Below are positions 1-64,000 of a DNA stretch of 64,000 nt, piece after piece. Numbering within the stretch: position 1 is the stretch's first letter; each line of letters opens with the position of its first letter. A model generated the notes under the pieces. It did not search any database. It saw nothing but the letters and a program-made list of their open reading frames with translations, and was not told where the DNA came from. The DNA comes from Verrucomicrobiales bacterium (GTDB taxonomy: Bacteria > Verrucomicrobiota > Verrucomicrobiia > Verrucomicrobiales > V1-33): contig JAQGPJ010000099.1 in NCBI GenBank assembly GCA_028293125.1, positions 1 to 64,000 of the forward strand, given 5' to 3'. Both the position numbers and the translations under genes were made by a program.

Positions 1-116
1 TCCAGTCCTTCCGTAACCGTGTCCTCTTCTTTCTCGGAAAGCTTGACCTCGCTCCGGCTTAGTATTGTAGTCCCCACTAATTCCCGCAGCTCCACTTTTC
101 TTAAATGCACTGGCAT
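1..116 (-). CDS. N-terminal fragment of an unidentified protein, cut by the window edge
   Basis: Read on the minus strand, an ATG at 116 opens a frame that stays open to base 1, giving at least 38 residues (begins MPVHLRKVELRELV). The peptide is rich in Lys and Glu like a normal soluble protein N-terminus, and a purine-rich stretch (ggcggaaac) sits just before the ATG. No family can be named from so short a piece. The opposite-strand frame over 19-210 looks less protein-like, so I prefer the minus strand, but this is a weak call. Confidence 0.4.
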   Translation of the reverse strand, partial: MPVHLRKVELRELVGTTILSRSEVKLSEKEEDTVTEGL

Positions 117-735
117 TGTTTCCGCCAATGATTGTCAATGGGGATCGACTTTCCCATTAATGCAAAATGCCCCATTAAAGGATATCATTTATTGCTTTAT
201 GCAAGTCTGAAAACTGGCCAAGCGGATCAAACAGCTGGGCCGACTCTATGCGGGACAAGAAATGGCGGATTGCTGTCCGTCCTGTTCATCCCGCCCGTCC
301 CGCAAGGGTAACTTTTCTGAAGGCTTCCCTACCCGTCCTTCAAATCCGATGTCTTTCGTGACAGTAGAAACCACCACCACCGTGAACACGGGGGAAGTTC
401 TCTCCTTTGACTTCAAGCTCCATAAACCCTCTTCGGAGCCGGGTTATGGAACCTATTGTTCTTCACTCCATCTTTCGGGATGAAGATGGGAGTTCCGCTA
501 CCATGGAGGGGGATGAGGCGGCCGCTTTCAAAGTGCTGCCGGCCCCGATTGGCTGGGTGGATTTGCATACCGTACCGACATGCAGCAGCCAGCGCCGGTG
601 GGAATTGCTGGCAAGCCTGTAAATTAATTATAAAATCCCATCTTTATTTTTACAGCCATCGTTAAAAGCACAGCCGGGCATTCAAAATTTTTCCTCATTC
701 CCATGGATATGCCACGAGAAGGCGGTGCCCGCTGA
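117..735. other. 619-bp stretch without a convincing gene
   Basis: Short frames exist on the plus strand (for example an ATG frame at 350-483), but none has a recognisable domain, a start signal or a length that stands out. Part of the interval is more AT-rich than its surroundings (about 600-670 and 150-200). It probably holds the promoters of the flanking divergent genes and possibly a decayed gene. I see no repeat, tRNA or insertion-sequence end. Confidence 0.4.
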
Positions 736-1197
736 ATGAAATTCAATTCCATCTTTTCCACCCCTATTTTTATGAAAGTAAATGATATCATGACCGCCGA
801 TGTTGAGGTCATTTCCCCGGACAGCTCCATTCAGGACGCCGCGCGCAAGCTGCGCGCCTTGGAGGTAGGATCCCTGCCGGTGTGCAACGGTGAGCGCTTG
901 GTGGGCATGATCACTGACCGCGATATCGCCATCCGTGCCGTTGCCGAAGGATGGGATGCCGCCTCCACCTCCGTGTCCAAATGCATGACCCCGGAGGTGC
1001 GGTGCTGTTACGAGGATGAGCCTTTGGAGGCGGCGGAGCGCATGATGCAGGAGAATCAGATCCGCCGGCTGCCAGTGATCTCGCGCGAAAAGCGGCTGGT
1101 TGGAATTCTTTCCATCGGCGATCTGGCTATCAAAACAGATGAGACCCGCAAGGTTGGGGAAACCATTCAGGCCATTTCGGAAATTTCGCCGGGCTGA
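736..1197 (+). CDS. CBS-domain pair protein
   Basis: A 153-residue soluble protein consisting almost wholly of two CBS motifs, about residues 16-70 (ending GMITDRDIAIRAVAEG) and 82-140 (ending VGILSIGDLAI). Such stand-alone CBS pairs bind adenine nucleotides and act as energy or redox sensors for unknown partners. The start at 736 has a purine stretch (gaaggcgg) upstream; the internal Met at 772, which begins the canonical MKVNDIM, is an equally good start and would remove a non-family extension. The gene stands alone and converges with the amidase gene. The family assignment is firm; the partner is unknown. Confidence 0.85.
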   Translation: MKFNSIFSTPIFMKVNDIMTADVEVISPDSSIQDAARKLRALEVGSLPVCNGERLVGMITDRDIAIRAVAEGWDAASTSVSKCMTPEVRCCYEDEPLEAAERMMQENQIRRLPVISREKRLVGILSIGDLAIKTDETRKVGETIQAISEISPG

Positions 1198-1349
1198 GCC
1201 CTGAGTATTATCCCCATCCCGCGGCCCTGAAAGTCCCGGATGTTTCGGCTTGGGTTGCCCGGAATTCAGGGCTTCCTGTGATTTGTGCAGGACTGCCGCT
1301 TGGAATCTCCGTATCAACTTCAAGCAGTGGAACTGCAGGAAGCCCAAGC

Positions 1350-2318
1350 TCAATGCTCGGCATCGCCATTTCCGGATTTATCAGGTTCGGATGCAGGGCG
1401 GGAACGGCCCGGAGTGGAGAGAGCCCGGGCGCTGCCGGGGCTGCGGCGGTTCAACAGCCAGGTTTCGTAGCCTTCAGCGATGCCTTGGACGATTTTTCTG
1501 CGATAGGATTCATCGCGGATCAGCCCCCCCTCGTCGGAGTTGGACAGAAAACCGCACTCCACGATGACTGCCGGGCAGAAGCTTCGGCTGGTGATGGCGA
1601 GATCCCGGCGGTTTTTAATGCCGCGGTCCCGCGCTTTCGTGGCATGATGCAGGGTGGACTGAATGGCGGAGGCTAAAGCACCACTCTCATCCGGCAGTTC
1701 CTCACCCAGAGTCAGGGCCATAGCGGTTTCCAGTTCCTCCATGATTTCAGGCCGCTTGGGCCAGGAGTACCAAGTCTCCACTCCGCTCGCATCCGAGGCA
1801 CCGGCATTGAAGTGGATGGAAATCACTGCTGTGCGCGGGGCGGCGTTCACTTTCGTAGGGCGGTCCGTCAGCGGGACGGTTTCGTCCCCGGAACGCATCA
1901 TTTCCACGGTGTGTCCCCGGCTTTTGAGTTCCTCCTCCAATGCCAAAGCCACTTTGAGGGTCCATTCCTTCTCAATCATGCCGCCGGCAGGCGTCCCCCC
2001 ATCGGCTCCCCCGTGGCCGGCATCGATCATCACCGATGGTGCCACTGCCGGAGCGGGTGGGGCGGCAGCAGAGTTTCCGGGCTGCGGAAGGAAATTGGAG
2101 CCGCCAACCGGAGCGGAAATACCGGAGTGCGCGTTGGAAATGGAAAGCGTGGCGGATTCCCCGCCGGCGGCATTGGCCAGCCGCAGCATCTGTCTGGCTT
2201 TGCCCGTACAGAACCAAAAGCCTGCAAAGCTCAGCACCGACACCAATAGGCGCAGCTTGAAAAACCGGGGGACTGGGTAGAAAGATTCGTTCACCGCATC
2301 AAATTCTAAAATTTTCAA
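1350..2318 (-). CDS. N-acetylmuramoyl-L-alanine amidase (Amidase_3), exported or membrane-anchored
   Basis: The protein carries the Amidase_3 fold that cleaves the amide bond between MurNAc and the L-Ala of peptidoglycan. Visible zinc-site and catalytic motifs are VMIDAGHGGADGG (His), a Glu in MIEKEWTL, ISIHFNA (His) and IVECGFLSN (Glu). An N-terminal hydrophobic segment (about residues 24-38) fits a signal anchor, followed by a Ser/Gly/Ala/Pro-rich linker. The frame opens with TTG at 2318; a GTG at 2294 is an alternative, and no clear ribosome site decides. It is divergent from the LysM gene 60 bp away, so the two may share a promoter region and act together on the cell wall. Confidence 0.85.
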   Translation of the reverse strand: MKILEFDAVNESFYPVPRFFKLRLLVSVLSFAGFWFCTGKARQMLRLANAAGGESATLSISNAHSGISAPVGGSNFLPQPGNSAAAPPAPAVAPSVMIDAGHGGADGGTPAGGMIEKEWTLKVALALEEELKSRGHTVEMMRSGDETVPLTDRPTKVNAAPRTAVISIHFNAGASDASGVETWYSWPKRPEIMEELETAMALTLGEELPDESGALASAIQSTLHHATKARDRGIKNRRDLAITSRSFCPAVIVECGFLSNSDEGGLIRDESYRRKIVQGIAEGYETWLLNRRSPGSARALSTPGRSRPASEPDKSGNGDAEH

Positions 2319-2374
2319 CTAATTGCGGGATTTCATTGAAATTAACAGAAACGGCTTTTAAATTATACAGCTGT

Positions 2375-3751
2375 ATGAAATATCCGCAACTTTGGAGAAA
2401 CTTAGGGCTGTGTTTATGCCTCCTGTTCGCCCCAACGGGTATGCCGCAGGCGGATGGGGCAACCCACGTGGTGTGCAGAGGTGAAACGCTCACCTCCATT
2501 GCCCGGCTGCACCGCACTTCCCTGACCACACTCCAAAAGCTAAACCCTAAAGTAACGCCCCACCTGATCCTTAAAGGCCAGTCGCTGACGGTACCGGACA
2601 GGGCACCTAAAGAGTCTCCCAAAGCCTCCGGAAGAATTGCCAAATCCAACGGCAAATCGAAGGATCTGGCGAAATCCTCCCCGGTTTCAGCCCGCCTATC
2701 CTCAACAGGTTACGGCGGAGCCAAGCCGGAGCCTAAAAAACCTGCGCCCGCTAAAGTTTCTGCCCGGAACCGGGACAGGGAGGATGACAACCCGCCCAGG
2801 CCGCGCTCTGTGGGTGCCATCACCAGTTACAAAGTCAAAAAAGGCGACACTCTGGCCTCCATCGCCCGCCGCAAAGGCACTTCGGTCAAGCAGCTGATGG
2901 CCATGAACCGCCTGTCCGACAACCATTTGTCCATCAACCAGCCGCTGCTGGTGCCGGCATCCGGTTCGCGTGACGGGAACGCGATCGACATTTCCCCCCC
3001 TGCCCCCCGTCCACGCAGCCAGCAGGAGCCGGCCTCCGACCGCAACTCCAAAAAGAAAGAGCCGGCACCGGCCCTGAAAAAGCAGGAACCGGCCCCGCCC
3101 GCATCCGGAACCTATTATCACATCGTCAGACGGAATGAGAGTTTCTCCACCATCGCCGCCGAGCATGGAGTGAGCTGGGGGCAGCTGGCCCGCGCCAACC
3201 GGAGCGTCGATCCGGAAACTATCCGGGTGAATCAGCGGCTGAACGTTCCCGGCACCCAAGTGGCCTCGCGGGCTCCTGTGCGGGAAACACCGCGCAGCAC
3301 CCGGGAAAACACGGGAGGCAGCAGCGGCCGTGCACGCACACGGTCCAACAGGGAGGATATTGCCGATTCCACCCCCGCCAAGGAGCGCAGACATCCCTCC
3401 GCCGCCACTCAGGAATCCAATCGTTCCCCATCTTCGAACCGCCTGTCCGCGGCCCGGCATTCCCCGGAATCCGAACCCGCGCCTCCAGTCCGCCAGCCGG
3501 TGACAGCAGCGGAGGATCCTCTCGCTCCCTTGGAACCGGCATTGGACGCCACGGTGCCGGCGGCGGACAGCGCCCCTACACCCATGACTGCCTACAAAGT
3601 GGCCGAGGGCGACACCATCGAAAGCATCGCCAAGGAGTTTTCCACCACTCCTTCGGAACTGCGGGCTCTGAACCGTATGAACAGCTTCGATAAACCGATC
3701 GTCAACGGTTACGTGTTTGTGCCTTGGGCAGCTCCGGTGGTGCAGGAATAA
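2375..3751 (+). CDS. Secreted protein with four LysM peptidoglycan-binding domains
   Basis: A 458-residue exported protein. After a signal peptide (hydrophobic LGLCLCLLFAPTG) come four LysM repeats, each opening with a Y/H-x-V-x-x-G-[ED]-[ST] signature: at about residues 30-75, 150-195, 247-292 and 406-450. Long Pro/Ser/Arg/Lys-rich linkers separate them, and there is no catalytic domain. The role is probably cell-wall attachment or scaffolding. The longer frame begins with TTG at 2336; I chose the ATG at 2375 because it gives a compact signal peptide. It is divergent from the amidase gene, which supports a peptidoglycan function. Confidence 0.85.
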   Translation: MKYPQLWRNLGLCLCLLFAPTGMPQADGATHVVCRGETLTSIARLHRTSLTTLQKLNPKVTPHLILKGQSLTVPDRAPKESPKASGRIAKSNGKSKDLAKSSPVSARLSSTGYGGAKPEPKKPAPAKVSARNRDREDDNPPRPRSVGAITSYKVKKGDTLASIARRKGTSVKQLMAMNRLSDNHLSINQPLLVPASGSRDGNAIDISPPAPRPRSQQEPASDRNSKKKEPAPALKKQEPAPPASGTYYHIVRRNESFSTIAAEHGVSWGQLARANRSVDPETIRVNQRLNVPGTQVASRAPVRETPRSTRENTGGSSGRARTRSNREDIADSTPAKERRHPSAATQESNRSPSSNRLSAARHSPESEPAPPVRQPVTAAEDPLAPLEPALDATVPAADSAPTPMTAYKVAEGDTIESIAKEFSTTPSELRALNRMNSFDKPIVNGYVFVPWAAPVVQE

Positions 3752-3786
3752 CAAACCGTTTTACTTTTGGCTGGGATTCCCGAAAA

Positions 3787-3923
3787 TGGGCTGAATGGCC
3801 CAGTGCACTTTGTTCTTGGCAATGGCTGTCCCCGGTCAGGCCGTACTGGCGTCCGGTACTGAAGTTTTTCAGCCGCAGGTGTGGGGCTGAATCCGTGACA
3901 GAGAGAGGCGCTTCTCCGCCTTT
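3787..3923 (+). ncRNA. Candidate structured small RNA or 3' UTR: four successive stem-loops
   Basis: Between the LysM gene and the next convergent gene there is no credible coding frame but a run of hairpins: 3787-3802 (TGGGC/GCCCA), 3843-3859 (seven pairs including one G-T, triloop), 3868-3891 (TTCAGCC/GGCTGAA, seven perfect pairs) and 3904-3923 (AGGCG/CGCCT core followed by a T-run). The second hairpin is followed by GTTTTT four bases later and may also terminate. This could be a stand-alone small RNA or a processed 3' end of the LysM mRNA. I recognise no known RNA family. Confidence 0.3.
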
Positions 3924-3925
3924 TT
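3904..3925 (+). terminator. Intrinsic terminator
   Basis: A short GC-rich stem (AGGCG paired with CGCCT around CTTCTC) runs straight into five T residues. It lies downstream of the LysM gene and abuts the stop codon of the convergent gene. Confidence 0.6.
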
Positions 3926-4412
3926 AATTCTGAGGCAACAAAGAAGACGACTCGGATTCAAAACGCCATACAAAACGCACGGTCACCTCCTCCGGACGGT
4001 CCACCGTCAGATCATGCTCGAAACGCTCGCGCCGCAGAGCATGGACCAGCTGGCGGGGATCGCAGTAGCGGAAATCCACCGCTGAGCGGACATGGTGGCC
4101 AGCGGCTGTGGAGACCTCCACTCCCAGCGCAGGCTCCATCACCCGGCGCAGGCGGAAAAACAGGAGGTAATGCTCGGACTCCAGCCGGTTCCGGGCCGCG
4201 AAAAAAGCCCGGAGCAGACCGCCCGGTGTCATTCCGGTATTCAGCAGGGATGACCGCAGATCCAGCACCTCATCCGCCGCTGCCGGGGACACCCTGCAAA
4301 GCAGCTCGGCCGCCAGCCTCGCAGCATCCCGGCGCCAGCCTGACAAGACGGGGGATCCCGTCACTGGATTCAGTATTCCGTGTTGCAGATTCACAGCCTC
4401 ATTGTGAGACAT
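3924..4412 (-). CDS. Hypothetical protein
   Basis: A 162-residue protein with no domain I recognise. It is Arg-rich and amphipathic with no signal peptide or membrane segment, and its C-terminal half (VTVRFVWRFESESS) looks beta-stranded. The frame is open up to 4505, but the first 31 residues look non-coding in composition, so I chose the Met at 4412 (MSHNEAVNLQ). It converges with the LysM gene, its stop codon touching that gene's terminator. Codon use resembles its neighbours, so it is probably real. Confidence 0.55.
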   Translation of the reverse strand: MSHNEAVNLQHGILNPVTGSPVLSGWRRDAARLAAELLCRVSPAAADEVLDLRSSLLNTGMTPGGLLRAFFAARNRLESEHYLLFFRLRRVMEPALGVEVSTAAGHHVRSAVDFRYCDPRQLVHALRRERFEHDLTVDRPEEVTVRFVWRFESESSSLLPQN

Positions 4413-4694
4413 CCACGCCACCGTGCAAGCCCTTTTGTGAGATTGAGTCTCAGTCCCCCGCGAGATTTCCACGCTTGCCCGCCGCATTGCCTGCGTTTCC
4501 CGCAACCAGCAGGGATTTCAGGCCGCCAATCACTGGAATCCAGTCTCCGCCGGACCGGTTCACGCCGTAAAATCCATATGGATTCCCAATTTGGCTCCGG
4601 CTTCTTTCCATCACCGCCGGGCGCTGGACTTTGGGCGCATCTGTGACTGGTATGCGCGGTCCCGCTTTGACCATCCTGCTTATTTTCCATTCCC

Positions 4695-5273
4695 ATGAAT
4701 CCCCCGCCTCTGGTCCTCGCCTCCTCCTCCCCGCGGCGTTTTGATCTGATGCGGGAGGCTGGGCTGGAGTTTCAAGTCATGGCCGCTCAGGTGGAGGAGG
4801 AGCATGATGACCGGGCTCCGCTGGACATCCTCACGCGGGCCAATGCCGTGCTCAAGGCCTCCTGGGTGGCGGACCATCGGCCTGACCAGTGGGTGATCGG
4901 CGCCGACACCTTGGTGACCATTGACGATCAGGCCTTGGGCAAGCCCGCGGATATGGACGGAGCCCGCCGCATGCTGGCCATGCTTTCCGGACGCACCCAC
5001 GAGGTGGTGACCGCCGTCTGCCTGATGCACAAAAACCTGGACCGGCGGCACGAATTCCAAGAGATCACGCGGGTCACGTTTCTCCCGCTGACCGGACCGC
5101 AGATCGATAATTATCTTGCCTTGATCAATCCCTTGGACAAAGCCGGTGCCTACGCCGCCCAGGAGCACGGGGAGAAAATCATCGCCAGCGTGGAGGGATC
5201 CTGGAGCAATGTGGTGGGCCTGCCGATGGAGCGCCTGATGGAAACCCTTCAGAACACCGGTATTGCATCATAA
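4695..5273 (+). CDS. maf: Maf-family nucleoside triphosphate pyrophosphatase
   Basis: A 192-residue protein of usual Maf length. Members hydrolyse dTTP/UTP or modified nucleotides to monophosphates and affect septum formation. Seen here: the N-terminal substrate loop SSSPRR (residues 10-15), the catalytic-base region IGADTLV with Asp71, the LGKP motif and SGRTHEV, plus the C-terminal DKAGAYAAQE and SNVVGLP motifs. The start is preceded by a pyrimidine-rich leader (tattttccattccc) with no Shine-Dalgarno sequence, a pattern repeated across this window. Whether it prefers dTTP/UTP (YhdE-like) or m7GTP (YceF-like) cannot be settled by eye. Confidence 0.92.
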   Translation: MNPPPLVLASSSPRRFDLMREAGLEFQVMAAQVEEEHDDRAPLDILTRANAVLKASWVADHRPDQWVIGADTLVTIDDQALGKPADMDGARRMLAMLSGRTHEVVTAVCLMHKNLDRRHEFQEITRVTFLPLTGPQIDNYLALINPLDKAGAYAAQEHGEKIIASVEGSWSNVVGLPMERLMETLQNTGIAS

Positions 5274-5543
5274 GAAATGATAGGGGGCAGGGGGTCCGCG
5301 GGGTTGTTTTTCTTTTTATTTGACTGGAATCAGCTCATCCCGTCTTTCCACTCTCAGGATTCCTATAATGCGGAGACGGCCTGCCTTTCAAAAAGGTCAA
5401 CTTGGCCATCCGTCCAAATGCCGGATCTTCACAAGCCGTGGGACGGTGATCCGGTGGCAGTGGATTATTTTTTCCAAGCGGTGATAAATGGGCGGCACGG
5501 CACCGCTGTCCGGGAAAACACTTTCCACCGCCCGCCGATCCGC

Positions 5544-6041
5544 ATGACTTCCTTCGCCGATGACGACCATGAATGGGCTGCCTGGCTGGAGGAGCATGCG
5601 GCCCGGTTTCTCCTGTTCGCCCGCCAGCAGACGCGCTGCGGGGCGGATGCGGAGGATGTTCTGCAGGAGTCCCTGGTGGAAACCTGGCGACGGGCCCGGG
5701 GACGGCCTGAGACCGCCCTCGTTTTCGCCACCATCCGCCGCCGCGCTATCGATCTGGGCCGCCGCACCGACCGCCGGCTTCAGCGCGAGGAGGCTGGGAC
5801 CGTTCCGGAAGCCGCCTGGTTTGTCCCTGAAGGATCGGATGCTGAAACCACCGCCCTGCTGGAGACTGAAGTCCGCCGTCTGCCCCAGCCGCAGCGGGAT
5901 GTGGTGACGCTCAAGGTGTGGGGCGGTCTCACTTTTTCTGAAATCGCCAGCGCTCTTGAAATCCCCCCCGGCACCGCCGCCTCGCGCTACCGCCTGGCTC
6001 TGGGATCCCTTCGGCAAACCCTTACCCCTGTCCTGTCATGA
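5544..6041 (+). CDS. ECF-type RNA polymerase sigma factor
   Basis: A 165-residue two-domain sigma factor. Region 2 is visible as DAEDVLQESLVETWRR with the following FATIRRRAIDLGRR, and region 4 as LPQPQRDVVTLKVWGG with the helix-turn-helix LTFSEIASALEIPPGTAASR. The frame is open upstream to 5277; I chose the ATG at 5544 because it gives the usual ECF length. Its stop overlaps the next start (ATGA at 6038-6041), so it is translationally coupled to the single-TM protein that follows, the classic sigma/anti-sigma arrangement. It probably controls an envelope-related regulon. Confidence 0.85.
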   Translation: MTSFADDDHEWAAWLEEHAARFLLFARQQTRCGADAEDVLQESLVETWRRARGRPETALVFATIRRRAIDLGRRTDRRLQREEAGTVPEAAWFVPEGSDAETTALLETEVRRLPQPQRDVVTLKVWGGLTFSEIASALEIPPGTAASRYRLALGSLRQTLTPVLS

Positions 6042-6622
6042 AACCCCCTCCCGCCGCCTTCCCTCCCCCTGATCCCCTTGTGGATGAAGGCTTGGAAAAA
6101 CGCTTTCACCAGACCGCCCCGGCTCCGGTGCCTGCCGATCTGATGAAGCGCCTGCTGCAGGCCCGCCCGCCCCCGTCTGAATCCGGGGCATCCAGTAACA
6201 GGAAAGCGGCTGCCCCGGCTCCGCACCCGGCTTTCCTGAGCCACCCGCGCTTTTATTCCCGCCAGGCGCTGACCGCCGCCGCTCTGGTGGTCTGTGGCTG
6301 GGCGGGATGGCGGGCCACGGCTCCGGATACCGCGCCAAGGCCTGCCTCCGGACCCAAGGCTGACAACCACCCCCAGCCCCCTCCGCCGCCGCCGGAGAAC
6401 ACGTTTCCCGGCATGGAGTTCCTGCCATCCCTGGAAAGCCGGCAGCATCTGCTGCAGGTGAAGGAACTGGGCGTGATCCGCGACAGCCAGCAGCGTCCCG
6501 TGCGACTGATGAGCGCCACCTGGCTGGACGAGAATACCTACGGCCACTCCAACGGAGATCCCGCCCTCCACGAATCACGCCTGCGGCATGAGATCGTCCC
6601 CGTGCTCCTGCCCACCTACTGA
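6038..6622 (+). CDS. Single-pass membrane protein, possible anti-sigma factor
   Basis: A 194-residue protein whose start overlaps the sigma gene stop by four bases. The first 75 residues are Pro/Ala-rich and predicted cytoplasmic, one hydrophobic helix follows (about 77-93), and a roughly 100-residue periplasmic part begins with a Pro-rich linker. It lacks the zinc-binding His-x3-Cys-x2-Cys motif of many anti-sigma factors, so the role is inferred from coupling and topology only. The C-terminal part (VKELGVIRDSQQRPVRLMS) resembles a pattern common downstream of such sigma genes in Verrucomicrobiota, as I recall it. Confidence 0.6.
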   Translation: MKPPPAAFPPPDPLVDEGLEKRFHQTAPAPVPADLMKRLLQARPPPSESGASSNRKAAAPAPHPAFLSHPRFYSRQALTAAALVVCGWAGWRATAPDTAPRPASGPKADNHPQPPPPPPENTFPGMEFLPSLESRQHLLQVKELGVIRDSQQRPVRLMSATWLDENTYGHSNGDPALHESRLRHEIVPVLLPTY

Positions 6623-6633
6623 CCGATCATTCT

Positions 6634-6654
6634 GAAAGGGCGGTGTCCCCTTTC
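6634..6654 (+). terminator. Weak hairpin after the sigma/membrane-protein pair
   Basis: GAAAGGG pairs with CCCTTTC around a seven-base loop, 12 bases after the stop codon. The following bases are C/T-mixed rather than a pure T-run, so it may be an attenuator or an mRNA 3' end rather than a full terminator. Confidence 0.35.
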
Positions 6655-6700
6655 CTCTCTTCAACAGACCCCCACCCGGCTTCCGTGAAGCCCCACCATG

Positions 6701-6767
6701 CCCTCCCACTTTTCCCAACACAACCACCAATAACCAATAACTAATAACCACTCACCACACACCCCAT
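6701..6767 (+). promoter_or_regulatory. 67-base guanine-free 5' leader with AATAACCA-type repeats
   Basis: From 6701 until the G of the PDZ gene's ATG there is not one guanine on the plus strand, in a segment of otherwise high GC. Around 6728-6752 it contains near-repeats of AATAACCA/CTAATAACCA. There is no Shine-Dalgarno sequence. Such a leader cannot fold stably and probably serves as an unstructured ribosome landing site. Confidence 0.5.
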
Positions 6768-7938
6768 GAAACACATCACTCCACCCGCCCTCACTCTCAT
6801 CCTCGCCTCCACCTTCGTCGCCTGGGCGCAGGACGCTCCACCGCCCCCGCCCCTGCCCGTTCCTCCTCCGACTACTGCCGGGCCCACCACGCTGACGCTG
6901 GAAACCGTGCAGACGGATGCCACCGGCGGAGAGGCCGGGGCCACTGGCTCCATTGCTGTGGAAACCATCACCGAAGCGGGTGCCACCAAAAAGGAGGACA
7001 TTGCGACCCATAAAACCATCCTGCCCGGCGGCAAGCTTCTCCTCTCCACCAAATCCGGGGACAAAAACGAGGTGCGCGTGATCGATCTGGAAACCAAAGA
7101 GAGCGCGGACGCTCCTCTGCGGATCAATTTCGACGCCGACAACGCGGAAGCCCCGCCCTCCGGTCCCGTCACCTTTGTGGGAGTGGCTGTCTCCGCCGTC
7201 CCGGCGGATCTTTCCAAACACCTGCCTCTGGCCAAGGGCGTCGGACTGGTGGTGCAGAGTGTGAGCAAGGACAGCCCCGCGGCCAAGGCCGGTATCGTGG
7301 AGGATGACATCCTGACCAGACTGGACGACCAGATTCTCATCCATCCCGCCCAGTTCTCCGTCCTCATCGCCGGGAAAAAGGAGGGGGACAATGTGAATGT
7401 CACGCTGCTGCGCAAGGGAGCCCAGCAGGAAATCGTTGTCACTCTGGGCAAGAGGGATGGGGGCGACCCCCCCGGCTCCTCCGCCACGTTGAAATTTGGG
7501 GATGTGGAGGTTCAGGTTTCCGGTCCCGGAGACGAGGCCAAACCGCTGCGCACCTTCATCAAACACTGGAATCTAAACCGGAATTCACCCGAGGCGAAGG
7601 ATCTCCAGCTGAATGACACCTTCAAAATCAGCGGTGATGACTTCAAGATCGAGGGCGGCAAATTCAAAGTCCTTGAGGATGTGCTGAAGAGCCGGTCCGA
7701 CAAGCTGGAGGCCTTGGTGCATGAACAGTCCAAAAAAGCCGCCGGGGAGGTCAGCAAAGCCCAACAACAAGCCGCCGAAGTCAGCAAGGACGCCACATCC
7801 GCCGCCAGAGACGCCGCGGACATTGCCAAGGCCGCGGCCCATGAGGAAAACGAGAAGGCCAAGGCCGAGGCCGCTGCGGAGAGAATCAAAACCATCCAGG
7901 AGCTCTCGAGGCTGCTGGAAAAGCTGCAGAACGAATAA
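6766..7938 (+). CDS. Exported PDZ-domain protein with C-terminal coiled coil
   Basis: A 390-residue protein with a signal peptide (to about AWA-QD, residue 21), a Pro/Thr-rich segment, a PDZ domain at about 138-230 (VGLVVQSVSKDSPAAKAGI then EDDILTRLDDQ) and a long Ala/Lys/Glu-rich helix (about 318-390) predicted to form a coiled coil. There is no protease domain. PDZ domains bind peptide C-termini, so this is probably a periplasmic adaptor. It follows the ECF sigma pair and is followed by two more exported proteins; a perfect 15-bp inverted repeat lies after its stop. Confidence 0.8.
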   Translation: MKHITPPALTLILASTFVAWAQDAPPPPPLPVPPPTTAGPTTLTLETVQTDATGGEAGATGSIAVETITEAGATKKEDIATHKTILPGGKLLLSTKSGDKNEVRVIDLETKESADAPLRINFDADNAEAPPSGPVTFVGVAVSAVPADLSKHLPLAKGVGLVVQSVSKDSPAAKAGIVEDDILTRLDDQILIHPAQFSVLIAGKKEGDNVNVTLLRKGAQQEIVVTLGKRDGGDPPGSSATLKFGDVEVQVSGPGDEAKPLRTFIKHWNLNRNSPEAKDLQLNDTFKISGDDFKIEGGKFKVLEDVLKSRSDKLEALVHEQSKKAAGEVSKAQQQAAEVSKDATSAARDAADIAKAAAHEENEKAKAEAAAERIKTIQELSRLLEKLQNE

Positions 7939-7959
7939 ACCGCCGGGTGATGTCCTGAC

Positions 7960-7993
7960 CCCGCCCGCCGTCATCCGCATGACGGCGGGCGGG
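7960..7993. terminator. Perfect 15-bp inverted repeat after the PDZ gene
   Basis: CCCGCCCGCCGTCAT (7960-7974) pairs perfectly with ATGACGGCGGGCGGG (7979-7993) around a four-base loop. It lies 22 bases past the PDZ stop. There is no T-run on either side, so it is an unusually stable mRNA-end hairpin or a pause site rather than a textbook intrinsic terminator. Confidence 0.55.
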
Positions 7994-8107
7994 TGCGGGC
8001 ACTTATGGAAGCCCGGGCCGGCGAGGGGGAATAGAGGGTCCAGCAGCCAGCCTCAAAGCCGGGATTTCCGGGCTGGCATCCCTCTCCGGTTCCGCTATTC
8101 TCGCAAC

Positions 8108-9322
8108 GTGAAATTTCGTCCCCTTGCGCTCCTGTTCCTGATTTCGGCCCTCACCGGGCCGGCGCGCCCCCAAGCCTCGGAGCCTCCCCTGCCCGGAGAG
8201 GACGAGCCCGCCGCGGGCGGCGATTTTATACCGCTGCTTGAGCCGGGCGACACTCTGCCCGCCGACCAGCAGGCTCCACCGGACAAAAAGAGCGCCCCGC
8301 TGGCTCCGCCCGAGCTGTTTCCCGCTGAATCCATGGACCCTGAGGCGGCCAATAATCTCCCCGGCCTGGTGCTGCCTGGCGATCCCATCATGCCGACCAC
8401 CGGGCTGCCCGGCATGCCGGAGGAGCACCCGCAGGACGGTCTGCTGCCCCCGCCCGTTGACCGGAACAACCTCCCCCTTCCCCCGTCTCCGCAGATGCCT
8501 TCCGGCATGCAGCTGTCCACCGCCAATGCCTACTGGCACAAAAATCCCCGCGAGGCCCGGGAACTGGCCATCAAACAGCAGAAGCCGCTGCTGATGCTTT
8601 TCCGCTATGAGAAAAAGCTGGCCGCCCCCATGGTGAACGGCACAGCGGTGGCGGATCCGGCTCTGGCCATGAACGATGATCTGCTGTCCTCGGATGAGTT
8701 CAAATCCTTCGCCAGCGCCCACCTCGTCCTCACCTATCTGCAGTATCCTGTGGGGGCTGTGAGCGACAGGGATTACCCGCCTGAAAAGCTGAAGGCACTG
8801 CAGAATTTCAAAACCTGGTTCAAAGCCAAACTCCCCTGCCTGATCCTGCTGGACGAGAACGGCAAAGAGATTGAGCGCATCAGCCGCTACTCCCGCATCA
8901 AGGGCAGGGACGGCAAGGAATACAGCGCCGCCGGCCCCATCATGGACCGTCTGAAGCTGGCCGTGCACCGCAGGGAGATGGTCATTGCCAGCAACAAGGC
9001 GCGGCTGGAGGACCTGCGGGCCCAGAATTACCGTGAATGGACCAGCCGGAAGGGCAGCAAGCTGATGGCCAAAATGGTGCAGGCCACCCCTGAGCGCATT
9101 GTCCTCATGGATGAGGGGGGAACCTGGTTCCGGGTCCATCCACGTCAGCTGAACATCCTCGACCGCGCTTGGATCCAGCGGAATCCCTCGGGCAAAATCC
9201 CCAAGCTGGCCTCCTCTCCGGCCGCCAATGAGCTTTCGAAACCGGCCCCGGCCCCGGCCACCGCATTGGATGCGGTCCCGCTCCTGCCCTCCGGTTCCTC
9301 CTACGGGCGGACGGGCCCTTAG
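8108..9322 (+). CDS. Exported thioredoxin-fold plus SHD1-domain protein
   Basis: A 404-residue protein starting at GTG 8108, which gives a proper signal peptide (KFRPLALLFLISALTGPARP). A Pro-rich low-complexity region (about 20-135) follows, then a thioredoxin-like domain (about 140-292, AIKQQKPLLMLFRYEKK) without any CxxC pair and so not a disulfide exchanger. The C-terminus is an SHD1 (SLA1 homology) domain (about 308-358: REWTSRKGSKLMAKMVQ, then EGGTWFRVHPRQL). SHD1 domains are widespread in exported PVC proteins, with no settled function. The frame is open further upstream, but that part reads as a shadow of the PDZ gene. Confidence 0.75.
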   Translation: MKFRPLALLFLISALTGPARPQASEPPLPGEDEPAAGGDFIPLLEPGDTLPADQQAPPDKKSAPLAPPELFPAESMDPEAANNLPGLVLPGDPIMPTTGLPGMPEEHPQDGLLPPPVDRNNLPLPPSPQMPSGMQLSTANAYWHKNPREARELAIKQQKPLLMLFRYEKKLAAPMVNGTAVADPALAMNDDLLSSDEFKSFASAHLVLTYLQYPVGAVSDRDYPPEKLKALQNFKTWFKAKLPCLILLDENGKEIERISRYSRIKGRDGKEYSAAGPIMDRLKLAVHRREMVIASNKARLEDLRAQNYREWTSRKGSKLMAKMVQATPERIVLMDEGGTWFRVHPRQLNILDRAWIQRNPSGKIPKLASSPAANELSKPAPAPATALDAVPLLPSGSSYGRTGP

Positions 9323-9423
9323 CCGTCAGCGCTCCGGCTGTCCGGACGGATCCGCTTCCCCCTTCGGTTGATCCACGGCAGGATGATCTTGCACGGGTGC
9401 CCCCGGATGCTACACACTGCGCT

Positions 9424-10689
9424 ATGTTCCGCACCGTCCGACTGCTGCCCGGTTCCGCCGCCGCCCTCTGCCTGGCCTTCCTCCCCGCCTGCCGGGGTCT
9501 GAAATCCGGTTCAGAGGAGGATAAAAAAGACAGCGCCACCACTGCCGGCGGGGTGAAGCGCTCCCCCCAGGAGGAGGCGTTTCTGGCTAAATGCGCGGAA
9601 ATGGGTAAAAGCCCCGGCACCATCGCCGGCCGGAATGGCTGGTTTTTCGCCTCCACGGAGCTTCAGCGCCTCTCCAGTCTTACCGATCCCGCGGCCCCGT
9701 CCATCCGGGCGGCGACGGCCGCCATCGGGGATTACGCTGCCCAGTTGAAGCGGGAGGGCGCGGAACTGGTCTTTGTGCCTGTGCCGCCGAAGGCCGCCAT
9801 CTTCCCTGACGAACTGGCGAAGGATCTGAAAATCAAGATGCGCGGCAAAAAGCCCCCGCGCCTCGACTCCACCCTGCAGGAGGCCTATGAAGGTCTGCGG
9901 AAAAAAGGCGTCCGCGTCATTGATGTGACCGACCATCTGCTGGCCGTCCGGGATGACCGGAAGCTCGGTCCCGTTTTCACCAAAACCGCCGCCGTCTGGA
10001 GCCCGCGGGGAGCCGAACTGGCCGCCGCGGCCATCGCCAGAGAATTCAAGGGAGCCAAATGGATTGGGCAGAGCGGCAAACCCGGCACCCTGATCACGGA
10101 GGCCGCCACCGTCAGCTTCACCGGCCCGCTGGCTGTCGGCAAGGTTCCCCCTGAGTTCCTGCCCGTGCGCAATGTCGGCCGCTCCTCCGACGGGAAAATG
10201 AGTTCTGTCACTTTCTCCCAGGGCGGCCATGCCTTGGCCATCATCGGGGATGAAACCATTCTTGCGTGGCGCGAGGCCAACAATCCCCGGGGGGCCAGCG
10301 GCACCTTCGCCAGCTTGGCTGACCAGCTGGCCTTCGAGCTCCAGACCACCCCGGACATTTTCCCGGGCAACACTGACGGGCGCAACTCTGCCCGCATGAA
10401 GATTCTCCGCGAGGGCACCAACGGCGCGCGCCCTCTCGGCTCCGCCAAAGTGGTGCTCTGGGTCATCGAGGCCATCGATCTGGCGGTCAACGACTGGAGG
10501 AAAGTGCCTCTGCGGCTGGAGTTCAATCTCAGCCAGCCGGAGATCCAGCTTACTCCGGCCGGAGGCACCGGGCCCGGAACCGCCAGTTCCCGGCCGGCTG
10601 CTGCTCCCCTGCCCGTCTCCAATGACAACGCGGCCCCGATTCCCCCGGTCCAGGAGGCCCCTCCCAGTGTTCCGGAGCTCCCGCGCTGA
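9424..10689 (+). CDS. AlgJ/AlgX-like SGNH lipoprotein, catalytically degenerate
   Basis: A 421-residue predicted lipoprotein (lipobox LPAC, Cys23). The body resembles the SGNH domain of alginate O-acetyltransferases AlgJ/AlgX: GRNGWFF (70-75), ELVFVPVPPKAAIFPDEL (114-131) and VVLWVIEA (343-350). The catalytic Asp/His motif, normally T-D-T-H-W, reads TAAVW (188-192), and the G-D-S motif reads GDE (275-277), so all three catalytic positions seem lost. The C-terminus is Pro/Ala-rich. It is probably a binding or structural relative. I chose the Met at 9424 because it opens directly into the signal peptide; 9397 is also open. It is the fifth gene in the sigma-factor series. Confidence 0.65.
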   Translation: MFRTVRLLPGSAAALCLAFLPACRGLKSGSEEDKKDSATTAGGVKRSPQEEAFLAKCAEMGKSPGTIAGRNGWFFASTELQRLSSLTDPAAPSIRAATAAIGDYAAQLKREGAELVFVPVPPKAAIFPDELAKDLKIKMRGKKPPRLDSTLQEAYEGLRKKGVRVIDVTDHLLAVRDDRKLGPVFTKTAAVWSPRGAELAAAAIAREFKGAKWIGQSGKPGTLITEAATVSFTGPLAVGKVPPEFLPVRNVGRSSDGKMSSVTFSQGGHALAIIGDETILAWREANNPRGASGTFASLADQLAFELQTTPDIFPGNTDGRNSARMKILREGTNGARPLGSAKVVLWVIEAIDLAVNDWRKVPLRLEFNLSQPEIQLTPAGGTGPGTASSRPAAAPLPVSNDNAAPIPPVQEAPPSVPELPR

Positions 10690-10785
10690 TATCAGCCTCC
10701 TGCAAACCGTCCGATTTTCCCATTGCCGGGGCGGCATCGGGGCTTAGACTGCGATTCCCACAATTCCCAAAACATTTCTATTCTC

Positions 10786-11091
10786 ATGGGTCAACAATCC
10801 AACAAAGTCGTCAAACGTCAGCGCCGCATCGCCCGCCTGAAGCGCAAAAAGGAAATCTCCCGCGATCTCAAGGCCAATCCCGCGCTCGCCAAGTCCCGGG
10901 CCGCTGAAGCCCGCAAGACCGCTCCCTCCAAGAAAAAGGCCGCACGCAAAGCTCCCGCCAAAAAGACGGAAGCCGCAGAGACCCAAGTTGTCGAAACTGC
11001 AGCTGTCGAAACTCCCGCTGTGGAGACCCCGGTTGTGGAAACTCCCGCTGTGGAGACCGCCGCTGTTGCATCCCCGGCAGCTGAAGTCTGA
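10786..11091 (+). CDS. Small basic protein with a C-terminal VETPA-type repeat tail
   Basis: A 101-residue protein. The first half is strongly basic (begins MGQQSNKVVKRQRRIARL, then KRKKEIS and KSRAAEARK), and the second half is an acidic tandem repeat of V-E-T-x-A/V units, about seven copies from VVETAAVETPAVETP onward. As I recall, short proteins beginning M-G-Q-Q-S-N-K-V are common in Verrucomicrobiota. The basic part suggests nucleic-acid or ribosome binding, not demonstrated. The leader (aaaacatttctattctc) has no Shine-Dalgarno sequence. Two terminators follow, which suggests strong expression. Confidence 0.75.
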   Translation: MGQQSNKVVKRQRRIARLKRKKEISRDLKANPALAKSRAAEARKTAPSKKKAARKAPAKKTEAAETQVVETAAVETPAVETPVVETPAVETAAVASPAAEV

Positions 11092-11114
11092 GCCAGCTCA
11101 CGCTGGCATTTTTT
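11092..11114 (+). terminator. Intrinsic terminator 1 of the basic-protein gene
   Basis: GCCAGC pairs with GCTGGC around TCAC, followed by CATTTTTTA, directly at the stop codon. Confidence 0.7.
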
Positions 11115-11123
11115 ACCTTTTCC

Positions 11124-11160
11124 AAACCATCCACCCGCCCCGTGCGGTGGATGGTTTTTT
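11124..11160 (+). terminator. Intrinsic terminator 2, strong
   Basis: AAACCATCCAC (11124-11134) pairs perfectly with GTGGATGGTTT (11147-11157) around a GC-rich loop and continues into TTTTTT. Together with the hairpin just before it, it forms a tandem terminator. Confidence 0.85.
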
Positions 11161-11334
11161 ATGCCATCCTATTCCAAATCATTGCCGTGGGATTTCAGGC
11201 ATGTGCATCAAAATTTTCATGCTCATCCGGCACCCTCGGACAATGGCGAAGTGGAGCGGATGTCCTGCCGGTAAATGCCTCCGAAAGTATTCCGTCCTCC
11301 CTCCAACAAGGAAAGCAAAAACCGTAAAGGCCAG

Positions 11335-11517
11335 TTATTTAATACGGGCGCTGAGTTTCTGCTCCATGCGCTCCATGTGGCGGATGCGCTCCTCCCCTTG
11401 GCGGGTCATCCACGAAATCACGGCGGAAACGAGAAGCCAGATGGCCACGCCGGAAAACAGAAGTACCAGGCAAACCGTGAAAACGCCCTGTCCGTCATCA
11501 GGGGTCGGAGAGTTCAT
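11335..11517 (-). CDS. Small single-pass membrane protein
   Basis: A 60-residue protein with one hydrophobic helix (about residues 12-36, VFTVCLVLLFSGVAIWLLVS) and a charged C-terminal tail (RQGEERIRHMERMEQKLS) that looks like a short coiled coil. No family is recognised. No clear ribosome site precedes the ATG. Clear helix-plus-charged-tail organisation argues that it is expressed, but its small size keeps confidence moderate. Confidence 0.5.
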   Translation of the reverse strand: MNSPTPDDGQGVFTVCLVLLFSGVAIWLLVSAVISWMTRQGEERIRHMERMEQKLSARIK

Positions 11518-11702
11518 AACTGTTTTTCAGTTAGGGATTCCGTCATCAATGGAAAAATCCCGGAGAAAGGCACAGCTGACATCAGGACGTGTTGAAGGTC
11601 AAGCATAAGCGCCAAAATGAGTGCATTTTGCGCAGGAAAATCCCTGATGGTAAACACAGTTTCCGGAGCCCGTCGGTGACCGTCAGCCGGCGGCGGAAGA
11701 AA

Positions 11703-11738
11703 AACACCCCGGCTCCAAAAAAGCGGAACCGGGGTGTT
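11703..11738 (-). terminator. Terminator of the ThuA-like gene, possibly bidirectional
   Basis: AACACCCCGG (11703-11712) pairs with CCGGGGTGTT (11729-11738). Read on the minus strand the stem is followed by a T-rich run (from the plus-strand GAAGAAAAA), fitting termination of the gene ending at 11786. Confidence 0.75.
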
Positions 11739-11785
11739 CGGAATGAGAACCGGTGCAGGCCGGAAAATCCAGCGGCGCGGATTTG

Positions 11786-12832
11786 CTATTTGGCTTCCTT
11801 CTTCAGAGCGCCCGCCGGTTTCGGCGTGGCGGGGGTGCCGGGCATCGTTTTGCCGAGGGCAAGGTCCCCGGGGCGCATGCCTTTGCGGAAGCCGTTGCCA
11901 GCGTAGAAGCTGGGCTCGTAGGGATCGACGTAGGTCACGTCGGCTTTGGCGGGAATATCAAGGCCCTGACCCCAGTAGATGCCGTTGACCACAAGGCGGC
12001 GCAGCCCCTCGCTCTCAAAGTCCGTGGCGTCGCCCATGGTGGAGACAAGGATTTTGTTGGTGCCGCCGGAGGCGTTGGTGTAGGTCCGGGTCCAGGCGAC
12101 GGGCATCATGGGATCATTGATGCCCTGCTTCTGGTGGTCGGTGCTGCGCTCGCGCTCGTACTTCGCGGCGGGGGCGTCCGCAGTCAGGCCGTCAACACTT
12201 TCCCCGCGCAGGAGGATGGTGGCGTCAGCCGGCGGGTAGGCTTCATAAACGTCCGTGAGACCAAAAACCCCCGTGACGCCGTTCAGCAGGGGATTGTCCT
12301 TCGCGGAGGGCTCCACGATGCCGCGGGTGCCCTCAATGGTGTGCTTGCCCCAGTGGTTGACCCAGTTCTCGCCGAGCACCTTCTCACCGAAGTCGCCAAA
12401 CGGCTTCTGGGCCTCGCCGGACAGGGCGTGGGTGGCAGTGCGCAGTCCGATGATGGGCACGCCGCGGTTCACAGCGTCCACAAAGTGCTGCAGATCGCCC
12501 GCCGGCCACTGGCGGAAGCGGGTGAGGATGACGATGCCGTCGGCCTTGTCCAGCTCCGCCGGGGCGCTGAGGGACTTGGTTTTGTTCGGATTGATGGTGC
12601 CGTCCTCATCGAGGGAGAAAAGCACCGTGGCTTTGAAGCCGTGGCGCTGGCTGATGATCTTGGCCAGCATGGGCAGGCTTTCCTCACTGCGGTACTCCTC
12701 GTCCCCGCTGATGAACACGATGTGCTTCCCTTTGCCAGGGCCGTCCTTGGACTCATAGCTGACAAACTTGTCCCCCGCGAGGGTGGAGGATCCGAGGGCT
12801 GCCAGAACCGTGAATGTTTTTAAGAGCTGCAT
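11786..12832 (-). CDS. Exported ThuA-like (trehalose-utilisation family) protein
   Basis: A 348-residue protein with a signal peptide (about 1-19) and a ThuA-like, glutamine-amidotransferase-related fold: HIVFISGDEEYRSEESLPM, then DGIVILTRFRQWP, VPIIGLRTATHAL and a late TRTYTNASGGTNKILVSTM. In planctomycetes and Verrucomicrobiota these proteins commonly sit beside PVC-type dehydrogenases and are thought to act on carbohydrate-related substrates, with no proven reaction. It lies 109 bp downstream of the giant dehydrogenase gene on the same strand, so the two are probably co-transcribed. Its leader is C/A-rich (cacccacccaaccacc) without a Shine-Dalgarno sequence. Confidence 0.8.
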   Translation of the reverse strand: MQLLKTFTVLAALGSSTLAGDKFVSYESKDGPGKGKHIVFISGDEEYRSEESLPMLAKIISQRHGFKATVLFSLDEDGTINPNKTKSLSAPAELDKADGIVILTRFRQWPAGDLQHFVDAVNRGVPIIGLRTATHALSGEAQKPFGDFGEKVLGENWVNHWGKHTIEGTRGIVEPSAKDNPLLNGVTGVFGLTDVYEAYPPADATILLRGESVDGLTADAPAAKYERERSTDHQKQGINDPMMPVAWTRTYTNASGGTNKILVSTMGDATDFESEGLRRLVVNGIYWGQGLDIPAKADVTYVDPYEPSFYAGNGFRKGMRPGDLALGKTMPGTPATPKPAGALKKEAK

Positions 12833-12941
12833 GGCTTCGGTGGTTGGGTGGGTGAAATGGGTGGTGGAGTGAAACGGTGAATGTCAAGTTTCCGCAGGCC
12901 GGAAGGCGGCTGTCCTCCAGCCTGCGGCGGATAGATTTTTC

Positions 12942-15900
12942 TCAGTTCGGATTGGCGGAGAGGTAGGCGTCCACGTCGTTGGTCACGACCAGTTTGCCCC
13001 ACATGATCACGGCGTGGCCGGGGAAGGTGCAGACGTATTCATATTCCCCCTCCTGGGTGGGGGCGGTCAGCTGCAGCTTCTCCTTTTCGCCGGGCTCCAG
13101 CAGGTGGGTGGCGGCGATGGGTTTGTGGCCGCGCGGAATGTACTGCCGGCCCTGCTTGTCGCGGAGGTCGGGGGTCATGGTCATGGCCGCCTGGCCGATG
13201 TCGAGATGCTTGTTGGGCTCCACCACCACGAGATTGTGGGGCATGACATCCGAGTTCTCGAAGACGATCTCAAAGGCCTTGCCCTTCTCCACCACAAGGC
13301 GGCTGGTGTCGTAACGCAGCTGCTCGCGCACGGTCTTCACCACGAATACGCTGACGCCCAGGCTGCGCAGTTCCTTGCGGAGTCCGGCATTGCCCGCCAG
13401 GGTCGCCAGCTCCATGCCGAGCTGGTTCAGTTCCACAAAGCTCTGCTCACTGCGCCGGGTGGCCTCGACCGTTTTGGCGTAGGTGAGGATATCCTTCGCC
13501 AGCGGCTCCGCCAGCTCCTTATCCCAAGCGGCGCGGGGCAGCTGGTTGATGGCGTCCACCGCGGCTCCACGCTCCTGGCCGGCGCTGAGGTATTTGGCCA
13601 AGGTTTTGAAATTGGCGGGCGCGTTTTCCGGTCCCATCAGCGAGAGGGCGAAGAGCGAGGCTTTCAGACCGCCGCCGGTCGGTTTGCCCTTGACCAAGTA
13701 ATCCGTGATCCTGTCTTGGAACTGGACGCGGAGTGAGGGATCCAGAACGGAGCCCAGACCGCGCAGCAGCGCCTCGCGGTCTGTCGGGTTGGCGGCAGAG
13801 GCACTCCAAGCAGTATCCGGCTTGCCGTCGGCCAGTACCAGCGCGCCCCAGGCGCTGCCGCGCACGGCGGGCAGGTGGGCGCCCGTGGCCAGTTTGGCGA
13901 TGCCGGCGCGTCCGGCGGCGAGGTCCGCGGGAGGAGTGGCGGTGAGCAGCTTGCCCAGCTCCGCAGCGGCGGCGGACACGCTCTGGCCTTTGTTGTCCAA
14001 GCGGGCCAGATTGGCCACGATCTCATCGGTGCGCGTGGTTTTACGCAGGGTGGCCAGCTCACTGATGGCGGCCTCGCGAGTCGGCTGATCGTAGCTGCGG
14101 CGCTCCAGCTTCGCCAGCAGCACGGGCTCGGAGGGCTTCTGCTGGGCCAGGGCACCGTCATCCATTTTGGAGACGACCAGCGAGGCCAGCTCCGGATCCG
14201 CCGGCATGGCGTCGCCCTTCAGCACGGTCAGCAGCTGGCGGATGGTCTCCTTGTAGCAGTAGTTCAAATAATAATCGGACTCGAAGCGCAGGGTGCTGTA
14301 GGCCACCTCCAGCGCCTTGGCGGCATCCGCTCCCTTGAAGAAGCTGGCGGCGCGCACGGCCTCCAGGCGGACGCGGGGCGCGCTGTCGTTGGCCCCGGTC
14401 TTCAGCAGGTCCAAGGCGTTGGGAATGCGGTCGCGCTGATAGCAGACCACGCGGAGCGCTTGGGCGCGGGCGCGGGGGTCGGGGCTGCTGAGCACGGCAT
14501 TGATGAGCGGCTGGTTCACCACATTGTGCCACTGGTGGACCCAGAGGGCCTCCAGAATATGGTGGGCGTCCTTGATGTTGTTGGGGTCGAACTGCTTCAC
14601 CCACTGCTGCGTGGCGGCGATGACCTCGGAGGTTTCATGCTTGCTGAGCTCGATCTTGGCGCGCATGCGCACGTCGTTCTGGGGCTCCTTCAGCAGGTCG
14701 AGCAGTTTGACGATGGGCTCGCCGTCGATCTTTTTGATTTCCTGCAGCGGACGGCCCTCATAGGTGATGCGGTAGATGCGGCCGTGCTTGTGGTCGCGGT
14801 TGGGGTCGCGCAGGTGGTGCTGAAGGTGACCGATGAGCTGCTGGCTCCAGTCGCAGAAGTAGATGGAGCCGTCCGGAGCCACACTGACGGCGGAGGGGCG
14901 GAAGTTGGGATCGTCCGAGGAGATAAGATCGTCCGGCAGGGTCTCGCCTTTGAGGCCGGAGCCCTGCTCATCCACCTTCACGCGCCAGATCCCGAGGAAG
15001 CTGATGACGTTGCAGTTCAGAAAATTCCCCTGCCAGTCATCCGGAAAGTGGGAGCTGGTGAGGATATTGGTGCCGGGACAGGGACGGGAAGGACGTTGCC
15101 AGAACTCCTGCATGCCGGGGTGCTGGCCCTCGTCCAGATGGCCAGAGAAGGCGGGGCCGAAGTAGTTGGCGTTGCCGGTGGCGTCGGTGATAATGTCATT
15201 GCCCCAGTAGTCGAACACGCGGCCATGCGGGTTGGCGAAACCGTAGGGCACATAACGCTCGAACTTGCCGGTGAGGGGCTCGAACCGGTAAATGCAGCCG
15301 TCCTGGTTGCGCACCGGGCCGTTGTAGGTCTCGACATTGGTGCGGTGGAAAACACCGTCGCTGCAATAAACCGCTCCGCCGGGCTCCAGGCACATGGAGT
15401 TGGTCTCGTGGTGGGAGTCGGCGGCGTCCAGACCGTTGAGGATGCGCTCCTTGAAGTCCGCCACGCCGTCGCCGTCGGTGTCCTTCATGAACCACAGATC
15501 GGGTGACTGGATGAGGATGATGCCATCCTTGTAGAACTGGAAGCCGGTAGGGCAGTTCAACCCGCTGGCGAACTTGGTGATCTTCGCAGCCTTGCCCGTT
15601 TTGGGATCCATGTCGATGACCAGGATATGGTCACCCTGACGGTCACCGGGCACAGCTTCGGGATAGGTCGGCCAGGAGGCCACCCACAGGCGGCCTTTGG
15701 TGTCCCAGTTCATCTGCACGGGGTTGATCAGGTCCGGATTCGTCTTTTCGGACGCCACCAGCTCCACCCTGCAGCCGGGGGCCACCTTCATCCGCTTGAT
15801 GGCCTCCTCGGGATCCAGATAGGGGGTGACGTCCAGCTTGTTGGGATCCACGGTCTCCACCGGCGGCAGGTTGCTGTCATCCACCTTCAAGTCTCCTCCT

Positions 15901-16865
15901 TTGGCCACCGCATGGATACGCTTGTCGCGGTTGGCAGTCAGCAGATCGCGCTGACTCATCTCCTGCATCATGATGGTGTTGTTGGTCACGCCCTCGCCGG
16001 GAGCGGACTTCTCCTTGTAGGGGATGTGGCCGCGCTGGCCGTAGATGTTGTACTGGTCAACGGTGCGGTAGCGGTGATGCCACTCGTAGTTCTTGTCCAG
16101 CACCGCCTCCCGGATTTTCTGAAGCAGGGGATCGGTGACGGCGGGGGACTCGGCACCGAAGAGACCCTTGTACTGAATGGCAGCCAGCTTCTCATCGCCG
16201 AATTCATTCAGATGGATGCCATTGACCGTCAGACGCTTGTCCCCGCTGGTGGCATAAGCCGCCTGGGAGGTGGAGAAAAGATCCACGAACTGCACGCCTT
16301 TGGCCTTGGCCACCTCGCTCATGGCGGCGGTGTAGAGGGCGATGTTTTTATTGTTTGCCTCCCCGGTCGGGAAGTTGGGGCTTTTCAGGTCCTCGTGGGC
16401 GATGGGGGAGAAAATAATCAGTTTGGGGGCGCTGGCACCGTTGTATTTTTTTGAAAGAGTATGGTCAATGAAGCTCTCCAGATCCTTTTTAAACTTGGGC
16501 AGCCCCTCTTCCCCCTTGAAGGATTCATTGAATCCGAAATAGGCGAAAATGACATCCGCTTTGGCTTTGGTCAGCCATTCGTCGGACTCTGGCACGTCCA
16601 TGGAACGGATGCGCACGGTCAGCTCGTCGGCAGCGTTGGACAGATTCCGCATGGTGAGGTCCAAATCCGGATGGGTGCGGTAAATCATGGATTCCAGCCA
16701 GCCGTAATGCTGCTGCCGGTCCCCGAGGGTGTTGCCCACGCAGGCGATGCTGTTGCCTTTGGTCAGTTCCAGCTTTGCGGGCTGGGCCTGCTGGGCGTGG
16801 ACGAAGGGACTGGCGGTGATAGCCAGCAGGGGGATGGTATATCGCGGGTTCAGATTCCAATTCAT
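12942..16865 (-). CDS. 1307-residue SGNH / PVC-type dehydrogenase / HEAT / cupredoxin fusion
   Basis: A secreted multi-domain protein with a signal peptide (FVHAQQA). Residues 29-235 are SGNH-hydrolase-like (IACVGNTLGDR in place of GDS, FGFNES, NGIHLNEFGDEKL). About 350-680 is a PVC-type membrane-bound dehydrogenase beta-propeller (LINPVQMNWDTKGRLWVASW; MKDTDGDGVADFKER; ANPHGRVFDYWGND). About 690-1090 is an alpha-helical HEAT-like array. Residues 1175-1307 are a cupredoxin domain with likely type-1 copper ligands His1210 (MPHN), Cys1279, His1284 and Met1288 (CTFPGHAVIMWG). There is no CxxCH, so the copper domain replaces the c-type cytochrome found at this position in many relatives. It is probably a periplasmic sugar or alcohol oxidase passing electrons to copper; the substrate is unknown. 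Confidence 0.8.
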   Translation of the reverse strand: MNWNLNPRYTIPLLAITASPFVHAQQAQPAKLELTKGNSIACVGNTLGDRQQHYGWLESMIYRTHPDLDLTMRNLSNAADELTVRIRSMDVPESDEWLTKAKADVIFAYFGFNESFKGEEGLPKFKKDLESFIDHTLSKKYNGASAPKLIIFSPIAHEDLKSPNFPTGEANNKNIALYTAAMSEVAKAKGVQFVDLFSTSQAAYATSGDKRLTVNGIHLNEFGDEKLAAIQYKGLFGAESPAVTDPLLQKIREAVLDKNYEWHHRYRTVDQYNIYGQRGHIPYKEKSAPGEGVTNNTIMMQEMSQRDLLTANRDKRIHAVAKGGDLKVDDSNLPPVETVDPNKLDVTPYLDPEEAIKRMKVAPGCRVELVASEKTNPDLINPVQMNWDTKGRLWVASWPTYPEAVPGDRQGDHILVIDMDPKTGKAAKITKFASGLNCPTGFQFYKDGIILIQSPDLWFMKDTDGDGVADFKERILNGLDAADSHHETNSMCLEPGGAVYCSDGVFHRTNVETYNGPVRNQDGCIYRFEPLTGKFERYVPYGFANPHGRVFDYWGNDIITDATGNANYFGPAFSGHLDEGQHPGMQEFWQRPSRPCPGTNILTSSHFPDDWQGNFLNCNVISFLGIWRVKVDEQGSGLKGETLPDDLISSDDPNFRPSAVSVAPDGSIYFCDWSQQLIGHLQHHLRDPNRDHKHGRIYRITYEGRPLQEIKKIDGEPIVKLLDLLKEPQNDVRMRAKIELSKHETSEVIAATQQWVKQFDPNNIKDAHHILEALWVHQWHNVVNQPLINAVLSSPDPRARAQALRVVCYQRDRIPNALDLLKTGANDSAPRVRLEAVRAASFFKGADAAKALEVAYSTLRFESDYYLNYCYKETIRQLLTVLKGDAMPADPELASLVVSKMDDGALAQQKPSEPVLLAKLERRSYDQPTREAAISELATLRKTTRTDEIVANLARLDNKGQSVSAAAAELGKLLTATPPADLAAGRAGIAKLATGAHLPAVRGSAWGALVLADGKPDTAWSASAANPTDREALLRGLGSVLDPSLRVQFQDRITDYLVKGKPTGGGLKASLFALSLMGPENAPANFKTLAKYLSAGQERGAAVDAINQLPRAAWDKELAEPLAKDILTYAKTVEATRRSEQSFVELNQLGMELATLAGNAGLRKELRSLGVSVFVVKTVREQLRYDTSRLVVEKGKAFEIVFENSDVMPHNLVVVEPNKHLDIGQAAMTMTPDLRDKQGRQYIPRGHKPIAATHLLEPGEKEKLQLTAPTQEGEYEYVCTFPGHAVIMWGKLVVTNDVDAYLSANPN

Positions 16866-17173
16866 GAGGTGCGGTCGGTCGTTGGGAATGGTCGGAGAGA
16901 GTCGCGGTCAACCCCCTGAGTAACGGTGGCTGATACGTGCTCATTTCCGGAACCTCTTCCGCTTTTCCGTCGTGTAGTTGATTCCGCCCCGCCGGAAAAG
17001 ATATTTCCGCGGCTCTTAAATCGGGAACCGTGGCCGGGCCGCCCCTCTTAAACAGCGCGCAGGGGCTCCGGCGGTCATAGGAAGTTCGTCGGGAAGGACA
17101 TCAACTATCCGCCAAAAACCGGTTTCAGCCCTTTCCGGGGAAATATGGCATGACAGGAGGGCTGAGAGCTTCC
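16866..17173. other. Intergenic stretch, promoter region of the dehydrogenase gene
   Basis: 308 bp between two minus-strand genes without a credible coding frame. The bases next to the dehydrogenase ATG (plus strand 16866-16908) are the G-poor leader on the minus strand and contain CCAACGACC (16877-16885), the same 9-mer that precedes the next upstream gene. No terminator-grade hairpin was seen. Confidence 0.5.
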
Positions 17174-17419
17174 TCAGTTTTCCCCTGCCGGAGCTCCGGA
17201 AAAATCCGTTCCCGGGGGCACCGGCGTGGCCCAGTTGCGCAGCGCCAGCTCCCACAGAGCGGCGAAGGCGGGCGACTGGGCCTCTAGGTCCAACCCATCG
17301 GCGGCGGCGACTTTCAGCGCGGCATTGAGCGCCTCCTTGTAGCCCAGCTGATACTCCACACTGCTGATGGCAAGGGTGCGGGCGGCCTTGCCGTGGATAT
17401 CATCGCTATCGTGGCTCAT
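17174..17419 (-). CDS. Hypothetical 81-residue protein
   Basis: A short, mostly helical, acidic soluble protein (SVEYQLGYKEALNAAL; SPAFAALWELALRNW) with no signal peptide and no recognised domain. Its leader is C-rich (cctctctccaacgacc) and lacks a Shine-Dalgarno sequence, matching the leader style and a 9-base word of the neighbouring dehydrogenase gene, which supports a genuine start. Function unknown. Confidence 0.55.
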   Translation of the reverse strand: MSHDSDDIHGKAARTLAISSVEYQLGYKEALNAALKVAAADGLDLEAQSPAFAALWELALRNWATPVPPGTDFSGAPAGEN

Positions 17420-17633
17420 GGTCGTTGGAGAGAGGCTTGGACGTAAAATCCGAAAACCGGTTTCCTGTCACACGGAAATGGAACGAATGGCGCGGCGGCG
17501 GGGACGGGGAAATGCGGAGCCGGAGCCGAAATCCGGGAGACCGCCGGGTTCCGACTTGGGCTTGCAGCTCTGAAAAATACGGGTGAAGAAACGCCGGAAC
17601 TCCCCGCCACTTTTCCCCTTTATCCCTGCCAGC

Positions 17634-18974
17634 ATGTCCACGGACCCGGTTTCCTCCCCTGCCCCCTCTCCTGCGAGAACCGCATCAGGCCACTCTGTCC
17701 CGTTTCTCAAGCCTGGCTGGGTGAAAAAAGCGCTGGACCTGTCCAAGGGGGTCAAAAAATTCGTGCAGTACAACCAGGATCTCATGCCGCGGGAGAAAGT
17801 GACCGCCATCCATGAACTGCGGTCCCAATTCGATCAGGCGGTGAAGGCTCGCCGGAAGGAGGAGGCGGAGGCGCTGGAGAAGGAGATGGTGGCGGTTTGT
17901 GAAAAGTCCGTGCCGAATTACAAGTCCTCGGCGCTGAAGGAGAATGTCGAGGTCATCATCGTAGCCATTGTCATCGCACTGGGCATTCGCGCCTATTTCC
18001 TCCAACCGTTCAAGATTCCCACAGCCTCCATGCAGCCCACCCTAAACGGCATCACGGCCCAGTCGATGCCGGAGAATGAGCTGTTCCCCAATCCCGTGGC
18101 TCGGGCTTTTGAATATGTGGCCCGCGGGCGCAACTATGTGGAGATGCGGGTGCCTCAGGACTGGGGCAATGTGGTGCTGACGGGCATCCGTCAGCGGTCC
18201 AAGGCACACTTCTTCACGGTCACAGATCTGGTTTTCCAGGATGCGTCCGGCAAGCAGCGGGTGCTGACCGGTTATGTGCCGGCGGGCAAGCTATGGCGCG
18301 ATCTGTGGATCGGAGCGCGGCCTGATGTGGACGATCCCAACCGGGTGCTCGGGGCGGAGCAGAATTTCGAGGTGCGGGTGCTCGGACGCCGGGGGGATGG
18401 ATCCGCCACGATCGGCGTGCCGGTGGCTGCGGGCGCGCTGCTGGTCCGCGGGCATGTGGACACCGGCGACCAGGTGCTGGTGAACAAGATGGCCTATCAT
18501 TTCCGCCGTCCGGACCGCGGAGAGGTGTTTGTTTTCAACACCGCCGGCATCACGGGCATCACGAATCCCGCGGGCGTCACCTCCCAGCATTACATCAAGC
18601 GTCTGGTGGCCCTGCCCGGTGAGACTGTCCAGCTGGAGCCCAACAGCGGCGAGACCACCACCGACGGCGAAGGAAGGATTAACGATGTGGCCACCCTGAA
18701 GATCAATGGAGCCAAAGCCACCGAGTTTGGCATGGAACGGGTGATGGCGCGGCGGAACAATTACAAAGGCTATACCACCATGCACACCGTTGGGACCTTC
18801 ATTCGGGGAAATGAGGTGGCGACTATGGAGCGACAGCAGTACATGGCCATGGGCGACAACAGTCCCTCCAGCTCCGACAGCCGTTATTGGGGGCCGGTGC
18901 CGGAGAAAAACCTCGTGGGCCCGGCCTTGGTCGTTTACTGGCCGTTCCTGCCGCATTTCGGATTTATCCGCTGA
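17634..18974 (+). CDS. lepB: Signal peptidase I with a long insertion
   Basis: A 446-residue S26 peptidase that cleaves signal peptides of exported proteins at the membrane. One transmembrane helix (VIIVAIVIALGIRAYFLQPF) precedes the Ser motif IPTASMQPTL, with Ser132 the nucleophile; the general-base Lys285 lies in VLVNKMAYHFRRPDRGEVF, and the box-E motif is MGDNSPSSSDSRYWG. In ordinary LepB the Ser and Lys are about 50-60 residues apart; here they are 153 apart, because of an insertion of roughly 100 residues. About 100 cytoplasmic residues precede the TM helix. I chose the ATG at 17634 after a pyrimidine-rich leader; a GTG at 17583 is also possible. Confidence 0.9.
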   Translation: MSTDPVSSPAPSPARTASGHSVPFLKPGWVKKALDLSKGVKKFVQYNQDLMPREKVTAIHELRSQFDQAVKARRKEEAEALEKEMVAVCEKSVPNYKSSALKENVEVIIVAIVIALGIRAYFLQPFKIPTASMQPTLNGITAQSMPENELFPNPVARAFEYVARGRNYVEMRVPQDWGNVVLTGIRQRSKAHFFTVTDLVFQDASGKQRVLTGYVPAGKLWRDLWIGARPDVDDPNRVLGAEQNFEVRVLGRRGDGSATIGVPVAAGALLVRGHVDTGDQVLVNKMAYHFRRPDRGEVFVFNTAGITGITNPAGVTSQHYIKRLVALPGETVQLEPNSGETTTDGEGRINDVATLKINGAKATEFGMERVMARRNNYKGYTTMHTVGTFIRGNEVATMERQQYMAMGDNSPSSSDSRYWGPVPEKNLVGPALVVYWPFLPHFGFIR

Positions 18975-19003
18975 TTGCTGTCCGTTGCGCGGCGATCCTG
19001 CTT

Positions 19004-20080
19004 ATGGACCCTCGCTGGTTGCCATGGTGCTGGTCGGCGGCGGCGGCCGGATGCATCGCGCTGTATCTGCTGACGCAGCCGTGGCGGCGGGAGTTTTTCG
19101 CCGGCTTCAGCTTGACTCGCCGGTATCCGGGCACATGGCTGATCCCGGCGGGCCTGCTGACGGCGGATGCGCTGGCGGCAGCTTGGAGAAAAGGACAGCT
19201 GCCGGACTGGAATCCGGTGCCGGCGGGACAGGGCGTGGCGGAGTCCCTGCTGGGCACCGTGCATGGCTTGGCGCTGGGGGATGGAGCGGCTTTGGTGGCC
19301 GGAGTGGCCTTGGCGCTGAATGCCGGCGGGCTGCGGACCGGCCTGCGCAAGGGATTGGAGTCGGTCCTCGGACGCGCCATGCCGGAAGTTCCGGTGCTCC
19401 TTTTTGCCGGGCTGGCGGCGGTGATCAGTGATTTCTCACTCAGCCGGATGGGACTGTCCGTCTGGTGGCACGCGGGCCTTTCCGTGCTGGCAGCCCCCTT
19501 GGCGGGCTGGGCCTCGGCGCTGGTGCTGGCCGGCCTGCTGCTGGGAGCGGAGACCGTGTTCCGGGCTCCGGAGAAAATGCCGCGCGTCCACTGGATGGAG
19601 ACCGCCGCCGGGCATTCGGTCAGGCTCTGGCCTTGGGCTATGGCCCACGCGCTGACGGGGCTGGGGGTCCGCTGGCTGCCGGACGGCTGGAAAATGGCCG
19701 GCTGCGGGCTGCTGTTGCTCCCAGGAATGGTGCTGATGTTCGCGGCTCCGCTGTTTCTGCACGTGAGGCACGCAGCCGAGGCCAGGACCGGATGGCGGGC
19801 GTCCCTCAGGATTTGGAGGCTCAAAGGCTGGCAGGCACCGGCGTGGGCCATGCCGGCGGCGCTGCTGTTTTTCCCTTGGCGGCTGGCGGCGGGGTGGCTG
19901 GCCGGGGGGCCGGGCGCGGAATCGCAGGCGGTGCGGATCACTCTTGCCAGCCTGCACGGCTTGGCCCATACATGGCTCACCGTGGCTGTGCTGGGTGCCT
20001 GGATGGCGCTGCGGCTCAAGGATCCCCCCACGAAAACGCCTCCGCGTCCGGCTGTGCGCCGGGCCTCCCCCGCCTCATGA
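19004..20080 (+). CDS. Polytopic membrane protein of unknown function
   Basis: A 358-residue protein with about seven to nine hydrophobic segments (for example WSAAAAGCIALYLL, VPVLLFAGLAAVISDF, AGLSVLAAPLAGWASALVLA, CGLLLLPGMVLMFAAPLFL). No family is recognised. The ATG at 19004 lies 30 bases after the signal peptidase stop, and the stop overlaps the synthase ATG (ATGA at 20077-20080), so it is translationally coupled to the squalene/phytoene synthase. The operon suggests an envelope or isoprenoid-related role, which is inference only. Confidence 0.7.
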   Translation: MDPRWLPWCWSAAAAGCIALYLLTQPWRREFFAGFSLTRRYPGTWLIPAGLLTADALAAAWRKGQLPDWNPVPAGQGVAESLLGTVHGLALGDGAALVAGVALALNAGGLRTGLRKGLESVLGRAMPEVPVLLFAGLAAVISDFSLSRMGLSVWWHAGLSVLAAPLAGWASALVLAGLLLGAETVFRAPEKMPRVHWMETAAGHSVRLWPWAMAHALTGLGVRWLPDGWKMAGCGLLLLPGMVLMFAAPLFLHVRHAAEARTGWRASLRIWRLKGWQAPAWAMPAALLFFPWRLAAGWLAGGPGAESQAVRITLASLHGLAHTWLTVAVLGAWMALRLKDPPTKTPPRPAVRRASPAS

Positions 20081-21012
20081 CCTCCACCCCATCCGGAAAA
20101 ACCGCTGACGACATTGTCCGCCGCAGCCGGTCCAATCTCGCCTTTGCCCTGGCCTGCCTGCCCAAACGCCGCCGCCAGGACATGTACGTGTTTTACGCTT
20201 TCTGCCGGGTGGTGGACGACATTGCCGATGACGGGGGCTGGACTCTGCCCCAGCGGCAGGAGGCGCTGGACCGCTGGCGGTCGGTGGTGCGCGGCGATGC
20301 TCCGGACCGCGAGCCCTTTGAGAATGACCTGCTGGAGCTGCGCCAGCGCTACCATATTCCAGCGGAGGAGATGCTGGACATCATTGACGGCGTGGCCATG
20401 GACATCGAGCCCCGGCGTTATGAATCATGGCTGGATTTGAAGCAGTACTGTTACCGGGTGGCCAGCTGCGTGGGCTTGGTCAGCATCCGCATCTTCGGCT
20501 GCCGCGATGCCAAAAGCCGCGAATACGCCCTGAATCTTGGCTACGCCCTGCAGATCACCAACATCCTGCGCGATGTGCGGGCGGACTGGGAAAACGGCCA
20601 GCGCATCTATCTGCCCTTGGAGGACATGAGGGACGCCGGCTACACGGTGGATGATCTGGCCCATTTCCGGCACAACGAGGCTTTTGAAATCCTCATGCGC
20701 CAGCAGGTGACACGGGCACGGGACTACTACCATCTGGCCATGGCCAATCTCACCAAACGCGACCGCCGCCCGCTGCTGGCCGCCGAGGCCATGCGCCGCA
20801 TTTACAGTGAGACCCTGGATCTTCTGGAGGCTGACGATTACCACGTTTTCGACAATCGTTACCGCCTGTCCAATCTCCGCAAAGCGCGCCTCGTGGCCGG
20901 AGCGTGGACCAAAGGACTGCTGGGCCGGTGGAACAACACCGCTCCAAAACCGCTGACAGTGGACGGGGGCATGCCCAAGAAACGGCTGCGGCATGTGGAG
21001 TCCGGAAAGTAG
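20077..21012 (+). CDS. Squalene/phytoene synthase family protein
   Basis: A 311-residue trans-isoprenyl diphosphate synthase. These enzymes condense two prenyl diphosphates head to head, giving presqualene diphosphate, squalene or phytoene. The two Asp-rich magnesium sites are visible: FCRVVDDIADD (first) and QITNILRDVRADWENGQRIY (second), with DIEPRRYESW and LKQYCYRVASCVG between. The length fits HpnD/CrtB. No other hopanoid or carotenoid gene is next to it, so the product cannot be decided. It starts inside the stop of the preceding membrane-protein gene. Confidence 0.88.
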   Translation: MTSTPSGKTADDIVRRSRSNLAFALACLPKRRRQDMYVFYAFCRVVDDIADDGGWTLPQRQEALDRWRSVVRGDAPDREPFENDLLELRQRYHIPAEEMLDIIDGVAMDIEPRRYESWLDLKQYCYRVASCVGLVSIRIFGCRDAKSREYALNLGYALQITNILRDVRADWENGQRIYLPLEDMRDAGYTVDDLAHFRHNEAFEILMRQQVTRARDYYHLAMANLTKRDRRPLLAAEAMRRIYSETLDLLEADDYHVFDNRYRLSNLRKARLVAGAWTKGLLGRWNNTAPKPLTVDGGMPKKRLRHVESGK

Positions 21013-21037
21013 GATCCTTTCCTGAGAGCAAGGGGCC

Positions 21038-21247
21038 ATGCATGGTCAAAAAAAGGTCTGCGATGAATGCGGCAGCCTTTTCCTTTTGCAGGCTTCGCGG
21101 ATGTCTGGTTTATGCCCTGAATGCGCACACCTTCTTTACGGCTACGAACCCTGCCAGCATACCTTCATGGAAGGACACTGTTTGAAGTGTCATTGGGATA
21201 GTTCGGTTTCAGCATACTGTCGGAAGGTGAAGGAGAGGAAGGATTGA
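21038..21247 (+). CDS. Small zinc-ribbon protein
   Basis: A 69-residue protein with three Cys pairs: CDECG (8-12), CPECA (26-30) and CLKCH (48-52), plus a CQH at 39-41, strongly suggesting one or two structural zinc sites. A purine-rich ribosome site (gcaagggg) precedes the ATG, one of few clear Shine-Dalgarno-like sites here. It follows the synthase gene by 26 bases. Function unknown; small zinc ribbons often bind nucleic acid or act as adaptors. Confidence 0.65.
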   Translation: MHGQKKVCDECGSLFLLQASRMSGLCPECAHLLYGYEPCQHTFMEGHCLKCHWDSSVSAYCRKVKERKD

Positions 21248-21301
21248 TCCTCCCAGCCGGGTCCCATGTTGCAGGCAGCCTGAGTGGAGGTTGGTTGGGG
21301 A

Positions 21302-21853
21302 ATGCCTGAGACCTCCCCCGCCCCCCTGCTGCTGCCCATCCTCGCCCGGCAGGTGCTGCTGGCGTTTCTACTGACGTTCATCGCGGCACGGGTCACCGTT
21401 TACATGATCATGGCCCGCGATATTCCGGACCTTTATCTGTATTCCGGGCAGACCCATGTGCATCACCTGAACTATGGGATCTTCATGCTTTCCGCCGTGG
21501 GCGCGGGCCTGCTTTTCGGACCGCCCAGCCTGCGCTGGAGACGCTGGGCGGCCACACTGTACGGCATCGGCATGGGGCTGACCTATGACGAGTTCGGCAT
21601 GGGGCTGCATCTGGGGGGAGGCTACTGGCAGCGGGCCTCGTGGGACGCGGTGGGCGTGCTGGCGGCGCTTTTCGCACTGATATGGGTCAGCTGGCGGCTG
21701 CGCTGCCTGGCCCTGCCGCATTGGCTGATGGGCAGCGTGGTGACGGTGGCCGCGGTGGTCTTCGCCGTTCTGCTGGTGCGCTCCTTCTCCTGCGCCGGGG
21801 CCAGATTTCAGGACCGGGGCCGGATGCTGGACGCGTCTTCCCCGCCGCAGTGA
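21302..21853 (+). CDS. Conserved integral membrane protein with an HxHHxxxG motif
   Basis: A 183-residue protein with about five membrane segments (VLLAFLLTFIAARVTVYMI, IFMLSAVGAGLLFG, AVGVLAALFALIWV, VVTVAAVVFAVLLV). Two motifs look functional: THVHHLNYG and GLTYDEFGMGLHLGG, whose His and Asp/Glu could form a metal site. I recall bacterial membrane proteins with this His-cluster and DE pattern, but know no assigned function. I chose the Met at 21302; the frame opens at 21284. Confidence 0.65.
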   Translation: MPETSPAPLLLPILARQVLLAFLLTFIAARVTVYMIMARDIPDLYLYSGQTHVHHLNYGIFMLSAVGAGLLFGPPSLRWRRWAATLYGIGMGLTYDEFGMGLHLGGGYWQRASWDAVGVLAALFALIWVSWRLRCLALPHWLMGSVVTVAAVVFAVLLVRSFSCAGARFQDRGRMLDASSPPQ

Positions 21854-21876
21854 GGGAAAGTGGAATTCATTGCTGG

Positions 21877-22138
21877 TTAGGGTTCAGTTCCGCCGGAGAC
21901 ATTCAGGAGAGGGCCGATCCCGTTCAGTCGCCCGTTCAACACATCCGGCTCAGGGATTTCATCCCCGTGCCGCCTGGCGCTTTCCAGCTACAGTTTCATA
22001 GCTTCCAGCACCTTGGCGGCACCCTCGGCAAGGGTGCCTCCATGGGCTGACACAGCCAGGCAGGGCGGGAACCTCGGCAAGGAATGCTTCATCCTCCCTG
22101 CTCCAATGGATCCTTACCGGATATTGGTGGTTGGTCAT
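21877..22138 (-). pseudogene. hicB: Decayed hicB antitoxin gene
   Basis: Read on the minus strand from ATG 22138, the first 31 residues match a HicB N-terminus (MTNHQYPVRIHWSREDEAFL, then AEVPALPGCV). One extra base just after the Val codon breaks the frame. Skipping it gives AHGGTLAEGAAKVLEAMKL, then an in-frame TAG where Trp is expected, then LESARRHGDEIPEPD and a TAA at 21877. That order (PGC, AHG-T, A-WLE, PeP) is the HicB partially degraded RNase-H-like fold. No intact HicA toxin is adjacent. The two lesions make this a dead gene unless they are sequencing errors. Confidence 0.8.
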
Positions 22139-22440
22139 GGTTGGATTGGTCTCCTTTCCACAGTGATTGGGGGCTGTTTTCACGTGGATCAGCTTGATGG
22201 AATTCCGTGGCGCAGCAGCACGATCCAGCAGCCGTCCGGGTGCCGCCACCCCCTGACCATTCTCAGCGCGGCAGGCAATTCCGCAAGATTCCGCCGTCCC
22301 GCGCGCCGGGAACAGCGTTTAACAGGTGCCCCACTGTATATTAGGACGGAAACCCGCTGCAAGCCTGACAAGTACGCGACGTTTTTCCTTTCCTCCTCCC
22401 TCTTTTTTCTTTTCCCTGCCCTGCAAAACCCCATCAGGTT
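22139..22440. other. Intergenic stretch upstream of the L,D-transpeptidase
   Basis: About 300 bp without an intact gene. On the minus strand, just upstream of the hicB relic, a short frame (residues DGCWIVLLRHG) vaguely recalls a HicA N-terminus, but the match is too weak to call. The end next to the transpeptidase gene is T/C-rich (tttttcctttcctcctccctcttttttc) and probably forms its 5' leader. Confidence 0.4.
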
Positions 22441-23028
22441 ATGGCTGCCCTCCTTCCTTCCTTTGCTCCGCGTCTGGCTGGTTTATGTCTGGCTGTGGCC
22501 GCCATGGGGCTCTGCTCCTGCCAGCACGCAAAACCTCCCGAGGCACTGAACGTGCAAGAGGCTCCGCTGCTGTTCAAGTGGTATGGGGATCATCTGACCG
22601 GACCGGTGAATGTGAAAATTGTGCTCAGCGAGCAGAAAGCCTACATCACCCGCGGCGGTGAGGACGCAGGCTGGACCTATGTGGCGGCGGGCACTCCGGG
22701 CCATCCCACACCGCCGGGCTCCTTCCGCATCATTGAAAAAGTGGAGGACAAGCACAGCACCAGTTGGGGGGTGATGATGGATGCCGACGGCAACGTCGTG
22801 GAGTCCGATGCCAAAAACGGCCGCACTCCGGTGCCGCCCGGCGGACGCTTCGTGGGAGCGCCAATGCCTTACTGGATGCGCATCAAGGGTGCCATCGGCA
22901 TGCATGCCGGCCATATTCCCAACCCCGGCGACCCGGCCTCGCACGGCTGCATCCGCCTGCCGAAGGAAATGGCGCAAACCCTTTTCAACATCGCGCCGCT
23001 GGGAACACCAGTGCGCGTGGTCCGCTAG
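22441..23028 (+). CDS. L,D-transpeptidase (YkuD domain), probable lipoprotein
   Basis: A 195-residue cell-wall enzyme that would form 3-3 peptidoglycan cross-links or attach proteins to peptidoglycan. The N-terminal hydrophobic stretch ends LCSC, a slightly atypical lipobox with Cys27. The YkuD domain (about 55-193) has the catalytic motif MHAGHIPNPGDPASHGCIRL with His168 and nucleophile Cys170. It is a single gene, convergent with rsgA 36 bp away. Confidence 0.9.
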   Translation: MAALLPSFAPRLAGLCLAVAAMGLCSCQHAKPPEALNVQEAPLLFKWYGDHLTGPVNVKIVLSEQKAYITRGGEDAGWTYVAAGTPGHPTPPGSFRIIEKVEDKHSTSWGVMMDADGNVVESDAKNGRTPVPPGGRFVGAPMPYWMRIKGAIGMHAGHIPNPGDPASHGCIRLPKEMAQTLFNIAPLGTPVRVVR

Positions 23029-23063
23029 GCTGGTCTGCCCACTCCCGCCCCGCCCGCTTTTGC

Positions 23064-24188
23064 CTACCGGCGGTGCGGCCGATATTGAATCTCGGGATCC
23101 GGCTCGGGGTCACTGTAGCGGCGCTCGGTGTATTTTTTGGCCTTCTGATGCAGGTCGCGACGGTTGCGGCGCTCGATGGTCATCTGGCGCTTTTTACGGT
23201 TTTGGCGGAGTTCCGCGATTTCGTCCTCCAGTTTCAGGAATCCCTCAAACCGCGCCTGACCGAGTTTGCCGCTTTCCCGGGCGGCACGCACGGCGCAGCC
23301 GGCGTCGGTGCCGTGTTTGCAGTCGCTGAACCGGCATTCGGCCGCCAAGGCGGCGATATCCGCAAACCGCTCACGGAGGGTGTTCTCATCCGTCCACATG
23401 TGGACCTCGCGAATGCCGGGGTTGTCGATGAGGATGCCACCCTGTGGCAGCACCATTAGCTCGCGGGCGGTGGTGGTGTGGCGGCCCTTGCCGGTCAGCT
23501 CGTTGACCTCCCCGGTCCATTGGTATTCATCCCCGAGCAGGATGTTGATGAGGGAGGATTTCCCCACACCGCTGGACCCCACCAGAGTCACGGAGACGCC
23601 GGGCGTCAGATACTGCTTGAACCCATGCAGACCGCCCTTTTTCTCCGTGCTGGTGATGTGGACTCTGGCTTGGGGATTCAGGGCGCGGATGGCGTCGGCG
23701 GCATCCCGGTTCTGGCCATCGGGAAAGAGATCGGACTTGTTCACCAGCACCACGGGCCGGGCCCCGCTTTTGCCGATGAGGGCGAAATAGCGCTCCATGC
23801 GCCGCAGGCTGAAGTCCGGCCCGGAATCCGTCACCACCACCACCACGTCCACATTGGCGGCGATGACCTGCTCCTCGGTGCTGCGGCCCGGGGCCTTGCG
23901 GGAAAGGCAGGTCCGGCGCGCCAGCCGCGCCCGGATGATGTGCTCGCCCTCGTCCCGGCCCACCTCCAGCGCCACCCAGTCGCCCACGGCGGGCAGCTCA
24001 GCATCGGTTTCCGCCTCATGGTAAACCCGTCCGCTGAGGATGACCTCGTACTCATCCCCGTCGCCGGTCAGGGCTCCGTAGGTGATCTTGTTGTCCCGGA
24101 TCAGCCGGGCCGGCAGCCAGCCGGCGGCACGGTAAGGCGCAAACTCCGCCTCAAAAGCCTCATTCCATCCCAGTTCGTCAAGTGTCAT
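23064..24188 (-). CDS. rsgA: Ribosome biogenesis GTPase RsgA
   Basis: A 374-residue circularly permuted GTPase that promotes late 30S maturation. Order of motifs: an OB-fold N-terminus, G4 VLVNKSDLF, then G1 VGSSGVGKSSLINILLG, the RHTTTARELM switch region, and G3 IDNPGIREVHMW, with a C-terminal zinc motif CRFSDCKHGTDAGC. This permuted G4-G1-G3 order is diagnostic. The frame extends to 24455; I chose the Met at 24188 (MTLDELGWNE), with 24200 also possible. The Arg/Lys-rich tail fits rRNA binding. Confidence 0.93.
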   Translation of the reverse strand: MTLDELGWNEAFEAEFAPYRAAGWLPARLIRDNKITYGALTGDGDEYEVILSGRVYHEAETDAELPAVGDWVALEVGRDEGEHIIRARLARRTCLSRKAPGRSTEEQVIAANVDVVVVVTDSGPDFSLRRMERYFALIGKSGARPVVLVNKSDLFPDGQNRDAADAIRALNPQARVHITSTEKKGGLHGFKQYLTPGVSVTLVGSSGVGKSSLINILLGDEYQWTGEVNELTGKGRHTTTARELMVLPQGGILIDNPGIREVHMWTDENTLRERFADIAALAAECRFSDCKHGTDAGCAVRAARESGKLGQARFEGFLKLEDEIAELRQNRKKRQMTIERRNRRDLHQKAKKYTERRYSDPEPDPEIQYRPHRR

Positions 24189-24354
24189 CCGGCCCAGCAT
24201 AATGCCGATGCGGGAAAGCACAAACGCGCCGCCGCCCGCTTCAGATCCAGTGTCCCGGCCATGCAGCCATTTCAACCGGAGCGGTGACCCGCAGGCGCGG
24301 GGAAGTCCGGATTTCCACAGTGATGACAGGAGGACGGGCTGGACCCTGGCCTCC

Positions 24355-24945
24355 TCAAGGCAGCACCTGACCCATGAACGACAGCAGTTCCCCGCGGCCT
24401 TCCCTGGTTTTGATGGAAGTCCGGAAGATGGGTGGTCCCTCGTCCTTCCAGCCACCTGTGGCCTCCAGAAAATCCGCGATGTTCTTCTCCACGGGCGCAG
24501 GTTTCAGCTTGTCCGTTTTGGTGAACACCAGCGCCAGCGGCACCTGGGTGCCTTGGAGCCACTGCACGAACTCCACATCAATGGTATGCGGGGAGTGCCG
24601 GGAGTCGATCAGCACCAGCACACGCTGCAGGCTGACGCGGCCCGTGATGTAGTTCACGATCATATCCTGAAACCGGAAGCGGTCGTGCTTCAGCGGCTTG
24701 GCATAACCGTACCCCGGCAGGTCCACCAGCCGGAAGGTGTCATTGATATTGAAGAAGTTGATCAGCTGGGTGCGCCCCGGCGTGGACGACACCTTGGCCA
24801 GGGACTCGCGGCCCGTGAGCAGATTCAGCAGGGAGGACTTTCCGACATTGGAGCGTCCGATAAACGCCAACTCGGGCACTGTGGGCTCCGGACAGGAGCC
24901 AACATCCGTCGCGCTGGTTATGAAGGTGGAGGATTTGATGCGCAT
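24355..24945 (-). CDS. engB: Ribosome biogenesis GTP-binding protein EngB/YsxC
   Basis: A 196-residue GTPase involved in 50S subunit assembly. Visible motifs: G1 GRSNVGKSSLLN (residues 30-41), G2 STPGRTQLINFF, G3 DLPGYGYA, G4 FTKTDKL, and a C-terminal RTSIKTREGRGELL. The length is typical. It is on the same strand as rsgA and upstream of it, with a 166-bp gap. Confidence 0.94.
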   Translation of the reverse strand: MRIKSSTFITSATDVGSCPEPTVPELAFIGRSNVGKSSLLNLLTGRESLAKVSSTPGRTQLINFFNINDTFRLVDLPGYGYAKPLKHDRFRFQDMIVNYITGRVSLQRVLVLIDSRHSPHTIDVEFVQWLQGTQVPLALVFTKTDKLKPAPVEKNIADFLEATGGWKDEGPPIFRTSIKTREGRGELLSFMGQVLP

Positions 24946-25069
24946 AAAAGTTTTCAGTTTTCAGTTTTCAGCGGGCTGAACTCATCAGTCATAATTACTG
25001 TGGCTTCCTTTCCTTCTCCGTTCGTTCCGGCTGTTTTGGCAATGGAAAGAACCGCTTCACTCTGTCCGG

Positions 25070-26326
25070 TCACTTCCGCCTCCAGCGTGCCATGTAGAAT
25101 CCATCCCATCCTGTTTCCGCCGGGGAGATGACGCGGTCCTCCTCGAATTCGAATTCGGGGAAGGTATGGGAAAACCACGCGGCCTGAGCTTGGTTCTCGG
25201 CGGGGAGGACAGAGCAGGTGGCGTAAACAAGCCGGCCGCCGGGGCGCACGAGGGGGAAGCAGTGGGTGAGGACAGTGCGCTGCCCCTCCTGCATGCCGGC
25301 CACGGAGGCGGAGGTGATGCGGTATTTCAAATCCGCCTGGCGGCGCAGGGTGCCACTGCCGGAGCAGGGGGCATCCACCAGCACCCGGTCGGCCCAGCCG
25401 GCCATGCCGCGCAGGACTTCATCCGAGACGGTGGAGGTCCACACTTTGGCTCCGGCACGGGCGGCGCGCTGGCGCAGGGTGGCGAGTTTGGCGGGCTCCA
25501 CATCCATGGCGCGGAGTTCGCCTTTTCCCGCCATCAGGGCGGCCAGGTGCAGGGTTTTGCCGCCGGCTCCCGCGCAGGCGTCCACCACGCGCTGGCCAGG
25601 CTCCGGCAGGAGAAACGGGGCCACCTGCTGCGAGCCGGCGTCCTGGATTTCAAAATGCCCGCCATCCCTCAGCCTGGCTGGAACCGCTTTGCCGTCCAGC
25701 ACCCGCAGGGCCGCAGGCGCACCGGGCACCGGAGCCGTCTCCAGTGCGTGTTCCCGCAGTTCCCTCTGGACCGCCGGCACTTTGGTGCGCAGGGTGTTGA
25801 CCCGCAGAAAAACAGGCGCGGGCTGATTCAGGGCGGTCAGTTCAGGCTCCCAACGATCCCCCAAAGCGGAACTGCCCAAGGAATCAAACCCGTCCGCCAA
25901 GGATGCCCGGACCGCCAGCGGAGCCGCCGACAGCGTGGACTCCCTCACCGCCAAGACTTCGGAGGGAACTTCCGGCCAGGGAGCCCAGTCCGGTCGTTCA
26001 TAGCCCTGTGACTGCCACAGAATGCCGCACAGCCGCCACCAGTGGTTCGGAGTTTCCCTGCCTGTCTCCTCAGGTGCCGGCGCGCCGTCGTTTTCACCGC
26101 CAGAGTCCGGGCCTGGGATGACATCGGCCAGCACTTCCAGCCGCCGCCGCCAGCGCACCGCCTCATAAACGGTGGCGGCCACAAACGAGCGGTCCCGCGA
26201 CCCCCATTTGGGATTTGCCCCCAATGCCCGGCCCACGGCACGGTCCGCCACCATGCCATCCGTGAACACTGCCTGAAGGGCCGTCACGCATGCCTCCGCC
26301 AAAAGTCTGTGAATTCTCTGCGCCAT
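25070..26326 (-). CDS. RsmB-type 16S rRNA (cytosine-C5) methyltransferase
   Basis: A 418-residue S-adenosylmethionine-dependent methyltransferase of the RsmB/NOP2/Sun family. An N-terminal helical NusB-like domain (to about 140) precedes the Rossmann domain: VDACAGAGGKTLHLA (SAM loop), DRVLVDAPCSGSGTLRRQ (motif IV Cys) and VYATCSVLPAENQAQ (motif VI Cys). The NusB-like extension points to RsmB (C967). The frame opens at 26362; the Met at 26326 (MAQRIHRLL) begins the NusB-like helix and is preferred. Confidence 0.85.
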   Translation of the reverse strand: MAQRIHRLLAEACVTALQAVFTDGMVADRAVGRALGANPKWGSRDRSFVAATVYEAVRWRRRLEVLADVIPGPDSGGENDGAPAPEETGRETPNHWWRLCGILWQSQGYERPDWAPWPEVPSEVLAVRESTLSAAPLAVRASLADGFDSLGSSALGDRWEPELTALNQPAPVFLRVNTLRTKVPAVQRELREHALETAPVPGAPAALRVLDGKAVPARLRDGGHFEIQDAGSQQVAPFLLPEPGQRVVDACAGAGGKTLHLAALMAGKGELRAMDVEPAKLATLRQRAARAGAKVWTSTVSDEVLRGMAGWADRVLVDAPCSGSGTLRRQADLKYRITSASVAGMQEGQRTVLTHCFPLVRPGGRLVYATCSVLPAENQAQAAWFSHTFPEFEFEEDRVISPAETGWDGFYMARWRRK

Positions 26327-26440
26327 CCCGCCCAGCGGACCTTCCCCGGTGGCCTGACGCAACAGCGAAGGCGGGTTTGGGACAATTCCCCCAATCAGAC
26401 CTGCGCCGCTGTCCGGCTGGCGGAGTGCTCTTGTCCGGGC

Positions 26441-29400
26441 TCAAAGGGAGGGGGTTCCAGAGACTTTGAAGCGGAACCAGAGTTTGACATTGCCACCCAG
26501 CGGGGCAAGACTGCGCCATGTCTCCAGCACTGTGCCATCCGGCCGGGGAACAGAGCTGACCTTCTGAAACAGCAACGCGGCATCGGACCAAGTTTGAAGA
26601 TCGGTGCTGGCCTGGGGGGTAATGACCGCATCGGCGTCCGGACGGACCACGGCGCTGACCGTGACCCGGGAAGTGCCGTCCGCTGCGGACACACCAGGAA
26701 GGATTTGCGGGACGGAGGCGGCGGAGAGCGGCGAGGAGCCCAGCGCATACTCCGCAAAATTGGACACGCCATCGCCGTCGGTGTCGTCCGCCGGTGGCGG
26801 ATTGCCGTAGGCCGCGGCCCAGGTTGTGTAGGTCATGCCGCCTGTGCCTTCGGCGGCTCCGGGCGATCCTCCGGGCAGAGCGCTGGCCCGCCAGCTGGCC
26901 GCCAGATTTGGATCCGGCAGGGAGGCGGGATTTTTCAGCACCAGCGCATGCCCGCCGCCGTCGGCCTCCTCCGGCCAAGGAGCTTTGTCGTCATACTCAA
27001 AATCACGGATGGGAATGCCTGCGCCGTAGCTCAGCTTCAGCTGCTCACCGGCATTGCCAAGGGCGTCGCCGGCCTGCCATTCCCCGGCCACCAGCGCGCC
27101 ATTGGGCAGCGGGAGCGGGCCGTAGCGGGCGGCGAAAGCCGCCAGACTGCGCACGACCAGCACCCGCCGGCCGGGGTCAAGAGTGGTCACGGCACTGCCG
27201 GCGAAATCAAAATCGATGCCCTTGGTGAACCGGACCGGCGTGAGGTCCAGAGGAACGGAGCCCACATTCATCAGCTCCAGCCATTCGTAGGCCTCCGGGT
27301 CGGAGGCGGTCAGGCTTTCCTGCGTGGTGGGGAAGGAAGGATGATAATAAATCCGGGAAATGACCAGCGACTTCAGATAGTCCGTGATGTCCGGCTCCCC
27401 CGCTGTGAAGCTGACCGGCACGCTCCAGTGGCTCCAGCGGCCTGTAGAGTCCAGATGCCGCACCCGCGCCCGGTGGTTCCGCCCCGGACGGGCGGCGGAG
27501 GCCGGCGCGGTCAGAAGATCCGGCATGGTGGTCAGCACCTCCGACTGCCAGGCGTTCTCGATTTCATACGCCCGGGGCTGTGTGCGGTCGTACGGATTGT
27601 AGCCGAGGACGGACGGATCCGTGGCCTCGGCGATGCGCCACATGAGACCGGCGAAGGCGGCACCGTTTTGACCGGCGAAGGCGCTGCTGGTGAAGGACAG
27701 AGCATTCACCGGCACCGGGCCAGCGCCGCCGTCGGCGAGGGTGAGCACGGGCGTCGCCGGTATCAGCGCCTCCTCCGCGCTGGTCAGCACCCGGGCGGCA
27801 ATCACATTCCGCCGGGTGGTAATGTAATTCTTCATCCGCACGATCATCCCCGCAAATTTTCCCGACTCATTTTCCGGTGTGACCGGATCGTTCACGGCGG
27901 ACAGATAATAATGGTTCCAGCCCGCTTGGCCAGCATCCACAAAGGACGAGGTCATGATGGGGTTGTTGTCCCACATGGCGCGGTCGGCATCCACAAAGGA
28001 CGGCTGACCGGGCTGGTAAATGACGGATGCCATCTCGTCGATCAGCATGCCCGTCTGCTCTTTGGTGAAAAGAAGGTCTTGGACCTCCCGCACCCGGTTC
28101 CGCATCTCCATCCGCAGAGCCGGAATAGGTCCCGTGCCGGCTTGGGAGGGACCGAACACACGGGAGAAGAACGGTTCCGTGGAATTGGAGGAGGGCGACA
28201 GACCGGCAATGCCGGTGTCCGCCCGGTAGGCGTTGTCCTGCCAAGTCAGATCCAGATCCCACGGCAGTGCCGTCCATCGGGTGGTCAGGGGATTCCGGTA
28301 ATAGAAGTAGTTTTTGCCATCCCCGATGTCGTAGTGGTGGATGCAGTCGATGATGCTGCGGTAGTTGTAGTAGTTGGGCAGATCGCAGTTCGCCCGCCAC
28401 CAGGCCTCCGTGCTGGTGTAGCGGAGAAACGCCGTGAGGTCGCTTTTGTTTTTCGGTCCCGCGGGACCGGTGTGGTTCAGTTCCCCGGTGCCGTTCTCCA
28501 TCTTGTAGAGATTGCCGTCCGGCAGTCCGTGCTCATCCAGAAACTGGCCATCCATCTGCTCGATGCCCAGATACAGCCCCTGAAAGTCATCGTCGTACTG
28601 GCTGGCGGAGTCGTTGGTCTCGGACGGATGCTCCACGATACGGAAGTGGACAAACTGGGTGTTCTCCGCCGGCAGGCCCGTGAGTTGGAAGAGGCGGAAG
28701 CCGACACTTTCAAACAGTCCCTGCTCGCCGCGCATGCCGGAGCTTCCCTGCTGAATGCAGGCAGAGAAGTTCAGCTTTTTCCACTTTTGGGCATACTTCC
28801 AACCGTAATTGTCCCGCGCCTGGAAGTCATGGCCCTTGTTGAAATCGAACTTCCACATATTCTTGCCCATGGCGAACCGCCAGACCCCGCCGCGGGCGCG
28901 GAACCGGATGTGGTCGTAAACATGGCCGTCGTAACAGAGCGCGCCCTGCCAGTTGTAGAGACTGTGGGTGTATTTGCCCGCAGTGGGATTTTGTTTGGCA
29001 CCGTCGGCTTTGAACACCGGGACAGACTGCGCATTGGCGTGATCCTCCACGCGGGTGATAAAATGATAGGCCGGCACCGTGGCCAGCAGGGAGGACGGGT
29101 ATGTCACCGCCGGAGCGGCGGCTTTGGCCTTGCCAGTCCAGTCGGGCAGAGCGTCGTAAACATAATAAGCGAAGTTCGGCTGCGGGTCGTCCCCATATGG
29201 TGCCCGGACCTCATTTCCGGAATCGTCGGAGGCGGTGATGCGGTAGCGGATCAGCCGGCGGTGGGTCTGTGTCTCAGCGGGAATGACCGCTGTGTAAACG
29301 GCATCGCCCGCCACCGCATCGCCGCCGGTGCCATTGTCGGTCATGGGCAGGGTGACCCAGGAGGCCGGGGCCGCGTAGCGGGGATCCGTGAGTTTGATGT

Positions 29401-30178
29401 AGTCCCCCGGCTCCACCATCTGCCAGGCCAGCGAGACCGCACCAATACCGTTGGGATCCGTGATTTTGGCGGTGACGCGGACTGGTTTGGCGGAGGGCAC
29501 CCATTCCGGCGGTGGCCCCTCCATCATCGGAATGTGCTCCACTTGGCGGATGGCAGGAGACGAATTGGAGGACAGCACAGAGTTCGCCCGGCCGGGTGTG
29601 GGTCCTTTGCCTTCCGCGCCGCCGGTCCCATCCGACCGCCGCCAATGCCCGCCGAGATTGTTGTCCAGCGCGGGATTGATGAGCTCAATGGAATAATTCG
29701 GCGGATCGCCTACGGTGGGCCATGGGAAACCCTGGGCGTATTCCACCTCATCCAGCTTCTCCCCCGAGGCCGAGCGCAGAGTGATGATCTCACCGCTGCT
29801 TTTCAGCTGTCCAAAAACCGGCGGCGCCACTCCGGCATTCCAGTTGAATACGGCAGGCCCACTGAGTCCGAATTTGCTCTGGATCACGGCCGGATCCCCG
29901 CACACCACCACAAAACCGCCCGGCGGCACCACGGTCCCCGCAGGGAATTTCACAGAGACGCCGTCGCTGAAATAGCATCCTGACAGATCAGCGGGAGCAC
30001 TGATTGAGGGATTGTGGAGCTCGATGAATTCCGAATGCACGGTCGGATCGTCCTCGTCGTAGTGGATTTCATTGATCACCACCTGCTGGGCCAAAGCGGG
30101 AAGGGAAAGCAGTCCTGGCACCAAGCCGGCGAGGCGCGCGGCGGTGCACAGGAAACGGCGCAGTGACAGAGAGGGCAT
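26441..30178 (-). CDS. Secreted lamin-tail / CotH-kinase multi-domain protein
   Basis: A 1245-residue exported protein with a signal peptide ending LPALAQQ. Domains: lamin-tail (LTD) at about 22-150 (VVINEIHYDEDDPTVHSEFI), a Big/fibronectin-like region (about 245-330), a CotH spore-coat-kinase-like domain (about 410-660: RFRARGGVWRFAMGKNMWKF ... LPWDLDLTWQD), a second LTD (about 938-1085) and, near the C-terminus, a calcium-loop motif DTDGDGVSNFAEYALGSSPL followed by a beta-rich end. CotH proteins phosphorylate protein Ser; LTD modules are extracellular. The ATG at 30178 has one of the best ribosome sites here (aggggtgga). The whole architecture is characteristic of Verrucomicrobiota, to my knowledge. 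Confidence 0.8.
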   Translation of the reverse strand: MPSLSLRRFLCTAARLAGLVPGLLSLPALAQQVVINEIHYDEDDPTVHSEFIELHNPSISAPADLSGCYFSDGVSVKFPAGTVVPPGGFVVVCGDPAVIQSKFGLSGPAVFNWNAGVAPPVFGQLKSSGEIITLRSASGEKLDEVEYAQGFPWPTVGDPPNYSIELINPALDNNLGGHWRRSDGTGGAEGKGPTPGRANSVLSSNSSPAIRQVEHIPMMEGPPPEWVPSAKPVRVTAKITDPNGIGAVSLAWQMVEPGDYIKLTDPRYAAPASWVTLPMTDNGTGGDAVAGDAVYTAVIPAETQTHRRLIRYRITASDDSGNEVRAPYGDDPQPNFAYYVYDALPDWTGKAKAAAPAVTYPSSLLATVPAYHFITRVEDHANAQSVPVFKADGAKQNPTAGKYTHSLYNWQGALCYDGHVYDHIRFRARGGVWRFAMGKNMWKFDFNKGHDFQARDNYGWKYAQKWKKLNFSACIQQGSSGMRGEQGLFESVGFRLFQLTGLPAENTQFVHFRIVEHPSETNDSASQYDDDFQGLYLGIEQMDGQFLDEHGLPDGNLYKMENGTGELNHTGPAGPKNKSDLTAFLRYTSTEAWWRANCDLPNYYNYRSIIDCIHHYDIGDGKNYFYYRNPLTTRWTALPWDLDLTWQDNAYRADTGIAGLSPSSNSTEPFFSRVFGPSQAGTGPIPALRMEMRNRVREVQDLLFTKEQTGMLIDEMASVIYQPGQPSFVDADRAMWDNNPIMTSSFVDAGQAGWNHYYLSAVNDPVTPENESGKFAGMIVRMKNYITTRRNVIAARVLTSAEEALIPATPVLTLADGGAGPVPVNALSFTSSAFAGQNGAAFAGLMWRIAEATDPSVLGYNPYDRTQPRAYEIENAWQSEVLTTMPDLLTAPASAARPGRNHRARVRHLDSTGRWSHWSVPVSFTAGEPDITDYLKSLVISRIYYHPSFPTTQESLTASDPEAYEWLELMNVGSVPLDLTPVRFTKGIDFDFAGSAVTTLDPGRRVLVVRSLAAFAARYGPLPLPNGALVAGEWQAGDALGNAGEQLKLSYGAGIPIRDFEYDDKAPWPEEADGGGHALVLKNPASLPDPNLAASWRASALPGGSPGAAEGTGGMTYTTWAAAYGNPPPADDTDGDGVSNFAEYALGSSPLSAASVPQILPGVSAADGTSRVTVSAVVRPDADAVITPQASTDLQTWSDAALLFQKVSSVPRPDGTVLETWRSLAPLGGNVKLWFRFKVSGTPSL

Positions 30179-30322
30179 TCCACCCCTGCTAATGGATTTC
30201 TCATCGGATGTGAAGCCGAAAGGAAAAATCCAAGGCCGGGAAAACGGCGGCATCCCGCAATGCCCGGCTGATCCCTCCCAAAAAACCGGCGGAAATCCCC
30301 AACGGACGCGCAAGGGTGGCGC

Positions 30323-30751
30323 ATGATTGATTCCAACGCGCTTGCCTCCCTGCCCCACGGGCCGGGATTCCGTTTTGTTGATGAGGTTTTGGAGTTGGAG
30401 CCGGGACAATCCGGGACCGGCCGCTATACGGTGCGTGGGGACGAGGCGTTTCTAAGCGCGCATTTTCCGGGAAATCCTCTAATGCCCGGCGTGATCCTCA
30501 TTGAGGCCTTGGCGCAGCTCGGCGGGGTAGTGGCGCAATCCGATCCGAAAACAGCCCCGCTGCGGGAGGTGCGGCTGGCGGCGGTGCAGACGGCAAAGAT
30601 CACGGGCAGCGCCGTTCCGGGTGAGATCCTGACCATTCAGGCGAAGGTCACCGGACGGCTGGGACCGCTGGTGCAGGTGCAGGGTATGGTGGAGACCGGC
30701 GGGAGACGCCTGCTGGATGCACGAATCACGCTGAGCGGTACGGTGGGGTGA
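30323..30751 (+). CDS. FabZ-like 3-hydroxyacyl-ACP dehydratase
   Basis: A 142-residue hot-dog-fold protein. The FabZ active-site pair is visible: His47 in AHFPGNPLMPGVILIEALAQ and Glu61 of the same motif, preceded by LPHGPGFRFVDEV. It would dehydrate 3-hydroxyacyl-ACP in fatty acid elongation. It stands alone, away from other fab genes, so it may serve a secondary pathway. It is divergent from the CotH gene and converges with the debranching-enzyme gene. Confidence 0.85.
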   Translation: MIDSNALASLPHGPGFRFVDEVLELEPGQSGTGRYTVRGDEAFLSAHFPGNPLMPGVILIEALAQLGGVVAQSDPKTAPLREVRLAAVQTAKITGSAVPGEILTIQAKVTGRLGPLVQVQGMVETGGRRLLDARITLSGTVG

Positions 30752-30804
30752 ACGCCGGGCCGGCAGGAATCCGCCTGAGCTTGAAGGGGGGGGATTTCAG
30801 GATT

Positions 30805-33800
30805 TCACCGCTTCTCCAGCAGTTCCCGCACCCGGGCCCATTCCGTGACCGACCACGCCTGGGAGCCGCAGCCGCGCGGGGCGTGCGGCCAGGCGCCATC
30901 CACGACCTCCTCCAGCGATCCCAGCGAGAACCGGCGGAACAGCGGGGCGGACGAGGCCAGAATGCCTGCGGCGCGGGGCCGGGCGGCCTCCCCCCACACC
31001 ATCATCATTGCCTCCGCCAGCATGGGCATCAGCCAGGGCCAGCCGGTGCCGTTGTGGTAGGCGGGCTTGCGGCGCGTATCCTCGTCGCCTTCATAATGTC
31101 CTTGGAAAGGGGCGTGCGGGTCGTTGAGCAGCTGTCCGTGCCGCTCCACCGGCAGCGGGAACACTACCGGGCGGTCCGCCAGGGTGCGCAGGGCTCCGGG
31201 GATCAGCAGCTCCAGGCAGCTGGTCAGGATACCGCTTTGGAAAGTGGGGTCTGTGACGGCTCCCAGCGTGATGGCCAGCAGCTGATTGGGCCGCAGATGG
31301 TCATCGGCCACCGCTGAGGCGGCGCTCTGGCCGGAGGCGGCGTGCAGGCAGTCGCTCAGATACGCTTGGCCGGGGCGTGTGAAGCGGGTCAGCAGGGAAT
31401 TGCGCACCTGGCCGGCCAACCGTGCCCACACAGGGTCGGAGTCGATGCGCGCCAGCAGCCGCAGGGCCGCAAACCACAGCGCCTGAATCTCGATGGGATA
31501 TCCCTCACGCGGAGTGCCGGCGGGGAAGTTGGTGTCCATCCAGGTGAAGTGCGGGGGGCTGTAAATCAGCCCGGTCTCCGGATCCATACGAATGCCGTTG
31601 GGGGTGCCGGCCGCATAGCCCTGCCCCAGCGAGATCAGCACCTCCCGGATGGTCCGTCCGCCGGCTTTCTCATCCAGAAAAGCGCCGCTGCCCTCCCGTT
31701 CGAGCAGATCCTCCACGCCTGTGAAGAACCACAGCGGGGCGTCCGAGGTGTCGCGGTTGGAGTCATCCCCGCCGCGGATCATGTTGGGCAGCGTGCCCTG
31801 ATGCTCATAGCGTGCGAAGGTTCTGAGAATGTCCCGCACCGCCTCCCGCTCCCCCGCCGCCGCGATGCCGCGCAGACAGATGAGGGTGTCCCGGCCCCAG
31901 TCCAGAAACCACGGGTAGCCGGCGATAACCGTCAGGGAGTCATCGCGCTTCACAATGAACTGCCGCACCGCCGCCTGAAGTGTGAAGCCGGCGGGAGCCT
32001 CCGGAGGAGGGGCTGCGGGAAGAGTCTCCTGCCCGTGGCGCGTCAGCACCGCCGTAAGGTGCACCCGTTCCCCGGAAACCAGAGGCGCCTGAAAATAGCC
32101 GGGGCTGAAAAGATCGGAGTGCGCGCCCAGCCCCCGCGAGGCGTCAATAGCGTGGTCCACCGTCATGCGCTCGGCCTGACGGACAAAATGCGCGCCCCCG
32201 TCGGTGCGCACCGTGAGGGTGCCCGCATGGCAAGGCATGGCGAAGCCGTCGGAGGAGGCTGACAGCGCCCCGTCCAGATGCGGCATTTCGTGGTCCGGGA
32301 GGGTCCACTTGTCATGGAATGCCCGGTCCTCCACATCCGGTCGGGCGATCAGTGTGACCGGACCGGCATTATCACCCGGTTCCCGCACGAAGCGCAGACA
32401 CACGGCATCGCGTCCATGGGTCAGATGCACGGTGGCGGTCAGGCGCACCCACTGTCCGTCGCCGCAGGGCAGACAGAAACACCACTCTGCCGTGTCCGCC
32501 GCCAGGAGTTTCACGCCTTCCATCCACTTGGCGCAGACCTCCGTGGAAAAGCCCCGCCGCATCAGCCACAGCCGGCAGCGGTTGAGCATCATGCGGCGGT
32601 CCACGGGGAAATCCGGGTGCGGGTTGGCCGCCAGCAGGGAATCATACTGTGACCGCACCGTGCCCCAGGCGGCTCGGGTGTGGACCATGGCCCCGGTGCC
32701 ATTGGTCAGCACCAGATGCAGATCCGGCTGGGCACGAACCTCGGCACCCGTGGCTTCACAGACAGGATCAGCCAGCGGAGGCGGCAGCAGCAGGGGCAGC
32801 GTCCCGCGGGTCAGAGTGCCGCTGCCGGGCACGCGCAGAAAAGCCGCCGCCGGACCGGTATATCCCTGCGGGCGGGGCACGATGGCGAAGTGGAATGCGC
32901 TCCCCGGCAGACTCAGGCCTTCGGCCAGATGCAGCGTGCCGGCATTGACGGAATAACGGAAAGGGCCGGGGGCTGTGAGCATCAGCAGGTCCCCCGGCAG
33001 CCAGACCACCTCCCGGCGCTGGTCCTGCGGCCAGGACGCCGTGGTCAGCGGAGCGAAAGGCAGCCCTGACAGCTCCCGGCACCAGGCGGCGGGATCGGCC
33101 GTCAGCGGAGCGGAGGGAAGCACCGCGTCCGGTTTTCCCAGCCAGAGCGCCAGCCGCCGGGCCAGCGCCGCGGTCTCCTGGCGCACGGACGGTGGCTCAC
33201 CGACCGGCACCAGCTTTGCCGCGCACAGCACTACCACGCGTCCGGGTGCCAAATGCACGGTGCCCTCCTTGTCAGTCCATTCGACCGTCACCGGCTCTCC
33301 GGTCAGAAAGCAGACGCCGTGAACGCCGAAGGAAAAATCCTCCCGCAGCCAGGCCGCCTGCGCCTCCGCGGCGGTGTCCAGATTGATGAGCACCAGCAGC
33401 GTCTGCGACCGGTCACGGGAGATGCGCCGCAGAGCGATGCCGGACCCGCTGCTGCGGGTGATGAGCTGCAGCTCCGCCCCGGCCTCAAAAGCCGGCTGCT
33501 TCAGCAACTCCTGCAGGGCGGCGATATGGGAAATGAGATTCGGCTCCGCACCCTCGTTCAGGGAGGTGGCCCCATGCACACGGATCTGCTCCGTGGCCAG
33601 CCATTCCCCGCCACAGGTCAGGCCCCAGCCGCCCGCCGGGCTGCACAGGGCGGCCACCGCTTGGCGCAGCTTGGCCCAGGCGGGGGAAACCGCCGCCAGC
33701 CGGGAATTGTCGTGTGTCTCCGCGATGTTGATCTGATATCCCTCCATCCGGGACTGGGCGATGGCCTGCGGCAGATACCAGTCCATGGCGCCCCGGCTCT

Positions 33801-34944
33801 CGTTCTGGAACAGCTCGCTGTAGGCCCAGTTCAGCCCATTGCCGGCCAGCAGGTCCAGCATCACGGGGATGGGACCTCCCAGCCCCTCCAGGAAAAACAC
33901 CGTGTCGGGGAACTCCGTGCGCACTTTGGCCGAGATGTAGCGCCACACCGGGGCCGGCACAAAATACCCGGCATCGCAGCGGAACCCGTCCACCCCTTGG
34001 CGGCACCAGTAGAGAAACACCTCCGCCATCTCCCGCCACAGGGCCTTGTGCGCGTAGTCCAGCTTCACCAGATCCGCCCAGACCACGCCCCAGGCGCCGG
34101 GCGAGTGGAAAGTACCGTTCTCATTCCGGACAAACCACTCCGGATGGTGCGCCATGAGCTGCGAGGCCCAGCCGGTGTGGTTGATGGGGATATCGATGAA
34201 CAGCCGGGCGCCGCGGGCATGGATGCCGTCCGCCATTTCGCGGAACTGCTGAAGCGGTGTGGTGCGGTGGTCGAACTCCGCCAGCGCGGGATCCACGTTC
34301 TTGAAGTCCAGAGCAGCGAAGGGGCTGCCGTAGCGGCCCATGCGGGCATGGGTAGTGGGCACCAGAAAGGGGGGCAGGACCAGCACGATGCGGAAGCCCA
34401 AGGCGCCGAGAATGTGGTCCAGCCGCCGGGTCACGTCCCGAAAGGTGCCGGAGGGCGGGATCACGGTGTAGCCCAAATTGTCCAGCGGCCTCAGATCCGC
34501 ATCCGGGAGATCAGAGGAGTTGTCTCGGAACAGCCGGGGAAAGGCGGCGTAGATGCTGTTGCCGGCCACGGTCCAGGCGGGCTCCACCTTGACGCGGGTG
34601 TTGCCCCCGCCATCAGGCCACACGGGGGCTTGGTCCTCTGAAACATGCAGGAAGGCCTTGCCCTCGAACACACCCACATCCGTCAGCGGGAGGGTCAGGG
34701 TCCAGCGGCGGGGACCATCGGGGAGCATGGGCAGATCCTCCCAGTCCAAGCCGGGCGGCGGGGCGTCCTCCTCCACGGCGGCGATGGTTTCCGCGCGCTG
34801 GCGGGCGGCCTGCCGGAGATTGGTCCGCAGAAAGGCGGTGCCGGGCATTTCCCCGGACAATTCCAGGCGGAAAGTTACGGAATCCCCTGCATGCAGGATC
34901 ATGGCGGCGCCGGGAGCGGGGGATTGGGTCAGGAAGGTTGCCAT
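30805..34944 (-). CDS. Bifunctional glycogen-debranching enzyme: GH13-like plus amylo-alpha-1,6-glucosidase
   Basis: A 1379-residue soluble protein that joins two catalytic modules, like eukaryotic glycogen debranching enzyme. The N-terminal GH13-type barrel (about 130-500) shows LFIDIPINHTG, nucleophile Asp324 in VDGFRCDAG, acid/base Glu353 in FFLEGLGG and Asp412 in AETHDNSRLA. A long middle part (500-970) is beta-rich and of unclear role. The C-terminal GDE_C/GH133 module (about 975-1379) shows GYPWFLDWGRDTLICLRG, FTWMDTNFP and GYPIEIQALWF. It would transfer a maltooligosaccharide and then hydrolyse the alpha-1,6 branch in glycogen breakdown. It is monocistronic and lacks a signal peptide. 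Confidence 0.8.
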   Translation of the reverse strand: MATFLTQSPAPGAAMILHAGDSVTFRLELSGEMPGTAFLRTNLRQAARQRAETIAAVEEDAPPPGLDWEDLPMLPDGPRRWTLTLPLTDVGVFEGKAFLHVSEDQAPVWPDGGGNTRVKVEPAWTVAGNSIYAAFPRLFRDNSSDLPDADLRPLDNLGYTVIPPSGTFRDVTRRLDHILGALGFRIVLVLPPFLVPTTHARMGRYGSPFAALDFKNVDPALAEFDHRTTPLQQFREMADGIHARGARLFIDIPINHTGWASQLMAHHPEWFVRNENGTFHSPGAWGVVWADLVKLDYAHKALWREMAEVFLYWCRQGVDGFRCDAGYFVPAPVWRYISAKVRTEFPDTVFFLEGLGGPIPVMLDLLAGNGLNWAYSELFQNESRGAMDWYLPQAIAQSRMEGYQINIAETHDNSRLAAVSPAWAKLRQAVAALCSPAGGWGLTCGGEWLATEQIRVHGATSLNEGAEPNLISHIAALQELLKQPAFEAGAELQLITRSSGSGIALRRISRDRSQTLLVLINLDTAAEAQAAWLREDFSFGVHGVCFLTGEPVTVEWTDKEGTVHLAPGRVVVLCAAKLVPVGEPPSVRQETAALARRLALWLGKPDAVLPSAPLTADPAAWCRELSGLPFAPLTTASWPQDQRREVVWLPGDLLMLTAPGPFRYSVNAGTLHLAEGLSLPGSAFHFAIVPRPQGYTGPAAAFLRVPGSGTLTRGTLPLLLPPPLADPVCEATGAEVRAQPDLHLVLTNGTGAMVHTRAAWGTVRSQYDSLLAANPHPDFPVDRRMMLNRCRLWLMRRGFSTEVCAKWMEGVKLLAADTAEWCFCLPCGDGQWVRLTATVHLTHGRDAVCLRFVREPGDNAGPVTLIARPDVEDRAFHDKWTLPDHEMPHLDGALSASSDGFAMPCHAGTLTVRTDGGAHFVRQAERMTVDHAIDASRGLGAHSDLFSPGYFQAPLVSGERVHLTAVLTRHGQETLPAAPPPEAPAGFTLQAAVRQFIVKRDDSLTVIAGYPWFLDWGRDTLICLRGIAAAGEREAVRDILRTFARYEHQGTLPNMIRGGDDSNRDTSDAPLWFFTGVEDLLEREGSGAFLDEKAGGRTIREVLISLGQGYAAGTPNGIRMDPETGLIYSPPHFTWMDTNFPAGTPREGYPIEIQALWFAALRLLARIDSDPVWARLAGQVRNSLLTRFTRPGQAYLSDCLHAASGQSAASAVADDHLRPNQLLAITLGAVTDPTFQSGILTSCLELLIPGALRTLADRPVVFPLPVERHGQLLNDPHAPFQGHYEGDEDTRRKPAYHNGTGWPWLMPMLAEAMMMVWGEAARPRAAGILASSAPLFRRFSLGSLEEVVDGAWPHAPRGCGSQAWSVTEWARVRELLEKR

Positions 34945-35141
34945 TTACTTAAAAAACCACCGGAAAACCACGCAGATTCCGTGCCTCCGCAACCGGACGC
35001 TGGCCCGGATTGCGGTTTTCGGTCCCGACAGACTGTGTTTTCCGGGATGACTCCTAGACAATCCCTGCCAGGAATCCCCAAAGACAAACCGCCGCCGTCG
35101 GTATAGCATGACGGCCCGGACCCGTCCCGACATTACGGAAA

Positions 35142-35948
35142 ATGAAAGCAGGCACCCTGAAAAAAGAGGAACTGGACCGCGCCTTGCTGGCGTTGACCAA
35201 AGGCAGACCCCGGGAGATTCTGGAGAAAATATGCCACGACCGCCGCGTGGCACTTTGGCAGAATCAGGCCAACCACGTGTCCATCGTACGGCTGGGATTC
35301 AACGACCACGGCCCGGTCCACATGCGCATCGTGACGCTGCATGCCCTGAAGATTCTGGCTCTGCTGAAGGAGGGCGGCGTGCGGCCGACCATGGAGTTTG
35401 AGGAGCTGGGCACGTGGGAGGACGCGCAGGTGACCGTCATTCTGGCGGCCATGCTGCACGATGTGGGCATGGGGGTGACCCGCGACAAGCATGAGTGGCA
35501 CAGCCTGCACCTGTGCATGCCGTCGGTGGAGGGCTGGCTGCGGGAGCTTTACCCGGACGAGGATGAGAAGCAGGTGTCCATCGCCTGCATGGTGCGCGAG
35601 GCCATCGTGGGGCACATGGGCCATGACAAAATCCACTCCGTGGAGGCCGGCGTGCTGCTGGTGGCCGACGGCACGGACATGACCAAGGGCCGGGCGCGCA
35701 TCGCCAAACTGCTGTCCCAGAAACCCACCTTGGGGGACATGCACCGGCACTCGGCGGACGCCATCAAGGAGGTCGTCATCGGCAAAGGCGAGGAGCGGCC
35801 CGTTCACATCAGCGTGCGCATGGATGACTACTCGGGCATTTATCAGGTGGAGGAGGTGCTGATGCAGAAGATCAGCTACTCACCCATCCGCCCGTACGTG
35901 GAGCTCAGCGTCATCGTCCGGGACGATCCGCCAAGGAGGTATCTGTAG
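35142..35948 (+). CDS. HD-domain metal-dependent phosphohydrolase
   Basis: A 268-residue soluble protein with an HD metal-binding core: His in NDHGPVHMRIV, the HD pair in LAAMLHDVGMGV, further His in DKHEWHSLHL and GHMGHDKIH, and Asp in VADGTDMTKGRARIA. Related proteins hydrolyse nucleotides or cyclic nucleotides, but the substrate cannot be inferred. It is short of neighbours on its own strand and converges on the alpha/beta-hydrolase-like gene 15 bp away. Confidence 0.8.
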   Translation: MKAGTLKKEELDRALLALTKGRPREILEKICHDRRVALWQNQANHVSIVRLGFNDHGPVHMRIVTLHALKILALLKEGGVRPTMEFEELGTWEDAQVTVILAAMLHDVGMGVTRDKHEWHSLHLCMPSVEGWLRELYPDEDEKQVSIACMVREAIVGHMGHDKIHSVEAGVLLVADGTDMTKGRARIAKLLSQKPTLGDMHRHSADAIKEVVIGKGEERPVHISVRMDDYSGIYQVEEVLMQKISYSPIRPYVELSVIVRDDPPRRYL

Positions 35949-35963
35949 CCGCCATCCCCGGCC

Positions 35964-36872
35964 TCACAGGGCGCGGTTGGGCCGACCGTCCCCGGCCAGG
36001 CGCGGCGTGCCGTCATCATCGGCGGCGGGAGGCAGAAACCCGAGCTCCACCAGAAAGGCGTCGCTCTCGTTGATGGTCAGCTCGTAAAGGCGCGGGTTGA
36101 CGTTGAAATTAAAAAAGCCGTGCCCTTCGGTCTCGAATTCCCGCAGGCGGCACAGATTCCGACGCCACCACATTCTGCGGCGGAAGCGCACACTGTTCTG
36201 AAACGGCACCACCCGGTCCCCGGTGCCGTGGAAAATCACCATCGGCGGCAGGTCCCGGCGCACATGGCGCATCAGATCCCCCTGACGCGCCGCTTTTTTA
36301 TCCGGAAACCGCACGCCGCTGACGCCCTTGGCTGAGAGTTCCACAATGGGACTGAAGAGAATAAGGGCATCGGGCGCGCAGGAGACGCTGGTGTCGTCCT
36401 TCGGGTCATCTCCCTCCGGCAGCAGGGCGGCGGCCAGCGCGGCATGGGCACCGGCGGCTCCTCCACAGACGATGAGCCGATCCGGGCGGATGCCCAGCTC
36501 CGGAGCATTCTGCCGGGCCCAGCGGATGGCGCTGCGCGCATCCCTCATGGCGTCGAACGGGGTCGCCGCCGGAAAGCGGGAGGTGACCCGGTAGTCCAGC
36601 AGAATGGGCAGCACTCCGCGGTTTGCGAAATACAAACAGTGCGGCGCGAACTGGCTGACCAGCCCCGTGTCCCAGGTGCTGCTGTAAAAGAATAAAATAG
36701 CGGGACGCCCTCCCTCCGGAACCTCCCCGGAGGCAGGAAATACATAAGCCTCCAGGTCCTGTCCATCCACATGCTTGTAGCTGTAGCAGGTGGTGTCAGC
36801 CAGCAGCGTCCGATTGCGGTCCATCATGGACAGCGGATCGACAGCGGGGCGCAGAACGGATTGGGGGGGCAT
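35964..36872 (-). CDS. Alpha/beta-hydrolase fold protein lacking the nucleophile serine
   Basis: A 302-residue protein of the acetyl-esterase/BD-FAE type: DYRVTSRFPAATPFDAMRDA, the nucleophile elbow at CGGAAGAH, a possible acid at HGTGDRVVPF and the His in GHGFFNF. The family elbow G-x-S-x-G reads G-G-A-A-G, Ala139 replacing Ser (codon GCC), and the oxyanion H-G-G-G reads FYSSTW. It is probably catalytically inactive or uses another chemistry. The frame opens at 36971; I chose the Met at 36872. Confidence 0.75.
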   Translation of the reverse strand: MPPQSVLRPAVDPLSMMDRNRTLLADTTCYSYKHVDGQDLEAYVFPASGEVPEGGRPAILFFYSSTWDTGLVSQFAPHCLYFANRGVLPILLDYRVTSRFPAATPFDAMRDARSAIRWARQNAPELGIRPDRLIVCGGAAGAHAALAAALLPEGDDPKDDTSVSCAPDALILFSPIVELSAKGVSGVRFPDKKAARQGDLMRHVRRDLPPMVIFHGTGDRVVPFQNSVRFRRRMWWRRNLCRLREFETEGHGFFNFNVNPRLYELTINESDAFLVELGFLPPAADDDGTPRLAGDGRPNRAL

Positions 36873-37192
36873 CAATTGACTTGCTGAGAGGAAGAACGGA
36901 CGGAAGCCGCCGGCGGGACAGGAGGGCCGGGCATCACGCAGGTGGGTAGGCGGAATGGTCACTGCTGGCAACCGAATTTCCCTAATCGGAGGCGTCGTTT
37001 CAAGCTTTTAATAGAAAATCCCCCTCTGAATGGACTGTTTTATATGTTGAACACAAAAACGAACCGCCTGACCGCCCGTGCCTTGCACGGATGGCGGGAG
37101 ACGGCTCCTGCACGCCGGAAGCGGAATTAATTCAAAGAGGATGAAATCACCTTTGCCAACCGTGGCTGGTTTCCGGCAACATCCGCAGCGGT

Positions 37193-37954
37193 ATGCATGC
37201 GCCCTCTTTTCAACTTTTCGGACTTTCCCACTGGGCCGCACTGGGAGCCACAGTGGCCGCCGCCGCCGTGATGGTCCGGCTGCACCGGTCGGCGGGGGCG
37301 TCCGTCCCTTTCAGAAACCAAGTCAACGCCGTCCTCGCCGGCATGCTGCTCCTGTCAGTGGCGGTGGATCCGCTGCTGACTTGGCTGCGCCACCGCTCCG
37401 AGCCGGAAATAGCGCTCCGTCTGATCCGGGAAACTGCCCTGCCTCTTTACCTGTGCGATGCCGCCGCCGTGATCCTGGCCGTGGCCCTGCTGACACGGCG
37501 GCGGTGCTGGGTGGAGGTTGGCTACCTGTGGGGCTTGGCGGGAGCCGTGCAGGGACTGCTGACCCCAACCCTGCAATACGACTGGCCATCGGCGGAATAC
37601 TTTACGTTTTTCATCGAGCATGGCGGCGCGCCTGTGGCGGCCATCGGTCTGGTCTTTGGCATGGGCCTGCGTCCGCAGCCTGGAGCCTTCAGGCGCGGGG
37701 TGCTGTGGGGCTGGGTGTATATGGGAGTGGTGGGACTGCTGAATTTTCCCTTGGGCACCAATTACGGCTTTCTCCGCCACAAGCCGGAGGTGACCTCCAT
37801 TCTGGACTATATGGGGCCTGAGCCATGGTACCTCATCCCGCTTCAGGGAGTCGGCATTCTGTTTTTCGCCCTGCTGCTCCTGCCCTTCCGCCGGGAATGG
37901 AGGATCCGGAGGTCCCACCCATCCGCGGATCCCGCAGCCATGACCGGAGTATAA
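37193..37954 (+). CDS. YwaF-like (TIGR02206) integral membrane protein
   Basis: A 253-residue protein with about six to seven membrane helices. It matches the pattern of the YwaF family (TIGR02206): FGLSHWAALG near the start, LPLYLCDAAAVILA, a GLAGAVQGLLTPTLQ segment, and YFTFFIEHGGAPVAA. The function of the family is unknown. The gene follows a 221-bp spacer and precedes the HAD gene on the same strand by 77 bp. Confidence 0.75.
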   Translation: MHAPSFQLFGLSHWAALGATVAAAAVMVRLHRSAGASVPFRNQVNAVLAGMLLLSVAVDPLLTWLRHRSEPEIALRLIRETALPLYLCDAAAVILAVALLTRRRCWVEVGYLWGLAGAVQGLLTPTLQYDWPSAEYFTFFIEHGGAPVAAIGLVFGMGLRPQPGAFRRGVLWGWVYMGVVGLLNFPLGTNYGFLRHKPEVTSILDYMGPEPWYLIPLQGVGILFFALLLLPFRREWRIRRSHPSADPAAMTGV

Positions 37955-38031
37955 TTCATTTTCGTTTGTCACACGGGGATTTTTCCTTTACCCACCCGCC
38001 GCCGCCAGGACCATATCAGGCGGACGTTTTC

Positions 38032-38832
38032 ATGCCGGACACCGCTCCCACCGCCATTCTCTGCTTTGATTTCGACGGCACGCTCGTGGACAATCCCAGC
38101 GATCCGTATGAAATTGCCCAGCTGGAGCAGTTCCTCACCCACATGGGCCGCCGCGGCGCCATCTGGGGCATCAACACCGGGCGCACCCTCTACCACACGC
38201 TGGACGGCCTGAAGCAGCACGGTTTCCGCATCACCCCGGATTTCATCGTGGCCCGGGAGTGCGAGATCTACCACCTCAATGAATACCACCGCTGGGTGGA
38301 TCTGGGAGACTGGAACAAGCGCTGCGCCAACGACCACCGCAAGTTTTACAAGGCCCACAGCAGCTTCTTCAAACGGCTGCAGAAGCACATGAACGCTGAA
38401 ATCCCCGGCGCGCGCTTCATTTCCGACACCACGGAGCCCGCCGGGCTGGTGGCCAATGACGAGGCGATCATGGCCCGGGTCTGCGCCTGGATCGACACCC
38501 AGCTGGAGGACTGGCCCATGCTCGGCTACCAGCGCAACAGCATCTGGCTGCGCTTCACCCATCAGAGCTACCACAAGGGCAGCGCCCTCCAGGAGATCCG
38601 CCGCTTGCTGGGCATCGGTCCGGAGTTCACCTTCGCCGCCGGGGATAACTACAACGACCTCTCCATGCTGCGCCACGAGGTCGCCCACGGCATCGCCTGC
38701 CCCGCCAACGCCGTCCCCGACGTCACACGCCATGTGGAGTCACTCGGCGGTTATCTGGCCCCGGAGGAGTCCACGCTCGGGATGGTCGGAGCCATCCAGC
38801 ACTTCTTTTACTACCCGGACGAGGAGGAATAA
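38032..38832 (+). CDS. HAD-superfamily (IIB-type) phosphatase
   Basis: A 266-residue hydrolase. Motif I FDFDGTLVD (nucleophile and acid Asp), Thr in INTGRT (motif II), a Lys in SYHKGSALQEI (motif III) and AGDNYNDLSM (motif IV) are all present, with a cap between motifs II and III typical of subclass IIB (Cof/sucrose-phosphatase-like). Substrate unknown, perhaps a sugar phosphate. I chose the ATG at 38032 because it begins right before motif I; the frame is open further back. Its last 22 bases overlap the convergent cutA gene. Confidence 0.85.
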   Translation: MPDTAPTAILCFDFDGTLVDNPSDPYEIAQLEQFLTHMGRRGAIWGINTGRTLYHTLDGLKQHGFRITPDFIVARECEIYHLNEYHRWVDLGDWNKRCANDHRKFYKAHSSFFKRLQKHMNAEIPGARFISDTTEPAGLVANDEAIMARVCAWIDTQLEDWPMLGYQRNSIWLRFTHQSYHKGSALQEIRRLLGIGPEFTFAAGDNYNDLSMLRHEVAHGIACPANAVPDVTRHVESLGGYLAPEESTLGMVGAIQHFFYYPDEEE

Positions 38833-39194
38833 GCCGGGGGATGAGAGGACGTGTCCCCTTCGCCTGACGGTTTTTCTCCAGTCCGGGTGCTCCCCGCCAG
38901 CCATTGGAGATAGGCAGGCAGTCCGCTCCAGACAGGCACCGCAATGATTTCCGGCACTTGGGCGGGGTGAAGCTCCCGCAGCCGGGCCTCCAAGGCGGTG
39001 TAGCGGTCCGAGGTTGTTTTGATCAGAACAGGGACCTCGCGCTCCAGCACCACTTGGCCCTCCCAGCGGTAAATGGAAGTCGATTCCGGCAGGATGTTGA
39101 CACAGGCCGCCAGCTGTGCGGTCACGACAACCTCCGCGGCGGCGCTGGCGGAGGCGGCATCGGGGAAATTGCAGAAAACAATCAGGGGATCCAT
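38811..39194 (-). CDS. cutA: Divalent-cation tolerance protein CutA
   Basis: A 127-residue protein. CutA is a trimeric ferredoxin-fold protein linked to copper tolerance. Seen: IVFCNFPDAASASAAAEVVV, LAACVNILPESTSIYRW, VLIKTTSDRYTALEARLRELH and PEIIAVPVWSG. The core ends at about residue 103; a roughly 25-residue Ser/Gly/Thr-rich tail follows and overlaps the end of the convergent HAD gene. The tail may be an unneeded extension created by loss of an earlier stop. I chose the ATG at 39194. Confidence 0.88.
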   Translation of the reverse strand: MDPLIVFCNFPDAASASAAAEVVVTAQLAACVNILPESTSIYRWEGQVVLEREVPVLIKTTSDRYTALEARLRELHPAQVPEIIAVPVWSGLPAYLQWLAGSTRTGEKPSGEGDTSSHPPAYSSSSG

Positions 39195-39488
39195 GGATGT
39201 TGCGTGAAATGGACCAAGGAAGCGCCAAGCGTCAAACGGTCCTCCACCGCCTCCGGCTCCGGCTCCCGCGGACAGCAGAGCGCAGAGCGGCGCGGGGCTT
39301 GGCCTGAAAGCCGCCACTAATAAACGCGGAAGGCAGGACCCGTAAAAATCGCCTCGCATCCGGGAGCGTCCATCGTAGGGTCGGACCGTCCGGCAGCCGT
39401 TGGCTCCGGACACAGCCTCCGACCGCCGGATTGGAGCCAAATCCAACCGTGGCTGTCTTCCCCAACCTCAGCCCCCGAATTCCGTCCC

Positions 39489-40724
39489 ATGATTTTTGAG
39501 CTGTCCTCCCGCATCGCGGGCACGGTCGATCCCCGGCTGCTGGCAAAACTGGCGTGGAATTTCGGATTTAAGGGCGCGCGGTCCATCCTGCTTTTCAAGC
39601 AGCGTCGCAAAAAGGGCATCGTCTTCCCGCCGTTCCTGTATCTCAGCATCATCAACAGCTGCAATCTGCGCTGCCAGGGATGCTGGGTGGATGTGGACTC
39701 CCCGCGCAATATGATCCCGCTGGACGAGCTGAACCGTCTGGTGAACGACGCCCGTGCCCACGGCAACAGCTTCTTTGGCGTGCTCGGCGGCGAGCCCTTT
39801 CTCCATCCGGGCCTGTTTGATTTCCTGGCGCAGCATCCGGACTGCTATTTCCAGATCTTCACCAACGGCCAGATGATCACGGAGAAAACGGCCAAAAAGC
39901 TGCGGCAGCTGGGCAACTGCACACCGCTGGTCAGCATTGAGGGCACCAACGAAATCAGCGACCTGCGCCGCGGCAGCCGAGATGTGCTGAACCGCACCCT
40001 GCGCGGGCTGCGCCACTGCCTGGATGAAAAGATCCTGACCGGCGTGGCCACGAGCCTGTGCCAGACCAACATCGACGATCTGCTGACGGAACGCTGGCTG
40101 CGCCGCCTGATTGACTGGGGCGTGCATTACACCTGGTACCACACTTACCGCCCTGTCGGGCCCAAGATTTCCCCGGAACTGGCGCTGCGGCCGGATCAGC
40201 TGGTGCGGGTGCGGGAGTTTGTGACCTCGCAGCGCGCCCGCCAACCCATTGCCATCGTGGACGCCTACTACGACGACCGGGGACAGGCCCTGTGCCCTAT
40301 GGTCACCGGCATCAGCCACCACGTCAGCCCGCGCGGCCATGTCGAGCCCTGCCCCATCATTCAGTTCGCCAAGGAGAACGTGAAGGATGAGCGCGGCATC
40401 TACGAGGTGCTGACGCAGTCGGCCTTCCTCCGCGATTTCCGCGAAGTGTCCGCCCGCCATACCCGCGGCTGCATTGTGCTGGAGCGCCCGGATCTGGTGA
40501 AGGAGCTTGCCGCCCGCCATGGGGCGGTGGACACCACCGTCCGGGGCACGGCGGTGGCGGAGCTGGACAGCATGGTGCCGCGCACCAGCCAGCACCTTCC
40601 AGGGGAGGAAGTGCCGGAAAAGCACTGGATGTACCGGCTTTCGAAAAAGTATTTCTTCAACGACTTCGGTGCCTACTCCGGCACCGCGGCCACGACATCC
40701 GCGTCAGCGGCGGCCAAACGGTAA
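39489..40724 (+). CDS. Radical SAM protein with a SPASM-like C-terminus
   Basis: A 411-residue radical S-adenosylmethionine protein. The 4Fe-4S cysteines are in SCNLRCQGCW, followed by the GGEP motif (VLGGEPFLHP) and a Ser/Glu SAM-ribose element (LVSIEGTNEIS). Further Cys residues in CPMVTGISHHVSPRGHVEPC could hold an auxiliary cluster. The leader is C-rich (gcccccgaattccgtccc) with no Shine-Dalgarno sequence. The substrate is unknown; no peptide precursor or cofactor gene is adjacent. The last 52 bases overlap the convergent subtilase-like gene. Confidence 0.8.
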   Translation: MIFELSSRIAGTVDPRLLAKLAWNFGFKGARSILLFKQRRKKGIVFPPFLYLSIINSCNLRCQGCWVDVDSPRNMIPLDELNRLVNDARAHGNSFFGVLGGEPFLHPGLFDFLAQHPDCYFQIFTNGQMITEKTAKKLRQLGNCTPLVSIEGTNEISDLRRGSRDVLNRTLRGLRHCLDEKILTGVATSLCQTNIDDLLTERWLRRLIDWGVHYTWYHTYRPVGPKISPELALRPDQLVRVREFVTSQRARQPIAIVDAYYDDRGQALCPMVTGISHHVSPRGHVEPCPIIQFAKENVKDERGIYEVLTQSAFLRDFREVSARHTRGCIVLERPDLVKELAARHGAVDTTVRGTAVAELDSMVPRTSQHLPGEEVPEKHWMYRLSKKYFFNDFGAYSGTAATTSASAAAKR

Positions 40725-42313
40725 AATGTCCGGCCTTCAGCAATTGCCACCGGCCAGGTGAAACCGGCATCCCCTGCCGTGAAATCGTGGACCGTTCCCC
40801 AGTCCGCCAGCGTTTCCGAGCGCTGGATCAGATACCGTTGGCCCATAACGAGGCCGGCAAACACCAGGATGTCCTGCCCTGCCGCCCGCCCCAGGGAAAC
40901 CTGCGGTCGGTGTGCTCCCCGGTGCAGCCGCCAAGCCAGAGCCACCGGCACACCGGTGCCAGTGACCAAACTGAGCCGCAGTCGGTAATGGCCGGAGGGC
41001 AGATTCCGCTGGTGAACATGCTCCAGGTTCTCGATGGAGCTGATGCTGCGGTCCACCACCGCCGACGCTTTGCCATCCGGGGACAGGCGCTCCAGCAGCA
41101 GGGTGCAGTCCGCCAGCTGGGTCACGGAGGCCGTGAAGCCGCTGCCGGGATTGCTGTCGGCCACGATGCGGTTCCAGACCGCCATGGCGGAAAAAACCAA
41201 ACCCGTCTCCCCCGGTGGCACAGTCAGTGTAAAGTCCTGAGTCTGCCCAGCCGCCGGGACCACCACCGACCAAGCTTGGTCCGGCACCGGCGTGGCGGCA
41301 TTCGCCGGCTGCTCCCCGCCTGTCAGGATGTGCCAGCTGTGCCCCAGATGCAGTTCGCCCGCTCCATAAACCGGATCCAGCGGCTTCTCCGGAGTCCGCG
41401 TCCAACCAGGGAATTCCTCCTTGGTGGCTCCCGCCAGCAGAACAGCTTTGAGGGTCTGAGGCAAACGGGCGTCCGGGCCCTGCGTCTCCGCGGTCTGGCG
41501 CAGAAAGGCCCCAGCGGAACTTACCAAGGCGGTGGAGAAGCTGGTGTAGTCCAAGGGGGCCACGATCTCCGGCTTTTGCCGTCCTCCGCCATCCATCAGC
41601 GCTGAAACCCCGCCCCGGCTGTGATTCCCGCTGCTCACCCCTACGGACAGTTGATTGTAGCCGCTGACCATCAGCGAGGGAACGATGGTGTTGGATCCGT
41701 TGTTGACCCCGGTGACCGCCAGAAAGCCGTCCCGCCGGATGGCGAAATCAAACCGCCTCAGCAGCGCCTTGTGGGCGTCAGCCCGGGCAGAGGTTGGATC
41801 TCCGGAAATCCAGGAATGGTTCTGCACGGCCCGGATTTCCGTCAAGGGCGGCGCGGATCCCGGAGCCAGGAAAGCATCTCCAAGCCACGAGCCGGCATCG
41901 CTTTCATCCTCATCACCCACACGGTAGGCATCCGCCACGGTGATGCCGGGACAGAATCCTGCACGTCCGAAGGTGGTGTCCCGGTTGCGGCCGAAGAAAT
42001 GCGCCGCCACCGCAAAAGCGTGGCCGGAGAAGGCGGAAGCCCCGCTTTTTGCCGTCAGGCTCACACCGCTCAGAAAAGGATGCACCGCTGTGAACGTGCC
42101 AGAGCCTGCCTCAGCGGCATAAGCTCCGGCCTCCGATTCAGGCGCTTCCACTTGGGTCACCGTAACTCCCTGGCCGGTGGGCAGCCCCGTGCCGAGCTCC
42201 GCTGCCAGCACCCGGTAACCGGTGTCGTCCAGATAGTCCGCCCGGCACAGGGGTGCGGCACCGGGAACGAAAATAAAAAACACGGTGGCGGACCGCAGGG
42301 CACGGAAAAGCAT
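40673..42313 (-). CDS. Exported divergent S8 (subtilase-like) protein
   Basis: A 546-residue exported protein (signal peptide ending LCRA). The subtilase landmarks are recognisable but altered: the Asp site reads GVTVTQVEAP (Glu where Asp is usual), the His site SGHAFAVAAHFFG, the oxyanion Asn in TGVNNGSN, and the Ser site YTSFSTALVSSAGAFL. It could be an active but atypical protease or a binding relative. The beta-rich C-terminal region (YLIQRSETLADWGTVHDFTA) resembles sorting-type ends of Verrucomicrobiota surface proteins. Its 3' end overlaps the radical SAM gene by 52 bases. Confidence 0.6.
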   Translation of the reverse strand: MLFRALRSATVFFIFVPGAAPLCRADYLDDTGYRVLAAELGTGLPTGQGVTVTQVEAPESEAGAYAAEAGSGTFTAVHPFLSGVSLTAKSGASAFSGHAFAVAAHFFGRNRDTTFGRAGFCPGITVADAYRVGDEDESDAGSWLGDAFLAPGSAPPLTEIRAVQNHSWISGDPTSARADAHKALLRRFDFAIRRDGFLAVTGVNNGSNTIVPSLMVSGYNQLSVGVSSGNHSRGGVSALMDGGGRQKPEIVAPLDYTSFSTALVSSAGAFLRQTAETQGPDARLPQTLKAVLLAGATKEEFPGWTRTPEKPLDPVYGAGELHLGHSWHILTGGEQPANAATPVPDQAWSVVVPAAGQTQDFTLTVPPGETGLVFSAMAVWNRIVADSNPGSGFTASVTQLADCTLLLERLSPDGKASAVVDRSISSIENLEHVHQRNLPSGHYRLRLSLVTGTGVPVALAWRLHRGAHRPQVSLGRAAGQDILVFAGLVMGQRYLIQRSETLADWGTVHDFTAGDAGFTWPVAIAEGRTFYRLAAADADVVAAVPE

Positions 42314-42382
42314 TTGGCAGAGAGCGGGGATTGGCTTTCACTTATGGCATCGCCGCCCGCCACCCGCATCGGATTTTACATT

Positions 42383-43408
42383 TTACCCGACCTCCGGCGG
42401 CGGAGGTGGGGTTTTAATATTTGGAGCCTCTGTGGCAAACAGCCGCCTGAACCTGGCCGAGGGATTGGCGTAGCTGGGATAATCCGAGGGATCACATCCC
42501 GGAGGCAGAAACCGCCAATGCTTGTAAAGCCACATCCATTGCCCGGGATGACGGCGCAGGATGGGCTCAATGGCATCCCAGCACTGCTGGGCCGCCTCCT
42601 GCAAGGGGGTGTCCGCCGATACCGGCACCGGATCCAGAAACCGCAGCTCCCAGCGCCCATCGTCCCGCGCCAAGGCCAGGGCGGGCACCACCGGCGCTCC
42701 GGTGCGGGCCGCCAGGGCCACATGGAGCACGCTGATGCTGGACCACATGCCGAACCGGCGGATGACGGTGGCGCTCTGGTCGGGCGGCGTGTTCAGGTCC
42801 ACCAGAGCAGCTACAGTGCCGCCTCTCTTCAAATGGCGGAACAGCTTCAGCATGGCCCCCTCCTGGGAGATGATAATCTGTCCGCCCCGCGACCGCAGCC
42901 GGTGGAAGAGGGTGGTCAGCGGCGGATTTTTGAAATCCTGCGCGATGATCATGCTGGCTCCGAAGCGCAAGGCGCGGCCCAGCGAAAGCCATTCGAAATT
43001 CCCGAAATGCGCCGTGGCGAAGATGCACTTGCCGGAAGTGGCCGCCGCCTCCGCGCGGGGGGAGTCAAAGGTCACGGTGAAATACCGGTCCCAGTCCTCC
43101 GCCTTCAGCCGGGAGCCCCAGAACAGCTCCAGGAAAGTCCGGGCAAAGAGACGGTAGTTTTCCCGCTCCAGCCTCCTCAGTTCCGCCCTGTCATGAGTGT
43201 CCCCCAAGGCCAGACGCAGGTTCTCCCGGATGACATGGCGCCCCTTCACATCACCCATCCAGACCAGGGTGCCCAACACCCTGGCACCAAACCGCACCAG
43301 TCCCAGAGGCAGGCGGGGCACCACGGCCTCCGCCGTGCGCAGCAGCATCCACTCAAAGCGGTAACGCAGACGCAGCCCCGGGGGCAAAGTTCTCTCGGGA
43401 ACCGGCAT
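42383..43408 (-). CDS. Lysophospholipid acyltransferase (LpxL/HtrB family)
   Basis: A 341-residue membrane-associated acyltransferase of the lipid A late-acyltransferase family, which adds secondary acyl chains to Kdo2-lipid A or acts as a phosphatidyl-mannoside acyltransferase. The His-x4-Glu/Asp catalytic motif is HFGNFE (in IFATAHFGNFEWLSLG), with RGGQIIISQEG and PPDQSATVIRRFGMW nearby. The ATG at 43408 has a clear ribosome site (agcggaaggc). The GH75-like gene ends 24 bp upstream on the same strand, so co-transcription is possible. Confidence 0.85.
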   Translation of the reverse strand: MPVPERTLPPGLRLRYRFEWMLLRTAEAVVPRLPLGLVRFGARVLGTLVWMGDVKGRHVIRENLRLALGDTHDRAELRRLERENYRLFARTFLELFWGSRLKAEDWDRYFTVTFDSPRAEAAATSGKCIFATAHFGNFEWLSLGRALRFGASMIIAQDFKNPPLTTLFHRLRSRGGQIIISQEGAMLKLFRHLKRGGTVAALVDLNTPPDQSATVIRRFGMWSSISVLHVALAARTGAPVVPALALARDDGRWELRFLDPVPVSADTPLQEAAQQCWDAIEPILRRHPGQWMWLYKHWRFLPPGCDPSDYPSYANPSARFRRLFATEAPNIKTPPPPPEVG

Positions 43409-43432
43409 GTGGCCTTCCGCTGGCGGATTGGA

Positions 43433-44974
43433 TTATTTCGGTAACGCTCCCGCCCCGGTGCCGGCACCTGTTTCTGTGCCCGTGCCTGTCGCGGAGGAGG
43501 AGGCCCCGGCGGGCTGCGGGGAATCCGATTCCCCCGCCCCGCCATCCGGGGTGCCGGACGGGTTGGTGACGGTGGTGGTCACCGCCGGCGGCGGAGTCAG
43601 GCGGTCCTCCCAGGTGTGCAGCTCATCGGAGGCGTTGGCCACTCCGATATCCTTCATCAAGGACTCGCAGCGCGCCCGCCACGCGGCATAATCAGGAGCC
43701 TTGCGCGCGGCGTCGGCGGTATTGGGAAAAAACAAATAGGACACCTGAAGGTCGCTGACCGGGCGCTTGTAGGGGCTGGCCGTGGGATCGATTTCCCGCG
43801 CAATCCGCAGGCTGGCCTCCCCCACCTTGATAGTGGGACCGTAATCGCCCACCACAGCGGGCAACAGTTTATCCTTGTAAATCACCACCACAAAATCCCC
43901 GATCTGCGGCAGCCAGTCCTTGCTCCCCCAATAGTTGCGGAAGGACATGGGGATGACCACAAAGGGATCCTCCTGGCCGATCAGGTAGCTGCGGCGCTGA
44001 AGGTCCGCGATGACTCCAGGCAGCTGCGCCACACGGGACGTCAGGGTGTCCTTCTCCGCCTTTGACAGTCTGGCGGATTTCAGCCGCTCTTTCGCCTCCG
44101 CCATTTCCGCCTCCAGTCGGGGGATCACCGGATTGACTTTGGTGGTGGTTTTGGCCCAGCCGTAGCTGGTGGAGGGTTGGAAGAAAGCGGATTTGAGGAT
44201 GGCCTCGTCAAACACCGGCATGCGGTCGCCGTCGCTGCCGTCGGACACTACATCCATGTCCGCCTGCATCAGCAGCACCTTGCGTTTGCTGACGGGATGC
44301 GTCAGCTCCAGCACGGTGTCCAAGTCGAAGAAATTGTGCCGCGTCAGAGCACGGTCCAGCCGCTCCAGATTGTTCTCCAGCGACTCCTTCTTCACCTTGT
44401 AGAGGTGCTGGTAAAGACCGGAGACCTTTCCCTTCTGGATCATGGGCTCCAGATCCGGCAGCAGATTGCCGATCTGCGGGTTCAGCGAGCGCATCTGCTC
44501 CATGGTGGAGGCCGGTTTGGGCAAATGGATACGCACGGTGATCTCCGCCGTGTAGGCCTCCGGCAGGGCGCGCTCCTCCGTGGCGGTGGCTCCGTCCACC
44601 GTGATCAGTTTGGTTTTGAGTCCGATCCCGCTGAACATGGCCGTGAAATCCCCGCGGGGCCCCGGCGGCGGGCCGGAGGGCATGGAAGGCGGCGGCGTGG
44701 ACACCGGCACCTCCACCCGCTTTTCCACAATCCTCTCCTGCACCACCACCCGCTCTTTTGGCTGTGTGGCGGCGGATGTCCGCTCCTCCGGAAAAAGCCG
44801 GCGCGCCGCCCCCCGTCCCGCCCGCTGACCCCAGGGAGTCAGAAGCAGCACGGCCATCGCGCCCGCCATCAGCGCCAAAATTCCCCACAGCAGTCCGGAC
44901 GACCGGCGACGCCGGTTGCGTCCCCACTGGGATGGGCCTGCGCTGTCATCGGGGCGATAGGAAAAATCCGGCAT
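43433..44974 (-). CDS. Membrane-anchored GH75-like (chitosanase-type) protein
   Basis: A 513-residue protein with an N-terminal Arg-rich patch, one TM helix (about 28-46), a Pro-rich linker and a domain resembling family GH75 chitosanases: LMQADMDVVSDGSDGDRMP, RSYLIGQEDPFVVIPM, IGDFVVVIYKDK and VVGDYGPTIKVGEASL. The Asp in GDYGP and Glu in GEAS would be the catalytic pair. A coiled-coil insert (LEAEMAEAKERLKSARLSK) interrupts the domain, and the C-terminus is Thr/Gly/Ala-rich. Chitosan is unlikely to be the substrate in the periplasm, so a peptidoglycan-type target is possible. The leader (ccaaccccctccacccc) is G-poor. Confidence 0.6.
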   Translation of the reverse strand: MPDFSYRPDDSAGPSQWGRNRRRRSSGLLWGILALMAGAMAVLLLTPWGQRAGRGAARRLFPEERTSAATQPKERVVVQERIVEKRVEVPVSTPPPSMPSGPPPGPRGDFTAMFSGIGLKTKLITVDGATATEERALPEAYTAEITVRIHLPKPASTMEQMRSLNPQIGNLLPDLEPMIQKGKVSGLYQHLYKVKKESLENNLERLDRALTRHNFFDLDTVLELTHPVSKRKVLLMQADMDVVSDGSDGDRMPVFDEAILKSAFFQPSTSYGWAKTTTKVNPVIPRLEAEMAEAKERLKSARLSKAEKDTLTSRVAQLPGVIADLQRRSYLIGQEDPFVVIPMSFRNYWGSKDWLPQIGDFVVVIYKDKLLPAVVGDYGPTIKVGEASLRIAREIDPTASPYKRPVSDLQVSYLFFPNTADAARKAPDYAAWRARCESLMKDIGVANASDELHTWEDRLTPPPAVTTTVTNPSGTPDGGAGESDSPQPAGASSSATGTGTETGAGTGAGALPK

Positions 44975-45206
44975 GGGGTGGAGGGGGTTGGTCGGAAAAT
45001 CAGTCTGGTGTCAAGGATAGTTGCCGCGGCCAAAACACCGGGTCCCTGCCTATCCTGTCAAGGTGAACTGCATCCGCAGGTCCGCGGGTTCAATCTGTCC
45101 GCTCTCAGCGTCCTGCCCCTCATGGAGGCCGGAGGTGCGAAGCAGCCCCGCAAAGCCTTGGCGGACAGAACCAGAACTGCAGTCACAGCGCGATTGGTTG
45201 GGAGTG

Positions 45207-45740
45207 TCACTGCTGATGGGTGGAAATCAGCGCGTCCCACTTCTCCTGCATTTTTTCGAGGAAAGCCTTGGTTTTGGCCTTTGCCTCCGGGGCCAGAGTC
45301 TCCGCATTGGCCTGCGCCTTGGCGTAGGCCACATTCCATCTGGCTTTCAGTTCGCCGGCTTTCTCGTTGATGGTGCCCGACTTCACGGACCGCGAGGCCT
45401 CGTTGAACAGTTCGCCAAGACCCTCCAGCAGGCCATCCGTTTCCGGAATCCCCAGCTTCTCCTTGGTGAAATCCGTGGCCGCGTCCGCGATCTCACGGGT
45501 TTTCACAGCCGTCCGGTTCGCCAGTTCCTTGGTTTTATCGATCACCCCCGGCATTGCCTCCTTCGCTTTCGCGGCGGCCTCCCCGCCGGCGGCCTTCACC
45601 TTTTCAATGGCTCCCTCCGCCTGGGCCTTGGTTTCGGCAGTGATTTCTTTGGCTTTGGCCTTGGCGGATTCCTGTTCGGCTTTGTCACAGGCGCAGAGTC
45701 CCAAAGCAGCCAGCAGTGTGAGAAGGGGTGTGGTTTTCAT
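45207..45740 (-). CDS. Alanine/lysine-rich coiled-coil lipoprotein
   Basis: A 177-residue predicted lipoprotein (lipobox LCAC near residue 18) whose mature part is a low-complexity helix of Ala, Lys and Glu (KAEQESAKAKAKEITAETKA). It resembles LEA-type or apolipoprotein-like helical proteins and probably lies on the inner face of an envelope membrane. The family is not otherwise recognised. The leader is C-rich (ttccgcccccacct) without a Shine-Dalgarno sequence. Confidence 0.7.
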   Translation of the reverse strand: MKTTPLLTLLAALGLCACDKAEQESAKAKAKEITAETKAQAEGAIEKVKAAGGEAAAKAKEAMPGVIDKTKELANRTAVKTREIADAATDFTKEKLGIPETDGLLEGLGELFNEASRSVKSGTINEKAGELKARWNVAYAKAQANAETLAPEAKAKTKAFLEKMQEKWDALISTHQQ

Positions 45741-45959
45741 AGGTGGGGGCGGAAGGTAAGAGCAGTTGGGGGAAGTGGAAAGGAGAGGTTATGGAAAATC
45801 CCGGACTGAGCAGCGCCGCCAGTCCGGTAGCGGACGACGCATCTCCATGCCTTTCAAAGTGAAAGGTACTACGCGGCATCTTCAAGTTCCAATGCGGCAA
45901 TGGATCCGAATGAAAGGCCTGAGCCCTGCCGGCACCACCGGAACGCGGTCCGCCACCCT

Positions 45960-46628
45960 TCACCCCGCTGTGGCCTGAAGATACCGGTGGGCAAAAGCCG
46001 TCTGACCGCCGTTCAGACTAACAGCGGGACGAAGGCTTTGAAGGAGACTGATCCCCTCCCCCACGGTCCGGACATTTCCCCGGCGCAAAAGCAGCGCCAA
46101 GGCGAACAGACCCGTCCGCCCATGGCCTTGGGCGCAATGCACGAACACCCGCCCGTCCGAGCAGAGTTCGACCGCCCGCCGCAGCTCATCCAGCGTCGGA
46201 ACACCCGCGTCCAGGATCGGCAGACAGCGGTATCCCGGACGCGTGCGGATTGGATGGGGCTCCTCAAACTCCGCCGTGAGATCAACATAATGATCAAACC
46301 CCTCCGGAGCCTCCCCGGGCAGCAGCCTTCTTCCGATGACCAGCCCTTCGTCGATCCGGTTGAGCGCCGCCTCACGACTTAAAAGCCTGCAAATATGCCA
46401 GACGCCCCAGGTAAAGACGAAATACGGCAGATGGAGCATCCTGAACCATGGCCGGATTTCCCCGCTGCCGGTCTTTCCAAACACCCGCGGGCCAAGCCCC
46501 GCATACCCCAGAGCCACGCCTCCAAAACTCAGAGCCGGCCAGACCAGCAGCCGGGGCAGACCCGGATAAACCATGCTCCCCGCAAGCATGGCGAGGCTCA
46601 CGGCTGCGAATGTGACGGCGTATTTCAT
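45960..46628 (-). CDS. Membrane-attached dual-specificity protein phosphatase
   Basis: A 222-residue protein with two or three N-terminal membrane segments (KYAVTFAAVSLAMLAGSMVY; LVWPALSFGGVALGYAGL) and a cytoplasmic cysteine-phosphatase domain. The CX5R signature is VFVHCAQGHGRTG, and an upstream Asp (ILDAGVPT) is a candidate general acid. Substrates may be phosphoproteins, phosphoinositide-like lipids or polysaccharide intermediates. The frame opens at 46682; I chose the Met at 46628 before the first membrane helix. Confidence 0.78.
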   Translation of the reverse strand: MKYAVTFAAVSLAMLAGSMVYPGLPRLLVWPALSFGGVALGYAGLGPRVFGKTGSGEIRPWFRMLHLPYFVFTWGVWHICRLLSREAALNRIDEGLVIGRRLLPGEAPEGFDHYVDLTAEFEEPHPIRTRPGYRCLPILDAGVPTLDELRRAVELCSDGRVFVHCAQGHGRTGLFALALLLRRGNVRTVGEGISLLQSLRPAVSLNGGQTAFAHRYLQATAG

Positions 46629-46810
46629 TTGAGCACGGCTGAAGGATGACTGATGGATTTGCCTCATTCCGCCATTCTTCACAATAGAATTCCCCGTCTT
46701 ATAAGTTGGGTATTTTAATTAAATTCAAATCAAACCCTGGACAATTGACCGTTTTTATCGACGGGCTTTGCAAAAGTTTACAAAACTGGAAGCAGCCTCC
46801 AGAGTGGTCC

Positions 46811-47401
46811 ATGGCCATTTTTGATTATGCCCAGGCTGCTCCCTGCCGGGTGTCCCAGCTGTCCCGGGAGCATCAGCGGATCGCCTCGTTTTTTCAGCCA
46901 GCGCTGGCGCGGGCGGCGGCGGAGTATACCCCCTTGGAGGTGCTCCGGATCATGACCGCCGCTGTGGGAGAGGCTTTCGCCACCACCCGCCCGAAGCCCG
47001 GCACGGCCACCGTCCTGGCGCTGGCCCGTGGGCTGACCGCACGGGAGGAACTCAAGCCCGCGGAGGGTGGCAGCCTTTCCACTGGGGACACCGCAGCCCT
47101 GTTGGGAATGACCAGGGCCGCAGTGCTCAAACACTATCAGAAGGGTCAACTCCTGGGTTGGCGGCAGGGGAAACAGAATGCCATGCGCTTTCCTGTCTGG
47201 CAGTTTCAGGAGGACCGGGTGCTGCCTGGTCTGGACCGTGTGCTCCGCACCTTTCAGGAGGCGGCTTGGATGGATGACTGGGCAAAAATCGGCTTTTTCC
47301 TGAGACCCTTGGCCAGTCTTCAGGGAAAGCGCCCTCTGGATTTCCTGCGCGCGGGCGATGTCAGCCGCGTCACCGCCCACGCCGAAGCTCTGTTGGAATA
47401 A
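46811..47401 (+). CDS. Xre/MbcA/ParS-like antitoxin-type protein
   Basis: A 196-residue protein. A helix-turn-helix resembling the excisionase/MerR type (LSTGDTAALLGMTRAAVLKH) precedes a C-terminal segment (RPLASLQGKRPLDFLRAGDV) that matches the toxin-binding domain pattern of Xre/MbcA/ParS antitoxins (DUF2384-like). Those act with RES-domain toxins, but no RES gene is next to it, so this one is orphan or has another role. The frame opens with TTG at 46706; the ATG at 46811 is chosen because the preceding part has unlike composition and the region before is AT-rich and promoter-like. Confidence 0.65.
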   Translation: MAIFDYAQAAPCRVSQLSREHQRIASFFQPALARAAAEYTPLEVLRIMTAAVGEAFATTRPKPGTATVLALARGLTAREELKPAEGGSLSTGDTAALLGMTRAAVLKHYQKGQLLGWRQGKQNAMRFPVWQFQEDRVLPGLDRVLRTFQEAAWMDDWAKIGFFLRPLASLQGKRPLDFLRAGDVSRVTAHAEALLE

Positions 47402-47524
47402 CCTCGACGGCAGCCCATGACCACCCCTGCCCTGAATCTGAACATGCCGGATATACCGGACGCCCGGTCAGAGTAAAAACTGGCACCTGACAAAAGTCAT
47501 GGAGGTCCAGGGAAACCCGCCGGA

Positions 47525-48934
47525 TCAAAGCTGGTGCGTCCCGGAACCATAAACCCCCGCAGGCACCTCCGCCGGCTCCGGTCCGTCGTGGGAAAGCACG
47601 GCGTCGCCCTCGATCACCACATCCGCCGTAAAGCGCAGCGGGCCTTTCACCGTCAGCTTTTTGCACGCCAAAAGACCGGGCACGCCCCCGGCCAGCAGGG
47701 CCTCCACGCCGTCCACCAGCTTGTAGTGCGCGCTGTCCAGATCCACCTCCGGCGGCACGCCATCGCGGGCGGGGTCGAGCTCCAGACGGAAATCCGGCGT
47801 CAGGCGGCAGGCGTCGGAGCGGATGACGAGAAGATCCGAAGTCGTCTTCACCGGGGCAAAGCGCCGGCGGCTGACCTCAATGGCGCCGGCACCGGGGAAG
47901 GACTCGATGGCTGCCCCCATGGCGGTCTCCAATTGAAAGACCGGCGGGCTCTTTTTGTCGCGCGGGTCGGCGGTTTTGGAATTCCGGATCATCGGCAGGG
48001 GGATCAGGCCGGCATTGGCGTCCAGCGTCCGCTTCAGATGATCCAGCCGGATCCACAGATTGTTGGTGTTGAAATACCGGTGCCGCGTGATGTCCTGAAA
48101 AGATTCCTGATCCTCGTCCGGACACTGGGCGCTCTCCCGCAGAATCAGCCGGCCATCGCGGGGCCGCATCGCTAAATGGCCGCCCTTGCGGTCCGCCGCC
48201 GTGCGCCGGGTGACCTCCATGAGGAACGGCGCACCGCTTTCCGCGAAATACGCCAGCAGTGCCGGGTCCAACGTGGCCCCCAGGTTGTCGGAGTTCGACA
48301 CAAAAGCGTATAGAATCCCCTTCTCCAGCAGCCGGTCCAGCCAGCCGCTGCCGGCCAGACTGGCATACAGATCGCCGTGACCGGGCGGACACCATTCCAT
48401 CTCCGGATTGGCGGGCCAAGCCAGCGGGGTCAGATCGCCGGTGTTGACTTTCGGCACCCGGTTCTGGATGAACTCCAAGTCCTCCGGTGCTCCCAGAGCA
48501 GGATAGACTGACAGTGCCTGCCGGGTGTCCTCCGAGGTCGAAAAGCTGTTCATCAGCAGAAAAACCGGCACTCCGCTGCCGCCCGCCCCCGCCCGCAGAT
48601 GCAGAATCTGTTTGGCGATCAGGTCCAGAAAGCTCAGTCCCTCGCGGACCGTCAGCAGGCTTTTCGCTTTTTCCAGCCCCATGCCTGTGCCCAGGCCGCC
48701 GTTCAGTTTGATCACCACCGTGCGCTGCAGCAGCGGCAGCAGGTCCGCCTCCGCCGGCACCGGCAGCGTCTCCGCCACGGGCAACTGGGTCACCGGCACC
48801 AGATCCGATTCCGGAATCAGCCCGGTCTCGTTCCGCTCCAGCGCCCGGAAATTTCCCTCAAACGCCCGCACCGCCGCCTCGCTCAGGCCATCGGCGCGCA
48901 TCTTTTCAGCAAAAGGAAGGAATCGGTCGGACAT
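47525..48934 (-). CDS. UTP-sugar-1-phosphate uridylyltransferase (UDPGP family)
   Basis: A 469-residue nucleotidyltransferase of the eukaryotic-type UGP family, which makes UDP-glucose (or UDP-GlcNAc) from UTP and the sugar phosphate. The uridine-binding loop VIKLNGGLGTGMGLEKAK is clear, with CPPGHGDLYASL, SNSDNLGATLD and TRHRYFNTNNLW downstream, and a left-handed beta-helix-like C-terminus. The frame is open to 49108; I chose the Met at 48934 (MSDRFLPFAEKM), which follows a G-poor leader. With the next gene it fits a glycan or glycogen synthesis set. Confidence 0.88.
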   Translation of the reverse strand: MSDRFLPFAEKMRADGLSEAAVRAFEGNFRALERNETGLIPESDLVPVTQLPVAETLPVPAEADLLPLLQRTVVIKLNGGLGTGMGLEKAKSLLTVREGLSFLDLIAKQILHLRAGAGGSGVPVFLLMNSFSTSEDTRQALSVYPALGAPEDLEFIQNRVPKVNTGDLTPLAWPANPEMEWCPPGHGDLYASLAGSGWLDRLLEKGILYAFVSNSDNLGATLDPALLAYFAESGAPFLMEVTRRTAADRKGGHLAMRPRDGRLILRESAQCPDEDQESFQDITRHRYFNTNNLWIRLDHLKRTLDANAGLIPLPMIRNSKTADPRDKKSPPVFQLETAMGAAIESFPGAGAIEVSRRRFAPVKTTSDLLVIRSDACRLTPDFRLELDPARDGVPPEVDLDSAHYKLVDGVEALLAGGVPGLLACKKLTVKGPLRFTADVVIEGDAVLSHDGPEPAEVPAGVYGSGTHQL

Positions 48935-49088
48935 GTTGAGAAAAATGGATGGCAGGTTGACAGAGGAAACCGCCGCCGCCCTGTCAGGACGCGGCAGCCA
49001 CTTCCTTCCTGCCATACTCAGTCCCAGCGTTCTGCAAAGTCCGCGATTTGAAAAAATGCAACACAGCCTCGCCTGTCCGGCATGCACA

Positions 49089-50264
49089 TCACAGGAATAA
49101 ACGGGCACGGGCCAGCTCCAGCGCCTCGTCGTAAAATCCCTCCAGAATCTCCGTCTGGCGGGCGCGTTCGAATTTCGCCTCCACCTCCTCCCGCGCCGCG
49201 CGGGCGAGCGCTGAGTAGCGCGCCGGATCCGGCAGCACCTTCAATGCGGCCTGTGCCAGCGCCGCGGCGTCCCCCTCCTCCACCAGAAACCCGCTCACCC
49301 CGTGGGTCACGGCTTCGGGAATGCCGCCGTGCCGGGTGGCCAGGGCGGGCATGCCGGAGGCCATGGCTTCAAGCAGGGCGTTGGGCACCCCCTCGCGGTT
49401 GCCGTCGGCGGGGGTTTCGCTGGGGTGGAAAAAAAAGTGGCCGCTGTGGATCAGATCCCGCAGGCCGGACTGGTCCAGAAAGCCAGGAAACGCTACTCGG
49501 TCCGCCAGCCCCGCCGCCGTGGCGGAGGCCTGAAGCTCCGCCAGCAGCGGCCCTCCACCGGCCAGGGTAAGCCGGGCGCGGGGCCATGACTTCGCGATTT
49601 CCCCAAAAGCCCTCAATGTGGTCCAGAGCCCTTTTTTCGGCACCAGCCGGCAGGCCTGCACAAAATGCCACGCGCCGTCGGCGGGAGGCGTGCGCGGCGC
49701 AAACGGCCACGCATCCAAGGGAATGCCGGTGCGCTGAAGCCTTAGCTTCTCCGGCGGGCAGCCCAGCTCTCTCAGGCCCTCCAGCAGGGACTCCGATCGC
49801 GCCAGCACCAAGGTTGAGCAGCGGAACACCTCCCGCAGCGCCTCCCGCCAAGGGCCGTGGCCCGCATCCACTCCCACATCCGCCCCGTGGAAGGACACCA
49901 CCACTGGACGCGGGCAGGCTTGGAGAAACGGCAGCAGCTGCACAGCGATGTGGCCGAAGAAGACATGCACCACCTCCCCCTCCAGCCGCATGACCTCATG
50001 GAGCAGCCGCCGCACGCGGGAGTGGGGAATGACCACCGGCACGCGGCGCACCTGCCGGAACCAGAACCGCCGCAGGTTTTTCCAGCGTGGCGGCGGCAGC
50101 ACCGCCACCCGCCGGTGCTCCTGGGGAAAGGGAAAGCGGTCGGCGTTCTCCCGCTTCTGGGTGATGACCACCGGTTTCCAGCGGGACAGGGACACGATCT
50201 GCCGGTGGACATGCTGCATGTCCGCTTTCAGAAAATCCTGGCAATAACACGCGACGACAGGCAC
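49089..50264 (-). CDS. Family 4 (GT-B) glycosyltransferase
   Basis: A 391-residue cytosolic glycosyltransferase. The C-terminal donor-binding domain shows VQACRLVPKKGLWTTLRAF, LAGGGPLLAELQ and the signature HPSETPADGNREGVPNALLE followed by ALATRHGGIPEAV. It transfers a sugar from a nucleotide donor to an envelope glycan; donor and acceptor are unknown. It starts with GTG at 50264 and lies 154 bp upstream of the UDP-sugar pyrophosphorylase on the same strand, so a supply role for that enzyme is plausible. Confidence 0.85.
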   Translation of the reverse strand: MPVVACYCQDFLKADMQHVHRQIVSLSRWKPVVITQKRENADRFPFPQEHRRVAVLPPPRWKNLRRFWFRQVRRVPVVIPHSRVRRLLHEVMRLEGEVVHVFFGHIAVQLLPFLQACPRPVVVSFHGADVGVDAGHGPWREALREVFRCSTLVLARSESLLEGLRELGCPPEKLRLQRTGIPLDAWPFAPRTPPADGAWHFVQACRLVPKKGLWTTLRAFGEIAKSWPRARLTLAGGGPLLAELQASATAAGLADRVAFPGFLDQSGLRDLIHSGHFFFHPSETPADGNREGVPNALLEAMASGMPALATRHGGIPEAVTHGVSGFLVEEGDAAALAQAALKVLPDPARYSALARAAREEVEAKFERARQTEILEGFYDEALELARARLFL

Positions 50265-50384
50265 GCCGCGTGACTACCGCGCGGCCCGGACACCTGCAAG
50301 CCCACTCTGTCCTCCCGGTGCCGCTCCCTCCCATCCTCCCTGACGCGCTGAAATACCCGCCACCGTGGACGCGTGTAACACGGG

Positions 50385-53300
50385 ATGGCCAGGTCCAACG
50401 CTTTTCCCGCTCCGACAATCCTGCTCAAGGCGGCCGGCCTGCTGGCTCTGGCCACGGGCATCACCCAGGCGGCACCCTCTTCCTGGCCGGAAACCCTGGC
50501 GCAGCGGCGGCAGTGGTGGAGCCTGCAGCCGGTGAAACCCCAGACGCCGCCCCCGGTCCAGGATACAGCGTGGTCGGATCATCCGGTGGACCGGTTTCTC
50601 CTGGCGAAAATGGAGGACCGGAAGCTGAGGCCCGCCGCCGATGCCCCGGCCCGCGTGGTCTGCCGCCGCCTGCACAATCTGCTGACCGGGCTGCCCCCTT
50701 CGCCGGAGGACGCCGCCGCCTTCGATATCGAATATGCCGCCGGTCCTGCCAAGGCCGTGGCCGCCCGCGCCGCCTGGCTCATGGCCTCGCCCCGGTTCGG
50801 GGCTGTTCAGGCCCGGCACTGGATGGATCTGATGCGCTTTGCCGAAACCCACGGCAGCGAGGGCGATGCGGCCATTCCCTCCGCCTGGCGCTACCGTGAC
50901 TATCTCATCCGCGCCTTCAACAGCGACGTCCCCCTCGATCAGCTCATCCGCGAGCATATCGCCGGCGACCTGCTGCCCTCGCCGCGGTGGAACAAAGCGG
51001 AGGGGCTCAACGAGTCCCTGACCGGCACCGCGCACTTCCGGCTGGTGGAGCACGGCTTCCAGCCCGTTGACTCCCTCGACGAGCAAGTGCGCACAGTGGA
51101 CAGCCAGATCGATGTGCTTTCCAAAGCGTTTCAGGGCCTGACTGTTTCCTGCGCCCGCTGCCATGACCATAAATTCGACGCCGTCAGCCAGCGGGATTAT
51201 TACGCCCTCTACGGCGTCCTCTCCAGCTCCCGGCCTGGCCAGGTGACACTGGACGCCCCGGAGCGCCTGACGGAGCACGATGCAGAACTGACCGCCCTGC
51301 GGGGGGAAATCCGCCAAGCTCTGGCCAAAGCCTGGCTGGCCGCCGCCGACAACCTGCCGCAGTTGCTGCCCGGCCAAGCCGCCCGTCGCCAGGCTCTGGC
51401 GGACGCACGAAGCGAGCGGGACCGGATCAATACCGAAGCCGGCGTGCTGGAGACCGCCGCCCGCATGGAGGCTCTGAGGCACCGTCGGGCAGCGGAGCCC
51501 GCAGCGGCCGCCACCGCTGGCACTACCTCTCACGCTCCGGAAACCTCATCTCTGCCTCTGCCATGGGCGCGATGGGAATTCAACGGCGACACCAAGGACT
51601 CCACCGGAAAACTCACAGGCACCCTGTCCGGAGGAGCGGTGGTGAAGGACGGCCGGCTGGTGCTGGACGGCGTCTCCGCCGTGCTGACCACCCCGCCCCT
51701 GCCTGAGGCCATGACCGCCAAGACCTTCGAGGCCTGGGTGGCGCTGGGCACGCTGGACCAAGGGGGCGGCGGCGTGATTTCTCTTCAAAAGGACGGCGGC
51801 GCGGTGTTCGACGCCCTCGTTTACGCCGAGCGCGACCGGCATCAGTGGATGGCCGGCAGCGAGTTTGGCCGGCGCTCCGAGTCCGTGCCGGGCGCGCTGG
51901 AGACCTCGGAGCCTCCCGCGCTGGTGCATATGGCCTGTGTTTATGATGAGGGGGGCGGCATCCGGCTTTACCGCAATGGCCAGCCCTGCGGTAACGCCTA
52001 CGCCTCGAAGGGACCGGTCAGCTTCCCCGCCGGCACCTCCCATGTGCTCATCGGCCAGCGTCACACCGGCGGCGGGCAGGCTTTTCTGGCGGGGGCGGTG
52101 GAGGAGGCCCGACTTTACAATCGGGCGCTGACGGCGGAGGAGATTGCCCTCTCGTTCAAGGCGGGCGTGGAGCACATGCCGGAATCGGAATGGCTGACGG
52201 CCATGACTCCGGAGAGCCGCCAGCGTCTGACCGATCTGCGGACTCAAAAAGCGGCGGTGGAACGGGAACTGCGGCAGCTGGCCGACGCCGACGCCATCAC
52301 CCTGGCTTGGGACAAGGCCATGGCGGAGGCCGCCGGCGATCCCGCCAGCCCGCTGCATGGCTGGGCAGCGCTGCCTGCCGCCTCCTCGATTGGAAACAAC
52401 GGTGACACGCGGCCCCCGACGGCGGCTCCGCCTCTCTCCTGGGATGATCAGCTGAAGGAATTCCTGGCGCAAAACGGCGGTCGGGAGATCAGGGACACGG
52501 CGGAGACCAAATGGCACGGCTTCGGTCCCCATGTCACGGCGGAGCCCGCAGGCGGCTTCCATATCCTGCCGGCGGGCGATGCCGTCATCAGCGGACTGGA
52601 CCCCGCCGGACACACCACCGGCACCATCTCCGCGCGGCGGAACGGCGTGCTGGTCTCCCCGCGCTTCAAGCTGGACGACAGTTTATGGATCCGCGCCTGG
52701 GGCGGCGGCAATGCGCGCGTCCGGGTGATCGTGGACCAATATCCGCTGGGCGGCAACGACACCTATCCGCAGGCCGGCCTGAAGGACGCCGCACCGAAGT
52801 GGGTGCGCTTTGACACCGCCTACCGCAAAGGATCATGGGCTTATCTGGAATTCACCACCGACGGCGACGCCATGGTGCAGAGCGGCAACACGGGCAGCAG
52901 CCGTTCATGGTTCGGCGTGGAGCGGGTGCTCGCCGCCGCAGGCAAAGCCACCCCGCCCGAGCCTCTGGACGCCGCCGGGGAAATCCCCCTCACTCCCGCA
53001 CTGACCGAAAACAGCGGGGCCTCACTAGCCGCTGCCTGCAGCCGGACCCTGCGCCAAGCAGTGACCGCGTGGGAGGCCGGCACCCTGAAGCCCTCCGCCG
53101 GACGGTTTCTGGATTTCTTCGTCCGCCGCGGTCTGCTGCCGGTCACCCTGCCCGGCCATGCCGCCGTGGCCCGTTACCGGCAGTTGGAGGAATCACTGCC
53201 CGAACCGAGACGCGCGCCCGGCATGCTTGAGACCGAGGGCGTGAACGCTCCGCTGTTCATCCGCGGGGACCACCACAAGCCAGCGGCGGAGGTGCCGCGC

Positions 53301-54167
53301 GGCTATCTTGAGGTGCTGGGTGGCATGAAGGTGACCTCTCCCGGCAGTGGAAGGCTGGAGCTCGCCGAAGCCATCGCGGGTCCCGGCAATCCGCTGACCT
53401 CCCGGGTGATGGCCAACCGCCTGTGGCTGACGGTGTTCGGCCGGGGACTGGTGGCCACGCCGGATGATTTCGGCAAAATGGGCTCGCCGCCCTCGCATCC
53501 GGAGCTGCTGGACTGGCTGGCCACGGAAGTGCAGGCGCAGGGCTGGTCCACAAAAAAAATGCTGGCCCTGCTGGTCACCAGCCGGGCCTTCCGGGAATCC
53601 TCCGCCGCCTCCGAGCCGGCCATGGTGCAGGATCCGGACAATATCCTGCTGAGCCGGGCCCATGTGCGCCGGCTGGAGGCCGAGCCCATCCGCGACAGCC
53701 TGCTGGCCATCTCCGGACAGCTGGATACCGCGATGGGCGGTCCCGGGCAGGATGCCACCGCCCCGCCGGAGGCGCAGATCCGGGCCAGCGTTTACCTGAC
53801 CATCCGCCGCACGAATCTGCCGGCGTTTCTCCAAGTGTTCGACCAGCCGGTGCCCTTCAGCACCACCGGCCGGCGCATGGTGACCACCGTGCCCGCGCAG
53901 TCGCTGGCCCTGATGAACGATCCCTTCGTCATCCACTGCGCCAAAACGGCGGCAGATGCAGAGCTGAGGCGGTATCCGGACGCGCTGCCGGAGGGCCGGG
54001 TGCGGCGGTTGTTCGCCCTCGTGCTCAGCCGCGATCCCCTTCCCACGGAGATGGAGGAATGCCTCGCTTTTCTCACCGCCGGCAGCAACACCCCGCCCGG
54101 CCCAGCCGCTTGGGCGGATCTGGTTCAGTCCCTTTTCAACACCAAGGAATTCCTCTATCTGCTATGA
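50385..54167 (+). CDS. DUF1549/DUF1553 protein with inserted LamG-like domain
   Basis: A 1260-residue exported protein (signal peptide ending ITQAAP). DUF1549 (PSCyt2) occupies about 40-285, with the typical [20 protein letters not shown], a possible heme-c CxxCH. A LamG/concanavalin-like domain (about 385-590, [17 protein letters not shown] ... [15 protein letters not shown]) lies in the middle, then DUF1553 (PSD1, about 980-1260, including [16 protein letters not shown] and LALMNDPFV). The N-terminal PSCyt1 cytochrome module often found in this family is missing. The function is unproven; suspected in polysaccharide use. It is coupled to the DUF1501 gene by a four-base overlap. Confidence 0.85.
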
Positions 54168-55567
54168 ACTTTCCCTCCTCCCGCCGCGACATGCTCCGCC
54201 GGCTGTCGATGGGCTTCGGCGCCTTCGCCCTCCGCGGGCTCGCGCCCTCCTGGGCCGGCACGTTTCCCGTGCCCCACGCGCCGCCCAAAGTGAAGCATGT
54301 CATCTTCGCCTACATGAGCGGCGGTGTCTCGCATGTGGACTCGTGGGATCCCAAGCCGGAGCTCCGCCGCCGCCACGGCCAGCCCATGCCGGTGCCGGTG
54401 AGGCCCACGATGTTCAACAACAACGGCAACATCATGGCCAGCCCGTGGGAGGCCAGGCAGCGCGGGCAAAGTGGCGTGGTGGTCACCGACCTTTTCCCCC
54501 GCTTGGCGGGGATGGTGGACGACATGGCCATTATACGATCCATGACCTCCAAGGTGAATGAGCACGCCCAGGGCAATTATTTTTTCCACACCGGTTATCC
54601 CTTCATGGGCCATCCCAGTGCCGGGGCCTGGATCAGCTACGGTCTGGGATCGGAGAATCAGAACCTGCCGGGCTTTGTGGTCCTTCAAAGCGGCGGGGCC
54701 GTGGCTCCCCACGGCGGCACCGGGCTTTTCAGCAGCGGCTACCTGCCCGCCCAGCATCAGGCCTCCATTTTCCAAGCGGACCGCGATTCCGAAGCCGTGC
54801 CCAACATACGACCGCGGGAGATCGATGCCCTGCAGCGCCGCCGGCTGGCCTTTGTGCGCAAGCTGGACGAGCCCTTCTCCGCCGCCGCCGGCGACCCCAC
54901 GGTGGAGGCCGCCATCCGCAACGGCGAGACCGCCTACCGCATGCAAACCGCAGTGCCGGACCTGTGCCGCATCGACGGCGAGACCGAGGCCACCAAAAAG
55001 CTCTACAGCATGGACTCCCCCGATGCCGAAACCGCCTCCTACGGGCGCCAGTGCCTGGTGGCCCGGCGGCTGATCGAGCGCGGCGTGCGTTTTGTGGAGC
55101 TTAGCTGTCTGAACAAGAACATTGGGGCAGGCAACGCCCCCAATCCGTGGGACCAGCACGGCCAGATCAAAGAAGGCCATGGAGCCATGGCCCATCAGGT
55201 GGACCAGCCGTTGGCGGGACTGATCACCGACCTCAAGGCCCGCGGGCTGTTCGACGAGACGCTGATCCTTTTCTCCGGCGAGTTCGGGCGGACGCCATTC
55301 AGCCAGGGCGGCGACGGACGGGACCACAATCCCTCGGGCTTCAGTCTTTGGATGGCCGGCGGCGGCATCCGTGGGGGCACGGTGCTGGGCGCAACCGATG
55401 AACTGGGCTACAATGCCGTCGATCAGCCCTGCGAAATCTACGACCTCTACGCCACCATGCTGCACCTGCTGGGCATTGACCATGAGCGCCTGACCTACCG
55501 CTACGGGGGCCGCGATTTCCGTCTGACCGATGTCCATGGCCGGGTGCTGAGCGAAATCCTGAACTGA
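54164..55567 (+). CDS. DUF1501 protein, Tat-exported sulfatase-like fold
   Basis: A 467-residue protein with a twin-arginine leader ([19 protein letters not shown]) and an alkaline-phosphatase/sulfatase-like DUF1501 body: [61 protein letters not shown] and [10 protein letters not shown], several of which look like metal ligands. DUF1501 and DUF1549/1553 genes co-occur widely in PVC bacteria. The ATG overlaps the previous stop (ATGA at 54164-54167), so the two proteins are made together. No reaction is established. Confidence 0.88.
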
Positions 55568-55781
55568 ACCAGCTGGACCGGACCGGACGTTCCCTGACAT
55601 TTCCCGCCCTCTTCTATTTTCCGCTTCATTCCACATCAGCCTCTCATTCCTCCAGATTTGTCGCCTCCCACGAGGACTCCGGCACCGTTCCACTCCCGCA
55701 CGCGCCATTTTTAAAACTTCCCTGGCGGCAGACTCAGCCCTGTGTCAGTGATGCGGCGCGTCAACCAGAAAAAATTCCGCC

Positions 55782-56642
55782 ATGCCAGATCCAGCCTATA
55801 CAGACCCCGTTCCGGTTACCGTTGTCCCCCGCGAGCCCACATTGGATGAGCAGGGAAGAAAGCCCAACGTTCTGGTCATCCGGATCTGGCCGAATATTCC
55901 CATTCTATATCCCATGGCCATCGCGGCGCTGGTCTGCGGCATTCTGAGTTTCATGTTCGGAATCGACAGTGAACTGAAGAGAATTTCCGGCCCTCCGACG
56001 GTCATGGCCAGCAGCGCCGGCTCCACACAGACAGTCACCGGTGTGATTGTCCTCCCCGACGAAATCAAGAAAAACAAGGAAAAGCTGCGCAATGAGCAGG
56101 TGATCGCGCTCGTTTTTCTGGCTGTCTTCACCTACAGTCTCGTGGTGGTCTGCACCGACATCGTCCTCACCTGGGCGCTTCTCGGAGTGGCACTGGTCAC
56201 CATTGCGGGCATGGGGCTTTTTATTGCCAATATTTATTGGCACATTCTGGAGGGATTGTTCCATTTCATCAGCGGTTTTGCGCCATACGCCAATTCCCAC
56301 TTCTATTTCTGCATCTTCGGCATTTGGCTCGTTCTCATGATCGCGGCGGTGATCTACGCCCGCTTCCACTATGTCAAGATTGAGTCCAACGAGGTCATCG
56401 TGGTCGGCGGGGTGCTCGACAAGCGCCGGCGCTACTCCACCATGCGGATGCAGTACACCAAGGATGTGATCGACGTCTTCGAATACTACCTCCCCTTCGT
56501 GCGGTCTGGGCGCCTCGTTCTGCGTTTTCCGAACGAGTCCGAGCCGATTGTCATCGACCACGTCATGCATGTGGACAGAGTGGTCAAAAAGCTGGACCAC
56601 GTCGCCGCCTCCCTCCAAATCTCCAGCGGGGAGCCCTCCTGA
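55782..56642 (+). CDS. Membrane protein with a PH-like C-terminal domain
   Basis: A 286-residue protein with about four membrane helices (YPMAIAALVCGILSFMFG, IALVFLAVFTYSLVVV, LLGVALVTIAGMGLFIANIY, FCIFGIWLVLMIAAVIYA) and a C-terminal beta-rich domain (VKIESNEVIVVGGVLDKRRR ... RLVLRFPNESEPIVID) that looks like a bacterial PH (bPH/DUF304-type) module. No family is assigned. It lies about 210 bp before the mlaE-type gene on the same strand, so it may be linked to lipid transport, but this is inference. Confidence 0.6.
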   Translation: MPDPAYTDPVPVTVVPREPTLDEQGRKPNVLVIRIWPNIPILYPMAIAALVCGILSFMFGIDSELKRISGPPTVMASSAGSTQTVTGVIVLPDEIKKNKEKLRNEQVIALVFLAVFTYSLVVVCTDIVLTWALLGVALVTIAGMGLFIANIYWHILEGLFHFISGFAPYANSHFYFCIFGIWLVLMIAAVIYARFHYVKIESNEVIVVGGVLDKRRRYSTMRMQYTKDVIDVFEYYLPFVRSGRLVLRFPNESEPIVIDHVMHVDRVVKKLDHVAASLQISSGEPS

Positions 56643-56852
56643 TCCGGCTTCGCTTTTCCATTATCCGGTTTCATGTTTATTCCCCGCCGCTCCCATCCGG
56701 ACCGGCGGGACTGGCGATAAGCGGTCTCCAAAGCGGAGTATTTCCACAGCGCCTGGCAGGCAATTCCGCCGCCGCCCGCTTTCCGGGAAACTGTTCTTTT
56801 TACCTACCCCGCCCCTTGCCGTGGCGGAGGTTGTGGGCACTGTGGGGGCCGC

Positions 56853-57647
56853 ATGACGGGATTTTTTCAACGGCTGGGACGGCCGGTGGTGGAGTTTATC
56901 CGCTACCTGGGTGAACTGACGCTGTTGGTGGGCGAGGTTTTCCAGTCCATTTTCCGCCATAAAATCTGGTGGAGCCTGATGTGGCGGCAGATGGTCAATA
57001 TCGGGTTCGGCTCCCAATTACAGGTGATCGTCACCGGGGCCTTCACCGGAGCGGTTTTTGCCGCCCAGGTGTATTACAAGTTCAACCAGCTCGGCTTCGA
57101 ATCCGTGGTCGGCGGCATTGTGGCTTTGGCGATGTGCCGGGAACTGGGCCCGGTGCTCACCGGACTGATGCTTACCAGCCGGGTTGGAGCGGCCATGGCG
57201 GCGGAGATCGGCACTATGAAGGTGACCGAGCAGGTGGACGCGCTGCGCTCCCTGGGGGTGCATCCGGTGGACTTTCTGGTAAGCCCGAGGATGCTGGCCA
57301 TGTTTTTCTCGGTGCCCATCCTGATCGCGGAGTCCCTCATGTTCGGCATGGCCGCCTCCCGGCTGATCGTCGTGGGGCTCTACAGTGTGCCAGGAGCGTT
57401 TTACGATGACCAGTTGGACAAGAACACGGACCTGACCGACCTCTGGTTCGGCATGAGCAAGGGGCTGGTTTTTGGCATTCTCATCGTCCTGATTGCCTGC
57501 CATCAGGGGCTTAACGCCTCGCGGGGAGCCGTCGGCGTGGGCAAGGGCACCACCTCTGCGGTGGTTTACACTTCGCTGGCGATTCTGATTGTGAATTTCT
57601 TCCTCACCATCGTTCTCAACTTCATCTGGCCGGTGGCCCGGATCTGA
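56853..57647 (+). CDS. mlaE: MlaE/YrbE-type ABC permease
   Basis: A 264-residue permease with about five to six membrane segments. The MlaE signature ELGPVLTGLMLTSRVGAAMA continues EIGTMKVTEQVDALRSLGVH and PVDFLVSPRMLAMFFSVPIL. It is the membrane part of a lipid importer or exporter of the Mla/Mce type that keeps outer-membrane lipid asymmetry. It is the first of a three-gene run with mlaF- and mlaD-like genes. A G-rich purine stretch (tgtgggggc) precedes the start. Confidence 0.9.
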   Translation: MTGFFQRLGRPVVEFIRYLGELTLLVGEVFQSIFRHKIWWSLMWRQMVNIGFGSQLQVIVTGAFTGAVFAAQVYYKFNQLGFESVVGGIVALAMCRELGPVLTGLMLTSRVGAAMAAEIGTMKVTEQVDALRSLGVHPVDFLVSPRMLAMFFSVPILIAESLMFGMAASRLIVVGLYSVPGAFYDDQLDKNTDLTDLWFGMSKGLVFGILIVLIACHQGLNASRGAVGVGKGTTSAVVYTSLAILIVNFFLTIVLNFIWPVARI

Positions 57648-57660
57648 TCATTCCCCACCC

Positions 57661-58431
57661 ATGCCATCCCCCGCCGAGCCCTCCGACCCCTGCTTCATCC
57701 GTGTGCGGGATCTGCACAAACGCATCGGCCAACAGCATATCCTCCGCGGGGTCACGCTGGACATCCAGCGCGGCAGCGGGGTGGCCATCATCGGCGGCAG
57801 CGGCACGGGGAAGAGCGTTTTTCTGAAGCTGGTCATGGGCCTGATCCCCGCCACCAGCGGCTCCATCGAGGTGGACGGCACGGAGATCACCACCCTGAGC
57901 GAGCGGCAACTGGCTCCTCACCGGAGAAAGATCGGCCTGCTGTTTCAGGACGGTGCCCTTTTCGACAGTCTGGACGTTGAGGAGAATGTGGGATTCCCCC
58001 TTGTGGTCGCCGGCTGGAAGGACCGGAGCAAACTCCGGGACAAAGTACGGGAAACTCTGGAGTCCGTGGATCTCGGCGAGCATCTGCACAAGCTGCCCAG
58101 CGACCTCAGCGGCGGTATGAGGAAACGCGCCGCCCTCGCCCGTGCCATCATCACCGAGCCACAGTGTGTGCTTTACGATGAGCCCACCAGCGGCTTGGAC
58201 CCGGTGGTGGCCGACAGCATCGACCACCTCATCCGCCGCACACAGCGCCAGCACGGCATCACCTCCATCGTGGTCACCCACGATATGAAAAGCGTGCCCG
58301 TCATCGCGGACCAAGTCGTTTATCTGCGGGAGGGTGTGGTTTATTTCTCCGGCACCCCTGATGAGCTCATGTCCAGCCGGGATCCCGCCATCCGGCAGTT
58401 TGTGGAGGGCAATTCCGGGGAGACCAGTTGA
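57661..58431 (+). CDS. mlaF: MlaF-type ABC transporter ATP-binding protein
   Basis: A 256-residue ABC ATPase. Walker A is GGSGTGKSVFLKLVMG, the Q-loop LLFQDGALFDSLDVEENV, the signature LSGGMRKRAALARAI and Walker B CVLYDEPTSGLDP, with the H-loop His in VVTHDMKS. It energises the MlaE permease. It starts 13 bp after mlaE on the same strand. The leader (attccccaccc) has no Shine-Dalgarno sequence, consistent with coupled translation. Confidence 0.92.
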   Translation: MPSPAEPSDPCFIRVRDLHKRIGQQHILRGVTLDIQRGSGVAIIGGSGTGKSVFLKLVMGLIPATSGSIEVDGTEITTLSERQLAPHRRKIGLLFQDGALFDSLDVEENVGFPLVVAGWKDRSKLRDKVRETLESVDLGEHLHKLPSDLSGGMRKRAALARAIITEPQCVLYDEPTSGLDPVVADSIDHLIRRTQRQHGITSIVVTHDMKSVPVIADQVVYLREGVVYFSGTPDELMSSRDPAIRQFVEGNSGETS

Positions 58432-58543
58432 TTTTCGTTTTCTGCAACCGGTTCCCCTCTCCCTCCCACTCTCCATTTCCCCGTTTCCTGCTTCATTTTC
58501 CCCACGCCGCAGGAGCCGCCCCCTTTATCCCCTTTCGAACCTC

Positions 58544-59560
58544 ATGAAGGATCAATCCCGTCACACCACGCTGATCGCGGGTATTTTTGTGTTCTGCGGC
58601 ATGTGCTTGCTGGGCGGCCTGATCTTTCAGTTTGGCTCCCTCAGACACCGCATGCGGGATCCCTACAGGATCTACGTGAACTTTATGGACGCCCAAAATC
58701 TGATCCAGGGAGCTCCTGTAAAGCGTGCCGGTGCCACCATCGGCCAAGTGGTCACCTCCCCCAAGCTGGTGGACGGGCTGAAAGGGGTGCAGGTCACCTT
58801 GGAGATTTACCCGGAATTCCGCATTCCCACCGCCAGCCCGCTGCGCATCAACTCCGTGGGTCTGATGGGTGACAGCGTGATCGATGTGGGCCAAGCCCCC
58901 GCTGACGCCCTGACCGGAGATTTCATCCATGAGGGCGACACGGTCACCGGGTCCGGAAGTCCCGATCTCACCGCCACGGCCAACCGCATCACGGATGAGA
59001 TCATGGTGGTGATGCGCGATCTGCGCACCGGCCTTGCGGATCTGAACAAAACGGTGATCCGTCTGAACGAGGGACTGCTCAGCGATGAGAATCTGAACAA
59101 TGTGGCCGGCAGCCTGCGGTCGTTGAAGCAATCCATCGACAAGGTGGACAACGAGGTGCTCAGCGACGCCAACACCCAGGCGCTGAAGGAATCCATCACC
59201 AAATTCCGCACCGCCATGGAGAACGTGGACAACGCGGTCACCAAGGCCAACAGCGCCCTGACCAAGTTCGACAAGGGCATGGACGGCTTCTCCCCCGCCA
59301 TGAAGGGGGCGGGGGACGCGACGGTCAGCCTGAAGGAGGCCGCCACCGCCCTCAAAGGGCTGCTCGGCGATGCCCGCTCCGGCAAAGGCCTGCTGAGCGC
59401 CATGCTGAATGATGCAGCCCTGCGGGATGATGTGCTGGCGCTGGTGACCAATCTGCGCCGGCGCGGCATTCTGTTCTACAAGGACAAGGAGGCTGTGGAA
59501 AAAGAAAGCACCCCGCGGAAAACCCCGCCCGTTCCTCCAAGACCCTATGGAAAACGCTGA
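58544..59560 (+). CDS. mlaD: MlaD-type MCE-domain substrate-binding protein
   Basis: A 338-residue protein with one N-terminal signal anchor (IAGIFVFCGMCLLGGLIFQF) and an MCE domain (about 40-115: VNFMDAQNLIQGAPVKRAGA ... LRINSVGLMGDSVIDVG). The rest is helical with heptad-like Leu/Asn spacing, a coiled-coil stalk of the MCE/YrbD kind. It presents lipid to the MlaE permease in the periplasm. I chose the ATG at 58544; the frame is open further upstream. No mlaB- or mlaC-like gene adjoins. Confidence 0.88.
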   Translation: MKDQSRHTTLIAGIFVFCGMCLLGGLIFQFGSLRHRMRDPYRIYVNFMDAQNLIQGAPVKRAGATIGQVVTSPKLVDGLKGVQVTLEIYPEFRIPTASPLRINSVGLMGDSVIDVGQAPADALTGDFIHEGDTVTGSGSPDLTATANRITDEIMVVMRDLRTGLADLNKTVIRLNEGLLSDENLNNVAGSLRSLKQSIDKVDNEVLSDANTQALKESITKFRTAMENVDNAVTKANSALTKFDKGMDGFSPAMKGAGDATVSLKEAATALKGLLGDARSGKGLLSAMLNDAALRDDVLALVTNLRRRGILFYKDKEAVEKESTPRKTPPVPPRPYGKR

Positions 59561-59731
59561 GGGGCATATTGCCATCTCCCGGCCGGCGGTCCTTTCAGCC
59601 GGTGGCCTCCTCCTCCTCCGGACGGACGGCTCTTACAAACCGCCATCCGCCGCAGTCGGAACTTGAATCCACCGCCACTGCGCCGCACCATTCCTCCAAT
59701 AACCAATTCAGTTTCCGCCGACCCAGCCCGC

Positions 59732-60829
59732 ATGCCTGTCCGCTCCGCCATTCCGATCGTCCGTGTCCTCTTCGTGGTCTGCTGCGTGCTGCTGGGGATC
59801 GTGCTGAGCATCGCCAGCTCAGGGACCATGCACCGGATCACGGGCGGAGTGCTGGGCGCGCTGTTCGGGGGGCTGATCGTGGGGACGGATATCCTGCTGA
59901 AAAACCTCAGCTTCCGCAGCTTCGGCTCCGGCACCTTCGGCCTGATGACCGGCGTGCTCTGCGCCTGGCTGCTCACCCGCGTGCCTTGGGCTCAGAGCCT
60001 CCTGCCCTCCCAATGGGAGAATGCGGAAACCTTTGACCGCATTCTGAATCTGATCATTTACCTGACGCTCGGTTATCTGGGCATTATTCTGGCCCTGCGC
60101 AGCAACCGCCAGGAGTTCTCCCTCATCATTCCCTATGTGCGCTTCCGGAATGAGGGGGTCATCCAGCAGCCCCTGCTGGTGGACACCAATATCATCATCG
60201 ACGGGCGCATTCCCGGCATCTGCGCCACCGGCTTCCTGGGAGGCACGCTGATCGTGCCGCGTTTTGTGCTGGATGAGCTCCATATCCTGGCGGACTCCGC
60301 CGATCCCGTGAAGCGCGACCGCGGCCGTCGCGGACTGGAGTGCCTGGAGCAGCTGAAGCGCACCCCCACGCTCAGCGTCACCATCCACGACGACTACCAG
60401 AGCCAGGAGAAGCTGGTGGACACCAAGCTCATCCAGCTGGGCAAAACCCTGGACGCCCGCCTGCTGACCAACGACGCCAACCTGGGCCGCGTGGCCGGCC
60501 TGCAGGGGCTGCCGGTGCTGAACCTCAATCAGCTGGCCCACGCCATGCGCCCGCCGCTCAATGTCGGCGACGAGGTGGAGATGATGCTGGTGAAGGAGGG
60601 CAAGGATGACCACCAGGCGGTCGGCTACCTGCCGGACGGCACCATGATCGTGGTCAACCACGCCCGCAGTAAAGTGGGGGCCACCGTGGTGGCCACCGTC
60701 AGCTCCTCTCTTCAGACGAGCGCCGGCCGCCTGATCTTTGCGGAACTGAAGTCCATCAAATCCCCGTCTCCCGGCGCTTCCCCTGCCTCCGGGAGCAACG
60801 CGCAGTCCCCTCCCACCCGGCGGAAGTGA
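59732..60829 (+). CDS. PIN/TRAM-domain membrane protein (YacL-like)
   Basis: A 365-residue protein with about four N-terminal membrane helices, a PIN nuclease domain (about 145-280: LLVDTNIIIDGRIPG ... RDRGRRGLECLEQLKR ... DTKLIQLGKTLDARLLTND) with conserved Asp residues for metal, and a C-terminal TRAM RNA-binding domain (NVGDEVEMMLVKEGKDDHQA). It matches the Bacillus YacL architecture. It may cleave or bind RNA at the membrane; the target is unknown. It converges with dxr. Confidence 0.85.
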   Translation: MPVRSAIPIVRVLFVVCCVLLGIVLSIASSGTMHRITGGVLGALFGGLIVGTDILLKNLSFRSFGSGTFGLMTGVLCAWLLTRVPWAQSLLPSQWENAETFDRILNLIIYLTLGYLGIILALRSNRQEFSLIIPYVRFRNEGVIQQPLLVDTNIIIDGRIPGICATGFLGGTLIVPRFVLDELHILADSADPVKRDRGRRGLECLEQLKRTPTLSVTIHDDYQSQEKLVDTKLIQLGKTLDARLLTNDANLGRVAGLQGLPVLNLNQLAHAMRPPLNVGDEVEMMLVKEGKDDHQAVGYLPDGTMIVVNHARSKVGATVVATVSSSLQTSAGRLIFAELKSIKSPSPGASPASGSNAQSPPTRRK

Positions 60830-60874
60830 GCCCGCACTGCCCAAGGTTGACGGGCTGCCGGGGGCACGTTTCCA

Positions 60875-62071
60875 TCAAACCGCCGCCAGCGGCTTCTCCA
60901 ACCATCGCTCCGCCTCCCTCCGCGCCCAGGCGTCGGCAGCCAGGATTTCATCGAGTCCCGCATGCGCAATGGAGCGGTGGGCCTCCATGGTCCGGGCCAC
61001 GGCGCGCCAGATGCCGGGGAAGCGGGTCCTTCCGTCGATAAAGGCCGCCACGGCGGTTTCATTCGCCGCATTGTAAACCGCCGGGAGGGTCCCGCCGGTG
61101 GTGCCGGCCTCGACCGCCAGATCCAAGGCCGGGAAATCGGCCCGCCGCGGGGCCTCGAACTCCAGCCGGCCCAAGGCCGCGAAGTCGAGCGGCCGCAGGG
61201 TGTTCCTCACGCGCTGTGGCCAGGTCACGGCATACTGGATAGGAAAGCACATATCGCTGTGGCTCATCTGAGCCAGCACGCTGCCATCGATGAACTCCAC
61301 CATGCTGTGCACAATGCTCTGAGGATGCACCACCACCTCCACGCGCTCCATGGGCACATCGAAGAGCCAGCGGGCCTCGATCATTTCAAGCCCCTTGTTG
61401 AAAAGCGTGGCGCTGTCGATGGTAATCTTCCGGCCCATCTCCCAAGTGGGATGCTTCAGCGCCTGGGCCAGGGTGGCGGCGGCGATGCGGTCATTGCTCC
61501 ACGTGCGGAACGGGCCGCCGCTGGCGGTGAGGATCAGCCGCGAAACCTCCGACGGAGCGCGGCCCTCCAGACATTGGAAAATGGCATTGTGCTCACTGTC
61601 CACCGGCAGCACAGCCACACCCTTCCGGCGCGCCGCCTCCATGACGGCCTCCCCGGCCATGACCAAAATCTCCTTGCTGGCGATGGCCAGATCGCAGCCG
61701 GCCTCAATGGCCGCCAGGGCAGGACGCAGTCCGGCGGTGCCGACGATGGCGATGAGCACCATGTCCGCCTCCGTTTCCCGGACCAGCTTCACCAGCCCCT
61801 CCTCCCCCCCGAACACCGTGCTGTCCGCCGGCAGCAGCCCGCGCAGCTCCTCCACCGCCGCCGCTCCCCCGCTGACCGCCACGTGTCTGACCCCGAACTC
61901 CCGCGCCTGCTCTGCCAGAGCAGCCACGCTGCGGCAGGCCGCCAGGCCCACTACCTCCATGCGGTCCGGAATATCCCGCGCGACTTTCAGCGCGCTGGTG
62001 CCGATGCTTCCGGTGGATCCGAGAATAATGATGCGCCGGCGGCGCTTCACGGGGTCATTTGCCACTGACAT
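60875..62071 (-). CDS. dxr: 1-deoxy-D-xylulose 5-phosphate reductoisomerase
   Basis: A 398-residue enzyme that converts DXP to MEP in the non-mevalonate isoprenoid pathway, using NADPH and a divalent metal. NADPH loop IIILGSTGSIGTSALKVAR; metal and substrate motifs PVDSEHNAIFQCLEG, LILTASGGPFRTW, MGRKITIDSATLFNKGLEMI and HPQSIVHSMVEFIDGSVLAQ are all visible. The usual ANKE motif reads ASKE here. It overlaps the cdsA end by 17 bases (62055-62071), so the two form an operon with cdsA first. The product could feed the squalene/phytoene synthase in this window. Confidence 0.94.
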   Translation of the reverse strand: MSVANDPVKRRRRIIILGSTGSIGTSALKVARDIPDRMEVVGLAACRSVAALAEQAREFGVRHVAVSGGAAAVEELRGLLPADSTVFGGEEGLVKLVRETEADMVLIAIVGTAGLRPALAAIEAGCDLAIASKEILVMAGEAVMEAARRKGVAVLPVDSEHNAIFQCLEGRAPSEVSRLILTASGGPFRTWSNDRIAAATLAQALKHPTWEMGRKITIDSATLFNKGLEMIEARWLFDVPMERVEVVVHPQSIVHSMVEFIDGSVLAQMSHSDMCFPIQYAVTWPQRVRNTLRPLDFAALGRLEFEAPRRADFPALDLAVEAGTTGGTLPAVYNAANETAVAAFIDGRTRFPGIWRAVARTMEAHRSIAHAGLDEILAADAWARREAERWLEKPLAAV

Positions 62072-62969
62072 ACCAAAGATAAAAATAGAAAACGGGGGCG
62101 GTGAAAAGCAGGCTGTCGATCAGGTCGAGAGCGCCGCCGATCCCCGGCAGCAGTTTACCGGAATCCTTCACCCCCAGGCAGCGCTTGACCACGCTCTCCG
62201 CCAGATCCCCCACCACGCAGACCGCCGCCAGCACCAGGCACATCACCGTGGCGCTCACCGGATTCAGCAGCGGCATGTCCGCCCGCCAGCCGAAATAAAC
62301 GGCCAGCCCTGCGCCGACCGCACCCAAAGCCGCGCCGATCATGCCCTCCCACGTTTTGCCGGGGCTGACGTGCGGGATCATCTTATGCCTCCCAATCAGG
62401 GAGCCCACAATGTAGGCCCCGCAGTCCGTGAACTTGGTCGCCCCGATCAGAAAAACCAGATAGGGCAGCCCGCGCAGCCAGCCGTTTTCGGCCACCCCCG
62501 GCAGGAAAAGCACCCGCACCATGAAGCTGCACAGCCACGGAACATACAGAAAGCCAACGATGAAATACAGGATGGCCCACAGGGTGTTCCGTCCATCCAG
62601 CGGCCGGAAAAGCGTGGGCAGAAACGCGCCCAGCACCGCCGCCGCGATGAACCCCAGGTCCACCAGGGGGGGCCAGCCCCACTCATTGCGGAGGGAGAGG
62701 GAAAAAATGACCGCGAACCACGCTATGCTGAGCCCCAGCAGCCCGCAGCGCCACGGGCTGGGCAGCGAGGGATCCATTTTAGTCAGTTCCCACACCCCCA
62801 CCAGTCCCAGCATTCCCAGCAGGATGAAAAACAGCGGGGCCTTTCCCACCACAATGGCCGCCACCACCAGAACCCACAGTGCCAGAGTGCTGATCAGGCG
62901 TTTGGCGAACACCTGCGCCTTGGTGGGTGAAGTCGGAGGAGGGGAGGGGGCTGGAACGGCTTCGGACAT
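62055..62969 (-). CDS. cdsA: Phosphatidate cytidylyltransferase
   Basis: A 304-residue polytopic enzyme with about eight membrane helices that makes CDP-diacylglycerol from phosphatidate and CTP. The C-terminal CDP-alcohol signature is visible as DCGAYIVGSLIGRHKM and HVSPGKTWEGMIG. Gene order cdsA-dxr is common in bacteria; the uppS and rseP genes that often flank it are absent next to this pair. The start at 62969 has a hydrophilic Pro-rich segment before the first helix. Confidence 0.92.
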   Translation of the reverse strand: MSEAVPAPSPPPTSPTKAQVFAKRLISTLALWVLVVAAIVVGKAPLFFILLGMLGLVGVWELTKMDPSLPSPWRCGLLGLSIAWFAVIFSLSLRNEWGWPPLVDLGFIAAAVLGAFLPTLFRPLDGRNTLWAILYFIVGFLYVPWLCSFMVRVLFLPGVAENGWLRGLPYLVFLIGATKFTDCGAYIVGSLIGRHKMIPHVSPGKTWEGMIGAALGAVGAGLAVYFGWRADMPLLNPVSATVMCLVLAAVCVVGDLAESVVKRCLGVKDSGKLLPGIGGALDLIDSLLFTAPVFYFYLWYVSGK

Positions 62970-63119
62970 CGCGGTTCCTGACTAGGCGGAAATCCCGCCA
63001 GCGGCAAGTCCCGATTCCATGCCGGCCCGCCGCTGCCTCTTCACAGACTGTCGAAGCCACGCAGCCTGCGGGCCTCTGCCTGAACCGGATTTGGAGCGCC
63101 CCGGAGCTACCGCCCGCGT

Positions 63120-64000
63120 TCAAATCTTCAGAAAAACCTTCCGACGGAACATCCACCAGAGCATCAGCCATTCCAGCACCAGCACGGTCAGACCGTGCAC
63201 AAACGGGGCATAGGCGGTCCCCGCGAGCTCAAAAACGCCAGTTCCGAAATGACGCGGCAGGGCTTTGGAAATGAAGTTCTGGAACAGATGGGCGATCAGA
63301 TATGCTGCGATGGAATTCATGCCCACCACCGTCAGCACAAAAGCCCAGCGGCGGAGCTTCGCGATTTCCATGACCAAATAAAAAGCCGCCAGGAACAGGA
63401 AAGCCCAGCCCCCGCTGAACAGCACCCAGGAGGGCGTCCAGATGCGCTTCACCACCGGGCATACCCCCAGAGCATCCAGCCCCCATCCAGCCCCCAGGCC
63501 GATGAGGCCGGCGGCGATGAGCCAGCCCAGCTTTTTCCAGTGCGTCCAGGATCCGCCGCGCAGCAGGACATTGCCGGCCAGCAGTCCCAGGATCATGGTG
63601 CCCAGCGTCGGGATGAAGCTGAGGGTGGAGTAGCCGCCGCCATTCTCGACGAAGGGCTGCTCTCTTGGGAAAAGATTCAGAAACCAGCGGTCGAAGGCCC
63701 AGGCCGGATTGGCGTTGAGATTCCAGTGCGAGGCAAAGCCGGTCAGCGGCTCCGAGTCCGACGGCACCCGGTAAATGGCGAACGCCAGCCAGTAGACTCC
63801 CAGCAGGGAGGCCAGAGTGATCCACTGCATCTTGGGGCGCTTCAGCGCCAGGATGTAGAGAAATCCGTAGCCTAGACCGATCTGCGAGAGGGTGTCCTCA
63901 AAGGTCCAGTTGGTTTGACTGGAATGGGTGGAGCGCAGAAACACGCCCAGCAGCACCAGCAGCAGCGCCCGCCAGAAGGCATGCACCGTCCGTTTCCACT
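63120..64000 (-). CDS. C-terminal part of a heparan-glucosaminide N-acetyltransferase-like membrane protein
   Basis: A polytopic protein, open through the window edge on the minus strand (residues WKRTVHAFWRALLLVLLGVF continue from outside), so it is truncated in this window. At least 290 residues with about seven helices (VLLLVLLGVFLRS, ITLASLLGVYWLAFAI, TMILGLLAGNVLL, LIAAGLIGLGAGWGL, VLTVVGMNSIAAYLIA). The IGLGYGFLYIL and GMNSIAAYL segments recall the HGSNAT/DUF5009 acyltransferase family, which acetylates sugars across a membrane. The family assignment is tentative. Confidence 0.6.
   Translation of the reverse strand, partial: WKRTVHAFWRALLLVLLGVFLRSTHSSQTNWTFEDTLSQIGLGYGFLYILALKRPKMQWITLASLLGVYWLAFAIYRVPSDSEPLTGFASHWNLNANPAWAFDRWFLNLFPREQPFVENGGGYSTLSFIPTLGTMILGLLAGNVLLRGGSWTHWKKLGWLIAAGLIGLGAGWGLDALGVCPVVKRIWTPSWVLFSGGWAFLFLAAFYLVMEIAKLRRWAFVLTVVGMNSIAAYLIAHLFQNFISKALPRHFGTGVFELAGTAYAPFVHGLTVLVLEWLMLWWMFRRKVFLKI

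Follow-up and report, generated by a model that had tools for sequence, protein, structure and literature searches.

Is a bacterial chain that carries both a GH13 and a GH133 module a relative of the eukaryotic glycogen debranching enzyme, or was it assembled separately, and what would it do in a bacterium? To our knowledge, the placing of two active sites in one debranching chain has been presented as a peculiarity of eukaryotes such as animals and fungi; a search of open-access full texts (subscription journals and preprints lie outside this coverage) found no report of this bacterial fusion. The locus lies in a 64,000-nucleotide contig stretch of a Verrucomicrobiales bacterium, hereafter the window.

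Gene structure and domain architecture

The fused GH13-GH133 gene occupies positions 30805–34944 on the minus strand, as do all features given below. It is a single open frame with an ATG start that encodes 1379 aa, which bears out the one long chain of the initial annotation, and judged by eye the sequence has no obvious signal peptide. Predicted structure and a GlgE alignment beginning at residue 1 placed an N-terminal beta-sandwich like the GlgE N-domain at residues ~5–121 (34582–34932, approximate boundaries). The GH13 catalytic barrel spans residues ~122–480 (33505–34581), with PF00128 at 135–329 and structural matches to GlgE 3zss (Z 36.1) and 3dhu (Z 33.9), and is followed by a GH13 C-terminal beta domain at residues ~490–577 (33214–33477), whose approximate boundaries come from predicted structure and structure comparison. 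GlgE was the top structural match for residues 1–577 as a whole (Z 36.1, 515 residues aligned).

The C-terminal GDE_C/GH133 module that had been recognized by eye was recovered as an (alpha/alpha)6 domain (PF06202) at residues 994–1369 (30838–31965; 204.9 bits, over its cut-off). Structure prediction, run as had been suggested, gave a GlgE-like fold for residues 1–577 and a GH133 fold within 590–1379, where the model matched CgGDE, the Candida glabrata enzyme (Z 36.1), and 7vma (Z 34.5). The region at about 500–970 had been described as lacking any recognized domain. For most of its length that description failed: GDE_N (PF12439) at residues 745–961 (32062–32712; 66.9 bits, likewise over its cut-off) had been overlooked, and structure comparison carries the GH13 half to ~577 through its GlgE-like C-terminal beta domain. 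It holds for about 585–740, where there was no Pfam match and where a helical and beta region (residues ~585–725, 32770–33192) was predicted with confidence.

The three GH13 catalytic residues named at the outset lie in canonical GH13 contexts and are identical in 81/81 aligned rows, comprising the window protein and the 80 best related loci. D324 (33973–33975), the predicted nucleophile, aligns with the corresponding motif Asp of GlgE and 3dhu; E353 (33886–33888) is the predicted acid/base and D412 (33709–33711), in the motif ETHDN, the predicted transition-state stabilizer. In the GH133 half, alignment with CgGDE paired D1019 (31888–31890, WGRD) with CgGDE D1078, the role of which is given in PMC4837477, and D1137 (31534–31536, TWMD) with the catalytic CgGDE D1241. 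E1346 (30907–30909) is the proposed general base and corresponds to CgGDE E1492 by position only. All three were likewise present in 81/81 rows.

Extent of the fusion family

Presented at first as a curiosity of one bacterium, the fusion proved to belong to a widespread family, with at least 577 related stretches found in a scan across genomes. The best 80 of these matched over nearly the whole length, with 41–69% identity in the best segment, and came from Verrucomicrobiota, Kiritimatiellota, Lentisphaerota, desulfobacteria, and two Bacteroidota. Alignments ran from residues 1–7 to 1368–1379 in 78/80 loci (L044 begins at 15 and L037 at 35), and stop-to-stop frames reached at least 1367 aa in 79/80 (1154 aa in L069). 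GDE_C, GDE_N, and Alpha-amylase were each found in all 31 members scanned for domains (31 of the 81 rows). The recurrence of the fusion is far beyond chance. Among 198 Bacteroidota genomes, a fusion-length frame with strong GDE_C occurred only in the genome on which that set was centered, itself chosen for its fusion, and the remaining long GDE_C proteins were taken as another architecture.

Affinities and origin of the two halves

Among the matches listed, the solved structures nearest to the GH13 half by both sequence and fold were bacterial GlgE and the alpha-amylases 3dhu and 4gkl. Eukaryotic GDE was absent from the best 50 structural matches of the GH13-half model and from the best 60 of 162 and best 60 of 93 GH13-half matches. 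The eukaryotic hDGE_amylase model (PF14701) scored 20.7 bits on the window protein, under its cut-off of 27, and with an E value of at most 0.01 it matched 12/31 members (lowest 9e-7), whereas Alpha-amylase matched 31/31. In 115 genomes of the window's phylum there was, among the matches listed, no full-length non-fusion match to the GH13 half; the highest scored 121 bits and covered just part of the profile. This top unfused match, L107, exceeded the hDGE_amylase cut-off at 68.9 bits (Alpha-amylase, 54.8), as did a second unfused bacterial GH13, L123, so that model does not cleanly separate bacterial from eukaryotic proteins. Compared with solved structures, L107 scored 86 bits with 3dhu, 66 with GlgE, and 33 at best with eukaryotic GDE chains.

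For the GH133 half, the archaeal-type model TIGR01561 gave 125.2 bits on the window protein (cut-off 364.15) and the eukaryotic equivalog TIGR01531 gave 31 (cut-off 1399.55). Neither hGDE_N nor hGDE_central was among the domains of the 31 scanned members (E 0.01). Mean identity of the window's GH133 half to 16 stand-alone proteins was 40% over 190 columns; across the 190 shared columns CgGDE was 36% identical to stand-alone prokaryotic GDEs and 31% to fusions. Eukaryotic GDE chains were the only strong PDB matches of the GH133-half profile (8/9 matches). Five GDE_C proteins of the phylum (739–967 aa) were considered as split or pre-fusion halves and rejected, being ~25–29% identical to the window's GDE_C and forming a separate clade. 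The eukaryote-like architecture reported for this protein stands for the order of GH13 then GH133 in one chain and not for the eukaryotic domain models, which were under cut-off or unmatched.

Separate phylogenies of the halves, each using 33/81 fusion rows, placed the fused rows in one clade per tree with matching subgroups, so the protein likely arose by one fusion event. The GH13 tree was made from non-eukaryotic rows by a quick method with SH-aLRT support only; there, the branching order among the fusions, GlgE, and the groups around L107 and 3dhu lacks confident support, and five GlgEs of the phylum, which have the Pfam GlgE domains, formed a clade apart from the fusions. In the GH133 tree, the eukaryotic enzyme was represented by the pieces of C. 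glabrata GDE in HMMER alignments; it grouped with stand-alone GDEs at 80/94, a weak placement given its 190 columns and very long branch. Uniting the GH133 halves of the fusion and CgGDE in one clade was neither supported nor rejected with this partial eukaryotic sequence (AU p 0.36). Viral contigs scanned with one C. glabrata GDE piece yielded no match.

The initial annotation had offered either an independent fusion or an ancient transfer, and the bacterial-type GH13 neighbors together with GDE_N lend more support to the former. Under an ancient transfer of the gene from one domain of life to the other, the fusion and the eukaryotic enzyme would share a fused ancestor. This would account for the identical domain order, and the AU result, which does not reject a tree that groups CgGDE with the GH133 half, is compatible with it, as are the eukaryotic chains that form the only strong PDB matches of that half and the hDGE_amylase score of L107. 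We nevertheless judge it very unlikely. The GH13 half is closest to bacterial amylases and GlgE, the window protein falls below the hDGE_amylase cut-off, and L107 is itself nearer to 3dhu and GlgE than to eukaryotic chains. GDE_N is present in every scanned member while hGDE_N and hGDE_central are in none, the archaeal-type model outscores the eukaryotic one (125 versus 31 bits), and CgGDE is closer to stand-alone prokaryotic GDEs than to fusions. Taken together, sequence and structure comparison favors, short of proof, a fusion of bacterial components that arose independently of the eukaryotic GH13_25-GH133 enzyme.

Genomic context and co-occurrence with MalQ and GlgX

Genes like glgA, glgB, or glgP flanked the fusion in 44/80 loci and MalQ in 0/80. 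Gene order was fusion-GlgP-GlgA in L105 and fusion-GlgA-GlgB in L106; in the window's own genome, GlgP-GlgA-GlgB lie together on a contig other than that of the fusion, and the phosphorylase encoded beside glgA and glgB is of the TIGR02094 type. Phosphorylases of this type also adjoin the fusion in other genomes, and the two that were scanned scored 700–722 bits with the maltodextrin phosphorylase model (cut-off 1500). A canonical GlgP (the L088 frame) gave only weak matches beside fusions (23–26% identity, 15 loci), as expected because the phosphorylases there are of another type.

The phylum set of 115 genomes, many of them drafts, comprised 52 with the fusion and 63 without. MalQ (GH77) was found in 3/52 fusion genomes versus 56/63 others, and GlgX above its cut-off in 1/52 versus 30/63. 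Genome-level p values ignore kinship; counting by family, which lessens that effect, MalQ occurred in 1/12 versus 16/21 (p 2e-4). In the desulfobacterial phylum, where a fusion was called from just its GDE_C score and the length of its frame, MalQ was found in 0/8 fusion genomes versus 58/100 others (p 0.0015), and GlgX exclusion was not significant in that set (0/8 versus 18/100, p 0.35). MalQ exceeded its cut-off in 8/76 fusion genomes reached via the loci, two of these eight having short fragments only; two of the 76 also belong to the desulfobacterial set. Replacement is not strict, given these 8/76 and the 3/52 above, and 6/63 non-fusion genomes of the phylum set also had neither MalQ nor GlgX. 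The fusion nearly excludes MalQ, and in the window's phylum GlgX as well. Of the genomes sampled in the window's class, most relatives carry MalQ, and the window's lineage is isolated among them. The GH13 half was present in all 52 genomes of the phylum set that had this type of GDE_C, in the same frame except in G067, with halves on two contigs, and G107, with part in another frame.

Proposed function

We consider it likely that the fusion is a bacterial, probably cytoplasmic, indirect debranching enzyme that joins a glucanotransferase to an amylo-1,6-glucosidase, formed by one fusion of bacterial parts and supplanting GlgX and MalQ. Once a TIGR02094-type phosphorylase has trimmed the outer chains, the GH13 half with its GlgE-like fold would cut the alpha-1,4 bond beside the branch by a retaining mechanism, with D324 as nucleophile and E353 as acid/base, and move the short chain onto another non-reducing end. 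The remaining single alpha-1,6-linked glucose would be hydrolyzed by the GH133 half, with D1137 as acid and probably E1346 as base. Maltotetraose would not be released during such debranching, so GlgX and MalQ would be unneeded; both are usually absent.

As far as we know, motifs alone cannot distinguish GH13 transferases from hydrolases. The GH13 half might instead be a maltogenic or amylase-like alpha-1,4-hydrolase that clips short chains and leaves the stub to the GH133 half, in which case other enzymes, or the TIGR02094-type phosphorylase itself, would process the freed maltose or maltotriose. The alpha-amylase annotation of the top sequence matches, 3dhu and 4gkl, agrees with this, as do the phosphorylases adjoining the fusion and the sub-cut-off maltodextrin phosphorylase scores of two of them. 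However, free malto-oligosaccharides would favor retention of MalQ, which is nearly missing, and the nearest fold for the whole half is that of GlgE, a transferase; we find hydrolysis unlikely on balance. That same fold raised GlgE membership, with a maltosyltransferase using maltose 1-phosphate and coupling glycogen synthesis to debranching, a reading we hold to be extremely improbable. According to PMC4663749, N371, Y376, and N414 of M. thermoresistibile GlgE are phosphate ligands conserved in all GlgEs. In the fusion these ligands are replaced: the positions, read from an alignment with S. coelicolor GlgE, are A284, W289, and A325 in 81/81 rows. The GlgE domains PF11896 and PF21702 were not detected in the window protein at E 1, both kinds were seen in the five GlgEs of the phylum, and those five form another clade.

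Implications and comparison with known systems

Beyond the predicted function of this protein, the balance tips modestly toward a second invention of indirect debranching, this time bacterial: a GlgE-like GH13 and a prokaryotic GH133 would have fused once, and the product would have spread over several phyla and supplanted GlgX and MalQ, including within the window's own class. If so, the rule that direct debranching is bacterial and indirect debranching eukaryotic would be false. At the least, many bacteria have a known two-site architecture whose GH13 half most resembles bacterial enzymes. If the activities hold, the fusion would be a second solution to one biochemical problem, a route for bacterial glycogen breakdown without producing malto-oligosaccharides, and a source of bacterial models for the two-active-site logic underlying human GDE deficiency.

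GlgX/TreX is expected to serve the same step of glycogen breakdown as the fusion, but GlgX is a GH13 of the isoamylase type that acts directly on the 1,6 bond and is rarely co-resident in the phylum; the GlgX model TIGR02100 scored 10.2 bits on the window protein (cut-off 640.9). By sequence, the GH13 barrel matches 3dhu and 4gkl (AmyB) best; these share its fold (Z 33–34) but are chains of 449 and 422 residues that align only from about residue 123 and have no GH133. GlgE (GH13_3) has the N-domain, barrel, and C-domain fold of residues 1–577; it differs at the invariant A284, W289, and A325 of the phosphate-binding positions and in region IV, where the Asp is preceded by His in the fusion (THD) and the motif is TPD in GlgE. 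The stand-alone amylo-1,6-glucosidases (TIGR01561; 7vma) have GDE_N and GDE_C in common with the fusion, but the 16 stand-alone frames are 643–888 aa, and the fusion scores below the cut-off of TIGR01561 and forms its own clade. With eukaryotic AGL/Gdb1 (GH13_25-GH133; CgGDE 5d06/5d0f) the fusion shares a single chain of ~1400–1500 aa with GH13 then GH133, the fold of the GH133 half (Z 36), counterparts of D1241 and D1078, and the expected two-step debranching. Unlike that enzyme, it falls under the eukaryotic glucanotransferase cut-off, has the prokaryotic GDE_N and no hGDE_central match, and often sits in bacterial glycogen gene clusters.

Domain architecture and conservation of the fusion

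The proposed bacterial indirect glycogen debranching enzyme, a GH13-GH133 fusion, has 1379 residues encoded in a minus-strand frame at 30805–34944 of the window. Pfam placed Alpha-amylase at residues 135–329, GDE_N at 745–961, and GDE_C at 994–1369, and structural modelling and comparison extended the barrel and C-terminal beta domain of the GH13 half to residue ~577. The initial annotation had D324, E353, and D412 of the GH13 half right in both position and context, and overlooked GDE_N when it described the middle region as lacking a recognised domain. Residues ~585–740 were mostly modelled confidently and carry no domain assignment.

Scanning genome contigs recovered at least 577 relatives among at least 582 stretches, of which we kept the best 80. 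These had near-full query coverage and best-segment identities of 41–69%. The alignment spanned residues 1–7 to 1368–1379 in 78/80 (beginning at 15 in L044 and 35 in L037), and the stop-to-stop frame was at least 1367 aa in all loci except L069 (79/80; 1154 aa in L069). By record titles, two hosts of the 80 were Bacteroidota, and the rest belonged to Verrucomicrobiota, Kiritimatiellota, Lentisphaerota, Desulfobacterales, or other 'Deltaproteobacteria'. D324, E353, D412, R322, and H411 in the GH13 half and D1019, D1137, and E1346 in the GH133 half were invariant in all 81 rows, including the window. Five GDE_C proteins from a Bacteroidota set (L132–L134, L138, and L139; frames of 980–1181 aa) were taken to have another long architecture, distinct from the fusion.

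Structure and affinities of the two halves

GH133 half. For the model of residues 590–1379 (mean pLDDT 95.1), the match to CgGDE, the eukaryotic debranching enzyme of C. glabrata, had Z 36.1 over 432 residues (rmsd 3.5), and that to the Thermococcus amylo-1,6-glucosidase 7vma had Z 34.5 over 493 residues (rmsd 4.3). In a profile alignment D1137 and D1019 aligned with CgGDE D1241 and D1078, both important to glucosidase activity, D1078 via its yeast counterpart (PMC4837477). Over 190 columns, mean identity of the window protein to 16 stand-alone prokaryotic GDEs was 40%, and mean identity to CgGDE was 31% for 33 fusions and 36% for the stand-alone GDEs.

GH13 half. Among the matches listed, the best solved structures by sequence were 3dhu, 4gkl, and the maltosyltransferase GlgE. 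In the model of residues 1–745 (mean pLDDT 89.9), residues 1–577 matched GlgE with Z 36.1 (515 residues, rmsd 5.5), and 3dhu matched the GH13 half with Z 33.9 (394 residues, rmsd 2.8). The window protein scored 20.7 bits with the eukaryotic glucanotransferase domain in Pfam, under the cut-off of 27. This contrast is not sharp, since L107 (1114–2403, minus strand; 430 aa), an unfused bacterial GH13 protein and the best unfused match to this half listed for the phylum, passed the cut-off of this domain, hDGE_amylase, with 68.9 bits. A second unfused bacterial GH13 protein, L123 (975–1934, minus strand), also passed with 53.7 bits. L107 itself had its top PDB matches in 3dhu (86 bits) and GlgE (66 bits), and reached 33 bits at best with eukaryotic GDE. 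L107 and L123 are possible bacterial relatives of the eukaryotic glucanotransferase domain.

Phylogeny of the fusion

The GH133 tree held 33 of the 81 fusions, 16 stand-alone proteins, 13 of another GDE_C type, and one eukaryote; the GH13 tree held 33 fusions, five Pfam-confirmed GlgE, and 14 other GH13 proteins. Fusions formed a single clade in both (100/100 and SH-aLRT 99, respectively), and both runs gave long-branch warnings. CgGDE grouped with some stand-alone proteins in the GH133 tree (80/94, branch 3.86); for this half, with a single eukaryote on a long branch, CgGDE and the fusions as one group were not rejected (p = 0.36). Both trees recovered the window with L001–L003, L005 with L023, L007 with L026, L021 with L063, and L076 with L078, and distances of the two halves were correlated over 3240 non-independent pairs (Pearson 0.76, Spearman 0.61). 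The simplest account is that the two halves joined once and were then inherited and transferred as a unit.

Genomic context

GlgA-, GlgB-, or GlgP-like genes adjoined the fusion in 44/80 loci (68/80 had at least 2 kb on a side), in orders such as fusion-GlgP-GlgA (L105) and fusion-GlgA-GlgB (L106). A MalQ query found no MalQ beside the fusion across the 80 loci. Among the scanned window neighbours no glycogen enzyme was recognised, except a UDPGP-family UTP-glucose-1-phosphate uridylyltransferase ~12.6 kb away (47525–49108, minus strand; PF01704, 393 bits), possibly a source of UDP-glucose. The UDPGP family is typical of eukaryotes.

Elsewhere in the window's genome (6.48 Mb, 99.1% complete), a TIGR02094 phosphorylase, GlgA, and a GlgB-like enzyme adjoined on one contig (C76). 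The branching enzyme (L103 7088–9508, minus strand) had an N-terminal extension of ~190 residues, of low complexity by eye. It scored below the cut-off of every GlgB model listed and possibly belongs to the eukaryote-like GH13_8 type.

Four other genes were noted in the window. The next gene downstream of the fusion, on the same strand (26441–30409, minus), encodes a 1322-aa protein with Lamin Tail and CotH kinase domains. A 1307-aa protein (12942–16865, minus) combines a GDSL-like stretch, a PVC-type heme-binding region, HEAT repeats, and a C-terminal azurin-like copper domain; 43433–44974 (minus) matched the fungal chitosanase family GH75 (39 bits); and a 1260-aa protein (50385–54167, plus) carries PSCyt2 (DUF1549), PSD1 (DUF1553), and Laminin_G_3.

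Proposed replacement of GlgX and MalQ

GDE_C and GH13-half searches together placed the fusion in 52 of 115 phylum genomes, split across two contigs in G067 and two frames in G107. MalQ (GH77) exceeded its cut-off in 3/52 fusion genomes vs 56/63 others (Fisher p = 4e-21), and the direct debranching enzyme GlgX in 1/52 vs 30/63 (p = 6e-9), with an additional full-length GlgX-like match under the cut-off in G040. By family, fusion vs non-fusion counts were 1/12 vs 16/21 for MalQ (p = 2e-4) and 1/12 vs 12/21 for GlgX (p = 0.009), and a single family, f21, held all exceptions among fusion genomes. Six of the 63 non-fusion genomes had neither enzyme. Among 108 genomes of the desulfobacterial phylum, where fusions were called by strong GDE_C in a fusion-length frame (n = 8), MalQ was found in 0/8 vs 58/100 (p = 0.0015) and GlgX in 0/8 vs 18/100, which was not significant (p = 0.35). 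Among 76 of the 80 genomes behind the first loci, of unstated completeness, eight had MalQ over the cut-off, two as short fragments only.

Neither the window's genome nor the three nearest fusion genomes (L001–L003) had a GH77 (MalQ) match. The sole GlgX-model match in the window's genome was weak (E = 3e-12) and is presumably the branching enzyme, because that protein gives E = 3.6e-12 (45 bits) with the model. Across 38 other sampled genomes of the window's class, 36 had MalQ and none the fusion, a pattern that fits gain of the fusion and loss of the old pathway.

Proposed mechanism and relation to known enzymes

The fusion would shift a short outer chain and then remove the 1,6-linked glucose, freeing no malto-oligosaccharide, and loss of GlgX and MalQ would therefore be expected of such an indirect debrancher. 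From this loss and the GlgE-like fold, we infer that the GH13 half transfers rather than hydrolyses; that it is instead a hydrolase seems unlikely. GlgE itself was ruled out for this half: its three phosphate ligands (PMC4663749) are replaced by A284, W289, and A325, all invariant, as read by eye from the alignment with S. coelicolor GlgE.

We found no prior report of this bacterial fusion in the open-access library searched. PMC7965971 and PMC4236520 describe eukaryotic enzymes as GH13_25-GH133 and bacterial and archaeal relatives as GDE_N-GDE_C. The fusion probably follows the working logic of the eukaryotic enzyme, yet it does not pass several of the membership tests for the eukaryotic family.
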